Assembly (NCBI GenBank): GCA_030606565.1
Contig: JAUWGE010000017.1
Coordinates: 1 to 37,052, forward strand
Direction: 5' to 3'
Length of the DNA stretch: 37,052 nucleotides
DNA from: Candidatus Bipolaricaulota bacterium
Lineage (GTDB): Bacteria; Bipolaricaulota; Bipolaricaulia; UBA7950; UBA9294
Shown here piece after piece: positions 1 to 37,052 of the stretch; the first letter of the stretch is position 1, and the number at the start of each line of letters is the position of its first letter. Position numbers and translations under genes: made by a program. Under the pieces are notes generated by a model that was not told the DNA's origin, made no database searches, and was given only the letters and a program-made list of their open reading frames with translations.

Positions 1-1
1 A

Positions 2-2035
2 CAGTACAACTTTGGCTGGGACTGGGCGCCCCGCCTGCTCAGCGTGGGCATCTGGAAGGACGTAACCCTGCGCCGCTACCAGGGCGCACGCCTGAGCAGC
101 GTTTTCTTCAAGACGCTGGAGATCACACCGCAGGCCGCCCGGGTGGCCGTTCAAGTTGAGGTGGAACGGTGGACGGATCTACCGGCGCTGACTGCCCACA
201 TCCGGCTGGAACGGGATGGGCAGACCCTTGCCGGGATGGTGCCGCTGGCCTCCCCCCTGGTCTCCTCCGGAGGGGAGAGAGGCGAGATCGAACTGGAGCT
301 GCCCGATCCGGCCCTGTGGTGGACCCATGACCTGGGGGGACCGGCGCTGTACGATTTGACCGTCGAACTCTGCGCCGGGGACCAGGCTTTGGACACCCAC
401 CGCGAGCGGGTCGGCGTGCGCACCATCGCAGTGGACCAATCGCCGGACCCCGACGAGCCGGGCACCAAGTTCTTCACCTTTATGCTGAACGGGGTCAAAC
501 TTTTCGCCAAAGGCGCTGACTGGATCCCGGCCGATTCTTTCGTCAGCCAGGTGGACGAAGGCCGGTACCGGGAGCTTCTGGAGTTAGCCGTGGCGGCCAA
601 CATGAACATGCTGCGGGTATGGGGCGGCGGCATCTATGAGAAGGATGCCTTCTACCGGCTCTGCGACGAGTTGGGCCTCCTCGTCTGGCAGGACTTTATG
701 TTCGCCTGCGCGCCCTACCCGGACCACGATCCGGAGTTCGTGGCCGAGGTGGAACGAGAGGCAGAAGCGATCTTGCGCCGGCTGCGTAACCATCCCTGCA
801 TCGCCCTCTGGTGTGGCAACAACGAGAATGACTGGATTGGCGACAAAGCTCATTGGCACCAGCCCGGCTACCGGTTCCCAGGCTGGCGGGTCAATCACCA
901 ACTGCTGCCACCCATCGTCGAGCACCTAGATGGTACGCGCCTGTACTGGCCCTCCAGCCCCTACGGCGGAAACGATCACAACGACGAGCGGGAGGGAAAC
1001 CGGCACAACTGGTACGTGTGGCACGGCGAGGTGCTCCCCCGTCGCTTTGGCCAGCGCCCGGAGCGCGACTTTACCCCAGAAGGGACCTCCTTCCGGCACT
1101 ATGGCCAGGACATGGCCCGTTTTGTGAGCGAATTCGGGATGCACGCCGCGCCGGTGCTGGAGACGCTACGGCGCAACGTCCCTGCCACGGGCCTGCGTCT
1201 GGGCAGCCCGGAGTTGCTCTATCGCAACAAAGACGATCCCAAGGACAAGGGCAATCACCTGATGGCCTCGTGCACTGGCCTGCCCACCACCCTGGAACAG
1301 TACGTGGACTTCTCTATGATCGCCCAGGCGGAGGGACTCAAGTTCGGCATCGAGCACTACCGCCGACGCAAGTTCCACTGCAGTGGGACCCTCTTCTGGC
1401 AGCTCAACGACTGCTGGCCAGGCCTGAGCTGGAGCGTGTTGGACTACTACCGTTTTCCCAAGGCGGGCTACTTTTACGCCAGGCGAGCCTATGCCCCGGT
1501 GATGGCCTCTTTCAAGGCGGAAGCGGGCGGCAGCGTCTCCCTGTGGATCGTCAACGACGCCCTGGTCGCGATCACCGATACCATCGTGTGGGGGCATGGC
1601 ACCTTCGACGGCCAGAAGTTGCACGAGGAGGAGTTGGAGATCACTGTGCCAGCCAATAGCATCAGCCGCACCGTGCACATTCCAGCATCTGCCCTGAGCG
1701 ATAGTGACCCAGCGAGCCGATACCTCTACGCCCGCTCCGCTCGTGGCCTCTTCCCCGATAACCGCCACTTCTTCGTGGACATCAAAGATCTGAAGCGGCC
1801 ATCGGCGAACCTGCGGGTGGAGAAAACGGCGACCGACGAGGGCGTCGAGGTCAGGGTCGCCAGCGACGTTTACGCCTACTTTACCAAGCTGACGGTGCCA
1901 ATAGAAGGCACCCGCTTCAGCGACAATTACTTCGATCTCTTTCCGGGACAGGAAAAAGTGACCAGGGTGTGGAACACGTTGGGTCAACGACTGGCCCCGG
2001 ATGATGTCATGGTCTCCTCGTTACCGATGATGTGA
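2..2035 (+). CDS. Beta-mannosidase, GH2 family (5' end cut by window)
   Basis: Glycoside hydrolase family 2 enzyme expected to remove terminal beta-1,4-mannose from manno-oligosaccharides. The frame is open from base 2 and the first residues read QYNFGWDWAPRLLSVGIWK, a typical internal GH2 mannosidase sequence, so the gene starts left of the window and the GTG at 44 is not the real start. Counting from that GTG, the TIM-barrel starts near residue 150 (FAKGADWIPADSF). The acid/base Glu is E261 in WCGNNEND and the nucleophile Glu is E363 in RFVSEFGMH; VWHGE lies between them. No signal peptide can be judged. The GC-rich codon use matches the neighbouring genes. Family assignment is firm; preference for mannoside over another beta-glycoside is inferred from motif similarity. 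Confidence 0.9.
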   Translation, partial: QYNFGWDWAPRLLSVGIWKDVTLRRYQGARLSSVFFKTLEITPQAARVAVQVEVERWTDLPALTAHIRLERDGQTLAGMVPLASPLVSSGGERGEIELELPDPALWWTHDLGGPALYDLTVELCAGDQALDTHRERVGVRTIAVDQSPDPDEPGTKFFTFMLNGVKLFAKGADWIPADSFVSQVDEGRYRELLELAVAANMNMLRVWGGGIYEKDAFYRLCDELGLLVWQDFMFACAPYPDHDPEFVAEVEREAEAILRRLRNHPCIALWCGNNENDWIGDKAHWHQPGYRFPGWRVNHQLLPPIVEHLDGTRLYWPSSPYGGNDHNDEREGNRHNWYVWHGEVLPRRFGQRPERDFTPEGTSFRHYGQDMARFVSEFGMHAAPVLETLRRNVPATGLRLGSPELLYRNKDDPKDKGNHLMASCTGLPTTLEQYVDFSMIAQAEGLKFGIEHYRRRKFHCSGTLFWQLNDCWPGLSWSVLDYYRFPKAGYFYARRAYAPVMASFKAEAGGSVSLWIVNDALVAITDTIVWGHGTFDGQKLHEEELEITVPANSISRTVHIPASALSDSDPASRYLYARSARGLFPDNRHFFVDIKDLKRPSANLRVEKTATDEGVEVRVASDVYAYFTKLTVPIEGTRFSDNYFDLFPGQEKVTRVWNTLGQRLAPDDVMVSSLPMM

Positions 2036-2070
2036 AAACGCCTCTGGAGTTAAATCATAGAGAGGCAACA

Positions 2071-2313
2071 ATGCAACTGATGCATGATAAGAGAAATCTC
2101 ATCTTGAGCAAACGCTACGGTATCGGCCTTCACAGGTACAATCCGGCTAAATTCCCAGGGGCTGTTTTCCTCGATGTCGCCGACGCTCAGTATAATCCTC
2201 TGAACCCGGAGGAGATCTTGGCCGGCATTCACCCGGCCAAGAAGCCCGGCACCTATGGCTTGGCCAAGTTCAAGGGCGGTAGTGTTCTCGCCGATTGGCT
2301 TAGGCGTGCTTGA
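2071..2313 (+). CDS. Small hypothetical protein (80 aa)
   Basis: Not recognised. The frame is open from a GTG at 2032 that overlaps the mannosidase stop, but the ATG at 2071 preceded by AGAGAGG is a better start and gives an 80-residue protein. It is soluble, basic and rich in Pro, Gly and Lys, with NPAKFPGAVFLDVADAQYNP in the middle and FKGGSVLADWLRRA at the end. It follows the mannosidase with a 35-bp gap and its last 14 bases overlap the 3' end of the convergent nucleotidyltransferase gene. It could be a small mannoside-utilisation gene or a decayed fragment. Confidence 0.4.
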   Translation: MQLMHDKRNLILSKRYGIGLHRYNPAKFPGAVFLDVADAQYNPLNPEEILAGIHPAKKPGTYGLAKFKGGSVLADWLRRA

Positions 2314-3208
2314 TAACGGTTCCCTTTCCGATTAGACAGTCGTTTAAGGTCACCCCTTCGATGTGACAGTCACCGTCGATCACACACCCGATCAGCGATG
2401 AGTCCTCAACCGTCACATCGTCGAAGATCACAGAGTTTCTTACCGTCGAACGCTCGATTGAGACGTTTTCACCTATTATTGTATCGCGCTTGGCATAGTG
2501 CTGATTTGCTTCAATGTAGGAGGCGCGATCACCGATGTCGTACCAGCCGGTGTCGAAGGTGAACGCATCCATGCGGACGCCCTTCTCCTTGAGGAGCCAG
2601 GCATTGAAGTACCCGGGAGCATCCTTGCCAGACTCAGCTTTCCGGAGAAACTCCCCGATGAGAGGCAGGATCTCCTGTGGGTAAACGTAGCAGGCGGTAC
2701 TCACCAAGGTGGAAGCTGGGTGCTGCGGCTTCTCCTGAAAGTCGATGATCTGCTCGCCTTCGACGATCGCCACGCCGTACCGTCCCCGCACCCGGTCCAA
2801 ATCTTTGAGATCGTACAGGGCGATCAGCGGGCGCCCTCGGTACGCGGCGTGAAACGACTCAATAGAGAACTCAAAGATGTTATCCCCCCCGATCACCAGG
2901 AGGTCATCTTCGATTTCGAGTGTCTGGATGAGAAAGTCAATCGCGCCGACAGCTCCCAACTTCTCCGCCTCTGCGCTCGTCTCCTCCACCACGATCTCGA
3001 CGTCGCGACCGGACTGTTTTTGCCAAGCCGCAAACTGAGGGGCGAACCGCCGGTTGGTGGATACGATCGGGCGATCCGAGAATGGATATGTCGCGAGGAC
3101 GTAGTCGATGATCGGTCTTCCTGCGACCGGGAGGAGTGGTTTTGCGCGGTTTGTGGTGATCGGGTGAAGGCGCGTGGCGTACCCTCCAGCAAGGATGATC
3201 GTTTTCAT
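2300..3208 (-). CDS. NDP-sugar pyrophosphorylase (sugar-1-phosphate nucleotidyltransferase)
   Basis: Transfers an NMP from an NTP to a sugar-1-phosphate, giving an activated sugar for polysaccharide or glycan synthesis. The N-terminal signature LAGGYATRLHPITTNRAKPL spans about residues 6-25, the metal/nucleotide GGDN is at 107-110, and FQEKP and FDTGWYDIGD follow. The last 60 residues are hexapeptide-like repeats (GENVSIERSTVRNSVIF, IGCVIDGDCHIEG) of a left-handed beta-helix. At 302 residues it resembles RmlA/GlmU-type enzymes of archaea and deep-branching bacteria. The sugar (glucose, mannose or GlcNAc) cannot be told from sequence. The PGI/PMI gene upstream could supply mannose-6-phosphate or glucose-6-phosphate as precursor. 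The ATG is followed by the expected first strand MKTIILAGG. Confidence 0.9.
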   Translation of the reverse strand: MKTIILAGGYATRLHPITTNRAKPLLPVAGRPIIDYVLATYPFSDRPIVSTNRRFAPQFAAWQKQSGRDVEIVVEETSAEAEKLGAVGAIDFLIQTLEIEDDLLVIGGDNIFEFSIESFHAAYRGRPLIALYDLKDLDRVRGRYGVAIVEGEQIIDFQEKPQHPASTLVSTACYVYPQEILPLIGEFLRKAESGKDAPGYFNAWLLKEKGVRMDAFTFDTGWYDIGDRASYIEANQHYAKRDTIIGENVSIERSTVRNSVIFDDVTVEDSSLIGCVIDGDCHIEGVTLNDCLIGKGTVIKHA

Positions 3209-3300
3209 AAGGAGCCTCCGCTGGATACCCTTAAGCTTGCTGGTGGGAGGAAAGCGGAGATCCGCCGAAGGCGAATCAGCCTGTTGTTTGTACTAGCTAC

Positions 3301-3459
3301 ATGCGTTCCCTTCGAAATAAACCCCTCAACGTCGGAGACGAGCTCCGACGCTACGAAAAGATGGATGTAGCGTCGTACCTTGTGTGCGACGTTGCTTCCA
3401 ATGCAGCAAAGCTCTACATCAAACTGCAGCATAAGGATCAACTCCGCTTAGACCTTTAG
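3301..3459 (+). CDS. Possible small protein (52 aa)
   Basis: A short ORF in the 292-bp gap between two - strand genes, running from ATG (3301) to TAG (3459). It begins MRSLRNKPLNVGDELRRYEK and ends KLQHKDQLRLDL. No SD sequence precedes the ATG. A stable GC hairpin followed by T-rich sequence, in the correct orientation to terminate this ORF, begins 18 bp after the stop. That placement is the main reason for listing it. An internal inverted repeat (CGTCGGAG/CTCCGACG, about 3330-3350) lies in the same stretch, so it may be non-coding RNA or relic sequence. Confidence 0.25.
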   Translation: MRSLRNKPLNVGDELRRYEKMDVASYLVCDVASNAAKLYIKLQHKDQLRLDL

Positions 3460-3476
3460 GCTTTTGCCTTTTAATG

Positions 3477-3502
3477 CCCCGCAGCTTGCTGCGGGGTTCT
3501 TT
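3477..3502 (+). terminator. Rho-independent terminator hairpin
   Basis: CCCCGCAG-CTTG-CTGCGGGG forms a perfect 8-bp stem with a 4-base loop (3477-3496), followed by TTCTTT on the + strand. On the - strand the stem is not followed by a T-run, so it fits best as a terminator for + strand transcription, although its stem also lies directly after the PGI/PMI stop codon. Confidence 0.6.
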
Positions 3503-4622
3503 ACTGTTTCTCTCTTAAGAGGGCCTCTCTCTCCGCAAGAGCCTGTTTGAATTCCTCTATCAGGGCAACCGGCGTCGGATCGACCTCGTTTAGGAGGGCA
3601 AGGTAGTAGCTGACGTAATCACCGAGGTATATCTGCGAGAGGACCTGCGCAAGCTCGCTCTCACCCTCAGCTTTTACTTCGGCGAATCTCACCGCGCTCT
3701 TTTCGAACAGGCCTGTCATGATGCTCATTCGATCGAGGTTCTCACGACGGTCGTAGTCGTTCTTCAAAAGGAGAATGAACTGATCCGCAAAGAGGTCCGC
3801 CTTCACTAGCGCAAGGATCTCGTTGTGGTTTAGCTCGGGAAAGACGTTCCAGAACGCGGGCTGTTTTGCATTCTCATTGATCTGTGTCTTCCAGCGCATG
3901 GCGATGAGGTCGGTGTTATCAACGGTCCCATAGATCAAGGGGATCCGGCCGCTTAGGGTACGGGCGAGCTGTTTGGCCGGGTTCTCATCGGTGGGAACGG
4001 TGTAAGTGCACCGGGTTCTGATCTTACCGAGCCCCCCTAGGAGATCCTCACATGATCCAATCTCCTTAAGGAGACCGATCCGGGAGAGGGCGATGAGAAG
4101 AGAAAGGGCGAGGTAGCCCATCGCCGCCCGCGGCTGGTACCCTGAAGGAATCTTTAGGAATCTGATCCCCCGGGTTCTTGCGATCTCCTCCATCCTCCCT
4201 CCGCTTGAAATACAGAGTATTGAAGTGCACCTTCCTATACCCTGATCGAGGGCGGAGAGAGTCTCCGCCGTGTTTCCGGAGTAGCTGATGGTGATGAGAA
4301 GGGTATGCTCATCGGCGAACGGGGGCAGTGTGTAGCTTCGATTGACAACAAGGGGAACCCGAGCGAAACGCCGTGCGATTTCTCCGGCCATCGCTGAACC
4401 ACCCATCCCGCAGACGATGATCTGATCGATGCCCTCTATAACAGGGAAGTCAAACCGCTCTCCGGTCTCGATCGCTTCTTTGCACTGGTCGACGAAGTGA
4501 TCGAGAACAAAGATCATCCCCTCCCTATCGTATTTAGTAAGGAACGCTCTATCGTCTAACTCTCTCATGCTGGATCGATGATAGCGCAGATAAGATTCTT
4601 TGTCGATGCCAGAAACCATCAT
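3501..4622 (-). CDS. Bifunctional phosphoglucose/phosphomannose isomerase
   Basis: SIS-domain isomerase interconverting glucose-6-phosphate or mannose-6-phosphate with fructose-6-phosphate. Two SIS halves are visible: GMGGSAMAG (about residues 72-80 of the ATG form) and SYSGNTAET (113-121) bind the phosphate. The presumed catalytic Glu lies in QINENAK (about 250) and the His in FPELNHNEI (about 266), the arrangement of the archaeal and deep-branching bacterial PGI/PMI family. The frame is open to a TTG at 4661. I chose the ATG at 4622 because AGAGGAT precedes it at good spacing; the ATG at 4619 is equally possible. It is 24-63 bp downstream of the PEP-binding protein gene, so the two are probably co-transcribed. 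Confidence 0.92.
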   Translation of the reverse strand: MMVSGIDKESYLRYHRSSMRELDDRAFLTKYDREGMIFVLDHFVDQCKEAIETGERFDFPVIEGIDQIIVCGMGGSAMAGEIARRFARVPLVVNRSYTLPPFADEHTLLITISYSGNTAETLSALDQGIGRCTSILCISSGGRMEEIARTRGIRFLKIPSGYQPRAAMGYLALSLLIALSRIGLLKEIGSCEDLLGGLGKIRTRCTYTVPTDENPAKQLARTLSGRIPLIYGTVDNTDLIAMRWKTQINENAKQPAFWNVFPELNHNEILALVKADLFADQFILLLKNDYDRRENLDRMSIMTGLFEKSAVRFAEVKAEGESELAQVLSQIYLGDYVSYYLALLNEVDPTPVALIEEFKQALAEREALLREKQ

Positions 4623-4685
4623 CCAATCCTCTATTGGAATTTCCCATAGGTCATCACACAAGCCGAGAAACCTCTTGTGCGAGGA

Positions 4686-6443
4686 TCAGCCACTTGTCCG
4701 TTTGTGAAGCGCGATCAAGCCCTCCTTCCCTTTCCCATCAACGTAGACATCTAATCCCGCATCGATCCGGAAGTGCCTCAGGCATTCGCCATCACAGAGG
4801 ACTTCTTGCTGTTCGAGCAAGGCTCGGTTTAGAAAATCGCCCTGCTCCTCGCGGAAGGGAAGGTACAACACCCCTCCTGTCACCATGTCGGCATAAAAGT
4901 GCGTTCCATAGGAGAGTTCAGGGGAGAAGGATTCCGTGGCCATCTCCACAATAACCGAAGCGCCAGCGACCTCACCATACTGAACCGGTACTCCCAGTTC
5001 TGGGTTTGAGGTCCCCCATCGGCCAGGCCCCATCAGGATATACTCCTCCCCCTCCAGTTGCTGATCGATCTCGCCGACGCGGCGCGCGATCGCATAGGCA
5101 TCCTCTGCTCGATAGGTAACGGGATCCACAAATATCAGATGGCGAATCCGCTTCCGCCTGCCATTCCCGAGCACCTGATGGCATACCAGGAGCGTCTCTT
5201 CCAGGGGTAAGGAGGGAAGTCGGACCCGCCGGTGCTCGGGGCGTCCCCCGAGCGGCCTCGCCTGGAGCAGGTAGAACAGGGGAGTCTCATTGCCCTTTTT
5301 CGACAAAGGGAAATCGACAGCAAACTCGATATCGACCGGTAACTCGAAGAGATCCTGGAGGCTGGCGAAGAGATCACAAACTAGCGGTGTGAAGGGCATG
5401 GAGGTGTTCCCCTCAATAAAGCGGTTGAAGGAGGCGACGTAACGCCCTCCCGGCGGGAGTATGGAGAACGGTTCACTCAGTGCCCCCTCGGAGTCGACCA
5501 CCGAGCAGACCTTTCTTAAAAGCGGGTTATCCAACTCGGAAAGTCGCGTATAGACAAGCCTCCTTTCTCGCATATCGAGGACATCTACCGTCTCCTGTGA
5601 GTAACGGATGACGGTCCTCCCGTCCGAGCCCTCCGGCCGCAGCCCCGGTACCTTGGGTGAGAAGACCCGTGCGTACTCACGTCCCACTGCACGCGTTCCC
5701 ACCCCAACCACCAGACGGACCACCCCGTCCTCCGGCTTCAACCGGTTGCTCCACGGGTAAAAGTTGAGCGAGAAGCCTACCCCCCCAATCAGCGGATAGA
5801 AAAGGTCGTTCGGGTAGTGACTCCCGATCATGTTCTGAATCAGAATTGCCATCTTCTCCTGTTGCCAGGGGAGATCGTGACGCTTCCGATATGCCCGCGC
5901 GTTCCGGCCGAAGGTTGAGGCATAGACCCGCTTGACCGCGGCTATGAGCGTGTCCAGCCGTTCTGTAAGCGAGCCAGTGTTACTTAAGAACTCAGAGAGA
6001 TAGATCCCGGCGAAGGAGTGCTCTTGGTCGTCCTCCATCACCGAGGAGGAACGGACCACCAGGGGGCGGAGTTCTTTTTCGAGGAATCCACTCAGCGCCT
6101 CCCGTGCCGGGGAGGGAAAGGCAGCTGCCACAATCCTCTCCCACAATTCATCCAACCCGATCTCTCGCCGACAGCCAGCAAGGACCTCTTCCTGAAGATC
6201 ATTATCCGCCATGAACTCGTCAAAGACCTCGGTGGTCACGATCAGGGAGTCAGGGAAGCAAAGGAGATCATCGTGTCTGGTGAGAGTACCGCCTTTTGCC
6301 AGGTAATCCATCACAAAAATCAGGCCACGTGCCTTGCCACCGATCTGACCGTCCCCGATTAGCCGGACATTCCCGGGAACGGAGTCCTGGGAAAAGCTGT
6401 ATTCCCCTGTTGAGGAACGGCCAAACTGAAAATAGGAGGACAA
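4686..6443 (-). CDS. Orphan PEP/pyruvate-binding (PPDK N-terminal) domain protein
   Basis: Has the ATP-grasp-like PEP/pyruvate-binding domain of PEP synthase and PPDK: IGGKARGLIF at about 34-43 (nucleotide loop) and LVVRSSSVMEDDQEHSFAGIY at about 128-147 in two segments. A later segment reads SPELSYGTHFYADM. The swivelling phosphohistidine domain and the PEP-utilising TIM barrel are both absent, so it cannot carry out the complete PEP synthase reaction alone. At 585 residues it matches stand-alone PPDK-N proteins of unknown function. The start is a TTG with GGAAG upstream, just after the Nudix stop. Lying between a Nudix hydrolase and PGI/PMI, it may phosphorylate an unknown acceptor; function is not assigned. 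Confidence 0.85.
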   Translation of the reverse strand: MSSYFQFGRSSTGEYSFSQDSVPGNVRLIGDGQIGGKARGLIFVMDYLAKGGTLTRHDDLLCFPDSLIVTTEVFDEFMADNDLQEEVLAGCRREIGLDELWERIVAAAFPSPAREALSGFLEKELRPLVVRSSSVMEDDQEHSFAGIYLSEFLSNTGSLTERLDTLIAAVKRVYASTFGRNARAYRKRHDLPWQQEKMAILIQNMIGSHYPNDLFYPLIGGVGFSLNFYPWSNRLKPEDGVVRLVVGVGTRAVGREYARVFSPKVPGLRPEGSDGRTVIRYSQETVDVLDMRERRLVYTRLSELDNPLLRKVCSVVDSEGALSEPFSILPPGGRYVASFNRFIEGNTSMPFTPLVCDLFASLQDLFELPVDIEFAVDFPLSKKGNETPLFYLLQARPLGGRPEHRRVRLPSLPLEETLLVCHQVLGNGRRKRIRHLIFVDPVTYRAEDAYAIARRVGEIDQQLEGEEYILMGPGRWGTSNPELGVPVQYGEVAGASVIVEMATESFSPELSYGTHFYADMVTGGVLYLPFREEQGDFLNRALLEQQEVLCDGECLRHFRIDAGLDVYVDGKGKEGLIALHKRTSG

Positions 6444-6460
6444 AAAATGCTTCCGATTGC

Positions 6461-6943
6461 TCAGCGTATGCTTCCTCTTAAGGCTCTGACTCCTGCAAGA
6501 AGGAGAGCCAACACGGTCTTGCCATCCCGAATCTCCCCTGAAGCCATCATTCCCTCCAGTTGGTGCTGTTCGAATAGATCCTGCGAGGCTATCTCACCCG
6601 GTATCGGTTCTGCAACCCTCGACAAACCACGAGCGGAGAAGAGGGTGATCCGTTCGTCGGTGAAACCGGGTGAGGTATAGAAGGAAAGACGCTCCTCCCA
6701 AGTAGCAGCTTCGTATCCGGTCTCCTCAAGAAGCTCGCGCTTGGCGCAGGTAAGGGGATCCTCGCCCGGCTCGAGCTTCCCTGCCGGGATCTCCCACAGG
6801 GATTGCCCAGCCGGATAGCGGTATTGACGAACGAGGATGATCCGCCCGTCGGGGAGAATCGGGAGGATCGCCACCGCCCCGGGATGAAGGACAAGCTCCC
6901 GGGTGGATTCCGAGCCATCCGGAAGCCTTACTCGATCCACCAC
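6461..6943 (-). CDS. Nudix hydrolase, ADP-ribose pyrophosphatase type
   Basis: Expected to hydrolyse ADP-ribose or a related nucleoside diphosphate sugar. The Nudix box is complete: GKLEPGEDPLTCAKRELLEE followed by TGYEA. HPGAVAILPIL and the RQYRYPAG strand before the box are typical of the ADP-ribose pyrophosphatase group. The first usable start is GTG 6943, but the frame stays open upstream to about 7042 and encodes ERREAFAGRLLRLVVDRVRL, which looks like the conserved first strand of the family. No ATG, GTG or TTG occurs in that extension, so the true start may be non-canonical or the N-terminus has been damaged. The extension overlaps the korC 3' end. Confidence 0.87.
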   Translation of the reverse strand: MVDRVRLPDGSESTRELVLHPGAVAILPILPDGRIILVRQYRYPAGQSLWEIPAGKLEPGEDPLTCAKRELLEETGYEAATWEERLSFYTSPGFTDERITLFSARGLSRVAEPIPGEIASQDLFEQHQLEGMMASGEIRDGKTVLALLLAGVRALRGSIR

Positions 6944-7004
6944 CAGGCGCAGAAGTCTCCCTGCAAACGCCTCGCGGCGCTCGATCAGCCGTTTCTGCTC
7001 AGAC

Positions 7005-7541
7005 TCAGACTGCGTTATACCCCTCCTCGAGCGCCTGTTCGTTTATCGTGACGAATTCCCCCTTGCCGCCTTTCTTCAGCATCCGCGCCATCGCACCCTT
7101 CACTGTATCTAGGGGTAGAATCTTCGTCGCTTTGACGTAAGCTCCAAGGGCCACCATGTTAATAGCACGCATGCTTCCCACCTTCTCCGCAAGCTCGTTC
7201 AGCTGAAGGGAAGCTACCTGCGCATCGCCCCTCTTCACCGCGCGATCTATAAGTGAACTGTTCACCACGATCGTTCCTCCCTTGGCCACGGTGGACTCGA
7301 ACTTATCGAGCGATGGTAGATTCATAGCGATGAGCGCGGAGGGATCGTCGACAATCGGCGAGCCAACTGGCTCATCGGAGAGGACAACGGTGCAATTCGC
7401 CGTTCCGCCGCGCATCTCCGGCCCGTAAGAGGGCAGCCACGTCACCTCCAAACCGTGATCCATCCCAGCCTGAGCGAGGATCTTCCCCGCCAGGATAACC
7501 CCTTGCCCACCGAAGCCCGCGATAATCACCGAACACTCCAT
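7005..7541 (-). CDS. korC: 2-oxoacid:ferredoxin oxidoreductase, gamma subunit
   Basis: Gamma subunit of the ferredoxin-dependent 2-oxoglutarate (or related 2-oxoacid) oxidoreductase, which makes an acyl-CoA, CO2 and reduced ferredoxin, or runs in reverse to fix CO2. It opens [20 protein letters not shown], followed by the [16 protein letters not shown] segment of the family. The 178-residue length is normal. It starts 1 bp after the korB stop, the last gene of korDABC. The 2-oxoglutarate assignment rests on the four-subunit order (D, A, B, C) and remains an inference; 2-oxoisovalerate or pyruvate are alternatives. Confidence 0.92.
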
Positions 7542-7542
7542 G

Positions 7543-8301
7543 CTACCCCCTATCTATCAGGTCTCCGAGAGGGAAGACCTTAGTAACCACTTCGGCAACG
7601 TGCTTGTTCGCCTCGGTCGGCTTCATCCGCCAGTTGGTCGGGCAGGTGGCAAGAACCTCCACTAACGAATATCCTTTCCCCTCAAGTTGGTTAGTGAAAG
7701 CCTTGTTGATCGCCTTGGTCGCATCCACAATCCGCTTAGTATCGTACAATGCCTGACGGGTTACATAGACCGGTGCATCGAGCTGGGCGATCATCTCCGA
7801 AAAGCGAATCGGATAGCCAAACAGAGCGGGGTCACGGCCGTCCGGGGTGGTCGTCGTCTTTTGACCCACCAAGCTCGTCGGTGCCATCTCGCCCCCGGTC
7901 ATCCCATAAACCTGGTTATTCACGAAGATAACGGTGATGTTCTCTCCCCGGTTCGCAGCGTGGATCGACTCGGCCGTTCCGATGCTCGCGAAGTCACCGT
8001 CCCCTTGGTAGGCGAAAACGATCAGGTTCGGGTTGGCCCTTTTCACCCCCGTCGCCACTGCACTGGCACGGCCGTGCGAGGCCTGAATCGCGTCGCAGCG
8101 GTACCAGAGATAAGCGAAAACGGCACAACCGACCGGGGCGATCCCAACCGTCCGTTCGACGATCCCCAGTTCATCGATTATCTGAGCAATAATCCGGGTT
8201 AGAATTCCATGATGGCACCCAGGGCAGTAGGTGAACCGTGCCTCGGTAAGGCTCGCCGGCCTCCCGAAGACTTTCACCATCTTCTCCGTACTAACTGGCA
8301 T
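7543..8301 (-). CDS. korB: 2-oxoacid:ferredoxin oxidoreductase, beta subunit (TPP-binding)
   Basis: Carries thiamine pyrophosphate in the cytoplasmic Kor complex. TYCPGCHHG (about 24-31) is the conserved Cys motif near the cofactor. The TPP signature runs from GDGDFASIGTAES (100) to VNNQVYGMTGG (about 127-137). At 252 residues it is the short KorB type without its own ferredoxin domain, consistent with a separate KorD. It overlaps korA by 11 bp and nearly abuts korC, so translation is probably coupled. Confidence 0.93.
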   Translation of the reverse strand: MPVSTEKMVKVFGRPASLTEARFTYCPGCHHGILTRIIAQIIDELGIVERTVGIAPVGCAVFAYLWYRCDAIQASHGRASAVATGVKRANPNLIVFAYQGDGDFASIGTAESIHAANRGENITVIFVNNQVYGMTGGEMAPTSLVGQKTTTTPDGRDPALFGYPIRFSEMIAQLDAPVYVTRQALYDTKRIVDATKAINKAFTNQLEGKGYSLVEVLATCPTNWRMKPTEANKHVAEVVTKVFPLGDLIDRG

Positions 8302-9349
8302 GTTTCCTCACCTCGCTTAAGATTCGCCGCGGGGTCGGTACAACGCCACCCATCTCCCCATAGAACGGGGTATTCGCCCGCTCTGCAACTGCCAACCGCA
8401 CGTCCTCCCACATCTGTCCCGCGCTCATCTCCACAGTGAGCACTGTCTTCACTCGGTCTGCCAGTTCCTTAAGCGGTTGATAGGGAAAGGGCCAAAGGGT
8501 AATCGGGCGGAACAGACCGAGTTTGATCCCCTCGGCGCTCGCCATCCGCACAACGCTCTTGGCGATACGGGCGACCGTCCCATAGGCAGCGATGAGGATA
8601 TCCGCATCCTCGGTTGCGGCCTCCTCGTAGCGGACCTCTTTTGCCTCGATCTGGCGGTAGCGCTTTTGTAGGGCCAGGTTCATCTTTTTTAGCACCTCGG
8701 GGTCAAGGTCGAAGCTCAGGATGACGTTCGGATCACGTCCTTTTGCTCCTGTCGTCGCCCACTCCTTTGCGGGGAGAGAGGCGACATCGATCGGCTCGGG
8801 GAGCTCCACCGGCTCCATCATCTGCCCGAGCATTCCGTCAGCGAGGATCATCACCGGGGTGCGATATTGGTCAGCTAAGTCGAAGGCGAGCATGGTCAGC
8901 TCACCGGCCTCGGGGACAGTCGATGGGGCAAGGACAATCATATGATAGTCACCATGTCCACCTCCCTTGGTCGCCTGGAAGTAGTCGCACTGAGCAGGGG
9001 CGATGTCCCCCAGTCCCGGGCCACCGCGGACAATGTTGACGATCACCGCTGGGAGGTTTGAACCAGCAAGGTAGGAGATCCCCTCCTGCTTCAGGCTGAT
9101 TCCCGGAGAAGAAGAAGAGGTCATTGTTCGCACGCCGACGGAGGCCGCCCCGTAGACCATGCTGATAGCGGCAATTTCGCTCTCTGCTTGAATAAACGTT
9201 CGACCAAGCCGAGGCATGTTCTTCGCCATGTGTTCCAGAAGCTCCGCCTGGGGTGTGATCGGATAGGCAAAGTAGCACTGGCAACCGGCGCGGATCGCCG
9301 CCTCTGCAATCACTTCGTTCCCTCGCAATAACATCCGCTCTCCCATCAC
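8291..9349 (-). CDS. korA: 2-oxoacid:ferredoxin oxidoreductase, alpha subunit
   Basis: Alpha subunit that contributes to the active site and dimer interface of the Kor complex. LRGNEVIAEAAIRAG and YFAYPITPQAELLEH near the N-terminus, EGISYLAGSNLPAVIVNIVR in the middle and PITLWPFPYQPLKEL near the C-terminus are family landmarks. The 352-residue length fits KorA (domains I and II), not the longer PorA or one-chain enzymes. It begins 6 bp after korD and overlaps korB at its 3' end. The first two codons are tandem ATGs; either may initiate. Confidence 0.93.
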   Translation of the reverse strand: MMGERMLLRGNEVIAEAAIRAGCQCYFAYPITPQAELLEHMAKNMPRLGRTFIQAESEIAAISMVYGAASVGVRTMTSSSSPGISLKQEGISYLAGSNLPAVIVNIVRGGPGLGDIAPAQCDYFQATKGGGHGDYHMIVLAPSTVPEAGELTMLAFDLADQYRTPVMILADGMLGQMMEPVELPEPIDVASLPAKEWATTGAKGRDPNVILSFDLDPEVLKKMNLALQKRYRQIEAKEVRYEEAATEDADILIAAYGTVARIAKSVVRMASAEGIKLGLFRPITLWPFPYQPLKELADRVKTVLTVEMSAGQMWEDVRLAVAERANTPFYGEMGGVVPTPRRILSEVRKHAS

Positions 9350-9355
9350 CCCTCC

Positions 9356-9580
9356 TTAGGCGGGAACCCTCTCCCGATAGACCTCAATTGCCACGTCTGG
9401 ACAGGTCAGGGCACAGAAGCCGCACCCGACACAGGCCTCCGGCCGCTCCATATGGACAACGTTATAGCCGCTTCGGTTCAACTCACCGGAGAAAGCAAGC
9501 ACTTGGTGAGGGCAGGCCACGATGCACAGCCCGCACCCCTTACACCGTTCCTTATCGATGATGAGCATCCCTTTGGGCAT
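9356..9580 (-). CDS. korD: 2-oxoacid:ferredoxin oxidoreductase, delta subunit (2[4Fe-4S])
   Basis: Ferredoxin-like electron-transfer subunit. It holds two [4Fe-4S] motifs, CKGCGLCIVACP and CVGCGFCALTCP, each CxxCxxCxxxCP. The frame opens at 9607, but the ATG at 9580 has GGAGG five bases upstream and gives the usual N-terminus MPKGMLIIDKERCKGCG, so I chose it (74 aa). It overlaps the 3' end of the S1-domain gene by about 29 bp, which ties the kor genes to the upstream translation genes. Confidence 0.9.
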   Translation of the reverse strand: MPKGMLIIDKERCKGCGLCIVACPHQVLAFSGELNRSGYNVVHMERPEACVGCGFCALTCPDVAIEVYRERVPA

Positions 9581-10034
9581 GAAGACCTCCATCCATCCCT
9601 CTGTCATAGAATTCCTCGCTCAGACGCTTGCCACGATGCTTGCGTATGCGAGAGAGCCCTACCTCAACCTGCCCGATCCAATCTTTGATGGACTCCTCCA
9701 GCAGTCGATCGCGCTGCGTCCGCGCCAAGGTGATCTTCGAGGACCGATTAGTGAGAACGTGGCTCAAACGATGAAATTCGCGGTCAAACGCGTCCGACGG
9801 TTTCTCCTCCTGTGACGAGAGGATCGACAGGGTGAATCGATCATCCTTTCCCTGCGCGACGATATTAACCATCACATGTGCGCCTGAGTAAAATTGGGCA
9901 CGCATCGTCTCCAGAGGAAGAGAATCAGAGATGGGTACTAGGCCTATTTGCCCCTCAGGGAGGGAGACAAGGACCCCATCGGGGGAGACTTTGACAACTT
10001 CCCCAGAGAGGGTTGCGCCAACTTCAAGCTGCAT
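9552..10034 (-). CDS. S1 RNA-binding domain protein
   Basis: Likely RNA- or ribosome-associated. Residues 1-70 form one S1 domain (VGATLSGEVVKVSPDGVLVS, followed by EGQIGLVPISDS). A charged helical tail contains FDREFHRLSH and ends KHRGKRLSEEFYD. This is the layout of general-stress-protein-13/YugI-like single-S1 proteins. The frame opens at 10088, but GGAGGAG just before the ATG at 10034 marks the start (160 aa). The last codons overlap korD. rpmB upstream and the kor genes downstream suggest one transcript. The exact role is unknown. Confidence 0.8.
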   Translation of the reverse strand: MQLEVGATLSGEVVKVSPDGVLVSLPEGQIGLVPISDSLPLETMRAQFYSGAHVMVNIVAQGKDDRFTLSILSSQEEKPSDAFDREFHRLSHVLTNRSSKITLARTQRDRLLEESIKDWIGQVEVGLSRIRKHRGKRLSEEFYDRGMDGGLHAQRDAHHR

Positions 10035-10118
10035 CGCTCCTCCTCGCCATTGATTCTTGTATCCGGGGCTACCGCACTGGAACTCCAATTACCACGAAAG
10101 AGGCCCTCACTTTCTACC

Positions 10119-10310
10119 TCAGACGACCTTCTTAACCCGGCCAGACTTGATGCAGCGGGTGCAGACATTGATCCATACCCTCTTCCCGTCGACGTAGGCA
10201 TGCACCCGTTGAATGTTGGGAACTCTTACTCTACGCGTGTGTCGGTGCGAGTGGCTGATTGTATTTCCCGCCACCGGTCGCTTCCCACAAATTTCACAAA
10301 CCCGTGCCAT
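10119..10310 (-). CDS. rpmB: 50S ribosomal protein L28
   Basis: Large-subunit ribosomal protein of 63 residues, a normal length. It begins MARVCEICGKRP, continues with ISHSHRHTRRVRVPNIQ and ends CTRCIKSGRVKKVV. Two CxxC pairs (CEIC, CTRC) show the zinc-binding form of L28, common in anaerobes and thermophiles. I placed the start at the ATG (10310) behind AGGTGA rather than the GTG nine bases upstream. It lies 15 bp after tsaB. Confidence 0.95.
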   Translation of the reverse strand: MARVCEICGKRPVAGNTISHSHRHTRRVRVPNIQRVHAYVDGKRVWINVCTRCIKSGRVKKVV

Positions 10311-10325
10311 CAGATTCACCTCGCA

Positions 10326-10979
10326 CTAAGAGATCGTCTTGAAGATCGCAGGTTCCACGTATGTTGGCTCCAAATCGTAGAGCTGATCACAACTGTAGCT
10401 ATCCTTTCCCAGGCGAGCGATCCACGCCGGCGACGGATGGTTCATCGCCTCCGGCGCGAGTTTCACAGAAGCGACTCGCTCTAGCCGTTCGCGCAGAAGC
10501 TCTGCACCACTTCCTACCACGGACAGCTCCTTTTGCTCCCGGGAGATTCTCGCAAGCAGGCGAGCAATCGGCACCACCTCCACCTCGCTGATCGCCCTCA
10601 TTCCGGCAAACCACCGAACGTATAGCAGATCCCGTCGATCCGGAACCAGAACACAGACATGCTCCTTAACATCCAGTCGCGCTCGATAGGCTACCATTCC
10701 ATCAACGCCGACCAACGGGATCCCCAAAGACTGACAGATCCCCATCGCCGTCGCCAGACCGATCCTGAGGCCCGTAAACGAGCCCGGCCCGCGGTTGACG
10801 CTGATCAGCTGGATCTGATCCTTGCTCAGGATACACTTATCTAAAAGTCCATCGATCAAGGGAAGGAGCTCTTCCGCATGGTGAAGATGCCCTTCCATAA
10901 TCGCCTCACCGAGAAGGGTCTCCTCCCACAAAGCTACCCCTCCCAGAGCTTCGGAGGTATCCAATCCCAGTGTGATCAT
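10326..10979 (-). CDS. tsaB: tRNA threonylcarbamoyladenosine biosynthesis protein TsaB
   Basis: Partner of TsaD/TsaE in making t6A37 on ANN-decoding tRNAs. It has the ASKHA fold start LGLDTSEALGGVALW, HHAEELLPLI, and the family signature NRGPGSFTGLRIGLATAMG (about 62-80). The 217-residue length is typical. The ATG start gives the expected first beta strand. It sits 24 bp after ribF and 15 bp before rpmB, a compact cofactor/translation cluster. Confidence 0.93.
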   Translation of the reverse strand: MITLGLDTSEALGGVALWEETLLGEAIMEGHLHHAEELLPLIDGLLDKCILSKDQIQLISVNRGPGSFTGLRIGLATAMGICQSLGIPLVGVDGMVAYRARLDVKEHVCVLVPDRRDLLYVRWFAGMRAISEVEVVPIARLLARISREQKELSVVGSGAELLRERLERVASVKLAPEAMNHPSPAWIARLGKDSYSCDQLYDLEPTYVEPAIFKTIS

Positions 10980-11003
10980 CCCATGTCGATGATAAGTCAG
11001 GCC

Positions 11004-11954
11004 TCAACTGTTTTCAAGCAAGAATGGAGCTTGAACCTTCATCGCAGGAAGGAGCGATCGTGCCCGGGCAACATCGAGGCCCATCTGCTCGCGAAGGGTC
11101 TCAAGAGAGGGAAAGCTCCGATCACCGCGCAGCTTATGAAGCAGGTGAACCTCCATCGTCTTTCCATAGAGATTCTCATCCGGCAGGGAGAGGAGGTGGA
11201 CCTCACAGCGCATCGCACTCCCCTTCAGGGTAGGTCGTACCCCAAAGTAGAGGAGCCCTGGCTCCCTCTTCCTTAACCAGAAGGCGTGCACGAGGTAGAC
11301 CCCCCTCGCGGGGTGAAGGACGACTGGATCAAACGCCAGGTTGGCAGTGGGATAGCCGAGCCGCCGACCGAGACCGTCCCCCTCCACCACCTCGCCGACG
11401 AAGAGCGGTGGACGGCCAAGGAGGGCCCTCGCCTCGCCAACTTCCCCTGAGGCAACCAGTTCACGGATCCACGTACTGCTCACTGGAGCCTGATCGACGA
11501 CGACGGATGGGACCTCAACCACAAAGATCCCCTGATCCTTCCCCACGCGTCGTAACAGGGATACATCGCCCTCGCGGGCGCGGCCGAAGCGGAAGGAGTC
11601 TCCTACCACGACTACTCGAGCGGTGAGCTGCTCAAGGAGGATCTCACGGACAAATCGTTCCGCTTTAAGGTTTTTTACCTCCACAAAGTCAGCCTGCTCC
11701 ACCCGATCGACGTAACGCTTAAGGAGCTTGAGTTTCGCCGACTCTGGCAGGAGCAAACACGGCTTTGGCTGTTCCTTTAATGCCTGCCTGAAGGTACCCT
11801 GGCGCGGCGGGAAGGTGAAAGCGTAGACAACCCGCTCTAGCTGCTTCTCTGAAGCAATTGCACAAAGCCGCTTGAGGATCGCCTGGTGGCCCAAGTGAAC
11901 CCCGTCGAACGTCCCTACAGTAACGACGGCACCCTCTTTCCTCTTCTTCATCAT
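11004..11954 (-). CDS. ribF: Bifunctional riboflavin kinase / FAD synthetase
   Basis: Converts riboflavin to FMN and FMN to FAD. The N-terminal nucleotidyltransferase shows VTVGTFDGVHLGHQAILKRL (about 11-30) and the SSTWIRELVASGEVGEA loop near 155-175. The C-terminal kinase shows GRRLGYPTANL and GVYLVHAF. At 316 residues it is full length. It starts with tandem ATGs after TTAGGA. The gene is divergent from ruvB with about 100 bp between the start codons, and is first in the long - strand block down to 2.3 kb. Confidence 0.95.
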   Translation of the reverse strand: MMKKRKEGAVVTVGTFDGVHLGHQAILKRLCAIASEKQLERVVYAFTFPPRQGTFRQALKEQPKPCLLLPESAKLKLLKRYVDRVEQADFVEVKNLKAERFVREILLEQLTARVVVVGDSFRFGRAREGDVSLLRRVGKDQGIFVVEVPSVVVDQAPVSSTWIRELVASGEVGEARALLGRPPLFVGEVVEGDGLGRRLGYPTANLAFDPVVLHPARGVYLVHAFWLRKREPGLLYFGVRPTLKGSAMRCEVHLLSLPDENLYGKTMEVHLLHKLRGDRSFPSLETLREQMGLDVARARSLLPAMKVQAPFLLENS

Positions 11955-12015
11955 CCTAATCGAAATGGTAGCACAAACAAGGCGCCATCACAGGATGCGT
12001 GGGGGACGGCGTTAG

Positions 12016-12045
12016 TTGAACCATCTATTCGCACTCTTGTACAAT
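12016..12045 (+). promoter_or_regulatory. ruvB promoter, sigma-70 type
   Basis: TTGAAC (12016-12021), an 18-bp spacer and TACAAT (12040-12045). The ruvB ATG begins at 12055, nine bases after the -10 box, so the transcript would start at or within about 3 nt of the ATG. No SD sequence is present. An upstream in-frame TTG coincides with the -35 box and is not a believable start. Confidence 0.65.
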
Positions 12046-12054
12046 CTTTTTAAG

Positions 12055-13056
12055 ATGCGAACTGAACGTATAAGTGGCCTTCCGTTGGAGGAGGATGTCG
12101 TATTCACCACCCTGCGCCCGGCCCGGCTGGACGAGTTCATCGGGCAGAATGAAATCAAAGAGAAGTTGCGTATCTATATCGCCGCTACGCAAAGAAGAAA
12201 CGAGCCACTCGACCACGTCATGCTGCACAGCCCCCCCGGATTGGGGAAGACAACCCTCGCCCGGATCATCGCCACAGAGATGGGGGTAAACGTCCGTGTG
12301 AGTTCTGGTCCGGCAATCGAAAAGGCAGGGGACCTCGCTGCCATCCTCACAAACTTGAAGCCACGTGACATCTTTTTCATCGACGAGATCCACCGCCTGC
12401 GGCGGAACGTCGAGGAGATCCTTTATCCAGCAATGGAGGATTACAAGATCGATATTATTCTCGGTGAAGGCCCGAACGCGCAGTCACTGCGCATCGATCT
12501 TCCCCCATTTACCCTGATCGGGGCCACTACCCGCGCCGGTCTCATCTCGGCCCCATTGCGCGACCGGTTCGAGGTATCGTTCCGCCTCAATTTCTACAGT
12601 CCGGAGGAACTCCGTGCGATCATCATCCGCGCTGGGAAGCTCCTCGGAATTGAGGTCACCCCAGAGGGAGCAGAGGAGCTCGCCAAACGGGCTCGTGGGA
12701 CCCCGCGGATCGCCAACCGCCTGCTGCGCCGAACGCGTGACTACGCGCAGGTGAAGGGAGAGGGAGAGGTCGATCTTAAGACAGCGAAACGATCGCTCCA
12801 GATGCTGGAGATTGATGAGGTCGGACTCGACCGGCTCGATCGTGCGGTCCTTGAGGCGATTGTCTCCAAGTTCAACGGCGGCCCCGTTGGACTGGAAACC
12901 CTAGCCGCCGCCCTCTCCGAGGAGAAGGACACCGTCTCCGACGTGGTGGAGCCTTATTTACTTAAGGAGGGATTCATCAAGCGAACTCCGCAGGGAAGGG
13001 TGGCAACCGAACGCGCCTACACCCACCTCGGCAAAGAGAGAACTCGCCTCATCTAG
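12055..13056 (+). CDS. ruvB: Holliday junction branch-migration ATPase RuvB
   Basis: Hexameric motor of RuvAB that drives Holliday junction migration. Walker [12 protein letters not shown] is at about 60-68 and Walker [11 protein letters not shown] at about 106-115. [18 protein letters not shown] carries sensor 1 and the arginine-finger region, and a C-terminal winged helix contains [18 protein letters not shown]. At 333 residues from the ATG it is normal. The probable leaderless start is set by the promoter. It overlaps by 4 bp at its end with the convergent CDP-alcohol phosphatidyltransferase gene. No ruvA or ruvC is in the window. Confidence 0.96.
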
Positions 13057-13568
13057 CGCTTGGCAAGAAGCGCCTTAGTATTCTCGATAAACTCCAAGAC
13101 GACCCCTTTGAAACGCCGCCAGTCGAATAGTGCCGCTAAACAGATCCAGACGACGAACCATATCGCTGCTCGTGGGGCGTTGAAGTAGGCAACAATGAGT
13201 GGAAGGGTGACTATGGGGAAGGCGAACGACATAGTGACCGACTTGGAGCGGAAGTAGGCGATAAAGACCGCAGCGACCGCCACGTAAATCGCTGCCGGAA
13301 CAAGCGGGATGAACCCGGCCATAACCAGATAGCAGAGCCCGGAGAATACCATCACCATATCAAACACGAACTCCCGCTCACCAATCCATGTCGCTCCCTT
13401 GTGATAGCGGCGGGCGAGCCGACCATCGAGAATGTCCGTCGTCCACCCAAGGATGATCAGCAGGATCACCGCCTCTAAGGCCTGCGGACCGACAAGACCG
13501 AGGAACGAGATCACCACAGCGATAATCCCCCGTGAACCAGTGAGCAAATCAGGGACCTTCTTCATCAC
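13053..13568 (-). CDS. CDP-alcohol phosphatidyltransferase family protein
   Basis: Integral membrane enzyme family (PgsA, PssA and relatives) that condenses CDP-diacylglycerol or a CDP-alcohol with an alcohol. About five hydrophobic helices are visible in 171 residues. The motif begins DILDGRLAR (about 45-53), matching DxxDGxxAR, but the second half [10 protein letters not shown] departs from Gx3Dx3D. If aligned at x8, Gly is Ile, the third Asp is Glu and only the last Asp is kept. Substrate is not assignable. It begins GTG-ATG after AAAAGG. A truncated copy lies at 24.0-24.3 kb with the same variant motif. The next genes (lipid kinase, gpsA) also act in phospholipid metabolism. Confidence 0.87.
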
Positions 13569-13583
13569 CTTTTCACCGTTACT

Positions 13584-13612
13584 ATTTTAGTGGAGCCTAG
13601 CAGGTAAGACAA
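13584..13612 (-). promoter_or_regulatory. Promoter for CDP-alcohol phosphatidyltransferase gene
   Basis: On the - strand TTGTCT (13607-13612), a 17-bp spacer and TAAAAT (13584-13589). The start codon follows about 15 bp downstream with AAAAGG between, so this gene has a short conventional leader. Confidence 0.5.
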
Positions 13613-13965
13613 GAGGCTCCTCCGGATAAGCGAACAGAGCGGGCCTGTATCAGTGCTATTGGTAAAGAAAGGGTGAGTAACAAAGCTAAAAGGGGAAACA
13701 GGAGCATGGGTAGTCTCAGCATGTCACCGATACCCTCCACGTGTTCGCTGGTAAGCCCCAACAGGCGCTTTTAAAAAATCGGACTAGCTCCTCGTAGAGA
13801 CCAAAGAAGTTAGGAGTGGCAACCTCAGCAGTTTGTGCCATCCTACAAATTGCAAGGAGGCGGGTTGATAAACATCTCTTCCAATCCGATTTCCCTTAGA
13901 AGAGACTCACGGATTCATTACATGGCCATGACACGCTCTCTAACCCAGGTAATGGCAAGCCATTC
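13613..13965. other. Non-coding stretch, nothing recognised
   Basis: About 350 bp between two - strand lipid genes. I see no ORF with an SD or family match and no tRNA. A small palindrome, AATGGC-AA-GCCATT, lies near 13950-13963 just after the lipid-kinase stop but lacks a T-run. Confidence 0.4.
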
Positions 13966-14862
13966 CTAGGCGGGGGTGATAACATCAAGCGCCTTAGGAA
14001 CCACGGTGACCTCGAAGCTGTCACCAGGGAGTCGGTACTGCTCGCCGTCGATGTGGGCGATCAGCTTTGTCGATGAGGAAATCGTAACCGTGCGCTCCTG
14101 CCGATAGTGAACCTCAGCGAGCCCTAAGTGGTTCCCCTTTCGTGCCTGGGGCAGGCGGATCAGCCGCTCAAGTTTGGGGAAGTCCTCGATTACAGCGATG
14201 TCAAGCAACCCATCGTCAATCTCGGCCTGCGGGGCAAGCTTAAACCCCCCACCGCAATACTTACCGTTGGCTAGCCCGAGCGAGATGCACGTATGCTCTT
14301 CGCTCCAGCCTTCACCCTCTAGGGTCACCGGGAATGCCTTAAACCGGAAGACTTCCCGTATCGCCGCGTACAGATAAGCTGGAACTCCCCTAAGGCGCTC
14401 CATTTGGAGGACATCGCGCGCCACCTGGGCATCGATCCCAATCCCCAACCCGTTGACAAAGTAACGATCCCCGACGATGTAACCCAGGTCGATCTTGCGT
14501 TCTCTTCCTGCGAGAAGGAGATCAATTGCGCGCATGGGTTCAATAGGGATCCCGTTCATGCGACTGAAGTCATTACCACTCCCCGCCGGGATCACCGCCA
14601 GAGGCAGAGGCGCCTCGGAGGTAAGAATCCCGTTTGCCACTTCGTTGATCGTCCCGTCACCACCCATGGCGACGATGTAGGTAAATCCGGCTTTGATTAC
14701 CATCTGGGCGACGTCGGTCGCCTCAAGCGGCTCGTTGGTGAAGTGAAGATCGTAGTCGATACCGCGGCGGTCAAGTTCAGCTTTTACCTTGGGGAAAAGC
14801 TCCTTGCACCGACCATGTCCAGCGATAAGATTAACAATAAGGAAGTACTTATTCCTTCCCAT
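13966..14862 (-). CDS. Diacylglycerol/lipid kinase (DAGK catalytic domain)
   Basis: Soluble YegS/DgkB-type kinase that phosphorylates diacylglycerol or another lipid alcohol. The nucleotide loop VAMGGDGTINEVANGIL is at about 64-80, and VIPAGSGNDFSR follows near 94-105. GLANGKYCGGGFKLAPQAEI and DDGLLDI form the conserved C-terminal domain. The 298-residue length is typical. The upstream promoter places the mRNA 5' end next to the ATG, and no SD is present. It is co-directional with gpsA upstream and the CDP-alcohol phosphatidyltransferase downstream. The true lipid substrate is unknown. Confidence 0.88.
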   Translation of the reverse strand: MGRNKYFLIVNLIAGHGRCKELFPKVKAELDRRGIDYDLHFTNEPLEATDVAQMVIKAGFTYIVAMGGDGTINEVANGILTSEAPLPLAVIPAGSGNDFSRMNGIPIEPMRAIDLLLAGRERKIDLGYIVGDRYFVNGLGIGIDAQVARDVLQMERLRGVPAYLYAAIREVFRFKAFPVTLEGEGWSEEHTCISLGLANGKYCGGGFKLAPQAEIDDGLLDIAVIEDFPKLERLIRLPQARKGNHLGLAEVHYRQERTVTISSSTKLIAHIDGEQYRLPGDSFEVTVVPKALDVITPA

Positions 14863-14869
14863 GGGAATG

Positions 14870-14899
14870 ATCCTACAAAGAAGCGCGCCCGCTTGTCAA
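14870..14899 (-). promoter_or_regulatory. Promoter of the lipid-kinase gene (leaderless type)
   Basis: Perfect TTGACA (14894-14899 on the - strand), an 18-bp spacer and TAGGAT (14870-14875), then 7 bases to the ATG. The same TTGACA-18-TAGGAT layout is found before nfeD. Confidence 0.6.
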
Positions 14900-15174
14900 G
14901 AACGACAAGAACCCTATGATTGCCCTCTTTCCTGATGAACGGCACACATAACTACAAGGTTTCCCCAGTGCTAAGGCCCTCTTATCTAGTCCCCAACAGT
15001 GCGCCGTTCTGGAAAGAGCCCAACGCGTACGAGAGCAATCTCCACTCAGTAATGGTAGTCTTGTCCACCCCTTCCTTAACCTGTCCACCTCCGTCCACTC
15101 ATAGTGCAGTGACCACCACTGTGCATCTAGTAAAGACTCTACAAGCCTCCCTTTGGTGCGGTGAGTCAAGTATA
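14900..15174. other. Non-coding stretch between lipid-kinase gene and gpsA
   Basis: About 275 bp with no convincing gene. Open frames here lack SD sequences and recognisable motifs. No RNA gene or repeat was recognised. Confidence 0.4.
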
Positions 15175-16167
15175 TTAGCAACGCTCCCGCTTGGGAGGCC
15201 GAAGCATCAATGCAGGAATCTGATCTTTCGCCGCCTCGCCCAGATAGAGAACCCCATACACCGCCTCAGCAATAGGCATCTCCACGTGCAGACTTCGGGC
15301 AAGCTTCCGCAGAGCCACTACCGAAAATACTCCTTCGGCTACCATCTGCATGCTTGCCAAGACTTCGCGGAGTTGCTTACCCTGTCCAATCTGGTATCCT
15401 ACCCGGCGATTACGCGAGTGTACGCTGGTAGCAGTAACTACAAGGTCCCCCAAACCTGCCAACCCGTAGAAAGTCTCCGGCCGAGCTCCAACTGCTAGAC
15501 CAAAACGGCTCATCTCCGCTAATCCCCGGGTAATAAGGGCTGCCCTTGTGTTATCTCCGTAGCCCAGCCCATCAGAAATCCCGGTACCAATTGCAATTAC
15601 GTTCTTCACCACACCACAGTATTCAACACCGACTAAATCATCAGAGAGGTAAACACGGAGGCACTCGGACATCAAAACCCTCTGCAGTTCTTCCCCAAGT
15701 CTCAGGTCTTCCCCCGCCAACACCAGAGCAGTGGGCATGTCAAGGCTCACCTCCTCGGCGTGGCTTGGCCCCGAGAGTGCGAACACAGGATGTTTAGGAA
15801 GAGCTTCGGTGAGCACCTCGGACATACGCCGACCCGTCTCCTGCTCTAACCCCTTTGCCAGATGGACGATAGGAACTTCTGTAGGCAGGTGGCTTGCAAC
15901 CCGCTCCGCAATCTCACGCATGGCAAAGCTTGGTATGGCAAGAAACACCACTTCTGCCTTGATCACGGCCTCTCTGAGGTCTGAAGTTACCAAAAGCTCC
16001 GGCGGGAGCAAAACACCCGGCAAGTAGTCAGGGTTCTCACGCGTGCGACCTACACTCTCGGCCAGCTCGGGTCGGCGCGCCCAAAGAGTCGTAGTATAGC
16101 CCGAACAGCACAGGCGTCTAGCAAAGGCAGTTCCCCAGCTCCCTGCGCCGATAACAGCACTGTGCAT
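15175..16167 (-). CDS. gpsA: Glycerol-3-phosphate dehydrogenase [NAD(P)+]
   Basis: Reduces dihydroxyacetone phosphate to sn-glycerol-3-phosphate for phospholipid synthesis. The Rossmann start VIGAGSWGTAFARRL is at residues 5-19. VHLAKGLEQET and ALSGPSHAEEV follow. The catalytic Lys is in GVVKNVIAIG and the substrate loop is GDNTRAALITRGLAEM. The 330-residue length is normal and the start is ATG with AAGGAG about 11 bases upstream. Gene order with the lipid kinase and CDP-alcohol enzyme supports a phospholipid role. Confidence 0.95.
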   Translation of the reverse strand: MHSAVIGAGSWGTAFARRLCCSGYTTTLWARRPELAESVGRTRENPDYLPGVLLPPELLVTSDLREAVIKAEVVFLAIPSFAMREIAERVASHLPTEVPIVHLAKGLEQETGRRMSEVLTEALPKHPVFALSGPSHAEEVSLDMPTALVLAGEDLRLGEELQRVLMSECLRVYLSDDLVGVEYCGVVKNVIAIGTGISDGLGYGDNTRAALITRGLAEMSRFGLAVGARPETFYGLAGLGDLVVTATSVHSRNRRVGYQIGQGKQLREVLASMQMVAEGVFSVVALRKLARSLHVEMPIAEAVYGVLYLGEAAKDQIPALMLRPPKRERC

Positions 16168-16182
16168 TGGATCACCAACTCC

Positions 16183-16451
16183 TTACAACCCAAGTGCCTG
16201 TGAACTTCCTAACTTGATGGTGAGTACAAAGCCAATCCCCAAGGCATCTTGGTACAAGATCGCGTAAACTATGGCTATCCCAACGCCAGCCGAATGAGAC
16301 GAAAGATATCTATCATATGCCCTATAAGCTTCATCCATCAATCGTATACTAAGGTGGCAAAATTCCTGCCGCAAGTGTGGGCCTTTATGAAGGCAACCGC
16401 AAGATCTACTAGGTTTCCCTTGGCGACAAAATTACGAAACTCTCTCCACAC
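16183..16451 (-). pseudogene. mscL: Decayed mscL (large-conductance mechanosensitive channel)
   Basis: A good SD (GGGAGG) precedes a GTG at 16451. The frame then reads WREFRNFVAKGNLVDLAVAF, nearly the canonical MscL N-terminus, and loses similarity after about 25 residues before a TGA at 16338. In a shifted frame further on, AGVGIAIVYAILYQDALGIG and FVLTIKL resemble the second MscL helix. So the gene appears broken by more than one indel. The intact ribosome-binding site suggests recent decay. It lies upstream of and in the same direction as gpsA. Confidence 0.55.
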
Positions 16452-16745
16452 AGTTGCACCTCCCGCGAGTATGGTAGTACTAAAAGGCCATCATAGCGCT
16501 TAGGGCTATATATCGACAAATTGTCGTGAAAAAAGTATTCTCAAGGAGAAAATGGAGTATGCCATGGATCCGAACCGCGGAAACAAGTGTACGTGAGTCG
16601 ACATCACCTCTTGTCAAAGAGAGGACGCACCAATTCCAAACTGATAATGTCAAACACGGTCCGCGGAGCTTGACAAAAGGGACCACACATCCGTTTTCTC
16701 AAAAACCCGAAATACGTTAGTATACAAACGAAAGGGGGTGGCACA
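16452..16745. other. Serpin upstream region
   Basis: About 290 bp. It holds the 13-bp near-palindrome CGACAAATTGTCG (about 16512-16524), a TTGACA at 16670-16675 without a well-spaced -10 box, and TATACA at 16721-16726 that may be the serpin -10. A 14-codon ORF behind AAGGAG (ATG near 16552) is too short to support. GGGGGT lies before the serpin ATG. Confidence 0.35.
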
Positions 16746-18071
16746 ATGCCGTCTTTAAACCAAATGGTCGTTCTCCTCGTCGCCGTCATGATCTTGATCG
16801 TGGGGCTTGCCAATCCGGGCGGTATTTCGGACCACGGCGCAAAGGATAAACTACTCCAACAGGGAATGGTGCAATCGGAAAAGGAGCGCGTAACCACACC
16901 AGACGTTAATGAAGCCGAATTGGCCGAGCTTGTCGCTTCAACCAGCGCGTTTGCGTTTGATCTCTACCAGGCCATTCGAGAGTCGGATAGCAACTTGTTC
17001 TACTCTCCCTACAGCATCTCGTTAGCGCTGGCGATGACCTATGCTGGCGCCCGCGAGGTGACACAACAGCAGATGGCGGACACCCTCCACTTTGCTCTTC
17101 CCCAAGCTCGCCTTCACCCCGCCTTCAATGCGCTGGATCTCGAACTTGCCAGCCGCAGTGAAGGCCCTGAACACCAGGGAGAGGAAGGTTTCAAGTTAAA
17201 CATCGCCAATTCCATCTGGGGCCAAAGCGGGTATTCCTTCCTCGCAGACTTCCTCGACATCCTCGCTGAGAACTACGGCGCCGGCCTAAGGGTCCTCGAT
17301 TTCGCAAATGTACCGGAAGACTCCCGCATCGCCATCAACAACTGGGTCAGCGACGAGACCAAGGGGAAGATCGAGGATCTTCTATTTCCAGGCTCCATTA
17401 CATCCGACACACGCCTTGTGCTCACCAACGCGATCTACTTCAACGCCGCGTGGCTTTCCCCTTTTGAGATTAAGCTCACACATGATGGGACGTTTTATCT
17501 CCTCAATGGTGGGCAGGTGACTGTACCGATGATGGAACAGGAAGAGCACCTCCGCTACGAAAAGGGCGAAGGATACCAAGCTGTTGAACTTCCCTACAGC
17601 GGTAGAGAGCTAGCGATGATCGTGCTCCTTCCTGACGCTGGCTCGTTTACGGAATTTGAAGGATCACTCGATGCGGACCGGTTCGCCTCACTGGCAGCCA
17701 ATCTAGCACCAGAAACCGTACATCTGACAATGCCCAAGTTTGTGACCGAATCCACCCTCTCATTAAAGGAAACCCTCACTGGCATGGGCATGCCAGATGC
17801 CTTTCTACTTGAGGTTGCAAACTTCTCTGGCATGGACGGCAGTCGGCTCCTATTCATCGGTGACGTTATTCATAAGGCCTTTGTATCCGTAGACGAGGCC
17901 GGCACAGAAGCGGCGGCTGCCACCGCGATTACCATGGTAGGAACAGCCTTAGAGGAGCCTCCGCCACCTGCCGAGATGAGGATCGACCGTCCGTTCATCT
18001 TCGCCATTCGTGACGTCGAAACAGGGGCAATCTTGTTCGTAGGCCGGGTGTTAAACCCAGTTGCTGGTTGA
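16746..18071 (+). CDS. Serpin (serine protease inhibitor), secreted or membrane-anchored
   Basis: Serpin-fold suicide inhibitor of serine or cysteine proteases. A hydrophobic N-terminus (VVLLVAVMILIVGLA, residues 8-22) indicates export, followed by a linker to about 60 and the serpin core (FYSPYSISLALAMTYAGA at 85-102). The hinge EAGTEAAAATA (384-394) is fully inhibitor-like: small residues from P15 to P9. The scissile region counts to about Thr400 (P1), ITMVGTALEE, which would suit elastase- or subtilisin-like targets. RPFIFAIRD and GAILFVGRVLNP close the fold. GGGGGTGG precedes the ATG. It is a single gene without an obvious partner protease; it may protect against its own or others' extracellular proteases. 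Confidence 0.93.
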   Translation: MPSLNQMVVLLVAVMILIVGLANPGGISDHGAKDKLLQQGMVQSEKERVTTPDVNEAELAELVASTSAFAFDLYQAIRESDSNLFYSPYSISLALAMTYAGAREVTQQQMADTLHFALPQARLHPAFNALDLELASRSEGPEHQGEEGFKLNIANSIWGQSGYSFLADFLDILAENYGAGLRVLDFANVPEDSRIAINNWVSDETKGKIEDLLFPGSITSDTRLVLTNAIYFNAAWLSPFEIKLTHDGTFYLLNGGQVTVPMMEQEEHLRYEKGEGYQAVELPYSGRELAMIVLLPDAGSFTEFEGSLDADRFASLAANLAPETVHLTMPKFVTESTLSLKETLTGMGMPDAFLLEVANFSGMDGSRLLFIGDVIHKAFVSVDEAGTEAAAATAITMVGTALEEPPPPAEMRIDRPFIFAIRDVETGAILFVGRVLNPVAG

Positions 18072-18156
18072 GTGCGGCAGCGTTTGCAAAAGAGCCAACG
18101 AACACCTTAAAAGGGGGTACAAAGAGGCCTAAGTTTGCATCCCATCGGGCAACGGG

Positions 18157-19167
18157 TTAGGTCACTGACTGCGTGGAGAGATCCTTACCAGGACGCAATT
18201 CCTTTTCGTAGTTGTGGGACAGCCGGTCGACGTGCATGCCAGCTTTCTCGTAGAGCCGTGTTGCCCCGGTCAGGCTTTTCGCATCAACATGCAGCGACAC
18301 CTCACTCTTACCCCGGTTGAAGAACTCGCCAAAGGAGTGATGCAGTAACGCTAACGCTATCCCGCGGCGCCGCCAGGGACGCCGCACTCCTAGTGTATGC
18401 ACATACCCCATATCTGGGTCCTCGTTTGTCTTGGGAGAGCAGAGCGACACACCTGTGATTTCATCGCCGTCCATCGCCAGGAACCAAAGCGATGGATCGA
18501 AGTCCTTATCGTTTTTCACCCAGTGCTGCCACTGTACAAGTTCCTCCTCAAATGGCGTCTCCACGTACCCCCAGTGATCCTTGAACATGTCACGCACCGC
18601 GGTAGCCAGGGCACGATCCCCCTGTTCCGGGGAAAAAGTGCGTACAACAATCCCCTCTGGCCACACAGGTGTGGGCGGTGGTCCGTCCATCTTGATTACC
18701 ATGCGCCAGAAATGCCGTATCAAGTTGAAACCTCCGCACGCGAGGAGAGCCTGAGTCGGTTTATCCTGGTGGAGCGCACTGTGACGCAGTACCACGCGCG
18801 CGCCGGAAGGCGCCTTGGGAATCGCCTTGCGTGTCCGGTCTTCCGCCCATTGCAGCAGGTAAGTGCCGATCCCCTTTCCTCTATAGTCAGGGCGAACACG
18901 GCCCCAGCTCCAGATCTGCACGTGTGGTTCCTCTATGTCCCACACTTCGATGTATCCGACAATCTCCCCGGCAGGCGAGAGCACAACCCGAGTATCGGTC
19001 TCTAAGTTAAACCCAGGAGTACCCCACTCGACCCTTGTTTCATCCACGTCGTGCTGCTTTGCACCGATAAGCTCCATGGAGCAAGCGTTAAAGAGCGCCA
19101 CGGCCGCCTCCAGCTCCTCCATGGTCACCGGCCGCACGGTAAAGCCTTTGGGAAGCCCAGCAGTCAT
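18157..19167 (-). CDS. Tandem GNAT-family N-acetyltransferase
   Basis: Two GNAT domains in one chain. The first has the acetyl-CoA loop VRPDYRGKGIGTYLLQWAED (motif RxxGxG). The second, after a PPPTPVWPEG linker, has VHTLGVRRPWRRRGIALALL and NxGARxLYEKAG-like TGATRLYEKAGMHV. The layout recalls mycothiol-synthase-like and other double-GNAT proteins, but the substrate is unknown. The frame opens at 19200; the ATG at 19167 behind AAGGAG is the better start (336 aa). No operon partner is evident. Confidence 0.78.
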   Translation of the reverse strand: MTAGLPKGFTVRPVTMEELEAAVALFNACSMELIGAKQHDVDETRVEWGTPGFNLETDTRVVLSPAGEIVGYIEVWDIEEPHVQIWSWGRVRPDYRGKGIGTYLLQWAEDRTRKAIPKAPSGARVVLRHSALHQDKPTQALLACGGFNLIRHFWRMVIKMDGPPPTPVWPEGIVVRTFSPEQGDRALATAVRDMFKDHWGYVETPFEEELVQWQHWVKNDKDFDPSLWFLAMDGDEITGVSLCSPKTNEDPDMGYVHTLGVRRPWRRRGIALALLHHSFGEFFNRGKSEVSLHVDAKSLTGATRLYEKAGMHVDRLSHNYEKELRPGKDLSTQSVT

Positions 19168-19322
19168 GATCTCTCCTTCTTTGTTAGCATGAGGCGGCAA
19201 TTACAGCGATATGGCCCGGCTCCATGCGTGGCAAGAGTGGCCTACCATTACCCAGCCCTGATCGTTGCTGTCGGGGTAACACGTATCTAATCTCTGCAAG
19301 TCAAGACCTGCCTTACGTGTTA

Positions 19323-19937
19323 CTAAGAGTTTACTCCCGGGCGCAAAAGGCTAGTTACAATCGCTCGCACTTCAAATAGGTCGCCTGCCCGGTGAAAGTA
19401 AATATCCGATGGGAGCAGAGGGCGCATCCACTCTTTTGTAGCAACGAGGATGATTTCCTTGATCCCAGCGCGGTGGGCAGCAAGGAGATCCAAGTGAGCG
19501 TCTCCAATTACAAGGGCCTCCTCAGGACTTACGTTTAACTGTTGCAGCGCGGTGAGAAAGGGTTCTGGATCGGGCTTAAACGCGCCATCGTCTCGACTAA
19601 TAACAAGGTCGAACGGGAGATCATGACGCGCAAGGACGCCCTCCACGCTACGGCGTGAGTTGTTGGAGACCAAGGCACACTTAACCTTGGAATCTCGCAA
19701 GAAGCGAATAAGCTCGCACGTTCCAGGGATGAGTGCTCCGTTTTTTACCCCGTGTGCTTCGTAGCGATGGAGTATTCGTACGCCGCGGGCCCGCTCCTTG
19801 GGTGGAAGCTCTGCCAGGTGCTGGAGAATCGGCCGACCGTCCTTGGGAAGACCGATAGCGCGACGGACTTCCAGCCAATCAACCGGTGAGTTCCATATCG
19901 TTCCATCCATGTCGAAGAGCGCTGCACGAATCGTCAT
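19323..19937 (-). CDS. HAD-family phosphatase (phosphoglycolate-phosphatase-like)
   Basis: Haloacid-dehalogenase-type phosphohydrolase. Motif I is ALFDMDGTIWNSPVDWLEVR, motif II ALVSNN, motif III the Lys in DGAFKPDPEPF and motif IV VIGDAHLDLLAA. A helical cap lies between motifs I and II, so it is a subfamily IA/C1-cap enzyme such as Gph or pyrophosphatase PpaX. Substrate is not predictable. The frame opens at a TTG (19958); the ATG at 19937 gives the usual short leader before motif I. GTACGAG before it is a weak SD. Confidence 0.85.
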   Translation of the reverse strand: MTIRAALFDMDGTIWNSPVDWLEVRRAIGLPKDGRPILQHLAELPPKERARGVRILHRYEAHGVKNGALIPGTCELIRFLRDSKVKCALVSNNSRRSVEGVLARHDLPFDLVISRDDGAFKPDPEPFLTALQQLNVSPEEALVIGDAHLDLLAAHRAGIKEIILVATKEWMRPLLPSDIYFHRAGDLFEVRAIVTSLLRPGVNS

Positions 19938-20183
19938 CTCGTACCGATGGTACCCCAAAAGTCACGGGCATGGTATCAACCAGGCCAGTTGGCCGGGGCT
20001 GGGCACCCATTAACAGAGTCGCATGGTTCTCCAAAGTGAGAAGAGCTTGGAAGTTCCCGCTAGGAAAGAGAAGAGGGACCACCACCCTCGTTGATTGTTG
20101 TCGGCCCAGGCACCCCATATTACCATGATGATAGTCACGGAGATTAAAACCGGAGCCTGTGACTGCTCCCTAAAGGAGGATCG

Positions 20184-20654
20184 ATGCGTCTATATCTCGT
20201 CCAGCATGCGCAGGCCAAGCCCAAGGAGGAGGACCCTGCGCGACCCCTCTCGGAGAAAGGGAGGGAGGATATCAGGAAGGTCGCAGGGTTTCTTAAGGGT
20301 TACGGTAAGGCCAACATAAGGGAGATCAAGCACAGCGGAAAGACCAGGGCCGAACAGACCGCTCAGGTATTGGCCGAGGCGCTTTCACCACCTGAAGGCA
20401 TAAGCCAAGCGGACGGGTTGGAGCCACTCGCCGCCACAAAGGTCTGGGTTAAACGTATTGCATCGATCGCGAAAAGCCAGGACATCATGCTGGTGGGACA
20501 CCTCCCACATCTGAGCAGACTTGCCAGCCATTTGATCTGTAAAGACGAAGAGCAAAACGTGGTACGTTTCTGTCAGGGCGGCATTGTCTATCTCGAGAGG
20601 GATGAGGCAGAAAACTGGTCTTTAGGTTGGATGATCATTCCGGAGCTACTCTAG
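20184..20654 (+). CDS. sixA: SixA-type phosphohistidine phosphatase
   Basis: Small histidine-phosphatase-superfamily protein that removes phosphate from phosphohistidine proteins. It begins MRLYLVQHAQAKPKEEDPAR; the catalytic His is in QHA, where the usual RHG has Gln and Ala, a variant found in SixA relatives of anaerobes. GKTRAEQTAQVLA and VGHLPHLSRLASHL supply the remaining Arg and His. 156 residues, cytoplasmic. AAAGGAGG lies before the ATG. A stem GGAGC/GCTCC sits in the short leader. Which phosphorelay it acts on is unknown. Confidence 0.85.
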   Translation: MRLYLVQHAQAKPKEEDPARPLSEKGREDIRKVAGFLKGYGKANIREIKHSGKTRAEQTAQVLAEALSPPEGISQADGLEPLAATKVWVKRIASIAKSQDIMLVGHLPHLSRLASHLICKDEEQNVVRFCQGGIVYLERDEAENWSLGWMIIPELL

Positions 20655-20666
20655 TCGAGGAGGTCC

Positions 20667-21085
20667 TTAAAGTTCAAAGGTGAGGTTATCCAGCTTGTGG
20701 TAGTAGTTCCCCCGCGTAGCGGTGAACCGCAACACGGTATAGTCGGGATCGGTCACGCCACGGGGATAGTATCGCTCCTCGTCTTCCTGCCACAGGCGTT
20801 GTCTGGACCCAATATCCTGAAGGATCTCCACTGTGCCGACCAGCATCAACCCCTTCCATCGGTCAAAGTCGACGAAGCAGCCACACGCCTTCGGGTCTCG
20901 CTTGAGTTGAGTCACCCTCCTAGACGACGTGTTCGTGCTGAACCAGAAAGTTTTCAGTCCTTCGTGCTCGCATTTGATCATCGCTTTGATGTTGGACAGC
21001 CATTCTCGCCATTGGTTCCAAGCATCGCAATCAGCGATCTTTCGACCAGGACCTGGCTTTCCCTAACCGCTTCTTCCCTTTCCAT
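20667..21085 (-). pseudogene. Pyridoxamine-5'-phosphate-oxidase-like (general stress protein 26) gene with one frameshift
   Basis: The ATG at 21085 (AGAGG upstream) begins MEREEAVRESQVLVERSLIA, followed by MLGTNGENGCP, the usual N-terminus of PNPOx-like stress proteins. The frame then breaks near 20985, and AMIKCEHEGLKTFWFSTNTS continues in another frame to TAA at 20667. Restoring one base in CCAAC-ATC (as CCAAACATC) joins both halves into about 139 residues. It could be true inactivation or a sequencing error. The family binds FMN, heme or F420-like cofactors; function here is unclear. It is divergent from the zinc-ribbon gene. Confidence 0.75.
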
Positions 21086-21249
21086 GACCGCCTCTCTGGA
21101 TAGAAGACGAGAATGATCTTTGATTCCCCAAAACGCGGCACCAGGGGCAAATCCTTCAAAAGAGCGAAGGGAGAAAGGTTGTTCCCGGACAGAAAGCTCG
21201 CTAGAGTAGGAACCAGGGCGGCGGGCTATAGCGCTCAAAGGAGGTTCTA

Positions 21250-21486
21250 ATGACAAAGTACTGTCATTCTTGCACGATGCCGTTAGATTCTCCCGAAGCC
21301 AAGGGACCCTCGGAGATCTACTGCAAGCACTGTACGGACGAGGCGGGAAACCTCAAGCCCCGCGATGAGATCAAACAGGGAATTGCTTGGTGGCTGAAGA
21401 GCTGGCAAGAGGGGATAACCGAAGAGCAGGCACAAAAACGAGCAGAACACTTCATGCAAGCGATGCCCGCTTGGGCAGAGGATTGA
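21250..21486 (+). CDS. Putative zinc-ribbon protein (78 aa)
   Basis: Small cytoplasmic protein with a four-Cys zinc ribbon, YCHSCTMPLDSPEAKG and YCKHCTDEAGNLKPRDE, then a helical tail with GIAWWLKSWQEGITEEQAQK and MQAMPAWAED. This matches the stand-alone putative zinc-ribbon family, often appended to GyrI/AraC-type proteins. AAAGGAGG precedes the ATG at proper spacing. Divergent from the frameshifted PNPOx-like gene, with a shared 165-bp upstream region. Confidence 0.8.
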   Translation: MTKYCHSCTMPLDSPEAKGPSEIYCKHCTDEAGNLKPRDEIKQGIAWWLKSWQEGITEEQAQKRAEHFMQAMPAWAED

Positions 21487-21784
21487 GACACCGACCCGCC
21501 GCCTCGCCGCATTGAAAGCATCATCCCTTAATCACGCCAGAAACTAACGTTCAGTAACCCAACACAAAAACTTAATTGAAGGCGTAGCGCTGTTCCCCGT
21601 GCCGAGAACCGCCGAGTTCAGAAGAAGCTAACTGTGGGTTGCTCGCTCCAAGTAGAGAAAACCCTATTTATCGCGACTCTGTATCGAGCAAGATCAGGGT
21701 GCAAGTAACGAACCATCCACATTCAAAGACCCGCGCCTTACAATCTCCCAATCGATGGTCTTCTCAACCTATGCTTCCTTCCGC
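21487..21784. other. Non-coding stretch, nothing recognised
   Basis: About 300 bp between the zinc-ribbon gene and the amide-hydrolase gene. No ORF with an SD, no RNA gene and no repeat recognised. Confidence 0.35.
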
Positions 21785-21790
21785 TATACT
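21785..21790 (+). promoter_or_regulatory. -10 box of the amide-hydrolase gene
   Basis: TATACT ends six bases before the ATG at 21797, so the mRNA would begin at the start codon. The -35 candidate TTCTCA (21761-21766, 18-bp spacer) is weak. No SD is present. Confidence 0.42.
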
Positions 21791-21796
21791 GGCGCT

Positions 21797-22774
21797 ATGA
21801 AGCGATACGTGGTTTTGCTGTCAGTTTGTCTCTTTCTAGTTGGCATCATCGTCGAGGGCGGCCTTGCTTGCACGAGCTTTGCAGTGTATTCGTCAAAGAT
21901 CCTCTACGGTATGAACTTCGACTACCCGCCGAACGAGATCCGCTTCTCCATCGAAGAGCATGAAGCCGGTGCTGTGTTCATTGGAAGCTTTTGGATGGGA
22001 GAACACTACGGACGAACGGTGGGGATGAACGAGCATGGTCTCTTCTCCTCAGACCAAATGGTCTTTCCGTTACGGGCCGACGTTGAGGAGCCCGCCGAAG
22101 ACGAAGTCTACATCTGGGACGCGTTCTACTCGGGTCTTCAGGAGTGCACCGCAGTGGATGAAGTCGTTGACTGGATTGGAGACAGACGCCTAGTTCAGTA
22201 TCCTACGCTGCCTCTGCACAACCTTTATGCTGATCCCGGTGGGAACGCGATGGTCGTTGAGGCAGGCGCCTCCGCGAATGTGATCACCGAGATCAACGGA
22301 GCCTTCCTCATAATGACCAACTTCCATAACGGGGATTTCCAGGTAACGGAGCTCGGCGACATCCGTGGGGATGGCGCGGGACGCTACCGGACGGCCTACG
22401 CCTACATCGACGAGCACCTCGAGAATTTCAACATCGATCATGCGTTCGAGGTGCTCCGGCAGACGGCGCAGACATCGGGCGACTTCAAGACCCGTTACTC
22501 CCTCGTCTTCGATCCTGAAGCGCGGGAGGTCTACATCGCACTCGAACGCGACTACAATCATATCTGGAGGGCATCACTCGATACGCGAACGATCGAAACG
22601 TTCGCCGGGTTCACCCAGGGCAAGATCCTCCCGCTGGACGACGAAGGCGTAGTTACACCAATGCTGCAGGCCTTCGCCGCTGAGAAGACAGATCGAAGCT
22701 GGATCTCATCTCTGTTGATCCTCGGCGGCATCCTCGCGATTGCCGCCATCATGCTACTCCTCCGCGCACCTTGA
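21797..22774 (+). CDS. Choloylglycine-hydrolase-like Ntn amide hydrolase, exported
   Basis: Linear-amide C-N hydrolase of the Ntn superfamily (bile salt hydrolase/penicillin acylase V relatives). A signal peptide (MKRYVVLLSVCLFLVGIIVE) ends at GGLA, so processing would expose Cys in CTSFAVYSSKILYGMNFDYP as the N-terminal nucleophile. MNEHGLFSSDQMV, NLYADPGGNAMVVEAG, FLIMTNFHN and RYRTAYAYI follow the family order. The C-terminus adds a hydrophobic segment, SLLILGGILAIAAIMLLL, suggesting an anchor in the membrane or cell envelope. The frame opens at 21755, but the -10 box and signal peptide place the start at 21797 (325 aa). The natural amide (quorum signal, peptide or lipid amide) is unknown. 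Confidence 0.8.
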   Translation: MKRYVVLLSVCLFLVGIIVEGGLACTSFAVYSSKILYGMNFDYPPNEIRFSIEEHEAGAVFIGSFWMGEHYGRTVGMNEHGLFSSDQMVFPLRADVEEPAEDEVYIWDAFYSGLQECTAVDEVVDWIGDRRLVQYPTLPLHNLYADPGGNAMVVEAGASANVITEINGAFLIMTNFHNGDFQVTELGDIRGDGAGRYRTAYAYIDEHLENFNIDHAFEVLRQTAQTSGDFKTRYSLVFDPEAREVYIALERDYNHIWRASLDTRTIETFAGFTQGKILPLDDEGVVTPMLQAFAAEKTDRSWISSLLILGGILAIAAIMLLLRAP

Positions 22775-22946
22775 CCAGACAACGCGCAGCTACCGAGGCT
22801 GTAATCTACTGAGATACGCTTCAAAATCGCGTATTGGACTCAGCATTCGCCCCATTCGATGCTACCTCTGTTTTTCGCCACGAAGACGCTAGTATAGATC
22901 CTTAAGCTTCTGCCTCGATCCATCCAGCGCGTTCGCCTTCGTGCAC

Positions 22947-23417
22947 TCACGGCACGCGCGTGGAGAAGCTCGCGACCTTCGGCTGTACAAGACGTTCGTA
23001 ATCGGCGTAGGCTAGACGGATGAGTTCCGAATGGGAGCCTGCGGAAAACGCGATCTCAACATCCTCTGCGAGCGCGTCGGAGACGTAGACGTCCATCTCG
23101 TAGAGGTTCCCGAACGGCGGCATCGCGCCGACATCACAGGCGGGGAAGTACCCCTTGAACTCTCCTTCGCTCGCGAGCTCGACGTGTTTTGCTCCCACCA
23201 CATCGCGCATACGATCGAGATCCACTCTGTGTGACGCGGGAACGACGGCCATCGCCAGCTTTCCGTCAATCTTGACCATCACGGTCTTCGCCATCTCCTT
23301 TCCCGGGATGTGTGTGTAAGCGGCGACTTCTTGTGCGGTGTAAGCGGCGGAGTGTTGGATCGTCACGTACTTGATCCCGTTCTCATCCAGGAAGGCCTTC
23401 AGTTTCTGGACCGGCAT
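22947..23417 (-). CDS. YbaK/prolyl-tRNA-editing-domain deacylase
   Basis: Aminoacyl-tRNA deacylase-fold protein that would hydrolyse mischarged tRNA (for example Ala- or Cys-tRNA-Pro) in trans. Starts MPVQKLKAFLDENGIKYVTI. The editing pocket includes HSAAYTAQEVAAYTHIPGKE and the conserved Lys in MAKTVMVKIDG; VPASHRVDL and GAMPPFGNLYEMDVYV are family landmarks. 156 residues from the ATG behind AAGGAGG; the longer open frame to 23642 is not coding. The leader holds a GGTCGCT/AGCGACC hairpin (23449-23469) and a TATAAT-like -10 further up. Confidence 0.88.
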   Translation of the reverse strand: MPVQKLKAFLDENGIKYVTIQHSAAYTAQEVAAYTHIPGKEMAKTVMVKIDGKLAMAVVPASHRVDLDRMRDVVGAKHVELASEGEFKGYFPACDVGAMPPFGNLYEMDVYVSDALAEDVEIAFSAGSHSELIRLAYADYERLVQPKVASFSTRVP

Positions 23418-23725
23418 GGCAACCTCCTTGGTGTTATATTTAGGCCTCGGTCGCTCTTTCCCAGCGACCCGTCCTTCGCCTAAAGGAATTATAGAATGAT
23501 CGACGATAGCAAGGAAATGCCGTTCGTCAAAGACGCTCTGGTTTGCATTCTGGAACTGATTCCCTGCCATACAGGAAAAGAGTTGACTCACAACGCGTCC
23601 GTGCCTCATATTACTTCTGTCGCTAGGTCCTGTACATGCCATTCATCAAGAAAGGAGGTGGAAGAAAAGGGACGAGGAATAGATTCGATTGGCTTATCGA
23701 GGCTTGCCAAAAAAAGGAGGTGCTG
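23418..23725. other. Intergenic region with a leader hairpin
   Basis: 308 bp. On the - strand it has a TATAAT-like -10 (near 23490) and a 7-bp stem GGTCGCT/AGCGACC (23449-23469) in the YbaK leader. On the + strand two SD-like AAAGGAGGT runs occur, the second (ending at 23721) serving the next gene. Nothing else recognised. Confidence 0.4.
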
Positions 23726-24028
23726 ATGCTAGCTTCGCGAAACGCAAGACGGAGAGCGCGGTGGCCGTACAGGCAAGGAACACGAATATTGATCGGCCTT
23801 GGGATTATCCTGCTCTTCGGCCTATTTGTATTTGGGCAAGACGAGCAGGGCCTTGAGTTCGTCCACCTCATCATCGGGGAGCTCAGGGTGGAGTTTCACC
23901 AGCGGATGATCGACGAGGCAATCGTAGAGGGGGACTATATCGTTCGCCAGTACGACGCCCACACGGGAGAACTGGTGAAGGAGAACCGCCATTGGCGAGC
24001 CGACTTGCCGCCGGAGCAAGCGGGATGA
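23726..24028 (+). CDS. Small single-pass membrane protein (100 aa)
   Basis: Not recognised. A strong SD (AAAAAGGAGG) precedes the ATG at 23726. The protein has an Arg-rich start (MLASRNARRRARWPYRQG), one transmembrane helix (ILIGLGIILLFGLFVFG) and a charged tail with DEQGLEFVHLIIGELRVEF. Orientation by the positive-inside rule would put the tail outside. Its last seven codons and stop come from the antisense of the truncated CDP-alcohol phosphatidyltransferase copy, so the original C-terminus was probably replaced when that fragment arrived. Confidence 0.55.
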   Translation: MLASRNARRRARWPYRQGTRILIGLGIILLFGLFVFGQDEQGLEFVHLIIGELRVEFHQRMIDEAIVEGDYIVRQYDAHTGELVKENRHWRADLPPEQAG

Positions 24029-24281
24029 ACCCGGACATCACCAGGTAACAGAGCCCGGAGAAGACCATCACCATGTCGAAGACAAACTCCCGCTCCCCGA
24101 CCCACGTTACTTCCTTGTGGTAGCGACGGGCAAGTCGGCCGTCGAGGATGTCCGTTGTCCATCCAAGGATGATCAGCAGGATCACCGCTTCAAGTGCCCG
24201 TGGCCCGACAAGCCCGAGGGACGCGATCACCAAAGCGATGCCCCCCCGCGATGCGGTGAGCAGATCAGGAACCCTTTTCAT
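24008..24281 (-). pseudogene. Truncated copy of the CDP-alcohol phosphatidyltransferase gene
   Basis: Starts MKRVPDLLTASRGGIALVIA at an ATG behind GAGAGG and is closely similar to the first half of the 13.05-13.57 kb gene, including [13 protein letters not shown] and [20 protein letters not shown]. Similarity stops sharply after GFIPLAPAA (near 24008), where the + strand membrane-protein gene begins; the frame then runs on into its antisense. About 90 of 171 codons remain. It is a diverged duplicate, not a recent copy, judged by many third-position differences. Confidence 0.8.
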
Positions 24282-24345
24282 CCTCTCGTTCACTGTACTA
24301 ATTGTAATGTCACCGCGCCACGCAAGACAACTATGATGCTCAGGC

Positions 24346-24483
24346 CTAGGCCTCCCAGGGCCGGGGTGGGCCCTCTTCCAGGGCCAGCGGGGGACCGAGG
24401 ATCTCTCCTAGCACAATAGCGGCCCGAGGGTCTTTTTGCAGGACCTCTCGAATCAGCTTCACCAGGGGCTTGGCGGGCGCCAT
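24346..24483 (-). CDS. Small protein downstream of floA (45 aa)
   Basis: A 45-residue ORF beginning MAPAKPLVKLIREVLQKDPR and ending PPRPWEA. The floA stop and this ATG are adjacent (TAGATG), with GGGAGGGG inside the floA end as SD, so translation coupling is likely. An amphipathic helix with a basic face followed by a Pro-rich tail suggests a peripheral membrane or partner role with FloA/NfeD. No family recognised. Confidence 0.55.
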   Translation of the reverse strand: MAPAKPLVKLIREVLQKDPRAAIVLGEILGPPLALEEGPPRPWEA

Positions 24484-25473
24484 CTACGCCCCTCCCGTGG
24501 TCTCGCCCGCAGGCGGAGTCTCCTCTTGGGCCAGTCCCTCCCGCATCTTGGTGTCGGCCTGAATGTTGCGAAGGCGGTAATGATCCATGATCCCAAGCTG
24601 TCCCTTGCGGAAGGCCTCGGCAATGGCCCGCGGGATCTCCGCCTCGGCCTCGACAACCGCTGCCTGCCGTTCTTGCACCAGGGCACTCATCTCCTGCTCC
24701 CGAGCGATGGCCATAGCCCGCCGCTCCTCAGCCTTGGCCCGGGCCACCTTGAGATCGGCCTCCGCCTGGTCCGTCTGGAGCTGGGCCCCGATGTTCTTGC
24801 CCACGTCCACGTCGGCAATATCGATAGATAAAAGCTCAAAGGCGGTCCCCGCATCCAGGCCCTTATCCAGAACCAGCTTGGAGATGGAGTCAGGATTCTC
24901 CAGCACCGCCTTGTGGGAGTCAGCCGATCCAATTGCCGAGACGATCCCCTCGCCCACCCGGGCGATGATCGTCTCCTCGGTCGCCCCGCCCACCAGCCGT
25001 TCGAGGTTAGCCCTCACAGTAACTCTGGCGACAGCGAACAGCTGAATTCCGTCCTTGGCCACCGCCCCGATCTTTGGGGTCTCGATGACGCGGGGGTTGA
25101 CCGACATAGCCACCGCGTCGTACACGTCTCGACCCGCCAGGTCGATCGCCGCCGCCCGCTGGAAGTCAAGGGCGATGTTCGCCTTGTCGGCTGAGATCAG
25201 GGCCCGAATCACTCGACCGAGGTCTCCTCCAGCGAGTACATGGGCCTCAAGTTCCAAGACGGAGGGCCGAAGCCCCGCCTTCCAGGCGGTGATCATCGGT
25301 CCGATCACCTTGTGTGGGTTCACCTTACGCAGACGCATCCCGACAAGGGTCATCGGCCCCACCGGAACCCCCGCGGCCAGCGCCGAGATCCAAAGCCCCA
25401 CCGGCACAAAGTAGAAGAAAAGCCAAAGAACCAGAATGGCCAGGATCGGGATAATCCATATCGTTACGTTCAT
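24484..25473 (-). CDS. floA: Flotillin-like protein FloA
   Basis: SPFH-domain scaffold of membrane microdomains. One N-terminal membrane helix ([20 protein letters not shown]) is followed by a second hydrophobic stretch, then [20 protein letters not shown], the SPFH core ([20 protein letters not shown]) and a long coiled-coil segment rich in Ala/Glu ([20 protein letters not shown]). 329 residues, standard for YqfA/FloA. AAGGAGG before the ATG. Its start overlaps the nfeD stop by 4 bp, the classical nfeD-floA pair. Confidence 0.93.
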
Positions 25474-26822
25474 TCCTGCACCTCCTTTTCCTTACGGACA
25501 ACCTTGCGGTAGCCCTCGTCCTTGATCACCACGATGGTCGTCCCCTGAGGGAGAAACCCCTCCTCGCAGATCACGTCCACTCGCTCGTCGGCAAACTCCC
25601 CTGCCCCCACTGGATGGAGGTCAGTCGCGGCCACCCCCCGGCGTCCCACCCAGGGGCTCACCGGACCTTCAGCTTGGCGCCGATCAAACGCTCGGCCGGT
25701 GATAGACGAGGATAGGATTACTCCGCCTAAGCGCAATCTGGACCTGGGGAGCTTGACAAGGAGCAGTATAACCCCTATCAAAGCCACCACAAGGGCACCT
25801 GAGACTACCAGCACCGCTCGCAGCGTCTCCCCCGGCTGCGTGAATGGCCCTACCATCGAGGTGTAGAAGCCCAGTCCAATCGCTACCAGTCCCACAAGCC
25901 CAGCCACCCCGAAGTCAACGGCAGTAAACACGAACACCTCAAGAAAGATCGCCACAAGCCCCCCTAGGAGGAAGATGATCGACTCCCACCCAGCCAGACC
26001 TACAAGGGTGTGAGACCACAAGAAGGCGCCTAGGGAGGCGAGCCCTAGGATACCTGGCACTCCAAAGCCGGGGATGATCATCTCGGCGATGAGTCCCAGC
26101 ACCCCCACGGTGATAAGGAGGGCCGCTACCCACGAACGGGTCAGGATCTCGACCACCGTGTCGACCCATCTGGGAGCGAAGTGGACTACCTCCCCCGCGG
26201 CAAGTTCCTCAAGTTGCAGAAGCTGATCAAGGCTAGCCACCTCTCCGTCGGAGTAGCCCCACTCCACTGCCTCCTGAGCGGTGAGGGTGAGAAGCTTGCC
26301 TCGCTCGACGAGATCCTCGATCTCCACGTCACGATCCACCATCGCCTCGGCGACCTCGGGCGGGCGGCCACGCGTCTCAGCCGTGGCCCGGAAGAGCTTG
26401 CGCGTGGCGGAGATGACCTTCTCTGGTGCCTCCCGCATCATCCCCTTTTCAAAGTAGACAGGGGTAGCGGCTCCCATCACCCCAGCGGGGGCGAAGTAGA
26501 TGTGCTCACAGGCGATGGCGAGGAGTGCTCCGGCCGAGTAGGCCTCCCGATCAACGTAGGCGATTGTGGGAAGGTCTGCGTCCAGGATGGCGTCACGGCC
26601 AGCCACCGCCGAATCCAGGTAGCCTCCGGGGGTGGAAAGCTGTATCACAACAGCCTGGGCCTCGGCAGCGGTCGCCTCCGCCAAGCCCTTACGTAGATAG
26701 GACACGGTACCGCGGCCGATCTCTGTGTCAATGGTGAGTACCCACACCGGCGGGGCCTCCTGTGACACTCCCAGGGAGGCAACAGCAAGCACCAGAGCCA
26801 AAAGCGTAATATATACTCTCAT
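25470..26822 (-). CDS. nfeD: NfeD family membrane-bound serine protease
   Basis: Long NfeD with an N-terminal ClpP-like protease domain, transmembrane helices and a C-terminal OB-fold. A signal peptide spans residues 1-21. The catalytic Ser is S96 in [11 protein letters not shown], after [11 protein letters not shown]; the partner Lys is probably one of those near 135-142 ([13 protein letters not shown]). About four to six helices follow between 230 and 370, then the NfeD tail ending [19 protein letters not shown]. It acts with FloA on membrane protein quality control. The promoter gives a leaderless start; no SD. Confidence 0.92.
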
Positions 26823-26828
26823 GGGTTC

Positions 26829-26858
26829 ATCCTAGGTTGTCATGTCTGGCTCTGTCAA
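26829..26858 (-). promoter_or_regulatory. nfeD-floA promoter (leaderless type)
   Basis: TTGACA (26853-26858), an 18-bp spacer and TAGGAT (26829-26834) on the - strand, six bases before the nfeD ATG. It has the same boxes and spacing as the lipid-kinase promoter. Confidence 0.62.
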
Positions 26859-27108
26859 GTCCCCCAAGACATCGGGTAATGCAGCCACCACCTGTGTTCG
26901 CGCTGCCGGCCGGGATATTTATGGCCTCCTCGGGCCCAACGGCGCCGGGAAGACGACCACCATCCGCGTGCTCGCGGGACTCATCGCTCCCACTTCGGGC
27001 TATGCAGTGGTCGCAGGTATGCGCTTCGACCAGAAGGTGGAGCGACTCCATGAAGACATCGGCCTTCTTCCCGAGGATCCCGGCTTCTACGAGCACCTGG
27101 AGGACTGA
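26842..27108 (+). pseudogene. ABC transporter ATPase fragment
   Basis: About 65 codons of an ABC ATPase: Walker [21 protein letters not shown] and then [13 protein letters not shown] and [14 protein letters not shown], before a stop. The N-terminal strands are missing, as are the Q-loop, signature motif and Walker B. The ATG at 26842 lies inside the nfeD promoter and has no SD, so it is a relic. It marks a rearranged junction between the nfeD operon and the cassette array. Confidence 0.7.
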
Positions 27109-27205
27109 TCGACGGAAGGACAACCCGTGGTGTTCAAAAAAGCAGGTTTGTCGTCGTGCGTTGCGATCGTGGTACGCTCACCATAAGCAAGGGGCAGGCC
27201 TTGCA

Positions 27206-27269
27206 GATAAGGTGTGTGTCCCTCTAATTTTGGGAGATGGGAGATAAGGTATGTGTCCCTCGAATTTTT
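27206..27269. repeat. Two direct repeats (GATAAGGTRTGTGTCCCTC...)
   Basis: GATAAGGTGTGTGTCCCTCT (27206) and GATAAGGTATGTGTCCCTCG (27243) are 37 bp apart and both continue into AATTTT. A diverged third copy (TATGGTTTGCGTCCCTCGAA) lies at 28080-28104. The rest of 27109-27275 has no gene. Confidence 0.7.
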
Positions 27270-27275
27270 ATGGCC

Positions 27276-27324
27276 GCCGCTAATCAGCCGCGCCAGCGGC
27301 GTCGGGTGGAAGCCCTTGTTAGGC
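27276..27324 (-). other. attC-like site, distal end, degenerate
   Basis: On the - strand GCCTAAC (27318-27324) contains the TAA stop of the membrane-protein gene, a common cassette feature. CACCCGACGCCGC and GCGCGGCTGATTAGC then form a short imperfect stem. The right box is only GATTAGC. Either a short or a damaged attC. Confidence 0.5.
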
Positions 27325-27756
27325 GCTGCCGTTAGGGATTGCCCTCTTTCTTGGTCGCCACCAACACACCAGGAATAATATTCCAGGGGTGGTTATTATC
27401 ATCGACAGAAGATAAGGAACCGCTGAACGGGGGAAATCGTGAGTGATCGGACTATGAATTAGAAGCAACGAAAGCGCTGCCAGCTGGAAAACAATGGTAA
27501 TCGTTCCTCCCAATCGCTCCCAACGCCAGGCAATGCCCAATCCCAGGACACTCAGAAACATAAAGATCGGGGGTAAGGCTTCTATGGGGGGATAGTCCTC
27601 CACCGCATGCGGGTCTGCTACACCGGTTGTCACCCAGTTCCATGCATAACCGATAAGCATAAGTAGAGCGTAAACTATGATCGGAAAGCCCCAGATTCGG
27701 GCAATCCAGCGTATCCATTTCGTGACCCGATTACGACTGTCATTACCCTTCGTCAT
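27319..27756 (-). CDS. Cassette: four-helix membrane protein (145 aa)
   Basis: Not assigned a function. Four hydrophobic helices are visible: GFPIIVYALLMLIGYAWNWV, PPIFMFLSVLGLGIAW, TITIVFQLAALSLLLIH and YLLSMIITTPGILFLVCWW, with a basic N-terminus (RNRVTKWIRWIARI) and an Arg/Lys C-terminus. Similar small integral membrane proteins of unknown function (DUF-type) occur in genome islands. CAAGGAGGG precedes the ATG. Its stop codon lies within the attC box, and another attC is immediately upstream, so it is the most distal cassette. Confidence 0.82.
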   Translation of the reverse strand: MTKGNDSRNRVTKWIRWIARIWGFPIIVYALLMLIGYAWNWVTTGVADPHAVEDYPPIEALPPIFMFLSVLGLGIAWRWERLGGTITIVFQLAALSLLLIHSPITHDFPRSAVPYLLSMIITTPGILFLVCWWRPRKRAIPNGSA

Positions 27757-27784
27757 GATCCACCCTCCTTGCTTTTAACACGGT

Positions 27785-27866
27785 GCCCAACGGGGCTGCG
27801 AATAAGCTACGAGCGGAAGGCACGCTTGCGTGCCAGAACGCACGTCAGCTTCATCCACTGTCGGTC
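27785..27866 (-). other. attC site of the RHH/RelE cassette
   Basis: GTTGGGC on the - strand (27785-27791) is an intact right box. The left box is degenerate (GACCGAC). The arms GGATGAAGCTG and CAGCTTATTCG pair around a GGCACGC/GCGTGCC hairpin with an unpaired G. It is nearly the same as the sites at 32234 and 35310. Confidence 0.75.
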
Positions 27867-28118
27867 GGCGCGCAGCGCCGCCCATACAGTAATTATTCTG
27901 CAAGCCCGCAACATAATACCAGGAGCTCTATTTCATGCCAACTGCGAAGAGATGCTTCCGACAGACCGGGTTCGAAGGAAGGATGGCGACAAGGCGACCT
28001 CAGAGGTGAATCGAGGTGTGAAGACTTAATTTGGGCGCATGCTTTCTTAAGATGTTTTCGGAGTTGCAAGCCTCGGAAATATGGTTTGCGTCCCTCGAAT
28101 TCTCTGGATAGCGAGCGT
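27867..28118. other. Gene-free part of the RHH/RelE cassette
   Basis: About 250 bp between the attC and the RelE stop, with no gene. It holds a GGCGCGCAGCGCC hairpin directly after the attC and the third, diverged copy of the TGTCCCTCGAATT repeat (28080-28104). Confidence 0.45.
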
Positions 28119-28409
28119 TTAGGTTTTGATGTAGTTCTTCAAATCCCTGTAGAAGTTCTCGTGTCCTCCAATGGCGAGCAGATAGAGTCTCTTTTCGGGT
28201 TCATCAACAGTGTAGGCAAGGAGGTAGAGTTGGCCGAGGCAAGAGAACTTGTGGACGCGTACGCCCTGCAAGTCTCCGGCCTTCATCTCACCAAGGGTCG
28301 GGTCGCGGCAGAGCAGGTCTACCTGTACGTCGATTTGTTGCCGCAGTGGTTCGGGGAGCTTTTTCTTGATCCGGGCAAATTTGGTGTAGGCAACGGGCTC
28401 CAGCGCCAT
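28119..28409 (-). CDS. RelE/ParE-superfamily toxin
   Basis: Probable mRNA-cleaving or gyrase-targeting toxin of a type II toxin-antitoxin pair. 96 residues with the fold landmarks FARIKKKLPEPLRQQIDVQV (two helices), GDLQGVRVHKFSCLGQLYLL (central strands), LAYTVDEPEKRLYLLAIGGH and a C-terminal FYRDLKNYIK helix. The Arg and Lys of the central strands and the C-terminal Tyr/Lys are the usual active-site types. It starts 9 bp after the antitoxin stop, in antitoxin-toxin order. Confidence 0.85.
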   Translation of the reverse strand: MALEPVAYTKFARIKKKLPEPLRQQIDVQVDLLCRDPTLGEMKAGDLQGVRVHKFSCLGQLYLLAYTVDEPEKRLYLLAIGGHENFYRDLKNYIKT

Positions 28410-28418
28410 GGCGGAAAG

Positions 28419-28643
28419 CTACCCGCGAGGGTAAGGGAGAACATCCCCTTGTTCGATTCCGGCAAGCGCCTCGCGAATATCCGCTTGGAACTGAGGGTGG
28501 AGGGTATTGTACTGATCGACGTAATGTTCCACGGCCATCTTGACGACCGTGCTTAGGCTGCGTTTTTCCAGCCGCGCGATCTCCTCGAGGTGTCTCTTTA
28601 GTTGAGGGTTTACCTTTGTGGAGACTGACTTTGAGCTTGCCAT
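28419..28643 (-). CDS. CopG/RHH-type antitoxin
   Basis: 74 residues: a ribbon strand (SVSTKVNPQLKRHLEEIARL) then two helices (KRSLSTVVKMAVEHYV), the ribbon-helix-helix DNA-binding domain, and an acidic tail (DIREALAGIEQGD) that would bind the RelE-like toxin. GAGGAGG lies upstream at slightly long spacing. It has its own promoter with GTATAC inverted half-sites, which should be its autoregulatory operator. Confidence 0.85.
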   Translation of the reverse strand: MASSKSVSTKVNPQLKRHLEEIARLEKRSLSTVVKMAVEHYVDQYNTLHPQFQADIREALAGIEQGDVLPYPRG

Positions 28644-28682
28644 GCGTCATCCGCCTCCTCTTTCTTGCGTTCTCCAAACAGA

Positions 28683-28711
28683 AGTATAGCATCAAAGGTA
28701 TACGAAGTCAA
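28683..28711 (-). promoter_or_regulatory. Promoter of the RHH/RelE operon
   Basis: TTGACT (28706-28711), a 17-bp spacer and TATACT (28683-28688) on the - strand, about 40 bases before the antitoxin ATG. A promoter inside a cassette is typical for toxin-antitoxin cassettes. Confidence 0.72.
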
Positions 28712-28722
28712 CGAGGTATACC
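28697..28722. promoter_or_regulatory. Probable antitoxin operator
   Basis: Two copies of the palindrome GGTATAC(C) at 28697-28703 and 28715-28722 sit on either side of the -35 box, 18 bp apart. This spacing fits cooperative RHH dimer binding and repression of the operon. Confidence 0.55.
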
Positions 28723-28780
28723 AAGGAATTAATGTTGGGTTGCAAGGCCAGACCCTGCGTGACCGATCACTCGCGATTTC

Positions 28781-28907
28781 GCCTAACGGTTAGCATCACC
28801 CGCCGGGCGGTTGCGGGAAAGAGCCTCCACTACAAGGCACACTGAAAGCGCGTGGAACCGCCGATGTGCGCAACCGATAGCCCGGTCGGGTGCATGCATT
28901 GTTGGGC
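28781..28907 (-). other. attC site of the alpha/beta-hydrolase cassette (127 bp)
   Basis: GCCCAAC (28901-28907) and GTTAGGC (28781-28787) on the - strand. The 5' arm GCATGCACCCGACCGGGC pairs with GCCCGGCGGGTGATGC, leaving an unpaired G and an unpaired A six bases apart. The A is as in known attC top strands. The long variable loop resembles VCR-type sites in size. Confidence 0.9.
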
Positions 28908-28941
28908 GGCTTTTCAAGTGTGACTACCGCGTAGCAACGAC

Positions 28942-29841
28942 TCAGCGGGGAAGCCGTTGCTGCAATACCTCATCCAAAAATGCCTCTAGAACGGCGGTAT
29001 ACGTTTTGGGGAACAGCATGAACGTGTGATGTCCGCCCTCCTCAAAGATATGCGTTCTGGCCCTGGGATACCGTGCTTTCAGTTCTCCCACATGGTCGAT
29101 TGACGACTTGTCGCCCTTGGATGACAGAACTAATATCTCCCCAGGCCAGTGCTGTAGGGCTTCTGACCTGAACACAAAGCTGCGATGGGCTTCTACCCCT
29201 GCTTCCATGAAGCGTAGAAACATCTCCTTGTTGATGTCCAGACTCATCTCCCGAAGGTATGTGCCGCGAAATGCCAACCATTCGCTCGAAGGCGGAAATG
29301 CCCATCCACTTCTCCTTACTAGGCGTAGTATTCGCATCAAGATGGGGAAAGGGAGAATCTTGATCAACTTCAGTTGCTTCTGTAGCCTTGACGTATCTTG
29401 CGCGCCGACAACGCTACAGTGAGAGAATACCACATGCTCTACCTTCTGCGGGTATTCCTGAAGGAAAAACTGGGCGACTCCTGCGCCACCGGAGACCCCA
29501 ATGACCGTTGCTTTCTCTGCCTCTTTGGCGCCAAGGATTGCCGCATGAGCGCGACAGACCTCGTCCATGGCGAACGTTCCCTGCAATGCGTAATTGTCCA
29601 GAGTTATGATTCTATACTTCTTTTCGAAGGCAGTGATGGGGTAGAACCACATATCCGCTCTCATAAACGCACCGGGCATGAAAAGGAGAGTTTTGTCTCC
29701 CTGCCCGCAGGCAATGTAGCGCCAGCGAGCACCCCCGACCTCCAGTTCCTTGTAGGGATGGTTAGCGCGGAATTCCTGTAAGAGCCGCTTCTGTTCAACA
29801 GGAACTTGAGCATAGATTTCGTCGAACTGCAACACCGTCAT
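28942..29841 (-). CDS. Cassette: alpha/beta-fold hydrolase
   Basis: Serine hydrolase of unknown substrate. Nucleophile S117 lies in VIGVSGGAGVAQF, acid D244 in SSKGDKSS, His271 in FEEGGHHTFMLF; oxyanion-side MPGAFMRADMWF is near 55. 299 residues, no signal peptide, cytoplasmic. GGGGGTG precedes the ATG. The stop is 35 bp before an attC. It may be an esterase, lactonase or acyl-transfer enzyme; activity on antibiotics or signals is not indicated by the sequence. Confidence 0.85.
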   Translation of the reverse strand: MTVLQFDEIYAQVPVEQKRLLQEFRANHPYKELEVGGARWRYIACGQGDKTLLFMPGAFMRADMWFYPITAFEKKYRIITLDNYALQGTFAMDEVCRAHAAILGAKEAEKATVIGVSGGAGVAQFFLQEYPQKVEHVVFSHCSVVGAQDTSRLQKQLKLIKILPFPILMRILRLVRRSGWAFPPSSEWLAFRGTYLREMSLDINKEMFLRFMEAGVEAHRSFVFRSEALQHWPGEILVLSSKGDKSSIDHVGELKARYPRARTHIFEEGGHHTFMLFPKTYTAVLEAFLDEVLQQRLPR

Positions 29842-29885
29842 CTTTCACCCCCTACCTGTCAATAGAGATTCTGCCCCCATTCCGA

Positions 29886-29967
29886 CGCGCCGGACAGCAA
29901 GCGGATTGAAATCCGCGGCTCGATGGAGCGGCAGCGGAACACCGTCAGGTGGATGCGTTTGTTGGGC
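29886..29967 (-). other. attC half-site plus 44-bp repeat module
   Basis: GCCCAAC (29961-29967) lies inside the 3' end of the membrane-protein gene and is followed by GCATCCACCTGACGGTG, a good 5' arm with C and A at unpaired positions. No matching 3' arm follows. Instead a 44-bp module (29886-29929) with GCGGATT/AATCCGC begins, shared with 32322-32365. No clear right box. Confidence 0.5.
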
Positions 29968-30544
29968 CGATGGCACGCTTCCAGCTTTCCCATTCATCAG
30001 CCACTTCCTTTAGCGGGTCCAACGAGCGCTCATCGGGGTATACGATACGCCGGTGTTCGCGTGCGCCTGCTGCAAGCACCTGAAACTTCTGCATGTGGGC
30101 CGGTTGTTTGCGCTTCCACCGCTCCGCCGAGACCATAGGTTCCAGATACTGCCAACCCCTGACCAAAGGACGAGAGTAGAAGTCCATCACGAACTCGACG
30201 GGGGCAACACCATGCTTCACCATCACGCCCAGCATATCGTAAGACCTTGCCAGTCTGTCCAGGTTGTTCCTCTCAGAATCCGAGGCCTTCATGATATCGA
30301 AGTTGAGGTCCGCTGCGATTTTCTCCTCAAGGAGATGCCTTTGCTCGCGACACTGCTCCATTATGTCGAAGACGTGACGCAGCGCCTGCACACGCGAAGC
30401 ACGCTCGGCCTCGATGATGGATCTGCGAGACAATGCAAGGTTGCGGCGAAATTGCCGGACGGTGATGATCCAGTAAACAACTCCCAGCACGGCAACAAGC
30501 GCTAGGACCACTGTTGCGATATTGGCTCCATCCTGTAGTGTCAT
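29945..30544 (-). CDS. Cassette: DUF4760-like membrane-anchored protein
   Basis: 199 residues with one N-terminal membrane helix (TVVLALVAVLGVVYWII) and a long helical cytoplasmic domain (RRSIIEAERASRVQALRHVF). SYDMLGVMVKHGVAPVEFVM and DFYSRPLVRGWQYLEPMV look like the DUF4760 family; function unknown. The 3' end runs into the attC box. AAAGGAAAGG is the likely SD. Confidence 0.78.
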   Translation of the reverse strand: MTLQDGANIATVVLALVAVLGVVYWIITVRQFRRNLALSRRSIIEAERASRVQALRHVFDIMEQCREQRHLLEEKIAADLNFDIMKASDSERNNLDRLARSYDMLGVMVKHGVAPVEFVMDFYSRPLVRGWQYLEPMVSAERWKRKQPAHMQKFQVLAAGAREHRRIVYPDERSLDPLKEVADEWESWKRAIGPTNAST

Positions 30545-30568
30545 GTTGCTGCCTTTCCTTTGATGTCA

Positions 30569-30672
30569 GCCCAACGAGCCGCGGATTGAAATCCGCGGCT
30601 CGTTGGAGCGGCTATGGGGCTGGCAAAGGAGCGCAGCGGATTTGCCAGTCCAACTTCAGCCGCGGGTTAGCG
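30569..30672 (-). other. attC site with perfect 17-bp inverted repeat
   Basis: CGCTAAC (30666-30672), 2 bp after the HEPN-like gene's stop, and GTTGGGC (30569-30575) on the - strand. TGGCAAA/TTTGCCA and GTTGGA/TCCAAC stems form the centre, and CCGCGGCT/AGCCGCGG the outer arm. The right end has CCAACGAGCCGCGGATT repeated perfectly inverted (30571-30606), an unusual addition. Confidence 0.75.
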
Positions 30673-30674
30673 TT

Positions 30675-31502
30675 CTATTCCCTTTTCCTGCGCAATTCAC
30701 TGAATTCTTCATCAGTTATTTCACGGTCCTCGTATTGGAAATTGTCGTTAACAACAACTTGAGGCGTGAGAGCTTCAATTCGGTTCTTGGGTCCGACCAG
30801 GAGACAATTTGGCAGATACACTTTACGAATAAACGGTTTACTTTCCCAGCTCTTCTTAATGTAGATCTCGCCTGGGATGTCAGTAATGAACCATGGCTGA
30901 GGGCCGAAGGCACTGAACTGATTCCGGATTATCTCGCGTAAACACAGGATTGCATCCAATGCCAATTCTCTATCATTTCGATCGACTTCAGGACGAAAGT
31001 GAATTGCCTTATGACGCATGTCCTTTAGGTAACGGAACTGCTTGGCGACTTCAGGCAGCAGGATATCCCAAGATTCCAGAGTGTCAATTGGCACGTCCCA
31101 ATTATCGAATGAATCTTTTCGATAGATGTTCTTGTATTCGGGCGTGTGCCTATAATCGTCCCGAAGAATCAAAATCAGGTAATTCAGAATCCGTTCTCCC
31201 AAAGCGCATGCCGAAGTCAGGGCTGGATAATAGGCTCCCATGACGAAAGCAGTTCGGATTTGCTCGAAAAATCGATTATGGAAAGCGATAATCGATAGGG
31301 GCTTATCGCCCAAATCTATGAAGTTCTTCCTCTTCCCATCCTGAGATTGGGCACCATACATGCTTATCAAGGACTTCTCTACTGCAGCCCTGTTTTGAAG
31401 ATGCTGTTTTTTGATATCATCTTCCCATTCGTCACGGATCTTCTGCGTCAACATGTGAACGCGGGTATCAAAGTCGAAGGCAAGGACGCGGTATCGTTTC
31501 AT
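30675..31502 (-). CDS. Cassette: HEPN-like protein (275 aa)
   Basis: Not in a family I can name. The middle (residues 90-170) has a HEPN-type layout: a helix with SACALGERILNYLILIL and, about 55 residues on, FRYLKDMRHKAIHFR, in which R163 and H168 fit the RX4-6H RNase motif. The N-terminus (MKRYRVLAFDFDTRVHMLTQ) and the strand-rich C-terminus (VYLPNCLLVGPKN) are unassigned. If HEPN, it may be a ribonuclease in stress or phage defence. The stop abuts the attC. Confidence 0.75.
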   Translation of the reverse strand: MKRYRVLAFDFDTRVHMLTQKIRDEWEDDIKKQHLQNRAAVEKSLISMYGAQSQDGKRKNFIDLGDKPLSIIAFHNRFFEQIRTAFVMGAYYPALTSACALGERILNYLILILRDDYRHTPEYKNIYRKDSFDNWDVPIDTLESWDILLPEVAKQFRYLKDMRHKAIHFRPEVDRNDRELALDAILCLREIIRNQFSAFGPQPWFITDIPGEIYIKKSWESKPFIRKVYLPNCLLVGPKNRIEALTPQVVVNDNFQYEDREITDEEFSELRRKRE

Positions 31503-31515
31503 ATAGTATCTCTCA

Positions 31516-31577
31516 CACTAACGCCCTCGGCATCAGCTGCGGCGCGCAGCGCCGTCAGCTGCATGCCGTTGTTAGGA
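31516..31577 (-). other. attC site of the HigBA cassette (62 bp)
   Basis: TCCTAAC (31571-31577) and GTTAGTG (31516-31522) on the - strand. The 5' arm CGGCATGCAGCTGACGGC pairs with GCCGCAGCTGATGCCG, leaving unpaired G and A six bases apart. It is short and among the cleanest sites; the HigA stop is 14 bp upstream. Confidence 0.92.
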
Positions 31578-31591
31578 GGCCGTTTCAAACA

Positions 31592-31900
31592 CTAGTCGGT
31601 GGCACGCACAGGCCGAATGCGCCGGAGCTCGGCTGCCTCGGTCTGCTGAGCCCGAAAAAGGTCCCACCGAACCTGGAGATTCATCCAGAACGAGGGCGAG
31701 TTTCCAAAGACTCGGGCCAAGCGCAGCGCCGTGCTGGGGGTGATGCCGCGCCGCTTGTTGATCAGCTCGTTCACACGCTGATAGGGAACGTGGATACGAT
31801 CTGCCAGTTCCCGCTGCGAAATCTCCATCGGCTTGAGAAACTCCTCCAAAAGCATCTCGCCCGGGTGCGTCGGCTCTCGATGGGTCGGTACACGTACCAT
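31592..31900 (-). CDS. higA: HigA-family antitoxin (HTH, addiction module antidote)
   Basis: 102 residues from the ATG at 31900 (GGAGG at seven bases). HPGEMLLEEFLKPMEISQRE is the HigA/VapI-type start; an XRE helix-turn-helix follows (QRELADRIHVPYQRVNELIN), with RGITPSTALRLARVFGNSP and the terminal WMNLQVRWDLFRAQ. It binds HigB and represses the operon. It follows higB by 10 bp, in the usual toxin-antitoxin order of this family. Confidence 0.92.
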   Translation of the reverse strand: MVRVPTHREPTHPGEMLLEEFLKPMEISQRELADRIHVPYQRVNELINKRRGITPSTALRLARVFGNSPSFWMNLQVRWDLFRAQQTEAAELRRIRPVRATD

Positions 31901-31910
31901 TTCCCGCCTC

Positions 31911-32194
31911 CTAATGGTAGTCCACAATCTCTACGTCCGCAGGCCCCATTTCCGTCCAGCGAAAGCAGACTCGGTATCGGTCATTAATCCGAATGCTGAA
32001 TTGGTCCCGTCGACTTCCGGACAGCTGTTCCAAGCAGTTCCCCGGCGGGATTCGGAGTCCACCACCGAGTCCAGCTGATCGAGCTTGCGTCCCGCGATAC
32101 TCCAAAGATTCTGCGGACACGTTCTTCGCGCAACCTTGGTGCTGCGCCCGTTGAAGATGTCCTCGGTTGCCTGGGTTGCGAAGGACCGAATCAT
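31911..32194 (-). pseudogene. higB: HigB toxin gene with one frameshift
   Basis: Begins MIRSFATQATEDIFNGRSTK, followed by AGRKLDQLDSVVDS in one frame, and continues LRIPPGNCLEQLSG and then FSIRINDRYRVCFRWTEMGP in the next, ending EIVDYH. One base is missing near 32055 (GACTCCG where GACCTCCG is expected). Joined, it is a normal HigB of about 93 residues with the R..CFRW toxin core. Either the toxin is dead while the antitoxin survives, or it is an assembly error. Confidence 0.8.
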
Positions 32195-32200
32195 AAACAC

Positions 32201-32229
32201 ATAATAGCACGGCTAGCATGCTATTTCAA
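32201..32229 (-). promoter_or_regulatory. higBA promoter (leaderless type)
   Basis: TTGAAA (32224-32229), a 17-bp spacer and TATTAT (32201-32206) on the - strand; the HigB ATG at 32194 follows six bases later. The spacer contains GCATGCTAGC, part of a possible HigA operator. Confidence 0.68.
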
Positions 32230-32233
32230 GCCC

Positions 32234-32314
32234 TTCTAACGAGCTGCGGATAAGCTGCGAGCGGAAGGCACGCTTGCGTACCAGAACGCACGCCAGCTTC
32301 ATCCGTTGTTGGGA
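32234..32314 (-). other. attC unit B of the kinase cassette (81 bp)
   Basis: TCCCAAC (32308-32314) and GTTAGAA (32234-32240) on the - strand. Arms GGATGAAGCTGGCGTGC and GCAGCTTATCC pair with an unpaired G; central hairpin GGTACGC/GCGTGCC. Nearly the same as 27785-27866 and 35310-35391. Confidence 0.85.
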
Positions 32315-32321
32315 GGCGCTA

Positions 32322-32365
32322 CGCGCCGGACAGCAAGCGGATTGAAACCCGCGGCTCGATGGAGC
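32322..32365. repeat. 44-bp module, copy 2
   Basis: Differs at one base from 29886-29929; it contains CGGACAGCAAGCGG and GCGGCTCGATGGAGC. 30581-30612 shares about 31 of 32 bases with the right part of 29886-29932. It lies between two attC units. Confidence 0.75.
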
Positions 32366-32383
32366 AGGCGCGAAGCGATCGCT

Positions 32384-32509
32384 CCATCGTAGGCGTCAGC
32401 CGCGCCGAACCGCAACCCAGGACGCTGGACTGCTGCCAAACCATTGAAAATCAAAAACGATTGTTAAACGCGGCGCGTGTTCGGCGTCGGCTGCACGCCA
32501 TCGTTAGCC
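32384..32509 (-). other. attC unit A of the kinase cassette
   Basis: GGCTAAC (32503-32509) on the - strand. The 5' arm GGCGTGCAGCCGACGCCGAA (32481-32500 region) pairs with TTCGGCGCGGCTGACGCC (32392-32409), leaving unpaired G and A six bases apart. The right box is replaced by ACGATGG, so this unit may not recombine on its own. The region 32315-32605 has no gene. Confidence 0.72.
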
Positions 32510-32605
32510 CTGTTCAACTCTCTGAAGCCAGCCTTTTGTGTCAGTATTCATAAAACACCACGAGTTACACCCAACAGTTTACATTTTGATGGCGTAAATA
32601 GAGAG

Positions 32606-33553
32606 TTATATATACTTCTGAACAGCCTCGGTTAGCTTACCTAAATGGCTAGGGCCCTCAACTGTTACGGCCGCAAGGTACCCCCATACACGCCATAGAT
32701 CACGTCTTTCCCTAAATCCCAGATCAATGGGCAGTTCATCCTGATAGCCATCAAAAACATCATCCGACACTGTTTGGAAATAGTCGATAAATGCAAGATC
32801 CATTTCCGGATTTCCGTAGTAGACCGCTGGATCAATAACGACCGCTCCCATTTCGGTGCTGATGAAGTTGTTTTGTTGAGCGTCACCATGGAGGAGCGAG
32901 GGCACTATTTCAGGGCCACAAAGCTCGGGAAGGCGTGAAATTAGCTTTTCGACCTGCCGAATTACAACTGGAGGCATATTTCCGGAATCAATTGCCAGTT
33001 TCAAACCTGGCCACAGCCGACGTTCCGCATAGAATGTTGGCCAGTCACTCATCGGAGTGTTATCTTGGTAAAGAGGCCCAAAGTAACCATGTGTTTCTAA
33101 ACCGAACCGATCCCACCTGATCTTATGGATGCGGGCAAGCGTTTGTCCAATTTGTCGCCAGTGGTGAGGGGCTCTATCAACGGCTTTGACTGCCTCAAGG
33201 ACCAAGATGCTTCCACCTGTAACCGGAATAATACCGATTGGACTGGGCGTTAGGACGCCTGAACGTTCAGAGAGGAGTCGCAACCCTGTCAGTTCAATCT
33301 CAAACTGTTCAAATCCATTGGCTGCTTCACTGAATTTGGCAAATACGGAATAGGAACCGTTCGAAAGGATGGCGCCGTGATGACAGGCAAACTCTGTCAT
33401 ATCCCTAGCATCTTTTATTGTCCACTGGCGCCCTATGTGTTCAGAAACAATCTGTTCCACTGGGGTACGAAGTGGACTACTCGCTAATCGAATAGATGGG
33501 ATTCGATTTTGCGATCGATGGACTTTGCTCTTGAGCAACATTCTCGCACACAC
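32606..33553 (-). CDS. Cassette: fructosamine-kinase/APH-fold kinase
   Basis: Protein-kinase-like small-molecule kinase. The catalytic loop LLHGDAQQNNF (H222, D224, N229) and metal motif VVIDPAVYYGNPEMDLAFID (D241) are those of fructosamine-3-kinases. A Gly-rich/Lys strand is GSYSVFAKFSEAANGFEQFE with Lys73. 315 residues; GTG start at 33553 or ATG at 33541, neither with a clear SD. Possible roles are deglycation of proteins or sugar phosphorylation; antibiotic phosphorylation is not suggested by these motifs but cannot be excluded. Confidence 0.85.
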   Translation of the reverse strand: MCARMLLKSKVHRSQNRIPSIRLASSPLRTPVEQIVSEHIGRQWTIKDARDMTEFACHHGAILSNGSYSVFAKFSEAANGFEQFEIELTGLRLLSERSGVLTPSPIGIIPVTGGSILVLEAVKAVDRAPHHWRQIGQTLARIHKIRWDRFGLETHGYFGPLYQDNTPMSDWPTFYAERRLWPGLKLAIDSGNMPPVVIRQVEKLISRLPELCGPEIVPSLLHGDAQQNNFISTEMGAVVIDPAVYYGNPEMDLAFIDYFQTVSDDVFDGYQDELPIDLGFRERRDLWRVWGYLAAVTVEGPSHLGKLTEAVQKYI

Positions 33554-33630
33554 CTATTTATCTGTATTTGGCCAGCTTGAGTTGCATACCAACCTTCGTT
33601 ACGAAAACAAGCAATCCTGTCTATACGAGG

Positions 33631-33710
33631 GGCTAACGAGCCGCGGATCAGCGGTGGACGGAGCGCGAGTTTGCTCGCAACGGAGTCCGTCCGCTGGATC
33701 CGCTGATGGA
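33631..33710 (-). other. attC unit B of the lipoprotein cassette
   Basis: GTTAGCC on the - strand (33631-33637) is the right box. Arms GGATCCAGCGG and CCGCTGATCC pair, leaving an unpaired C, the base seen in canonical sites. The left box is degenerate (GTCCATCA). Confidence 0.65.
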
Positions 33711-33730
33711 CGGCGCTTCGCGCCCGCTTC

Positions 33731-33815
33731 ATCGACCAAGATCAGCCGCCGCTGCAAGCGGTCGGCTTGCTTGCCGATCTCCTTGTCGCAGTCTGTGCAG
33801 TGGTTGGTCACGTGA
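33731..33815 (-). other. Possible attC unit A of the lipoprotein cassette
   Basis: CAAGCAAGCCGACCGC pairs imperfectly with GCGGCGGCTGATCTTG around a small loop, with an unpaired A. A left box near 33810 (GACCAAC) is poor, and GTCGATGA stands at the right-box position, as in the other tandem sites. No gene lies in 33554-33858. Confidence 0.38.
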
Positions 33816-33858
33816 CCCCACGTATTGGTTCTATTCGTTGCGGCGCAGCACTTCCGCT

Positions 33859-34482
33859 CTACGGGCTTTCGTTGAGCACCGTTGAAGGCCAGGAGTCCAC
33901 ACCCTCATCGGGGGCACTCACCAGGTAGACGCGCCATCGGCTGTCTCTGTCCGTCACCATGCGAAAGACGACCTCGCCGCTCACCCCGTCCACATCGGCG
34001 ATCACATCCACAGCCTGCTCGCCGTCACGCGTCTCCGAGTCTTTGCTACGGAGAATATCTAGGACACCTCTCAAGTCGATCAACAGATCATCTTCCTTGG
34101 CCGCGTAAAGCATGATCTGGTCGAAGAAGTACCAGGAGTCCATTTGCGTATTGAACATCTCCCGAAAGTCCAAATCATCCATCAAGCCCTCATCTGCGTC
34201 TTCCCCGATCAAATGCCGCCAGCTGAATGTCTGGACGTTTTCCATCCGCAGCAGCCTCTGCGCCTCGACATCGAGCACCAGGTAGACGGTCATAAAGTCT
34301 TCCCGCTGAAAGGCCTTGGCGAAGGTCTGAACCGCGTCTTCGGGCGTCTCCAGGTTGAGCGATTCATAATAGGTTCGGGCGTCGTTTTCCTCACCTGATT
34401 CCAGCATCCCACCGGACTGGCAGGCCAGTGTCACCAGCAGCACTGCCAGTATGATCGTGATCAGCTGCGTGTGTTCTTTCAT
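33859..34482 (-). CDS. Cassette: lipoprotein, function unknown
   Basis: The frame opens at 34515; the ATG at 34482 (GGAGC upstream) starts a clear lipoprotein signal, MKEHTQLITIILAVLLVTLA then CQSGG, with lipobox LAC. The mature part (about 186 residues) is acidic and mixed alpha/beta: PEDAVQTFAKAFQREDFMTV resembles the start of NTF2-like or DUF4878-like domains, and VVFRMVTDRDSRWRVYLV is a strand pair at the end. No catalytic motif. It is exported and membrane-attached. Confidence 0.8.
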   Translation of the reverse strand: MKEHTQLITIILAVLLVTLACQSGGMLESGEENDARTYYESLNLETPEDAVQTFAKAFQREDFMTVYLVLDVEAQRLLRMENVQTFSWRHLIGEDADEGLMDDLDFREMFNTQMDSWYFFDQIMLYAAKEDDLLIDLRGVLDILRSKDSETRDGEQAVDVIADVDGVSGEVVFRMVTDRDSRWRVYLVSAPDEGVDSWPSTVLNESP

Positions 34483-34543
34483 ACGTAGCTCCTTCCTCGG
34501 TTGTGATGAATTCACCTACTGTTCGTACTGAGATGGTTTAGCC

Positions 34544-34669
34544 GCCCAACGAAATAATCAGCCGCCCGCCGGATTGGCATTCCAACATAATTTGATTATA
34601 GCCAAAATCTGCAAATTTCACGCCGCTTACCCTCCGCCGCAGGCGGGTCGGCTGCATTAAGGGTTAGGC
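34544..34669 (-). other. attC site of the methyltransferase-like cassette (126 bp)
   Basis: GCCTAAC (34663-34669) and GTTGGGC (34544-34550) on the - strand. The 5' arm AATGCAGCCGACCCGCC pairs with GGCGGGCGGCTGATT, leaving unpaired G and A six bases apart. The AT-rich loop contains TATAAT on the - strand. Along with 28781 and 31516 it is the best-formed site. Confidence 0.92.
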
Positions 34670-34703
34670 CGCCTTTTCCATTTTGCCCGTTGAAAAACCA
34701 TAA

Positions 34704-35264
34704 TCAAAAGAACAGGAAATATCTAGGCACACGTTTCATATACCTTCGATATGAATCACCATACCTCTCTAAGCAAGCACTCTCTTCTGCTAGAATTCTA
34801 GAGTGAAGAAATAACGAGGATATTATTTGTACGAATAGCGCAAGCCAAGAGCCTATGGCAATACAAATCCCAATAAAGGTTACAAAAAACATGAGTTGCT
34901 GTGGATGACGTGATATTCTGTAGAGGCCACTGGTAATTGGCTGATCAAGGAGCGCACTTTTAAAATTGAAAAGCGCAACAACGAATCCAGCCGACCCAAG
35001 GACATACAAAATAATTCCGGGGATGAAAACAGCAGAGCTGATTTTTAATGGGGTAAAGATTATCAGACCAAAATAGACAAACGCAAAGAAACTTCCTATG
35101 TAAAGAATGACTTTATGCCTTTTACTCCGACCAGACTTATCGTAAAGCCTCTCTACTACATCCTTCGGAAAGACTATGAGCAAAATAATGTATATCAAAT
35201 ACAGTAAGCATATAAGAATCCAGCCGTTTAGCCACCCTAGTTCAAGTGTAGGAATCAGTCCCAT
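34704..35264 (-). CDS. Cassette: isoprenylcysteine-methyltransferase-like membrane protein
   Basis: 186 residues with about five membrane helices. The C-terminal signature GLYRISRHPQQL and LAEESACLERYGDSYRRYMK followed by VPRYF is that of the ICMT/PEMT/NnrU group of S-adenosylmethionine-dependent membrane methyltransferases. The substrate (lipid, thiol or other) is unknown. It is AT-rich, unlike the neighbouring cassettes, a sign of separate origin. A weak SD lies before the ATG. Confidence 0.85.
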   Translation of the reverse strand: MGLIPTLELGWLNGWILICLLYLIYIILLIVFPKDVVERLYDKSGRSKRHKVILYIGSFFAFVYFGLIIFTPLKISSAVFIPGIILYVLGSAGFVVALFNFKSALLDQPITSGLYRISRHPQQLMFFVTFIGICIAIGSWLALFVQIISSLFLHSRILAEESACLERYGDSYRRYMKRVPRYFLFF

Positions 35265-35309
35265 TTCTCATTCCTTCCCGCTGAATTTGTGTTGCTATGC
35301 ATTATGGCG

Positions 35310-35391
35310 GCCCAACGGGGCTGCGGATAAGCTGCGAGCGGAAGGCACGCTTGCGTGCCAGAACGCACGCCAGCTTCATCCGTTGTCGGGA
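35310..35391 (-). other. attC unit B of the proximal cassette (82 bp)
   Basis: GTTGGGC (35310-35316) is the right box on the - strand; the left box is TCCCGAC (35385-35391), one base off. Arms GGATGAAGCTGGCGTGC and CGCAGCTTATCC, hairpin GGCACGC/GCGTGCC. Closest relatives are 27785-27866 and 32234-32314. Confidence 0.82.
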
Positions 35392-35408
35392 GGCGCTTCG
35401 CGCCCGCT

Positions 35409-35468
35409 CCATCGATCGGCTTCAGTTGCGCCGGTTTCTTGGCGTCAACTGGAAGCCGCTGGTTAGCT
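35409..35468 (-). other. attC unit A of the proximal cassette
   Basis: AGCTAAC (35462-35468) overlaps the stop of the PD-(D/E)XK-like gene. CGGCTTCCAGTTGACGCC pairs with GGCGCAACTGAAGCCG, leaving unpaired C and A six bases apart, matching the canonical pattern. The right box is replaced by ATCGATGG. It is separated from unit B by a GGGCGCGAAGCGCC hairpin. Confidence 0.75.
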
Positions 35469-36842
35469 GACGTCCGGGTCGGGCGGGCTTTGTATCGGGA
35501 TACTTGAAGATTCATTTTCTGGTACCTGTTCTATTTCCTTTGGTAACTTGGGGGCACGAGGCACATATGGAACTAAACCCTCTACCACCTTTCGGTAAAA
35601 ACGTTCGAGATTGACTGAAATCCCCTCAAGTGCTTTTTCGCTGGAACGGCCCCTCTGAAGAGATGTTGTCCAATTGATCAAAAACTTTTTAGGGAAGGCA
35701 TTCTTAGGAATAGAAGCTTTATTAGTATCGCGCAATAATGAGGAGCCATCTTCAACAAGATCGCGTAAACTTCCCTGTGATAGCATTCCGCGCTGATCCC
35801 ACTGGACCGTTACAACGAGATCGCCTGGAACATTTGAGAGACTTCGGAGTTGTCGCAATAGCCAGTTTACCCGTGTTGCCTGACGTCCGTCAGTTGGCGC
35901 ATCGAGGACAACCCGATATCTGACGGTCTTTGCTAGAAGAAAGACATCTATCCAAATGTCTCCTACTGCATCAGGAATTTTCAGAATTCCCGATAGTTGT
36001 CCACTTTTTATAGCGGAGGAATGGATCCGCTTTATTCGGCCATCCGGATCGTGTCTGTCACTTCTGGAAATTTTCGGCTGAACTTCTACCCCAAGCTTTG
36101 CACGCAGTCGTAGCGCCGCTTTCTTAAGGAAACCATCCCAGTGCCTTACGACGTCTTCTAAGTATGATGATGCTGCGTGGAGATCTCCCGTTCGGGCAGA
36201 TTTCAATACATCGTGCCAGTGTTTTCCTAGATTTGGTTTCGCAATGATTTGTGAGCCGTCATCATCAACGTAACGAATCCATTCGTCCAGCATCCACTTC
36301 TGATCCGAGTCCTGGATAGCCTTTTTCCGGCAAAGCATTTGAGCCTCGCTAAAAAGGCGTTCCCAAGAAACATGGAACACGGGCACGCTTCGAAGTCGGC
36401 GGCCATCAACTCGGAGGGGCGGAAGTCCATTCAACTGAGCAGGCTGGTTGCTAATAGTGATCAAGGCATCGAACTTTTCGGCGATTGATAGCAAATGGTA
36501 AATGTCGAACTGGTCTTGATCTAAAGGGTTGTTCCCGACCTTAACCTCCAGAAGGGCCTTCCACTCTGTTTTGCCCCGAACTACACGAATAATTCCATCT
36601 GGGCGTCGTTTGACGGGGCCTTTTCCCTTTTCGCCCTCAAGCTCAAATTCGACCTCGGTATAACAGGTCAACTTCCCTGCGGGACCTCCTACCATTCGCA
36701 CGAGAGCGCGTCCGAATTCAGATACTGCCCTCACCATTGCCAGCAAAGATGCGGTGGCTCGCAGCTCCGCCTCCCTTACAGACGAGATGTGACTTGAAGG
36801 AAAAAGCCTGACCTCATGTTGTTTCTTTTTCTCGAAATCCAA
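35463..36842 (-). CDS. Cassette: PD-(D/E)XK-nuclease-like protein (459 aa)
   Basis: First cassette after the candidate promoter. Residues 78-120 read KRRPDGIIRVVRG, KTEWKALLEVKVGNNPLDQD and FDIYHLL. This fits the PD-(D/E)XK core (D82, E99, K101) with a following Q (109/111), as in restriction-type nucleases; an N-terminal helix supplies E24/E26. The remaining 300 residues are unrecognised, with WISFL-free mixed alpha/beta and a basic region. TTG start at 36842 behind AAGGAGG. A defence or stress nuclease is the most likely role; the catalytic assignment is by motif only. Confidence 0.72.
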   Translation of the reverse strand: MDFEKKKQHEVRLFPSSHISSVREAELRATASLLAMVRAVSEFGRALVRMVGGPAGKLTCYTEVEFELEGEKGKGPVKRRPDGIIRVVRGKTEWKALLEVKVGNNPLDQDQFDIYHLLSIAEKFDALITISNQPAQLNGLPPLRVDGRRLRSVPVFHVSWERLFSEAQMLCRKKAIQDSDQKWMLDEWIRYVDDDGSQIIAKPNLGKHWHDVLKSARTGDLHAASSYLEDVVRHWDGFLKKAALRLRAKLGVEVQPKISRSDRHDPDGRIKRIHSSAIKSGQLSGILKIPDAVGDIWIDVFLLAKTVRYRVVLDAPTDGRQATRVNWLLRQLRSLSNVPGDLVVTVQWDQRGMLSQGSLRDLVEDGSSLLRDTNKASIPKNAFPKKFLINWTTSLQRGRSSEKALEGISVNLERFYRKVVEGLVPYVPRAPKLPKEIEQVPENESSSIPIQSPPDPDVS

Positions 36843-36914
36843 GGCATTACCTCCTTATCGTGACCTACCATGCGCAACTTTCACTGCGTATCTTTGGATT
36901 ACTTATCATAACCT

Positions 36915-36921
36915 AGCTAAC
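36915..36921 (-). other. Possible attI recombination box
   Basis: GTTAGCT on the - strand fits GTTRRRY and lies between the promoter at 36947-36975 and the first cassette gene. No attC arms precede it, as expected for attI. Placement is the main evidence; a single 7-bp box is weak. Confidence 0.4.
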
Positions 36922-36946
36922 AATGATTATCGTGCAACCCTGCAAT

Positions 36947-36975
36947 ATAATATATCCACAAGTAGCTAATGTCAA
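36947..36975 (-). promoter_or_regulatory. Candidate cassette promoter (Pc-like)
   Basis: TTGACA (36970-36975), a 17-bp spacer and TATTAT (36947-36952) on the - strand, near-consensus and directed into the array. It lies 105 bases before the first cassette gene's start. The remaining bases to 37052 show nothing else I can identify. Confidence 0.65.
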
Positions 36976-37052
36976 CTCTAGCCGCCAGGAAACCTCTTGA
37001 ATAGCCCGCAGATCACACCAGCATGCGATCTCCCCGACGACGCAATGATACA

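Follow-up and report, generated by a model that had tools for sequence, protein, structure and literature searches.

An integron is usually pictured as one integrase serving one docking site. Sedentary chromosomal integrons of the Vibrio and Xanthomonas type form one large array at a fixed chromosomal site, with many cassettes (toxin-antitoxin pairs among them), mostly unknown genes, recurring and highly similar attC copies and a resident intI. Also close to the locus described here are the CALIN class of IntegronFinder, in which clustered attC sites lack an integron-integrase (PMC9024848), the attG insertions of mobile integrons and their delta-attI sites, where cassettes lie outside one attI at a core AATAA...TG|TTRRRY (PMC12901181), and the integrons of archaeal MAGs which, in the part of that report available, are mostly CALINs in fragmented MAGs with a canonical attC fold (PMC9668308).

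The window, i.e. the whole stretch of DNA analysed, is contig C23 of assembly G000 (37,052 bases; the assembly is 1.81 Mb and 91% complete). It holds an integron gene-cassette array at one chromosomal site, which has very probably kept attI and its predicted promoter (Pc) and whose integrase has probably been lost or is located elsewhere. CALIN is the usual class fitting the array, and strictly it is a CALIN that retains attI and its putative promoter; it does not rank as a complete integron because intI is missing, a gap to be read with the incompleteness of the assembly in mind. Compared to the CALIN class (PMC9024848), the array is set apart by the Pc-attI at its leading edge and by the similar modules dispersed over the genome. 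The fixed chromosomal site, the toxin-antitoxin cassettes, the mostly unknown genes and the recurring attC copies are shared with sedentary chromosomal integrons. The original prediction of such an integron holds for the cassette array at a fixed locus but not beyond it, as no resident intact intI was found, the attC copies are heterogeneous and partly decayed, the cassettes number ten, and many small loci are present instead of one large array. Cassettes outside one attI and the core motif are likewise shared with the attG and delta-attI sites, of which the published delta-attI2 consensus, AATAAAATGTTRRRY, is similar to the core found here (PMC12901181). Unlike those, however, the present sites have a conserved promoter and core in common, and therefore look like many copies of attI rather than divergent genomic targets. 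Resemblance to the archaeal integrons extends to the fragmented MAGs, the CALIN class and the attC fold, but the lineage is here a bacterial family, and a multi-copy conserved attI is without mention in that part of the report (PMC9668308).

The novel element is, as judged from sequence, the conserved leading-edge Pc-attI module, which recurs about 12 times in G000 and 18 times in the sister species G033. The family appears to keep promoter-attI docking sites at many loci where an adjacent integrase gene is missing or survives as a remnant, and the cassettes carried at these conserved sites vary between sister species. This makes it testable in this family whether a single integrase can supply numerous loci in trans, and what lets Pc-attI persist after intI is gone. 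In addition, cassettes (toxin-antitoxin, fructosamine kinase and, at a sister locus, streptomycin adenylyltransferase) are added from a lineage known here only by fragmented assemblies. A limited literature search found no description of many dispersed attI with a conserved Pc, and nothing on integrons in Bipolaricaulota or on multiple attI sites.

Cassette genes and attC sites of the array

The array comprises ten gene units (12 ORFs; 27319-36842), every one on the minus strand (the original prediction had placed all ten on one strand), and the region to its left carries housekeeping genes on mixed strands. Pfam and NCBIfam name families for seven units and none for three genes; the roles of the cassette genes are presumptive. 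From the leading edge, cassette 1 (35463-36842) encodes a 459-aa protein without a match in the family searches, cassette 2 (34704-35264) a PEMT/isoprenylcysteine-methyltransferase-like protein, cassette 3 (33859-34515) a 218-aa protein of no family with a lipoprotein-like N-terminus, and cassette 4 (32606-33553) a fructosamine-kinase family protein (E 1.7e-50). They are followed by a HigB/HigA toxin-antitoxin pair (cassette 5, 31592-32219), a 275-aa protein of no family (cassette 6, 30675-31502), a DUF4760 protein (cassette 7, 29945-30544), an alpha/beta hydrolase (cassette 8, 28942-29841), a ParE toxin (28119-28409) with an RHH antitoxin (28419-28643; together cassette 9, 28119-28643) and a DUF7670 protein (cassette 10, 27319-27756). 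Both toxin-antitoxin pairs that had been predicted are thus located by family matches. Defence-system models gave no convincing match, a ZorA-like match of an antitoxin (16 bits only) being put down to chance, and an Rfam scan returned no credible RNA family. An uncultured lineage, also proposed earlier, is plausible, all relatives being fragmented assemblies typical of MAGs.

The attC signature used to scan for hairpins consists of paired runs of 3, 6 and 4 bp, with one extra base between each run and the next. The array has five perfect hairpins (13/13) on its minus strand, each with two extrahelical bases at a distance of six nt (28896-28794, 31565-31531, 32497-32394, 34658-34556 and 35455-35420), compared to a mean of 0.025 and a maximum of 1 in 200 dinucleotide shuffles, and the scanner found no hairpin of score 13 elsewhere in the window contig. 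Four of them are the sites (28781, 31516, 34544 and the 35409 arm) at which two such unpaired bases had been noticed before, while the fifth (32394-32497) is an addition. R''/R' and L''/L' pair, the extrahelical bases lie in the gene-strand 5' arm, and the AAC/GTT boxes are at the known spacing. When the bottom strands were folded, four of the five perfect sites beat all 200 shuffles; the exception is the site at 34544 (z=-0.78), probably owing to its long loop.

Independent of the window sequence is the covariance model R1, trained on 36 aligned attC sites of other integrons (class 1 integrons, and the regions around intI of named genomes). Its training alignment covaries, with 92% of cells paired and 187 double-changed cells versus 63 when shuffled, figures which lean towards structure as the sites were chosen by the hairpin scanner. 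Run unfiltered on the window, R1 places array sites on the minus strand, all within 6.7 kb, as its seven best matches (E 1.4e-8 to 0.2, five below 0.01), and outside the array no score in the whole window is better than E=2. The ranking is led by the sites at 31516, 28781, 34544 and 35407 (41.7, 41.1, 33.3 and 21.7 bits). The covariance model, the double extrahelical bases and the exchange of cassettes at G|TT between species all bear out the claim of a gene-cassette array, and the condition set earlier for rejecting it, covariance scores at the level of shuffled sequence, is clearly not borne out.

The earlier statement that a site with attC boxes or arms follows each gene applies to most junctions, but several sites are fused, truncated or without an R' box. 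Of the roughly ten junctions, no more than three bear a fully canonical attC (on the minus strand, like the other sites): 34544-34669, with both R boxes (E 2.4e-6), 31516-31577 (E 1.4e-8) and 28781-28907 (E 2e-8), each with a 13/13 hairpin, and the last with the same gene and the same site in G033. The sites at 35407-35468 and 32382-32509 (the latter 19.8 bits) have a perfect core (13/13) with double extrahelical bases and no R' box, in the latter a palindromic repeat standing instead, and each runs into a second site of the D1 family. This family consists of near-identical 95-nt copies at 27785, 32233, 33630 and 35310, corresponding to the D1-type sites 35310-35404 (R' GTTGGGC, R'' degenerate, CCCGACA), 32234-32314 (14.6 bits) and 27785-27879 (R' GTTGGGC), and to the weak, D1-related site 33640-33700 (14.9 bits, E 0.17). 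After the DUF4760 gene only a remnant is left (29885-29970), in which R'' and the 5' arm persist and a hairpin repeat replaces the 3' half, and which R1 does not recognise; the junction 30565-30700 has no recognised attC. The array ends in a truncated distal site (27273-27324; 10.3 bits, E 2.9).

Palindromic repeats, GGAGCGG...CCGCTCC, are seen at several junctions. Together with the near-identical 95-nt copies at several junctions, and with an IS3-type transposase pair in the G033 copy of the locus, they could be read as REP- or MITE-like intergenic repeats of a strain-variable genomic island rather than as attC. Such an island is, however, barely credible, given that a model derived from the integrons of unrelated genomes recognises the sites, that their AAC/GTT boxes are spaced as known, and that the exchanges occur at G|TT.

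The homologous locus in a sister species and the integrase

Contig C99 of G033, a sister species of the genus, carries the homologous chromosomal locus. The distal flank (an NfeD gene and a truncated ABC fragment) is common to both species and 95% identical from near 27229. As the C99 flanks match the window, the 8% contamination of the G033 assembly matters little here. Both copies hold the ParDE and hydrolase cassettes (96%; the hydrolase 99% identical) and HigBA (94% nucleotide identity), while an arginine-deiminase/DDAH-type cassette takes the place of the DUF4760 and 275-aa cassettes in G033. At the leading edge, 36920-37052 of the window aligns to 13394-13537 of the G033 contig (83% over 144 nt), and the homology ends at ATTG|T, with unrelated sequence thereafter. 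The relative thus keeps the sites and swaps the genes, rather than keeping the genes as ordinary neighbours without the sites.

Comparison between species revealed cassette exchange at G|TT at three loci. A streptomycin-adenylyltransferase cassette (identified by Pfam) follows attI on contig C49 of G000 and attC on C99 of G033, the homology beginning exactly at G|TTAGCGTCAC. At the uvrC locus three species have attI and the flanks in common and differ in their cassettes. The differences at the C49/C99 and uvrC loci would reflect insertions that an integrase made once the species had split, and the array itself would have been made by IntI-driven recombination.

Because generic tyrosine-recombinase models match in every control genome, IntI was counted only above a curated cut-off, and above it no intI was found in the window contig, in the rest of G000 or in G033. 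Two further genomes of the genus, G032 and G034, each encode a single IntI (400 bits and 483 bits, respectively) that adjoins attC. Contig C11 of G000 retains an 89-aa C-terminal remnant of intI, 55% identical to the G034 IntI and adjoining cassettes with attC, and contig C35 of G033 a 60-aa N-terminal piece, 85% identical to the G032 IntI and also adjoining attC. The presence of intact intI in some members of the genus and of remnants in others suggests that integrases came and went.

The window is the entire contig and stops 77 bases to the right of the module, two genus mates have intact intI, and the MAG is 91% complete, all of which leaves room for a complete sedentary chromosomal integron with an intact intI just past the right contig end, as the original prediction expected. 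This is nevertheless very unlikely, as the homologous edge in G033 leads, at the place where intI would adjoin attI, into a GntR regulator gene (12919-13305) and then an ABC operon, and as no intI above the cut-off turned up in G000 or G033. With the contig ending so close to the module, the lack of an intI adjoining the G000 array is deduced from G033, and the integrase-free reading is based on MAGs of 90-91% completeness (G000 and G033; two of the four genus genomes are at 78-89%).

The leading-edge module and its dispersed copies

The Pc-attI module at the leading edge (36921-36975, minus strand; promoter 11/12) is composed of a -35 box TTGACA (36975-36970), a 17-nt spacer, a -10 box TATTAT (36952-36947) and an attI-like core, TTGCA.n.TAATCATTG, which ends at the putative crossover between G at 36921 and TT at 36920; overall it reads TTGACA-N17-TATTAT...TTGCANANTAATCATTG|TT. 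R2, a sequence-only model of the -10-to-G core with GTT left out, gives it 33.3 bits (E 2.3e-9). A second module lies within the array (27887-27941, minus strand; R2 33.3 bits, E 2.4e-9), its crossover mutated to ACTG|TATG. The same module precedes cassettes at other genomic loci, often a single cassette (as on contigs C35, C49 and C54), with the TTGACA-17-TATTAT spacing conserved. Among 24 copies compared, only the -35 box, the -10 box, the core and TTRG are conserved, and by +4, as well as ahead of the -35 box, conservation is down to background. Up to E 0.01, R2 detects 12 copies in G000, 18 in G033, seven in G034 and one in G032, including copies on G000 contigs C52, C61 and C51 absent from its training; matches in other genera of the family are mostly weaker. 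Single-cassette loci were also considered as attG-type insertions, an interpretation dropped because such loci share the Pc-attI module.

Is the 55-bp module an attI? The conserved module and the exact species breakpoint locate an attI at the leading edge by sequence. TT follows the module in 30 of 45 copies, and attC lies within 3 kb of 28 of them. The module may otherwise be a dispersed promoter repeat, or the end of another mobile element, since 15 of the 45 copies lack TT (some continue ATGG or TATG), 17 have no attC within 3 kb (some at contig ends), and the attI beside the intact intI of G032 and G034 is unlike it. That is unlikely, however, since conservation ends exactly at the crossover and homologous loci diverge there, the core AATAATCATTG|TTRG is similar to the published delta-attI2 consensus AATAAAATG|TTRRRY (PMC12901181), and an N-terminal IntI remnant lies about 100 nt from a module in G016, in divergent orientation. 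When the sequence upstream of 43 modules was searched for IntI by tblastn, four weak matches came up, against two in a downstream control set, which suggests that most modules are without a recognisable intI relic.

If the module acts as attI, as these features suggest, the ten cassettes would read away from a sigma-70-type Pc and the attI-like site at the right edge. An integron integrase would join G|TT of attI, or of the preceding attC, to a folded bottom-strand attC, and the predicted Pc would transcribe the first cassettes, while the distal part is probably stabilised by the toxin-antitoxin cassettes. The integrase may since have been lost, perhaps recently, or may act from another locus, and many headless Pc-attI loci would be spread across the family. 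A more tentative possibility is a distributed integron, in which, in place of a single intI-attI platform, a dozen or more chromosomal Pc-attI landing pads, each holding one cassette or a few, are served in trans by an integrase that may adjoin none of them, and cassettes move between pads and are expressed at each. Exact matches to the attI core also occur in viral contigs, 17 in number and isolated.

Breakpoints and palindromes at attC junctions

In two cassettes shared between the species, homology ends directly after the R'' box (CTAACA) and not after R', at window position 31570 against L136 ~8558 and at L139 5694 against L136 7850 (L136 and L139 being stretches of other contigs), and the remainder of the attC differs beyond the breakpoint in both. 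At several sites the expected place of R' or of the attI GTT is occupied by a palindrome, GGAGCGG.CGCGAAGCG.CCGCTCC (window 32358-32388, 33711-33735 and 35391-35414; L140 near 6727), which may reflect insertion of a hairpin unit into the crossover. L136 also carries, at 6857-7840, a cassette-borne gene of the streptomycin-adenylyltransferase family (Pfam E 5.5e-83).

Remnants of intI

The source genome retains on contig C11 a C-terminal intI remnant (L039:10596-10814; 89 aa at 55% identity to the IntI of the genus mate G034); after it, and oriented alike, come attC-bearing cassettes (L039 11730-11861 and near 12460). In the sister species G033, contig C35 holds the start of an intI (L152:5197-5376), its first 60 codons 85% identical to the IntI of G032 and broken thereafter; here the attC sites lie on the opposite side of the remnant, an arrangement as in G032. 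Divergent from the uvrC-locus module is a short frame, MKLLDQVQQVCRAKHY (L143:8960-9060 and L154:1228-1330), which resembles the IntI N-terminus at E 0.07-0.5, below significance, the frame being too short.

Distal end of the array and duplicated gene

Three copies of a short repeat, AGATAAGGTRTGTGTCCCTCKAATTTT, flank the distal end of the array (window 27205-27268 and 28077-28103), and similar sequence occurs near modules at other loci. A truncated ABC-transporter ATPase gene (26842-27108), degenerate in G033 too, separates the NfeD gene from the array. The window also contains two copies of a CDP-alcohol phosphatidyltransferase gene (13291-13587 and 24007-24303; 81% nucleotide identity), the second diverged at its C-terminal end.

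Follow-up and report, generated by a model that had tools for sequence, protein, structure and literature searches.

The analysed window comprises the entire contig C23 (37,052 bp) of a Candidatus Bipolaricaulota MAG (1.81 Mb, 63 contigs, 91% complete; G000). An integron cassette array extends from approximately 27.3 kb to the right end of the window, with the cassette genes on the - strand; its cassettes encode a DUF7670 protein, a ParE-like toxin, an alpha/beta hydrolase, a DUF4760 protein, a HigB/HTH pair, a fructosamine kinase, a PEMT-type methyltransferase and several unknowns. Two cassettes are toxin-antitoxin-like (28119-28695, ParE-like; 31592-32219, HigB with HTH) and are also present in the array of the related genome G001. 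The array opens at an attI-like site with a near-consensus promoter (36975-36921), and the sites described below are situated between cassettes downstream of this attI/Pc. No family was matched in an Rfam scan of the window. Outside the array, positions 13291-13587 and 24007-24303 form a 297-nt direct repeat (80% identical). A 27-nt repeat, GGAGATAAGGTATGTGTCCCTCGAATT, is located at 27203-27266 and 28075-28101, and a similar CCTCGAATTCA stretch is found upstream of several attI copies elsewhere. The landmarks of the array are the two attI sites and three ordinary single attC sites given for contrast (↓ marks the crossover, (-) the minus strand):

36921-36975 (-): attI and sigma70-type promoter (Pc), array start; TTGACA-N17-TATTAT-N17-TAATCATTG↓TTAGCTA (sequence, pattern, repeat copies)
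27887-27941 (-): second attI/Pc, termed attI'; TTGGCA-N17-TATTAT ... TAATTACTG
31522-31577 (-): G, single short attC; covariance model 66.3 bits
34550-34669 (-): H, single long attC; attC pattern search
28781-28907 (-): J, single attC, common to G001

Generally, attC sites are recombined by the integron integrase (IntI) as the folded bottom strand. As the inner boxes are variable, a strict attC regular expression missed most sites and was replaced by a covariance model of 61 positions, which was built partly from the sites under study and yields 48-60 bits for the units of A, B and C listed below, by construction where these are training rows. In the first-pass annotation, the cassettes ending at 32234, 33631 and 35310 were each described as finishing in two attC-like units. 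This is correct for sites A (32509-32240) and C (35468-35316), where in gene sense a short GC palindrome separates a complete attC from a second attC unit behind it; site A, however, is a triple, with unit K between the first attC and unit Y. Site B (33791-33637) has the layout of C but contains unit Bm, and its second unit is good, its first weak. The components of the three sites are:

35413-35468 (-): C, first attC, R'' AGCTAAC, to the crossover G; fold z = -4.58; covariance model 52 bits (35407-35467)
35392-35412 (-): C, linker ATGGAGC-GGGCGCGAAGCGCC, a T2/T3 hybrid; identical linker in B, relatives in A, C35 and G001-e
35316-35391 (-): C, second attC, unit Y, R'' TCCCGAC; covariance model 48.5 bits (35310-35391); homologous copies in C40 and G001
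33733-33791 (-): B, possible decayed first attC; weak fold, z = -2.05, 8 of 200 shuffles equally good
33712-33732 (-): B, linker ATGAAGCGGGCGCGAAGCGCC (sequence)
33637-33711 (-): B, second attC, unit Bm, R'' GTCCATC; fold z = -4.82; covariance model 52.9 bits (33631-33711); copies in C35 and G001
32388-32509 (-): A, long attC (122 bp) of the fructosamine-kinase cassette; fold z = -3.15, L''/L' helix
32358-32387 (-): A, linker T2, palindromic ATGGAGC...GCTCCATC; fold z = -3.20
32331-32357 (-): A, body of the short attC-like unit K, which takes its R'' from the end of T2; 92% identity with the copy at 29885-29936, copies in G001:C99
32315-32330 (-): A, linker T3 TCCGGCGCGTAGCGCC (sequence)
32240-32314 (-): A, third attC, unit Y, R'' TCCCAAC; covariance model 60.1 bits (32234-32314); fold z = -2.83

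In gene sense, site C reads AGCTAAC...GAAGCCGATCG↓ATGGAGC-GGGCGCGAAGCGCC-TCCCGAC-AACGGATGAAGC...CAGCCCCG↓TTGGGCC, and site A runs from the attC of the kinase cassette through T2, K, T3 and Y to ↓TTAGAAG and the HigBA cassette. The stretch 32440-32510 was considered as an orphan site and rejected, since it is the left arm of the kinase cassette's single long attC; a 70-codon frame that crosses site B, possibly a gene, matches nothing in Pfam. The hairpins of the attC units stand out from shuffled sequences in single-stranded DNA folding (z = -2.8 to -4.8), and the outer R''/R' boxes of A and C conform to RYYYAAC/GTTRRRY, the inner boxes being variants (GATGGAGC, TCCCGAC). The sites thus share R''/R' boxes, L''/L' helix and hairpin fold with ordinary attC, from which they differ in the two or three units in a row and in the inner boxes GAT, ATC or GTC. 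A chance pairing of the inner arms, by which the first-pass annotation would have been refuted, is contradicted by the conservation of Y: the Y stretches of A, C and a further site D (27862-27791) are 80-89% identical over 95 nt, with matches elsewhere at E = 1e-30 to 1e-35.

The box between the units had initially been regarded as lacking or replaced. It is in fact present as a variant of GWTRRRY (GATGGAGC/GATGAAGC), placed exactly at the crossover: similarity between the copies sets in immediately behind the G of G↓WTRRRY and extends precisely to the G of the final R' box. In the T2 copies (A, B, C, C35, G001-e), mean identity is 31% over the 16 nt left of the crossover and 83% over the 21 nt to its right, the linker alignment positions having been set by eye, guided by the G↓TTRRRY rule; the T1 copies (C40 twice, G001-f, G010, G019) show 92% on the right versus 42% on the left, where three attI-sharing copies raise the value. 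At the right boundary, identity over the 12 nt that lead up to the last G is 69% for Y and 100% for Bm, as against 30-34% in the cassettes that follow. The position of the crossover is fixed independently of the linker alignment by 26 attI-like copies (G000, G001, G002, G003, G045), which are 77% identical over the 30 nt before G↓ and 27%, i.e. background, after it; the sequence that follows begins with TT in 20 copies and with AT in three. Gene cassettes with an ATGGRC start (GAT core) likewise abut attI at C17:59744 and G002:C144. Since the shared modules begin where gene cassettes join attI, GATGGAGC is best read as a crossover box whose core is a variant. Cleavage by the integrase has been reported as possible between G and A of GAT triplets, besides GTT (PMC10127599). 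For cassettes with identical sites on both sides, the reported excision exceeds 97% (PMC12901181), and persisting double sites are therefore expected to possess weakened inner boxes; the GAT, ATC and GTC boxes would now recombine poorly and the doubles would persist for this reason.

Linkers T1 and T2 come close to perfect palindromes, with pairing at 11-13 of 14-15 positions and fold z values of -3.2 to -8.5. The linker of C, folded alone, is not (z = -0.97). Part of this pairing is built in, as R' and R'' are complementary by definition; the remainder may stem from template switching, gene conversion or selection. Between genera, T1 exhibits matched changes (TTGCGAGG/CCTCGCAA to TTACGAGG/CCTCGTAA in G019) that are compatible with selection for R'-R'' pairing.

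Beyond the three loci of the first-pass annotation, the window contains the further variants D, E and F:

27863-27886 (-): D, linker TATGGGCGGCGCTGCGCGCCGACC directly after attI'; matching arrangement in G001 (L053, 6870 and 11600)
27791-27862 (-): D, unit Y, gene-less, between attI' and the DUF7670 cassette; covariance model 38.2 bits
29895-29967 (-): E, mini attC, linker TTCCGCTGCC and unit K, ahead of the abhydrolase cassette; in G001, K likewise stands in front of the orthologous abhydrolase (L032, L053)
30610-30672 (-): F, first attC without R' box (sequence)
30575-30609 (-): F, unit K closed into a perfect palindrome, GCTCCAAC...GTTGG; 17-nt arms, 100% complementary, 2-nt spacer (30571-30606); fold z = -7.91

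Within the window, the 95-nt Y/Bm stretch is present four times and the K stretch three times, and further Y, Bm and K copies are located on contigs C40 and C35 of G000 and in G001. Altogether, the linkers T1, T2 and T3 and the units K, Y and Bm occur at about 15 places in G000, its congeners and another genus, behind differing attC sites or directly behind attI. On contig C40, T1-K'-T3-Y is found after attI (CATTG↓TTGCGAGGACGC) and, one gene further on, after attC_z (GCCG↓TTGCGAGGACGC); on C35, T2-K-T3-Bm directly follows attI, and the orthologous attI of G002:C28 carries a short form, ATGGAGCGGTCGCTTCGCGCCCGCTGATCCGCGGCTCG, before the matching nitroreductase-like cassette. T3-Y or T3-Bm adjoins attI' of the window (D) and attI twice in G001; in G019, which belongs to another genus, T1 alone, with its matched change pair, follows attI and adjoins an apparent integrase start fragment. 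Judged by their sequences, the modules of different sites, contigs and genera are homologous to one another, and the attI copies bear them without any upstream attC. The suggestion of a two-module site type in the first-pass annotation is supported by a recurrent modular site in G000 and G001 with remnants in G002 and another genus. At L023 (6140-6290, G000:C35), an attC is followed by half of Bm, starting from the internal G↓TTGCGAGC of Bm, whose GTT box may possibly have served as a recombination point. A Phycisphaerae contig (L089) with a 21-nt K palindrome was treated as unrelated, there being no array context around the match, and a search of a plasmid collection with site A gave no match.

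Taken together, the double and triple sites are probably composed of an ordinary attC or attI and one or more gene-less mini-cassettes that were inserted by IntI, later trimmed and partly locked. Such a mini-cassette of approximately 100-180 bp would comprise nothing but one of the palindromic linkers T1, T2 and T3 joined to one attC unit or two (K, Y or Bm, or K combined with Y or Bm); the integrase would insert it, singly and successively, either at the standard G↓TTRRRY crossover or at a tolerated variant with GAT, and later trimming would have given rise to B, C, E and F as well as to the C35 site with half of Bm. In the window, the proposed elements (about 100-150 bp) have G↓ on both sides, an attC inside and, apart from the 70-codon frame through B, no open reading frame, and are filled by hairpin units. 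The agency of IntI and the order of the insertions are inferred. A single unit recurs in different array positions (after attI and after attC in C40, with copies in G001, G010, G019 and G002), which suggests that mini-cassettes move between positions; no two genomes were found in which a locus differs by the presence of the entire module while its flanks otherwise agree. It is conceivable, if rather doubtful, that the mini-cassettes are minimal non-autonomous passengers in which the linker, by pairing R' with the next R'', acts as an antagonist hairpin against attC folding and makes the double site a recombination switch or lock.

The best of the other explanations, though an unlikely one, is that of one single large attC, which would truly end at R'' of K and at R' of Y/Bm, T3 with the Y hairpin forming a branched terminal structure. 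Indeed, the left arm of K can pair with the right arm of the Y or Bm that follows, with matched changes (C40-1, C40-2, A, C35, G001-b), the covariation in C40-1 and C40-2 (GAGGC/GCCTC, GGGGC/GCCCC) comprising few independent changes, and F represents an identical site closed as one perfect hairpin. A pure tandem model does not predict this covariation, and folding of the whole block into a single large site is therefore possible as well. However, Y and Bm are found on their own, with no K, in C, B, D, G001-c and G001-d and possess their own R'' box and good attC folds, and the attC and T linker upstream of K would be left unexplained. The first-pass annotation had also considered cassette deletion between sites, i.e. 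two attC left side by side after loss of the intervening gene. Although F, E, C35-1 and G002:C28 resemble later deletions, this origin is improbable: independent gene losses need two attC sites and would leave differing remnants, whereas identical palindromic linkers stand in unrelated neighbourhoods. Moreover, linkers and units follow attI directly, starting at G↓ (C40, C35, D, G001, G010, G019, G002:C28); without an upstream attC, gene deletion between two attC cannot generate such modules, but repeated cassette insertion can. Least probable is a REP/MITE-like palindromic repeat family merely lodged near attC, which would agree with the short, multi-copy, GC-rich palindromes and the loose copies at C17 (L018, L085) but not with boundaries at the IntI crossover, R''/R' boxes and L arms within the units, and the location of nearly all copies at attC or attI.

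Gene-less cassettes as such are already known; the construction from tandem attC units only, with near-perfect R'-R'' palindromes, is new as far as found, no such cassettes being described in the open-licence papers searched. In the chromosomal integrons of Vibrio, arrays contain gene-less cassettes, most of them with promoter activity for the next cassette (PMC11014356); the mini-cassettes resemble these as ORF-less cassettes within arrays, but their body is a mostly palindromic linker of 10-31 nt plus attC units, with tandem units per cassette. An "empty" cassette recurring several times in an array is reported from Xanthomonas integrons (PMC12444791), which is similar in that a single gene-less type recurs and different in that no hairpin modules appear in its description, on which the comparison is based. 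In class 1 and 2 integrons, cassettes may end in attI-derived sites (Delta-attI-type, PMC12901181); attI' (27941-27887) corresponds to these in that an attI-type site replaces attC inside an array, but Delta-attI-type cassettes mostly keep 14-18 nt of attI, whereas attI' carries its promoter too. No integron study of Bipolaricaulota/Acetothermia, and nothing on GWT/attG or multiple attI, was found in the open-licence papers searched.

An intact intI was not found in G000 (91% complete); only fragments were found, so that the arrays are best termed cassette arrays with attI and no detected integrase. C-terminal intI-like fragments are located at C11:10596-10850, C27:112741-112908 (with a stop codon), C15 and C9. 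The congeners G002 and G003 encode an integron integrase above NCBI's cut-off (two congeners at 482.8 and 400.5 bits); that of G002 (L054) is intact, with a frame of 363 codons. Divergent integrase N-terminal-like fragments, read by eye and in one case (in L052) confirmed by tblastn, lie beside attI copies in G001, G010 and G019 (L052, 16640-17100 and 18080-18490; L053, 3000-3210; L093; L062). The pattern TATNNT-N13..18-TAATYAYTG has 11 matches (10 places) in G000, 12 in G001 and 6 in G002, as compared with 0-1 for the reversed-pattern control. About 25 dispersed attI-plus-promoter elements are present genus-wide: in the window (36921-36975, 27887-27941), on C17, C35, C40, C49, C52 and C54 of G000, and in G001 and G002. 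After the G↓ of most elements an apparent gene cassette follows, and some form the series attI-gene-attI-gene (C52, G002:C165); this arrangement possibly reflects many one-cassette integron platforms per genome.

The sites form a graded natural set of cassettes made up of attC alone, running from the whole T-K-T3-Y down to a trimmed half unit, and suggest that cassettes can spread without any gene to select for. They offer a test of how IntI handles adjacent sites and boxes with a GAT core; programs that search for sites may report a single mini-cassette as several. The dispersed attI-promoter elements may matter more than the mini-cassettes, as they would furnish one genome with many one-cassette platforms.

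Follow-up and report, generated by a model that had tools for sequence, protein, structure and literature searches.

The 37,052-nt stretch of DNA analyzed here (the window) is the complete contig C23 of a 1.81-Mb Bipolaricaulota assembly (G000) that is 91% complete. At its right end lies what we take, with about three chances in four, to be an orphan integron head. In such a head, a cassette promoter (Pc) would directly adjoin an attI-type crossover site at which cassette 1 is attached (G|TTAGCT); it would derive from a canonical head whose divergent intI was truncated or lost, the module then having been multiplied in the genus.

The promoter, the box and the cassette array

The elements concerned are the following (R1 is the profile of the repeated module described below, and G001:C99 is the corresponding contig of a sister species).

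36970-36975, minus strand: −35 hexamer TTGACA of the putative Pc (mean of 1.63 bits per position over 13 nonredundant copies)
36947-36952, minus strand: −10 hexamer TATTAT, 17 nt from the −35 hexamer (mean of 1.40 bits versus 0.54 for the spacer)
36921-36978, minus strand: 58-nt repeated core of the candidate Pc-attI module, its last base being the G of the crossover box (R1, 53.6 bits)
36915-36921, minus strand: putative crossover box GTTAGCT (homology with the sister species stops at +1 of the G)
36979-37052, minus strand: flank running from the module to the contig end (11 differences from G001:C99 over 74 aligned positions)
35463-36842, minus strand: first cassette gene, encoding 459 aa (without matches in Pfam, PADLOC, or NCBIfam)
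35310-35468, minus strand: attC region of cassette 1, probably composite (R'' AGCTAAC at 35468-35462, R' GTTGGGC at 35316-35310)
34544-34669, minus strand: attC of cassette 2 (strict attC pattern)
28781-28907, minus strand: attC further along the array (strict attC pattern)
27319-34515, minus strand: remaining codirectional cassette array (open reading frames and domain matches)
27887-27943, minus strand: second copy of the module, within the array (R1, 41.1 bits)

Both TTGACA-17-TATTAT and GTTAGCT are present as the sequence-only reading had claimed, with 25 nt separating TATTAT (which ends at 36947 on the minus strand) from GTTAGCT (which starts at 36921). The promoter is above chance, since TTGACA-N17-TATNAT occurs once in the 37-kb window versus 0.02 expected from shuffles, but the box alone is not. 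Four GTTAGCT heptamers were found in the window versus 2.4 expected, and at least four were reached in 22 of 100 shuffles; GTTRRRY motifs in the window were likewise at chance level (52 versus 54 expected), and the box is itself one letter off strict RRRY. It is the recurrence of the element in the same genome that raises the pair of promoter and box above chance. We discarded the possibility that the flank is coding (MRSPRRRNDT), because in the sister this frame terminates two codons further on.

The 459-aa gene and the array share one strand, and the order of promoter, attI-type crossover site and cassette 1 holds, the same layout being found in a canonical integron of the genus (L127). It is a rule of cassettes that R'' is complementary to the box, and the AGCTAAC in the attC region 3' of the 459-aa gene is the complement of GTTAGCT; such complementarity is also present in the integron of G003. 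The G of the box would thus be supplied by the module and TTAGCT by cassette 1. Because the attC alignment was too gapped for a useful covariance model, we relied instead on the complementarity test and on a strict attC pattern, which gave three pairs in the 27.3- to 36.9-kb array, versus 0.04 in shuffles of that region, and one pair in the remaining 27.3 kb of the window. One of the three overlaps another and may be a chance match, leaving two that are clear. With at least two attC sites and no full-length integrase in the genome, the 27.3- to 36.9-kb array is a CALIN, that is, a cluster of attC sites lacking an integrase.

The cargo of the array between 27319 and 34515 includes a fructosamine kinase, a HigB-like toxin with a helix-turn-helix (HTH) partner, DUF4760, a hydrolase, DUF7670, and others. 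The toxin and its partner (31592-32219, minus strand) are 94% conserved in G001:C99. At the internal module (27785-27943, minus strand), an attC-like sequence comes next, with no gene between, and is followed by the DUF7670 gene; locus L096 (G000:C40) has the same order of module, attC-like sequence, and gene. REP-like repeats with GGGACRCATACC and GGTCTATGTCCC arms lie beside modules and between genes (27205-27268 and 28077-28103 in the window), and they also occur upstream of many modules.

Copies of the module and their junctions

A blastn search with the element found six places in the same genome, itself included. Profile R1, a sequence-only model of 58 positions made after aligning 19 copies from five genomes, found 14 copies in the window's genome, 21, 7, and 2 in three relatives of the same genus, and 1 to 5 in nine further genomes, so that 13 of the 33 genomes of the family had matches at an E value of ≤0.01. 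At an E value of ≤1e-4, matches were present in 8 of 100 genomes of the class, and under the stricter filters of that search the four genomes of the genus held 13, 19, 6, and 2 copies. Modules lying <10 kb apart were on the same strand in all 13 neighboring pairs, and up to six were found in one array (on C99, over 18 kb), which suggests that the arrays are divided into separately promoted blocks. A search of viral contigs with the pattern TTGCACANTAATCATTGTTRG found nothing, while one of genome contigs with TTGCNNNNTTGCNNNNTAATCATTGTT found five stretches, four of them in Bipolaricaulota metagenome-assembled genomes; the stretch matched in Azospirillum picis is without an R1 match and was dropped as a chance hit. 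One copy lies on a contig (L097, G000:C4, 4.3 kb in its entirety) that shares 98% identity over 4 kb with G030:C113, a contig from a different genus, which may reflect recent transfer or a misbinned contig.

Over the 13 nonredundant copies, the 26-nt core GTTGCAGAGTTGCACAATAATCATTG had 1.46 bits per position, and the difference between the promoter hexamers and the 17-nt spacer was reached in none of 20,000 column permutations; conservation measured over copies found by a profile is biased toward that profile. The hexamers, a putative promoter reading into cassette 1, are less variable than the spacer. For the tests of boxes, complements, and integrase remnants, we used 51 of the 57 R1 rows, excluding six weak ones (one each in G007, G009, G012, G014, G017, and G030). 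After the last base of the module, these 51 copies have T (35 copies), T (41), A or G (41), G (41), A or G (39), and C or T (30), and the consensus is lost beyond this sixth base, so that conservation spans CATTG|TTRRRY. The box begins with GTT in 26 copies, whose 12-mers are all different, and not in the other 25.

Complements of the box were sought 60 to 3,500 nt downstream in the 46 copies with at least 1.2 kb of downstream sequence, with boxes swapped among copies as the control. Exact complements of at least 8 nt were found for 11 copies (5.0% with swapped boxes), of at least 9 nt for 7 (1.8%), and of at least 10 nt for 4 (0.6%); with the G omitted, complements of at least 10 nt were found for 5 (0.3%). 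In 28 of the 46 copies, no exact complement of even 7 nt was present in that range, and this, together with the 25 boxes that are not GTT, indicates that many copies are without a recognizable cassette. In eight-letter searches of single loci, the complement was present in two of six cases, and at L036 and L003 some genes between two modules have no attC recognizable by eye. The first genes behind 20 scanned copies are mutually unrelated and include an adenylyltransferase, a metallo-hydrolase, TIR proteins, HNH and DpnII-like nucleases, FRG, RibD, APH, a trypsin-like peptidase, and a DUF. Nine others have no Pfam match, and PADLOC classifies one of them as a CBASS-type cyclase.

Read in reverse, contig G001:C99 follows the same order as the window in four blocks.

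25665-27229: 95% identity
27759-29931: 96% identity
31570-32258: 94% identity
36920-37052: 83% identity

The outer modules of the two loci correspond to each other. Between them, G001 has ~18 kb and four more modules, whereas the window has 9 kb and none. The module at the contig end agrees with its G001 counterpart at 56 of 58 core bases, the homology stops at +1 of the G, and the genes behind the break are unrelated. A break at this base resembles an attI crossover. The GTTAGCT box with its complementary AGCTAAC, the consensus over 51 copies, and this break at +1 together point to a putative attI core of the GTTRRRY type, behind which cassettes are joined at G|TT. Other pairs behave variously: homology stops at −6 in a second orthologous pair (C17/C52), continues for 700 nt in a third (C44/C55) and for 128 nt in a fourth (the 27887 module), and in a fifth, from different genera (C4/C113), identity is 97% from −145 to at least +1500. 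Of eight pairs of copies in which core and flank were compared, one had the better-conserved core (that of the window, P = 0.04), three had a core less well conserved than the flank, and four showed no significant difference; with so mixed a result, present constraint on the core is unproven.

Integrase remnants, the DNA beyond the contig end and alternative explanations

A decayed, divergent integrase N terminus is kept at seven copies, in agreement with the Pc-attI order proposed from the sequence. An N-terminal IntI profile (11 sequences), which performed better than a full-length integrase HMM on 1.5-kb flanks, was compared with translations of both strands over 700 nt on either side of the 51 copies. 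Divergent matches at these seven were offset by 45 to 46 codons from the box and scored 2.5 to 22.9 bits. The nine best matches all exceeded 2 bits, and these seven were upstream, in frames reading away from the cassettes; the other two were a remnant upstream of the next C99 module, which is degenerate (2.3e-07), and an off-register match in G030. The sense frames of the 51 copies gave no IntI N-terminal match above 2 bits. The seven in-register remnants lie on C99 (three copies), on C277, on C52, on C17 of the window's genome, and on C28 of G003 (for example, MKLLDQVQQVCRAKHYL on C17 and MKLFDQIHQACVTKHYSPRTE on C277). Two are significant alone (E values of 2.4e-06 and 8.6e-05), one has an E value of 0.012, and four are weak, the weaker five ranging from 0.012 to 4.5. 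Close similarity among those on C17, C52, and C28, and 95% similarity between two of the C99 copies, reduces the seven to about three lineages. The remnants suggest that the module is the leftover of heads whose intI pointed away from the cassettes. On C99 (L086, 6640-9830), three successive repeats of ~0.4 to 0.5 kb carry a decayed integrase N terminus; after each comes a module, in some cases degenerate, and then a different gene.

No full-length integrase was found in the window's 91%-complete genome, where only partial tyrosine recombinase or integron integrase matches were present, none over the TIGR02249 cutoff; a complete integron is thus not seen there. Of 60 genomes searched, two had matches over the cutoff, G002 (L102, contig C39) and G003 (L127, contig C137). 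The integron of G003 has the canonical layout, with a divergent intI, TTGACA-17-TAGAAT, the box GTTAGCC, and a cassette whose R'' is complementary over 12 nt; its contig ends inside the integrase gene. This integrase (L017/L127) has ~110 extra N-terminal residues before the integron integrase domain. In G002, intI is co-oriented and reads toward its own attI and cassettes, a layout that has been described for Treponema (PMC3607928). Homology of the module to the attI sites of these two integrases was considered and dropped: R1 finds no match to them up to an E value of 10, and in a forced alignment only the last bases are alike. A second kind of integron head occurs in the window's genome at L103 (G000:C11, 1660-1985), where a C-terminal integrase relic precedes an attI like that of the co-oriented integron of G002, followed by a cassette gene with an attC.

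The sequence-only reading had also predicted an intact integrase gene just past 37052, which would make the locus a complete canonical integron. The window being a whole contig, the DNA to its right is not directly readable. In favor of the prediction, the layout fits, an integron of this type exists in the genus (L127), and an integrase domain would be expected to have begun near 37059, ~138 nt from the box and just outside the contig. The collinear sister argues otherwise: outward of the same module, G001 has 144 nt of flank homologous to the window and then genes for a GntR-domain protein (Pfam, 2.5e-17), an ABC transporter ATPase (Pfam, 2.5e-23), DUF4097, an ABC-2 permease, and others, with no IntI match in the first 12.1 kb of its contig (G001:C99:1-12100). 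The integrase contigs of the genus (G002:C39 and G003:C137) carry no R1 match. When the sister's GntR and ABC genes were sought elsewhere in the window's genome, nothing convincing was found beyond the window's own edge, which fits, without proving, their location in an unassembled neighborhood. The neighbor of the module beyond 37052 is therefore most likely chromosomal (GntR and ABC transporter genes) rather than intI, the prediction of an intact integrase is left unsupported, and a complete integron here seems very improbable.

Could the repeated element be something other than an integron head? A mobile promoter or REP-associated repeat that landed upstream of genes, its GTT being incidental and no recombination site being involved, would account for the REP-like palindromes upstream of many copies and for the several units that end in a REP-like repeat instead of an attC. 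We consider this unlikely, since the REP-type flank is not common to all copies, the GTTRRRY pattern extends over 26 different box sequences, the R'' complements exceed the swapped-box control, and the integrase N termini lie upstream in register. Another candidate is an operator and promoter shared by the members of a regulon with many defense-like genes: several first genes are of the TIR, CD-NTase, or restriction type, and many copies have a partial palindrome (CGACAT-ACT-ATGTTG) as their −10 region. Yet the palindrome is missing from diverged copies, the window's included, the cargo is mixed (adenylyltransferase, APH, RibD, and DUFs), and box and integrase remnants alike would be left unexplained, so that we give a regulon little credence. 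As for a chance promoter-like sequence beside a chance heptamer, the heptamer alone is at chance level, but the same spacing recurs in 14 places and the promoter pattern is expected 0.02 times; the copies refute it, and we regard it as scarcely tenable.

The orphan-head reading would entail the following steps. The ancestor would have been a canonical integron head, in which the divergent intI was truncated or lost while Pc and attI were kept, and the short module left behind would then have multiplied in this Bipolaricaulota genus. Cassettes would have been joined at G|TT through recombination by an integron integrase that either worked from a different locus or was there at the time the copies arose, and the Pc of each module would drive cassette 1 and the genes behind it.

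Comparison with known integrons

A canonical Pc-attI head shares with the module the promoter, the attI core, the G|TTRRRY junction, cassette 1, and, as remnants at a fixed distance, the divergent intI. Here, in contrast, the copies' contigs carry no full-length intI, and a genome can hold as many as 21 copies and a single array as many as six. The attG sites, at which integron cassettes insert into the genome, are arbitrary targets, whereas the module is one repeated, homologous sequence. In both cases cassettes are joined to DNA away from a primary attI, as is mentioned for attG (PMC12901181).

Delta-attI-type cassettes of class 1 and class 2 integrons place attI fragments inside arrays (PMC12901181). 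They resemble the present arrangement in having attI material 3' of a gene within arrays, and the core AATAAAATGTTRRRY reported in the same source resembles ATAATCATTGTTRRRY. Seven of the eight types reported keep only 14 to 18 nt of attI, in mobile integrons (PMC12901181); the piece found here, unlike these, includes a promoter and belongs to arrays from an uncultured phylum. CALINs are known (PMC9024848), and intI pseudogenes are described as common, many being likely intragenomic duplicates (PMC2426708). These too are cassette arrays without an intact integrase, but here the Pc-attI module is retained, multiplied, and recurrent inside arrays. We found no report, in a search of the open-licence PMC literature that included the phylum names, of a promoter-bearing attI module multiplied within and between arrays.

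A bolder interpretation, which we hold only tentatively and with the odds against it, is that of a distributed integron, in which many Pc-attI platforms of one genome are kept apart from any integrase and cassettes may be loaded at each of them by one integrase that acts in trans or is acquired occasionally. Integrons are described as having a single attI and a single Pc, which confines expression mainly to the first cassettes. If the integron were distributed, blocks would each start with their own promoter, and expression would be independent of first place in an array. A genus in which multiplied Pc-attI modules punctuate the arrays would offer a natural test of array expression and upkeep after integrase loss, and of the possibility that attI sites are used in trans, and it illustrates how orphan integron heads can be recognized in genomes without an intact intI.
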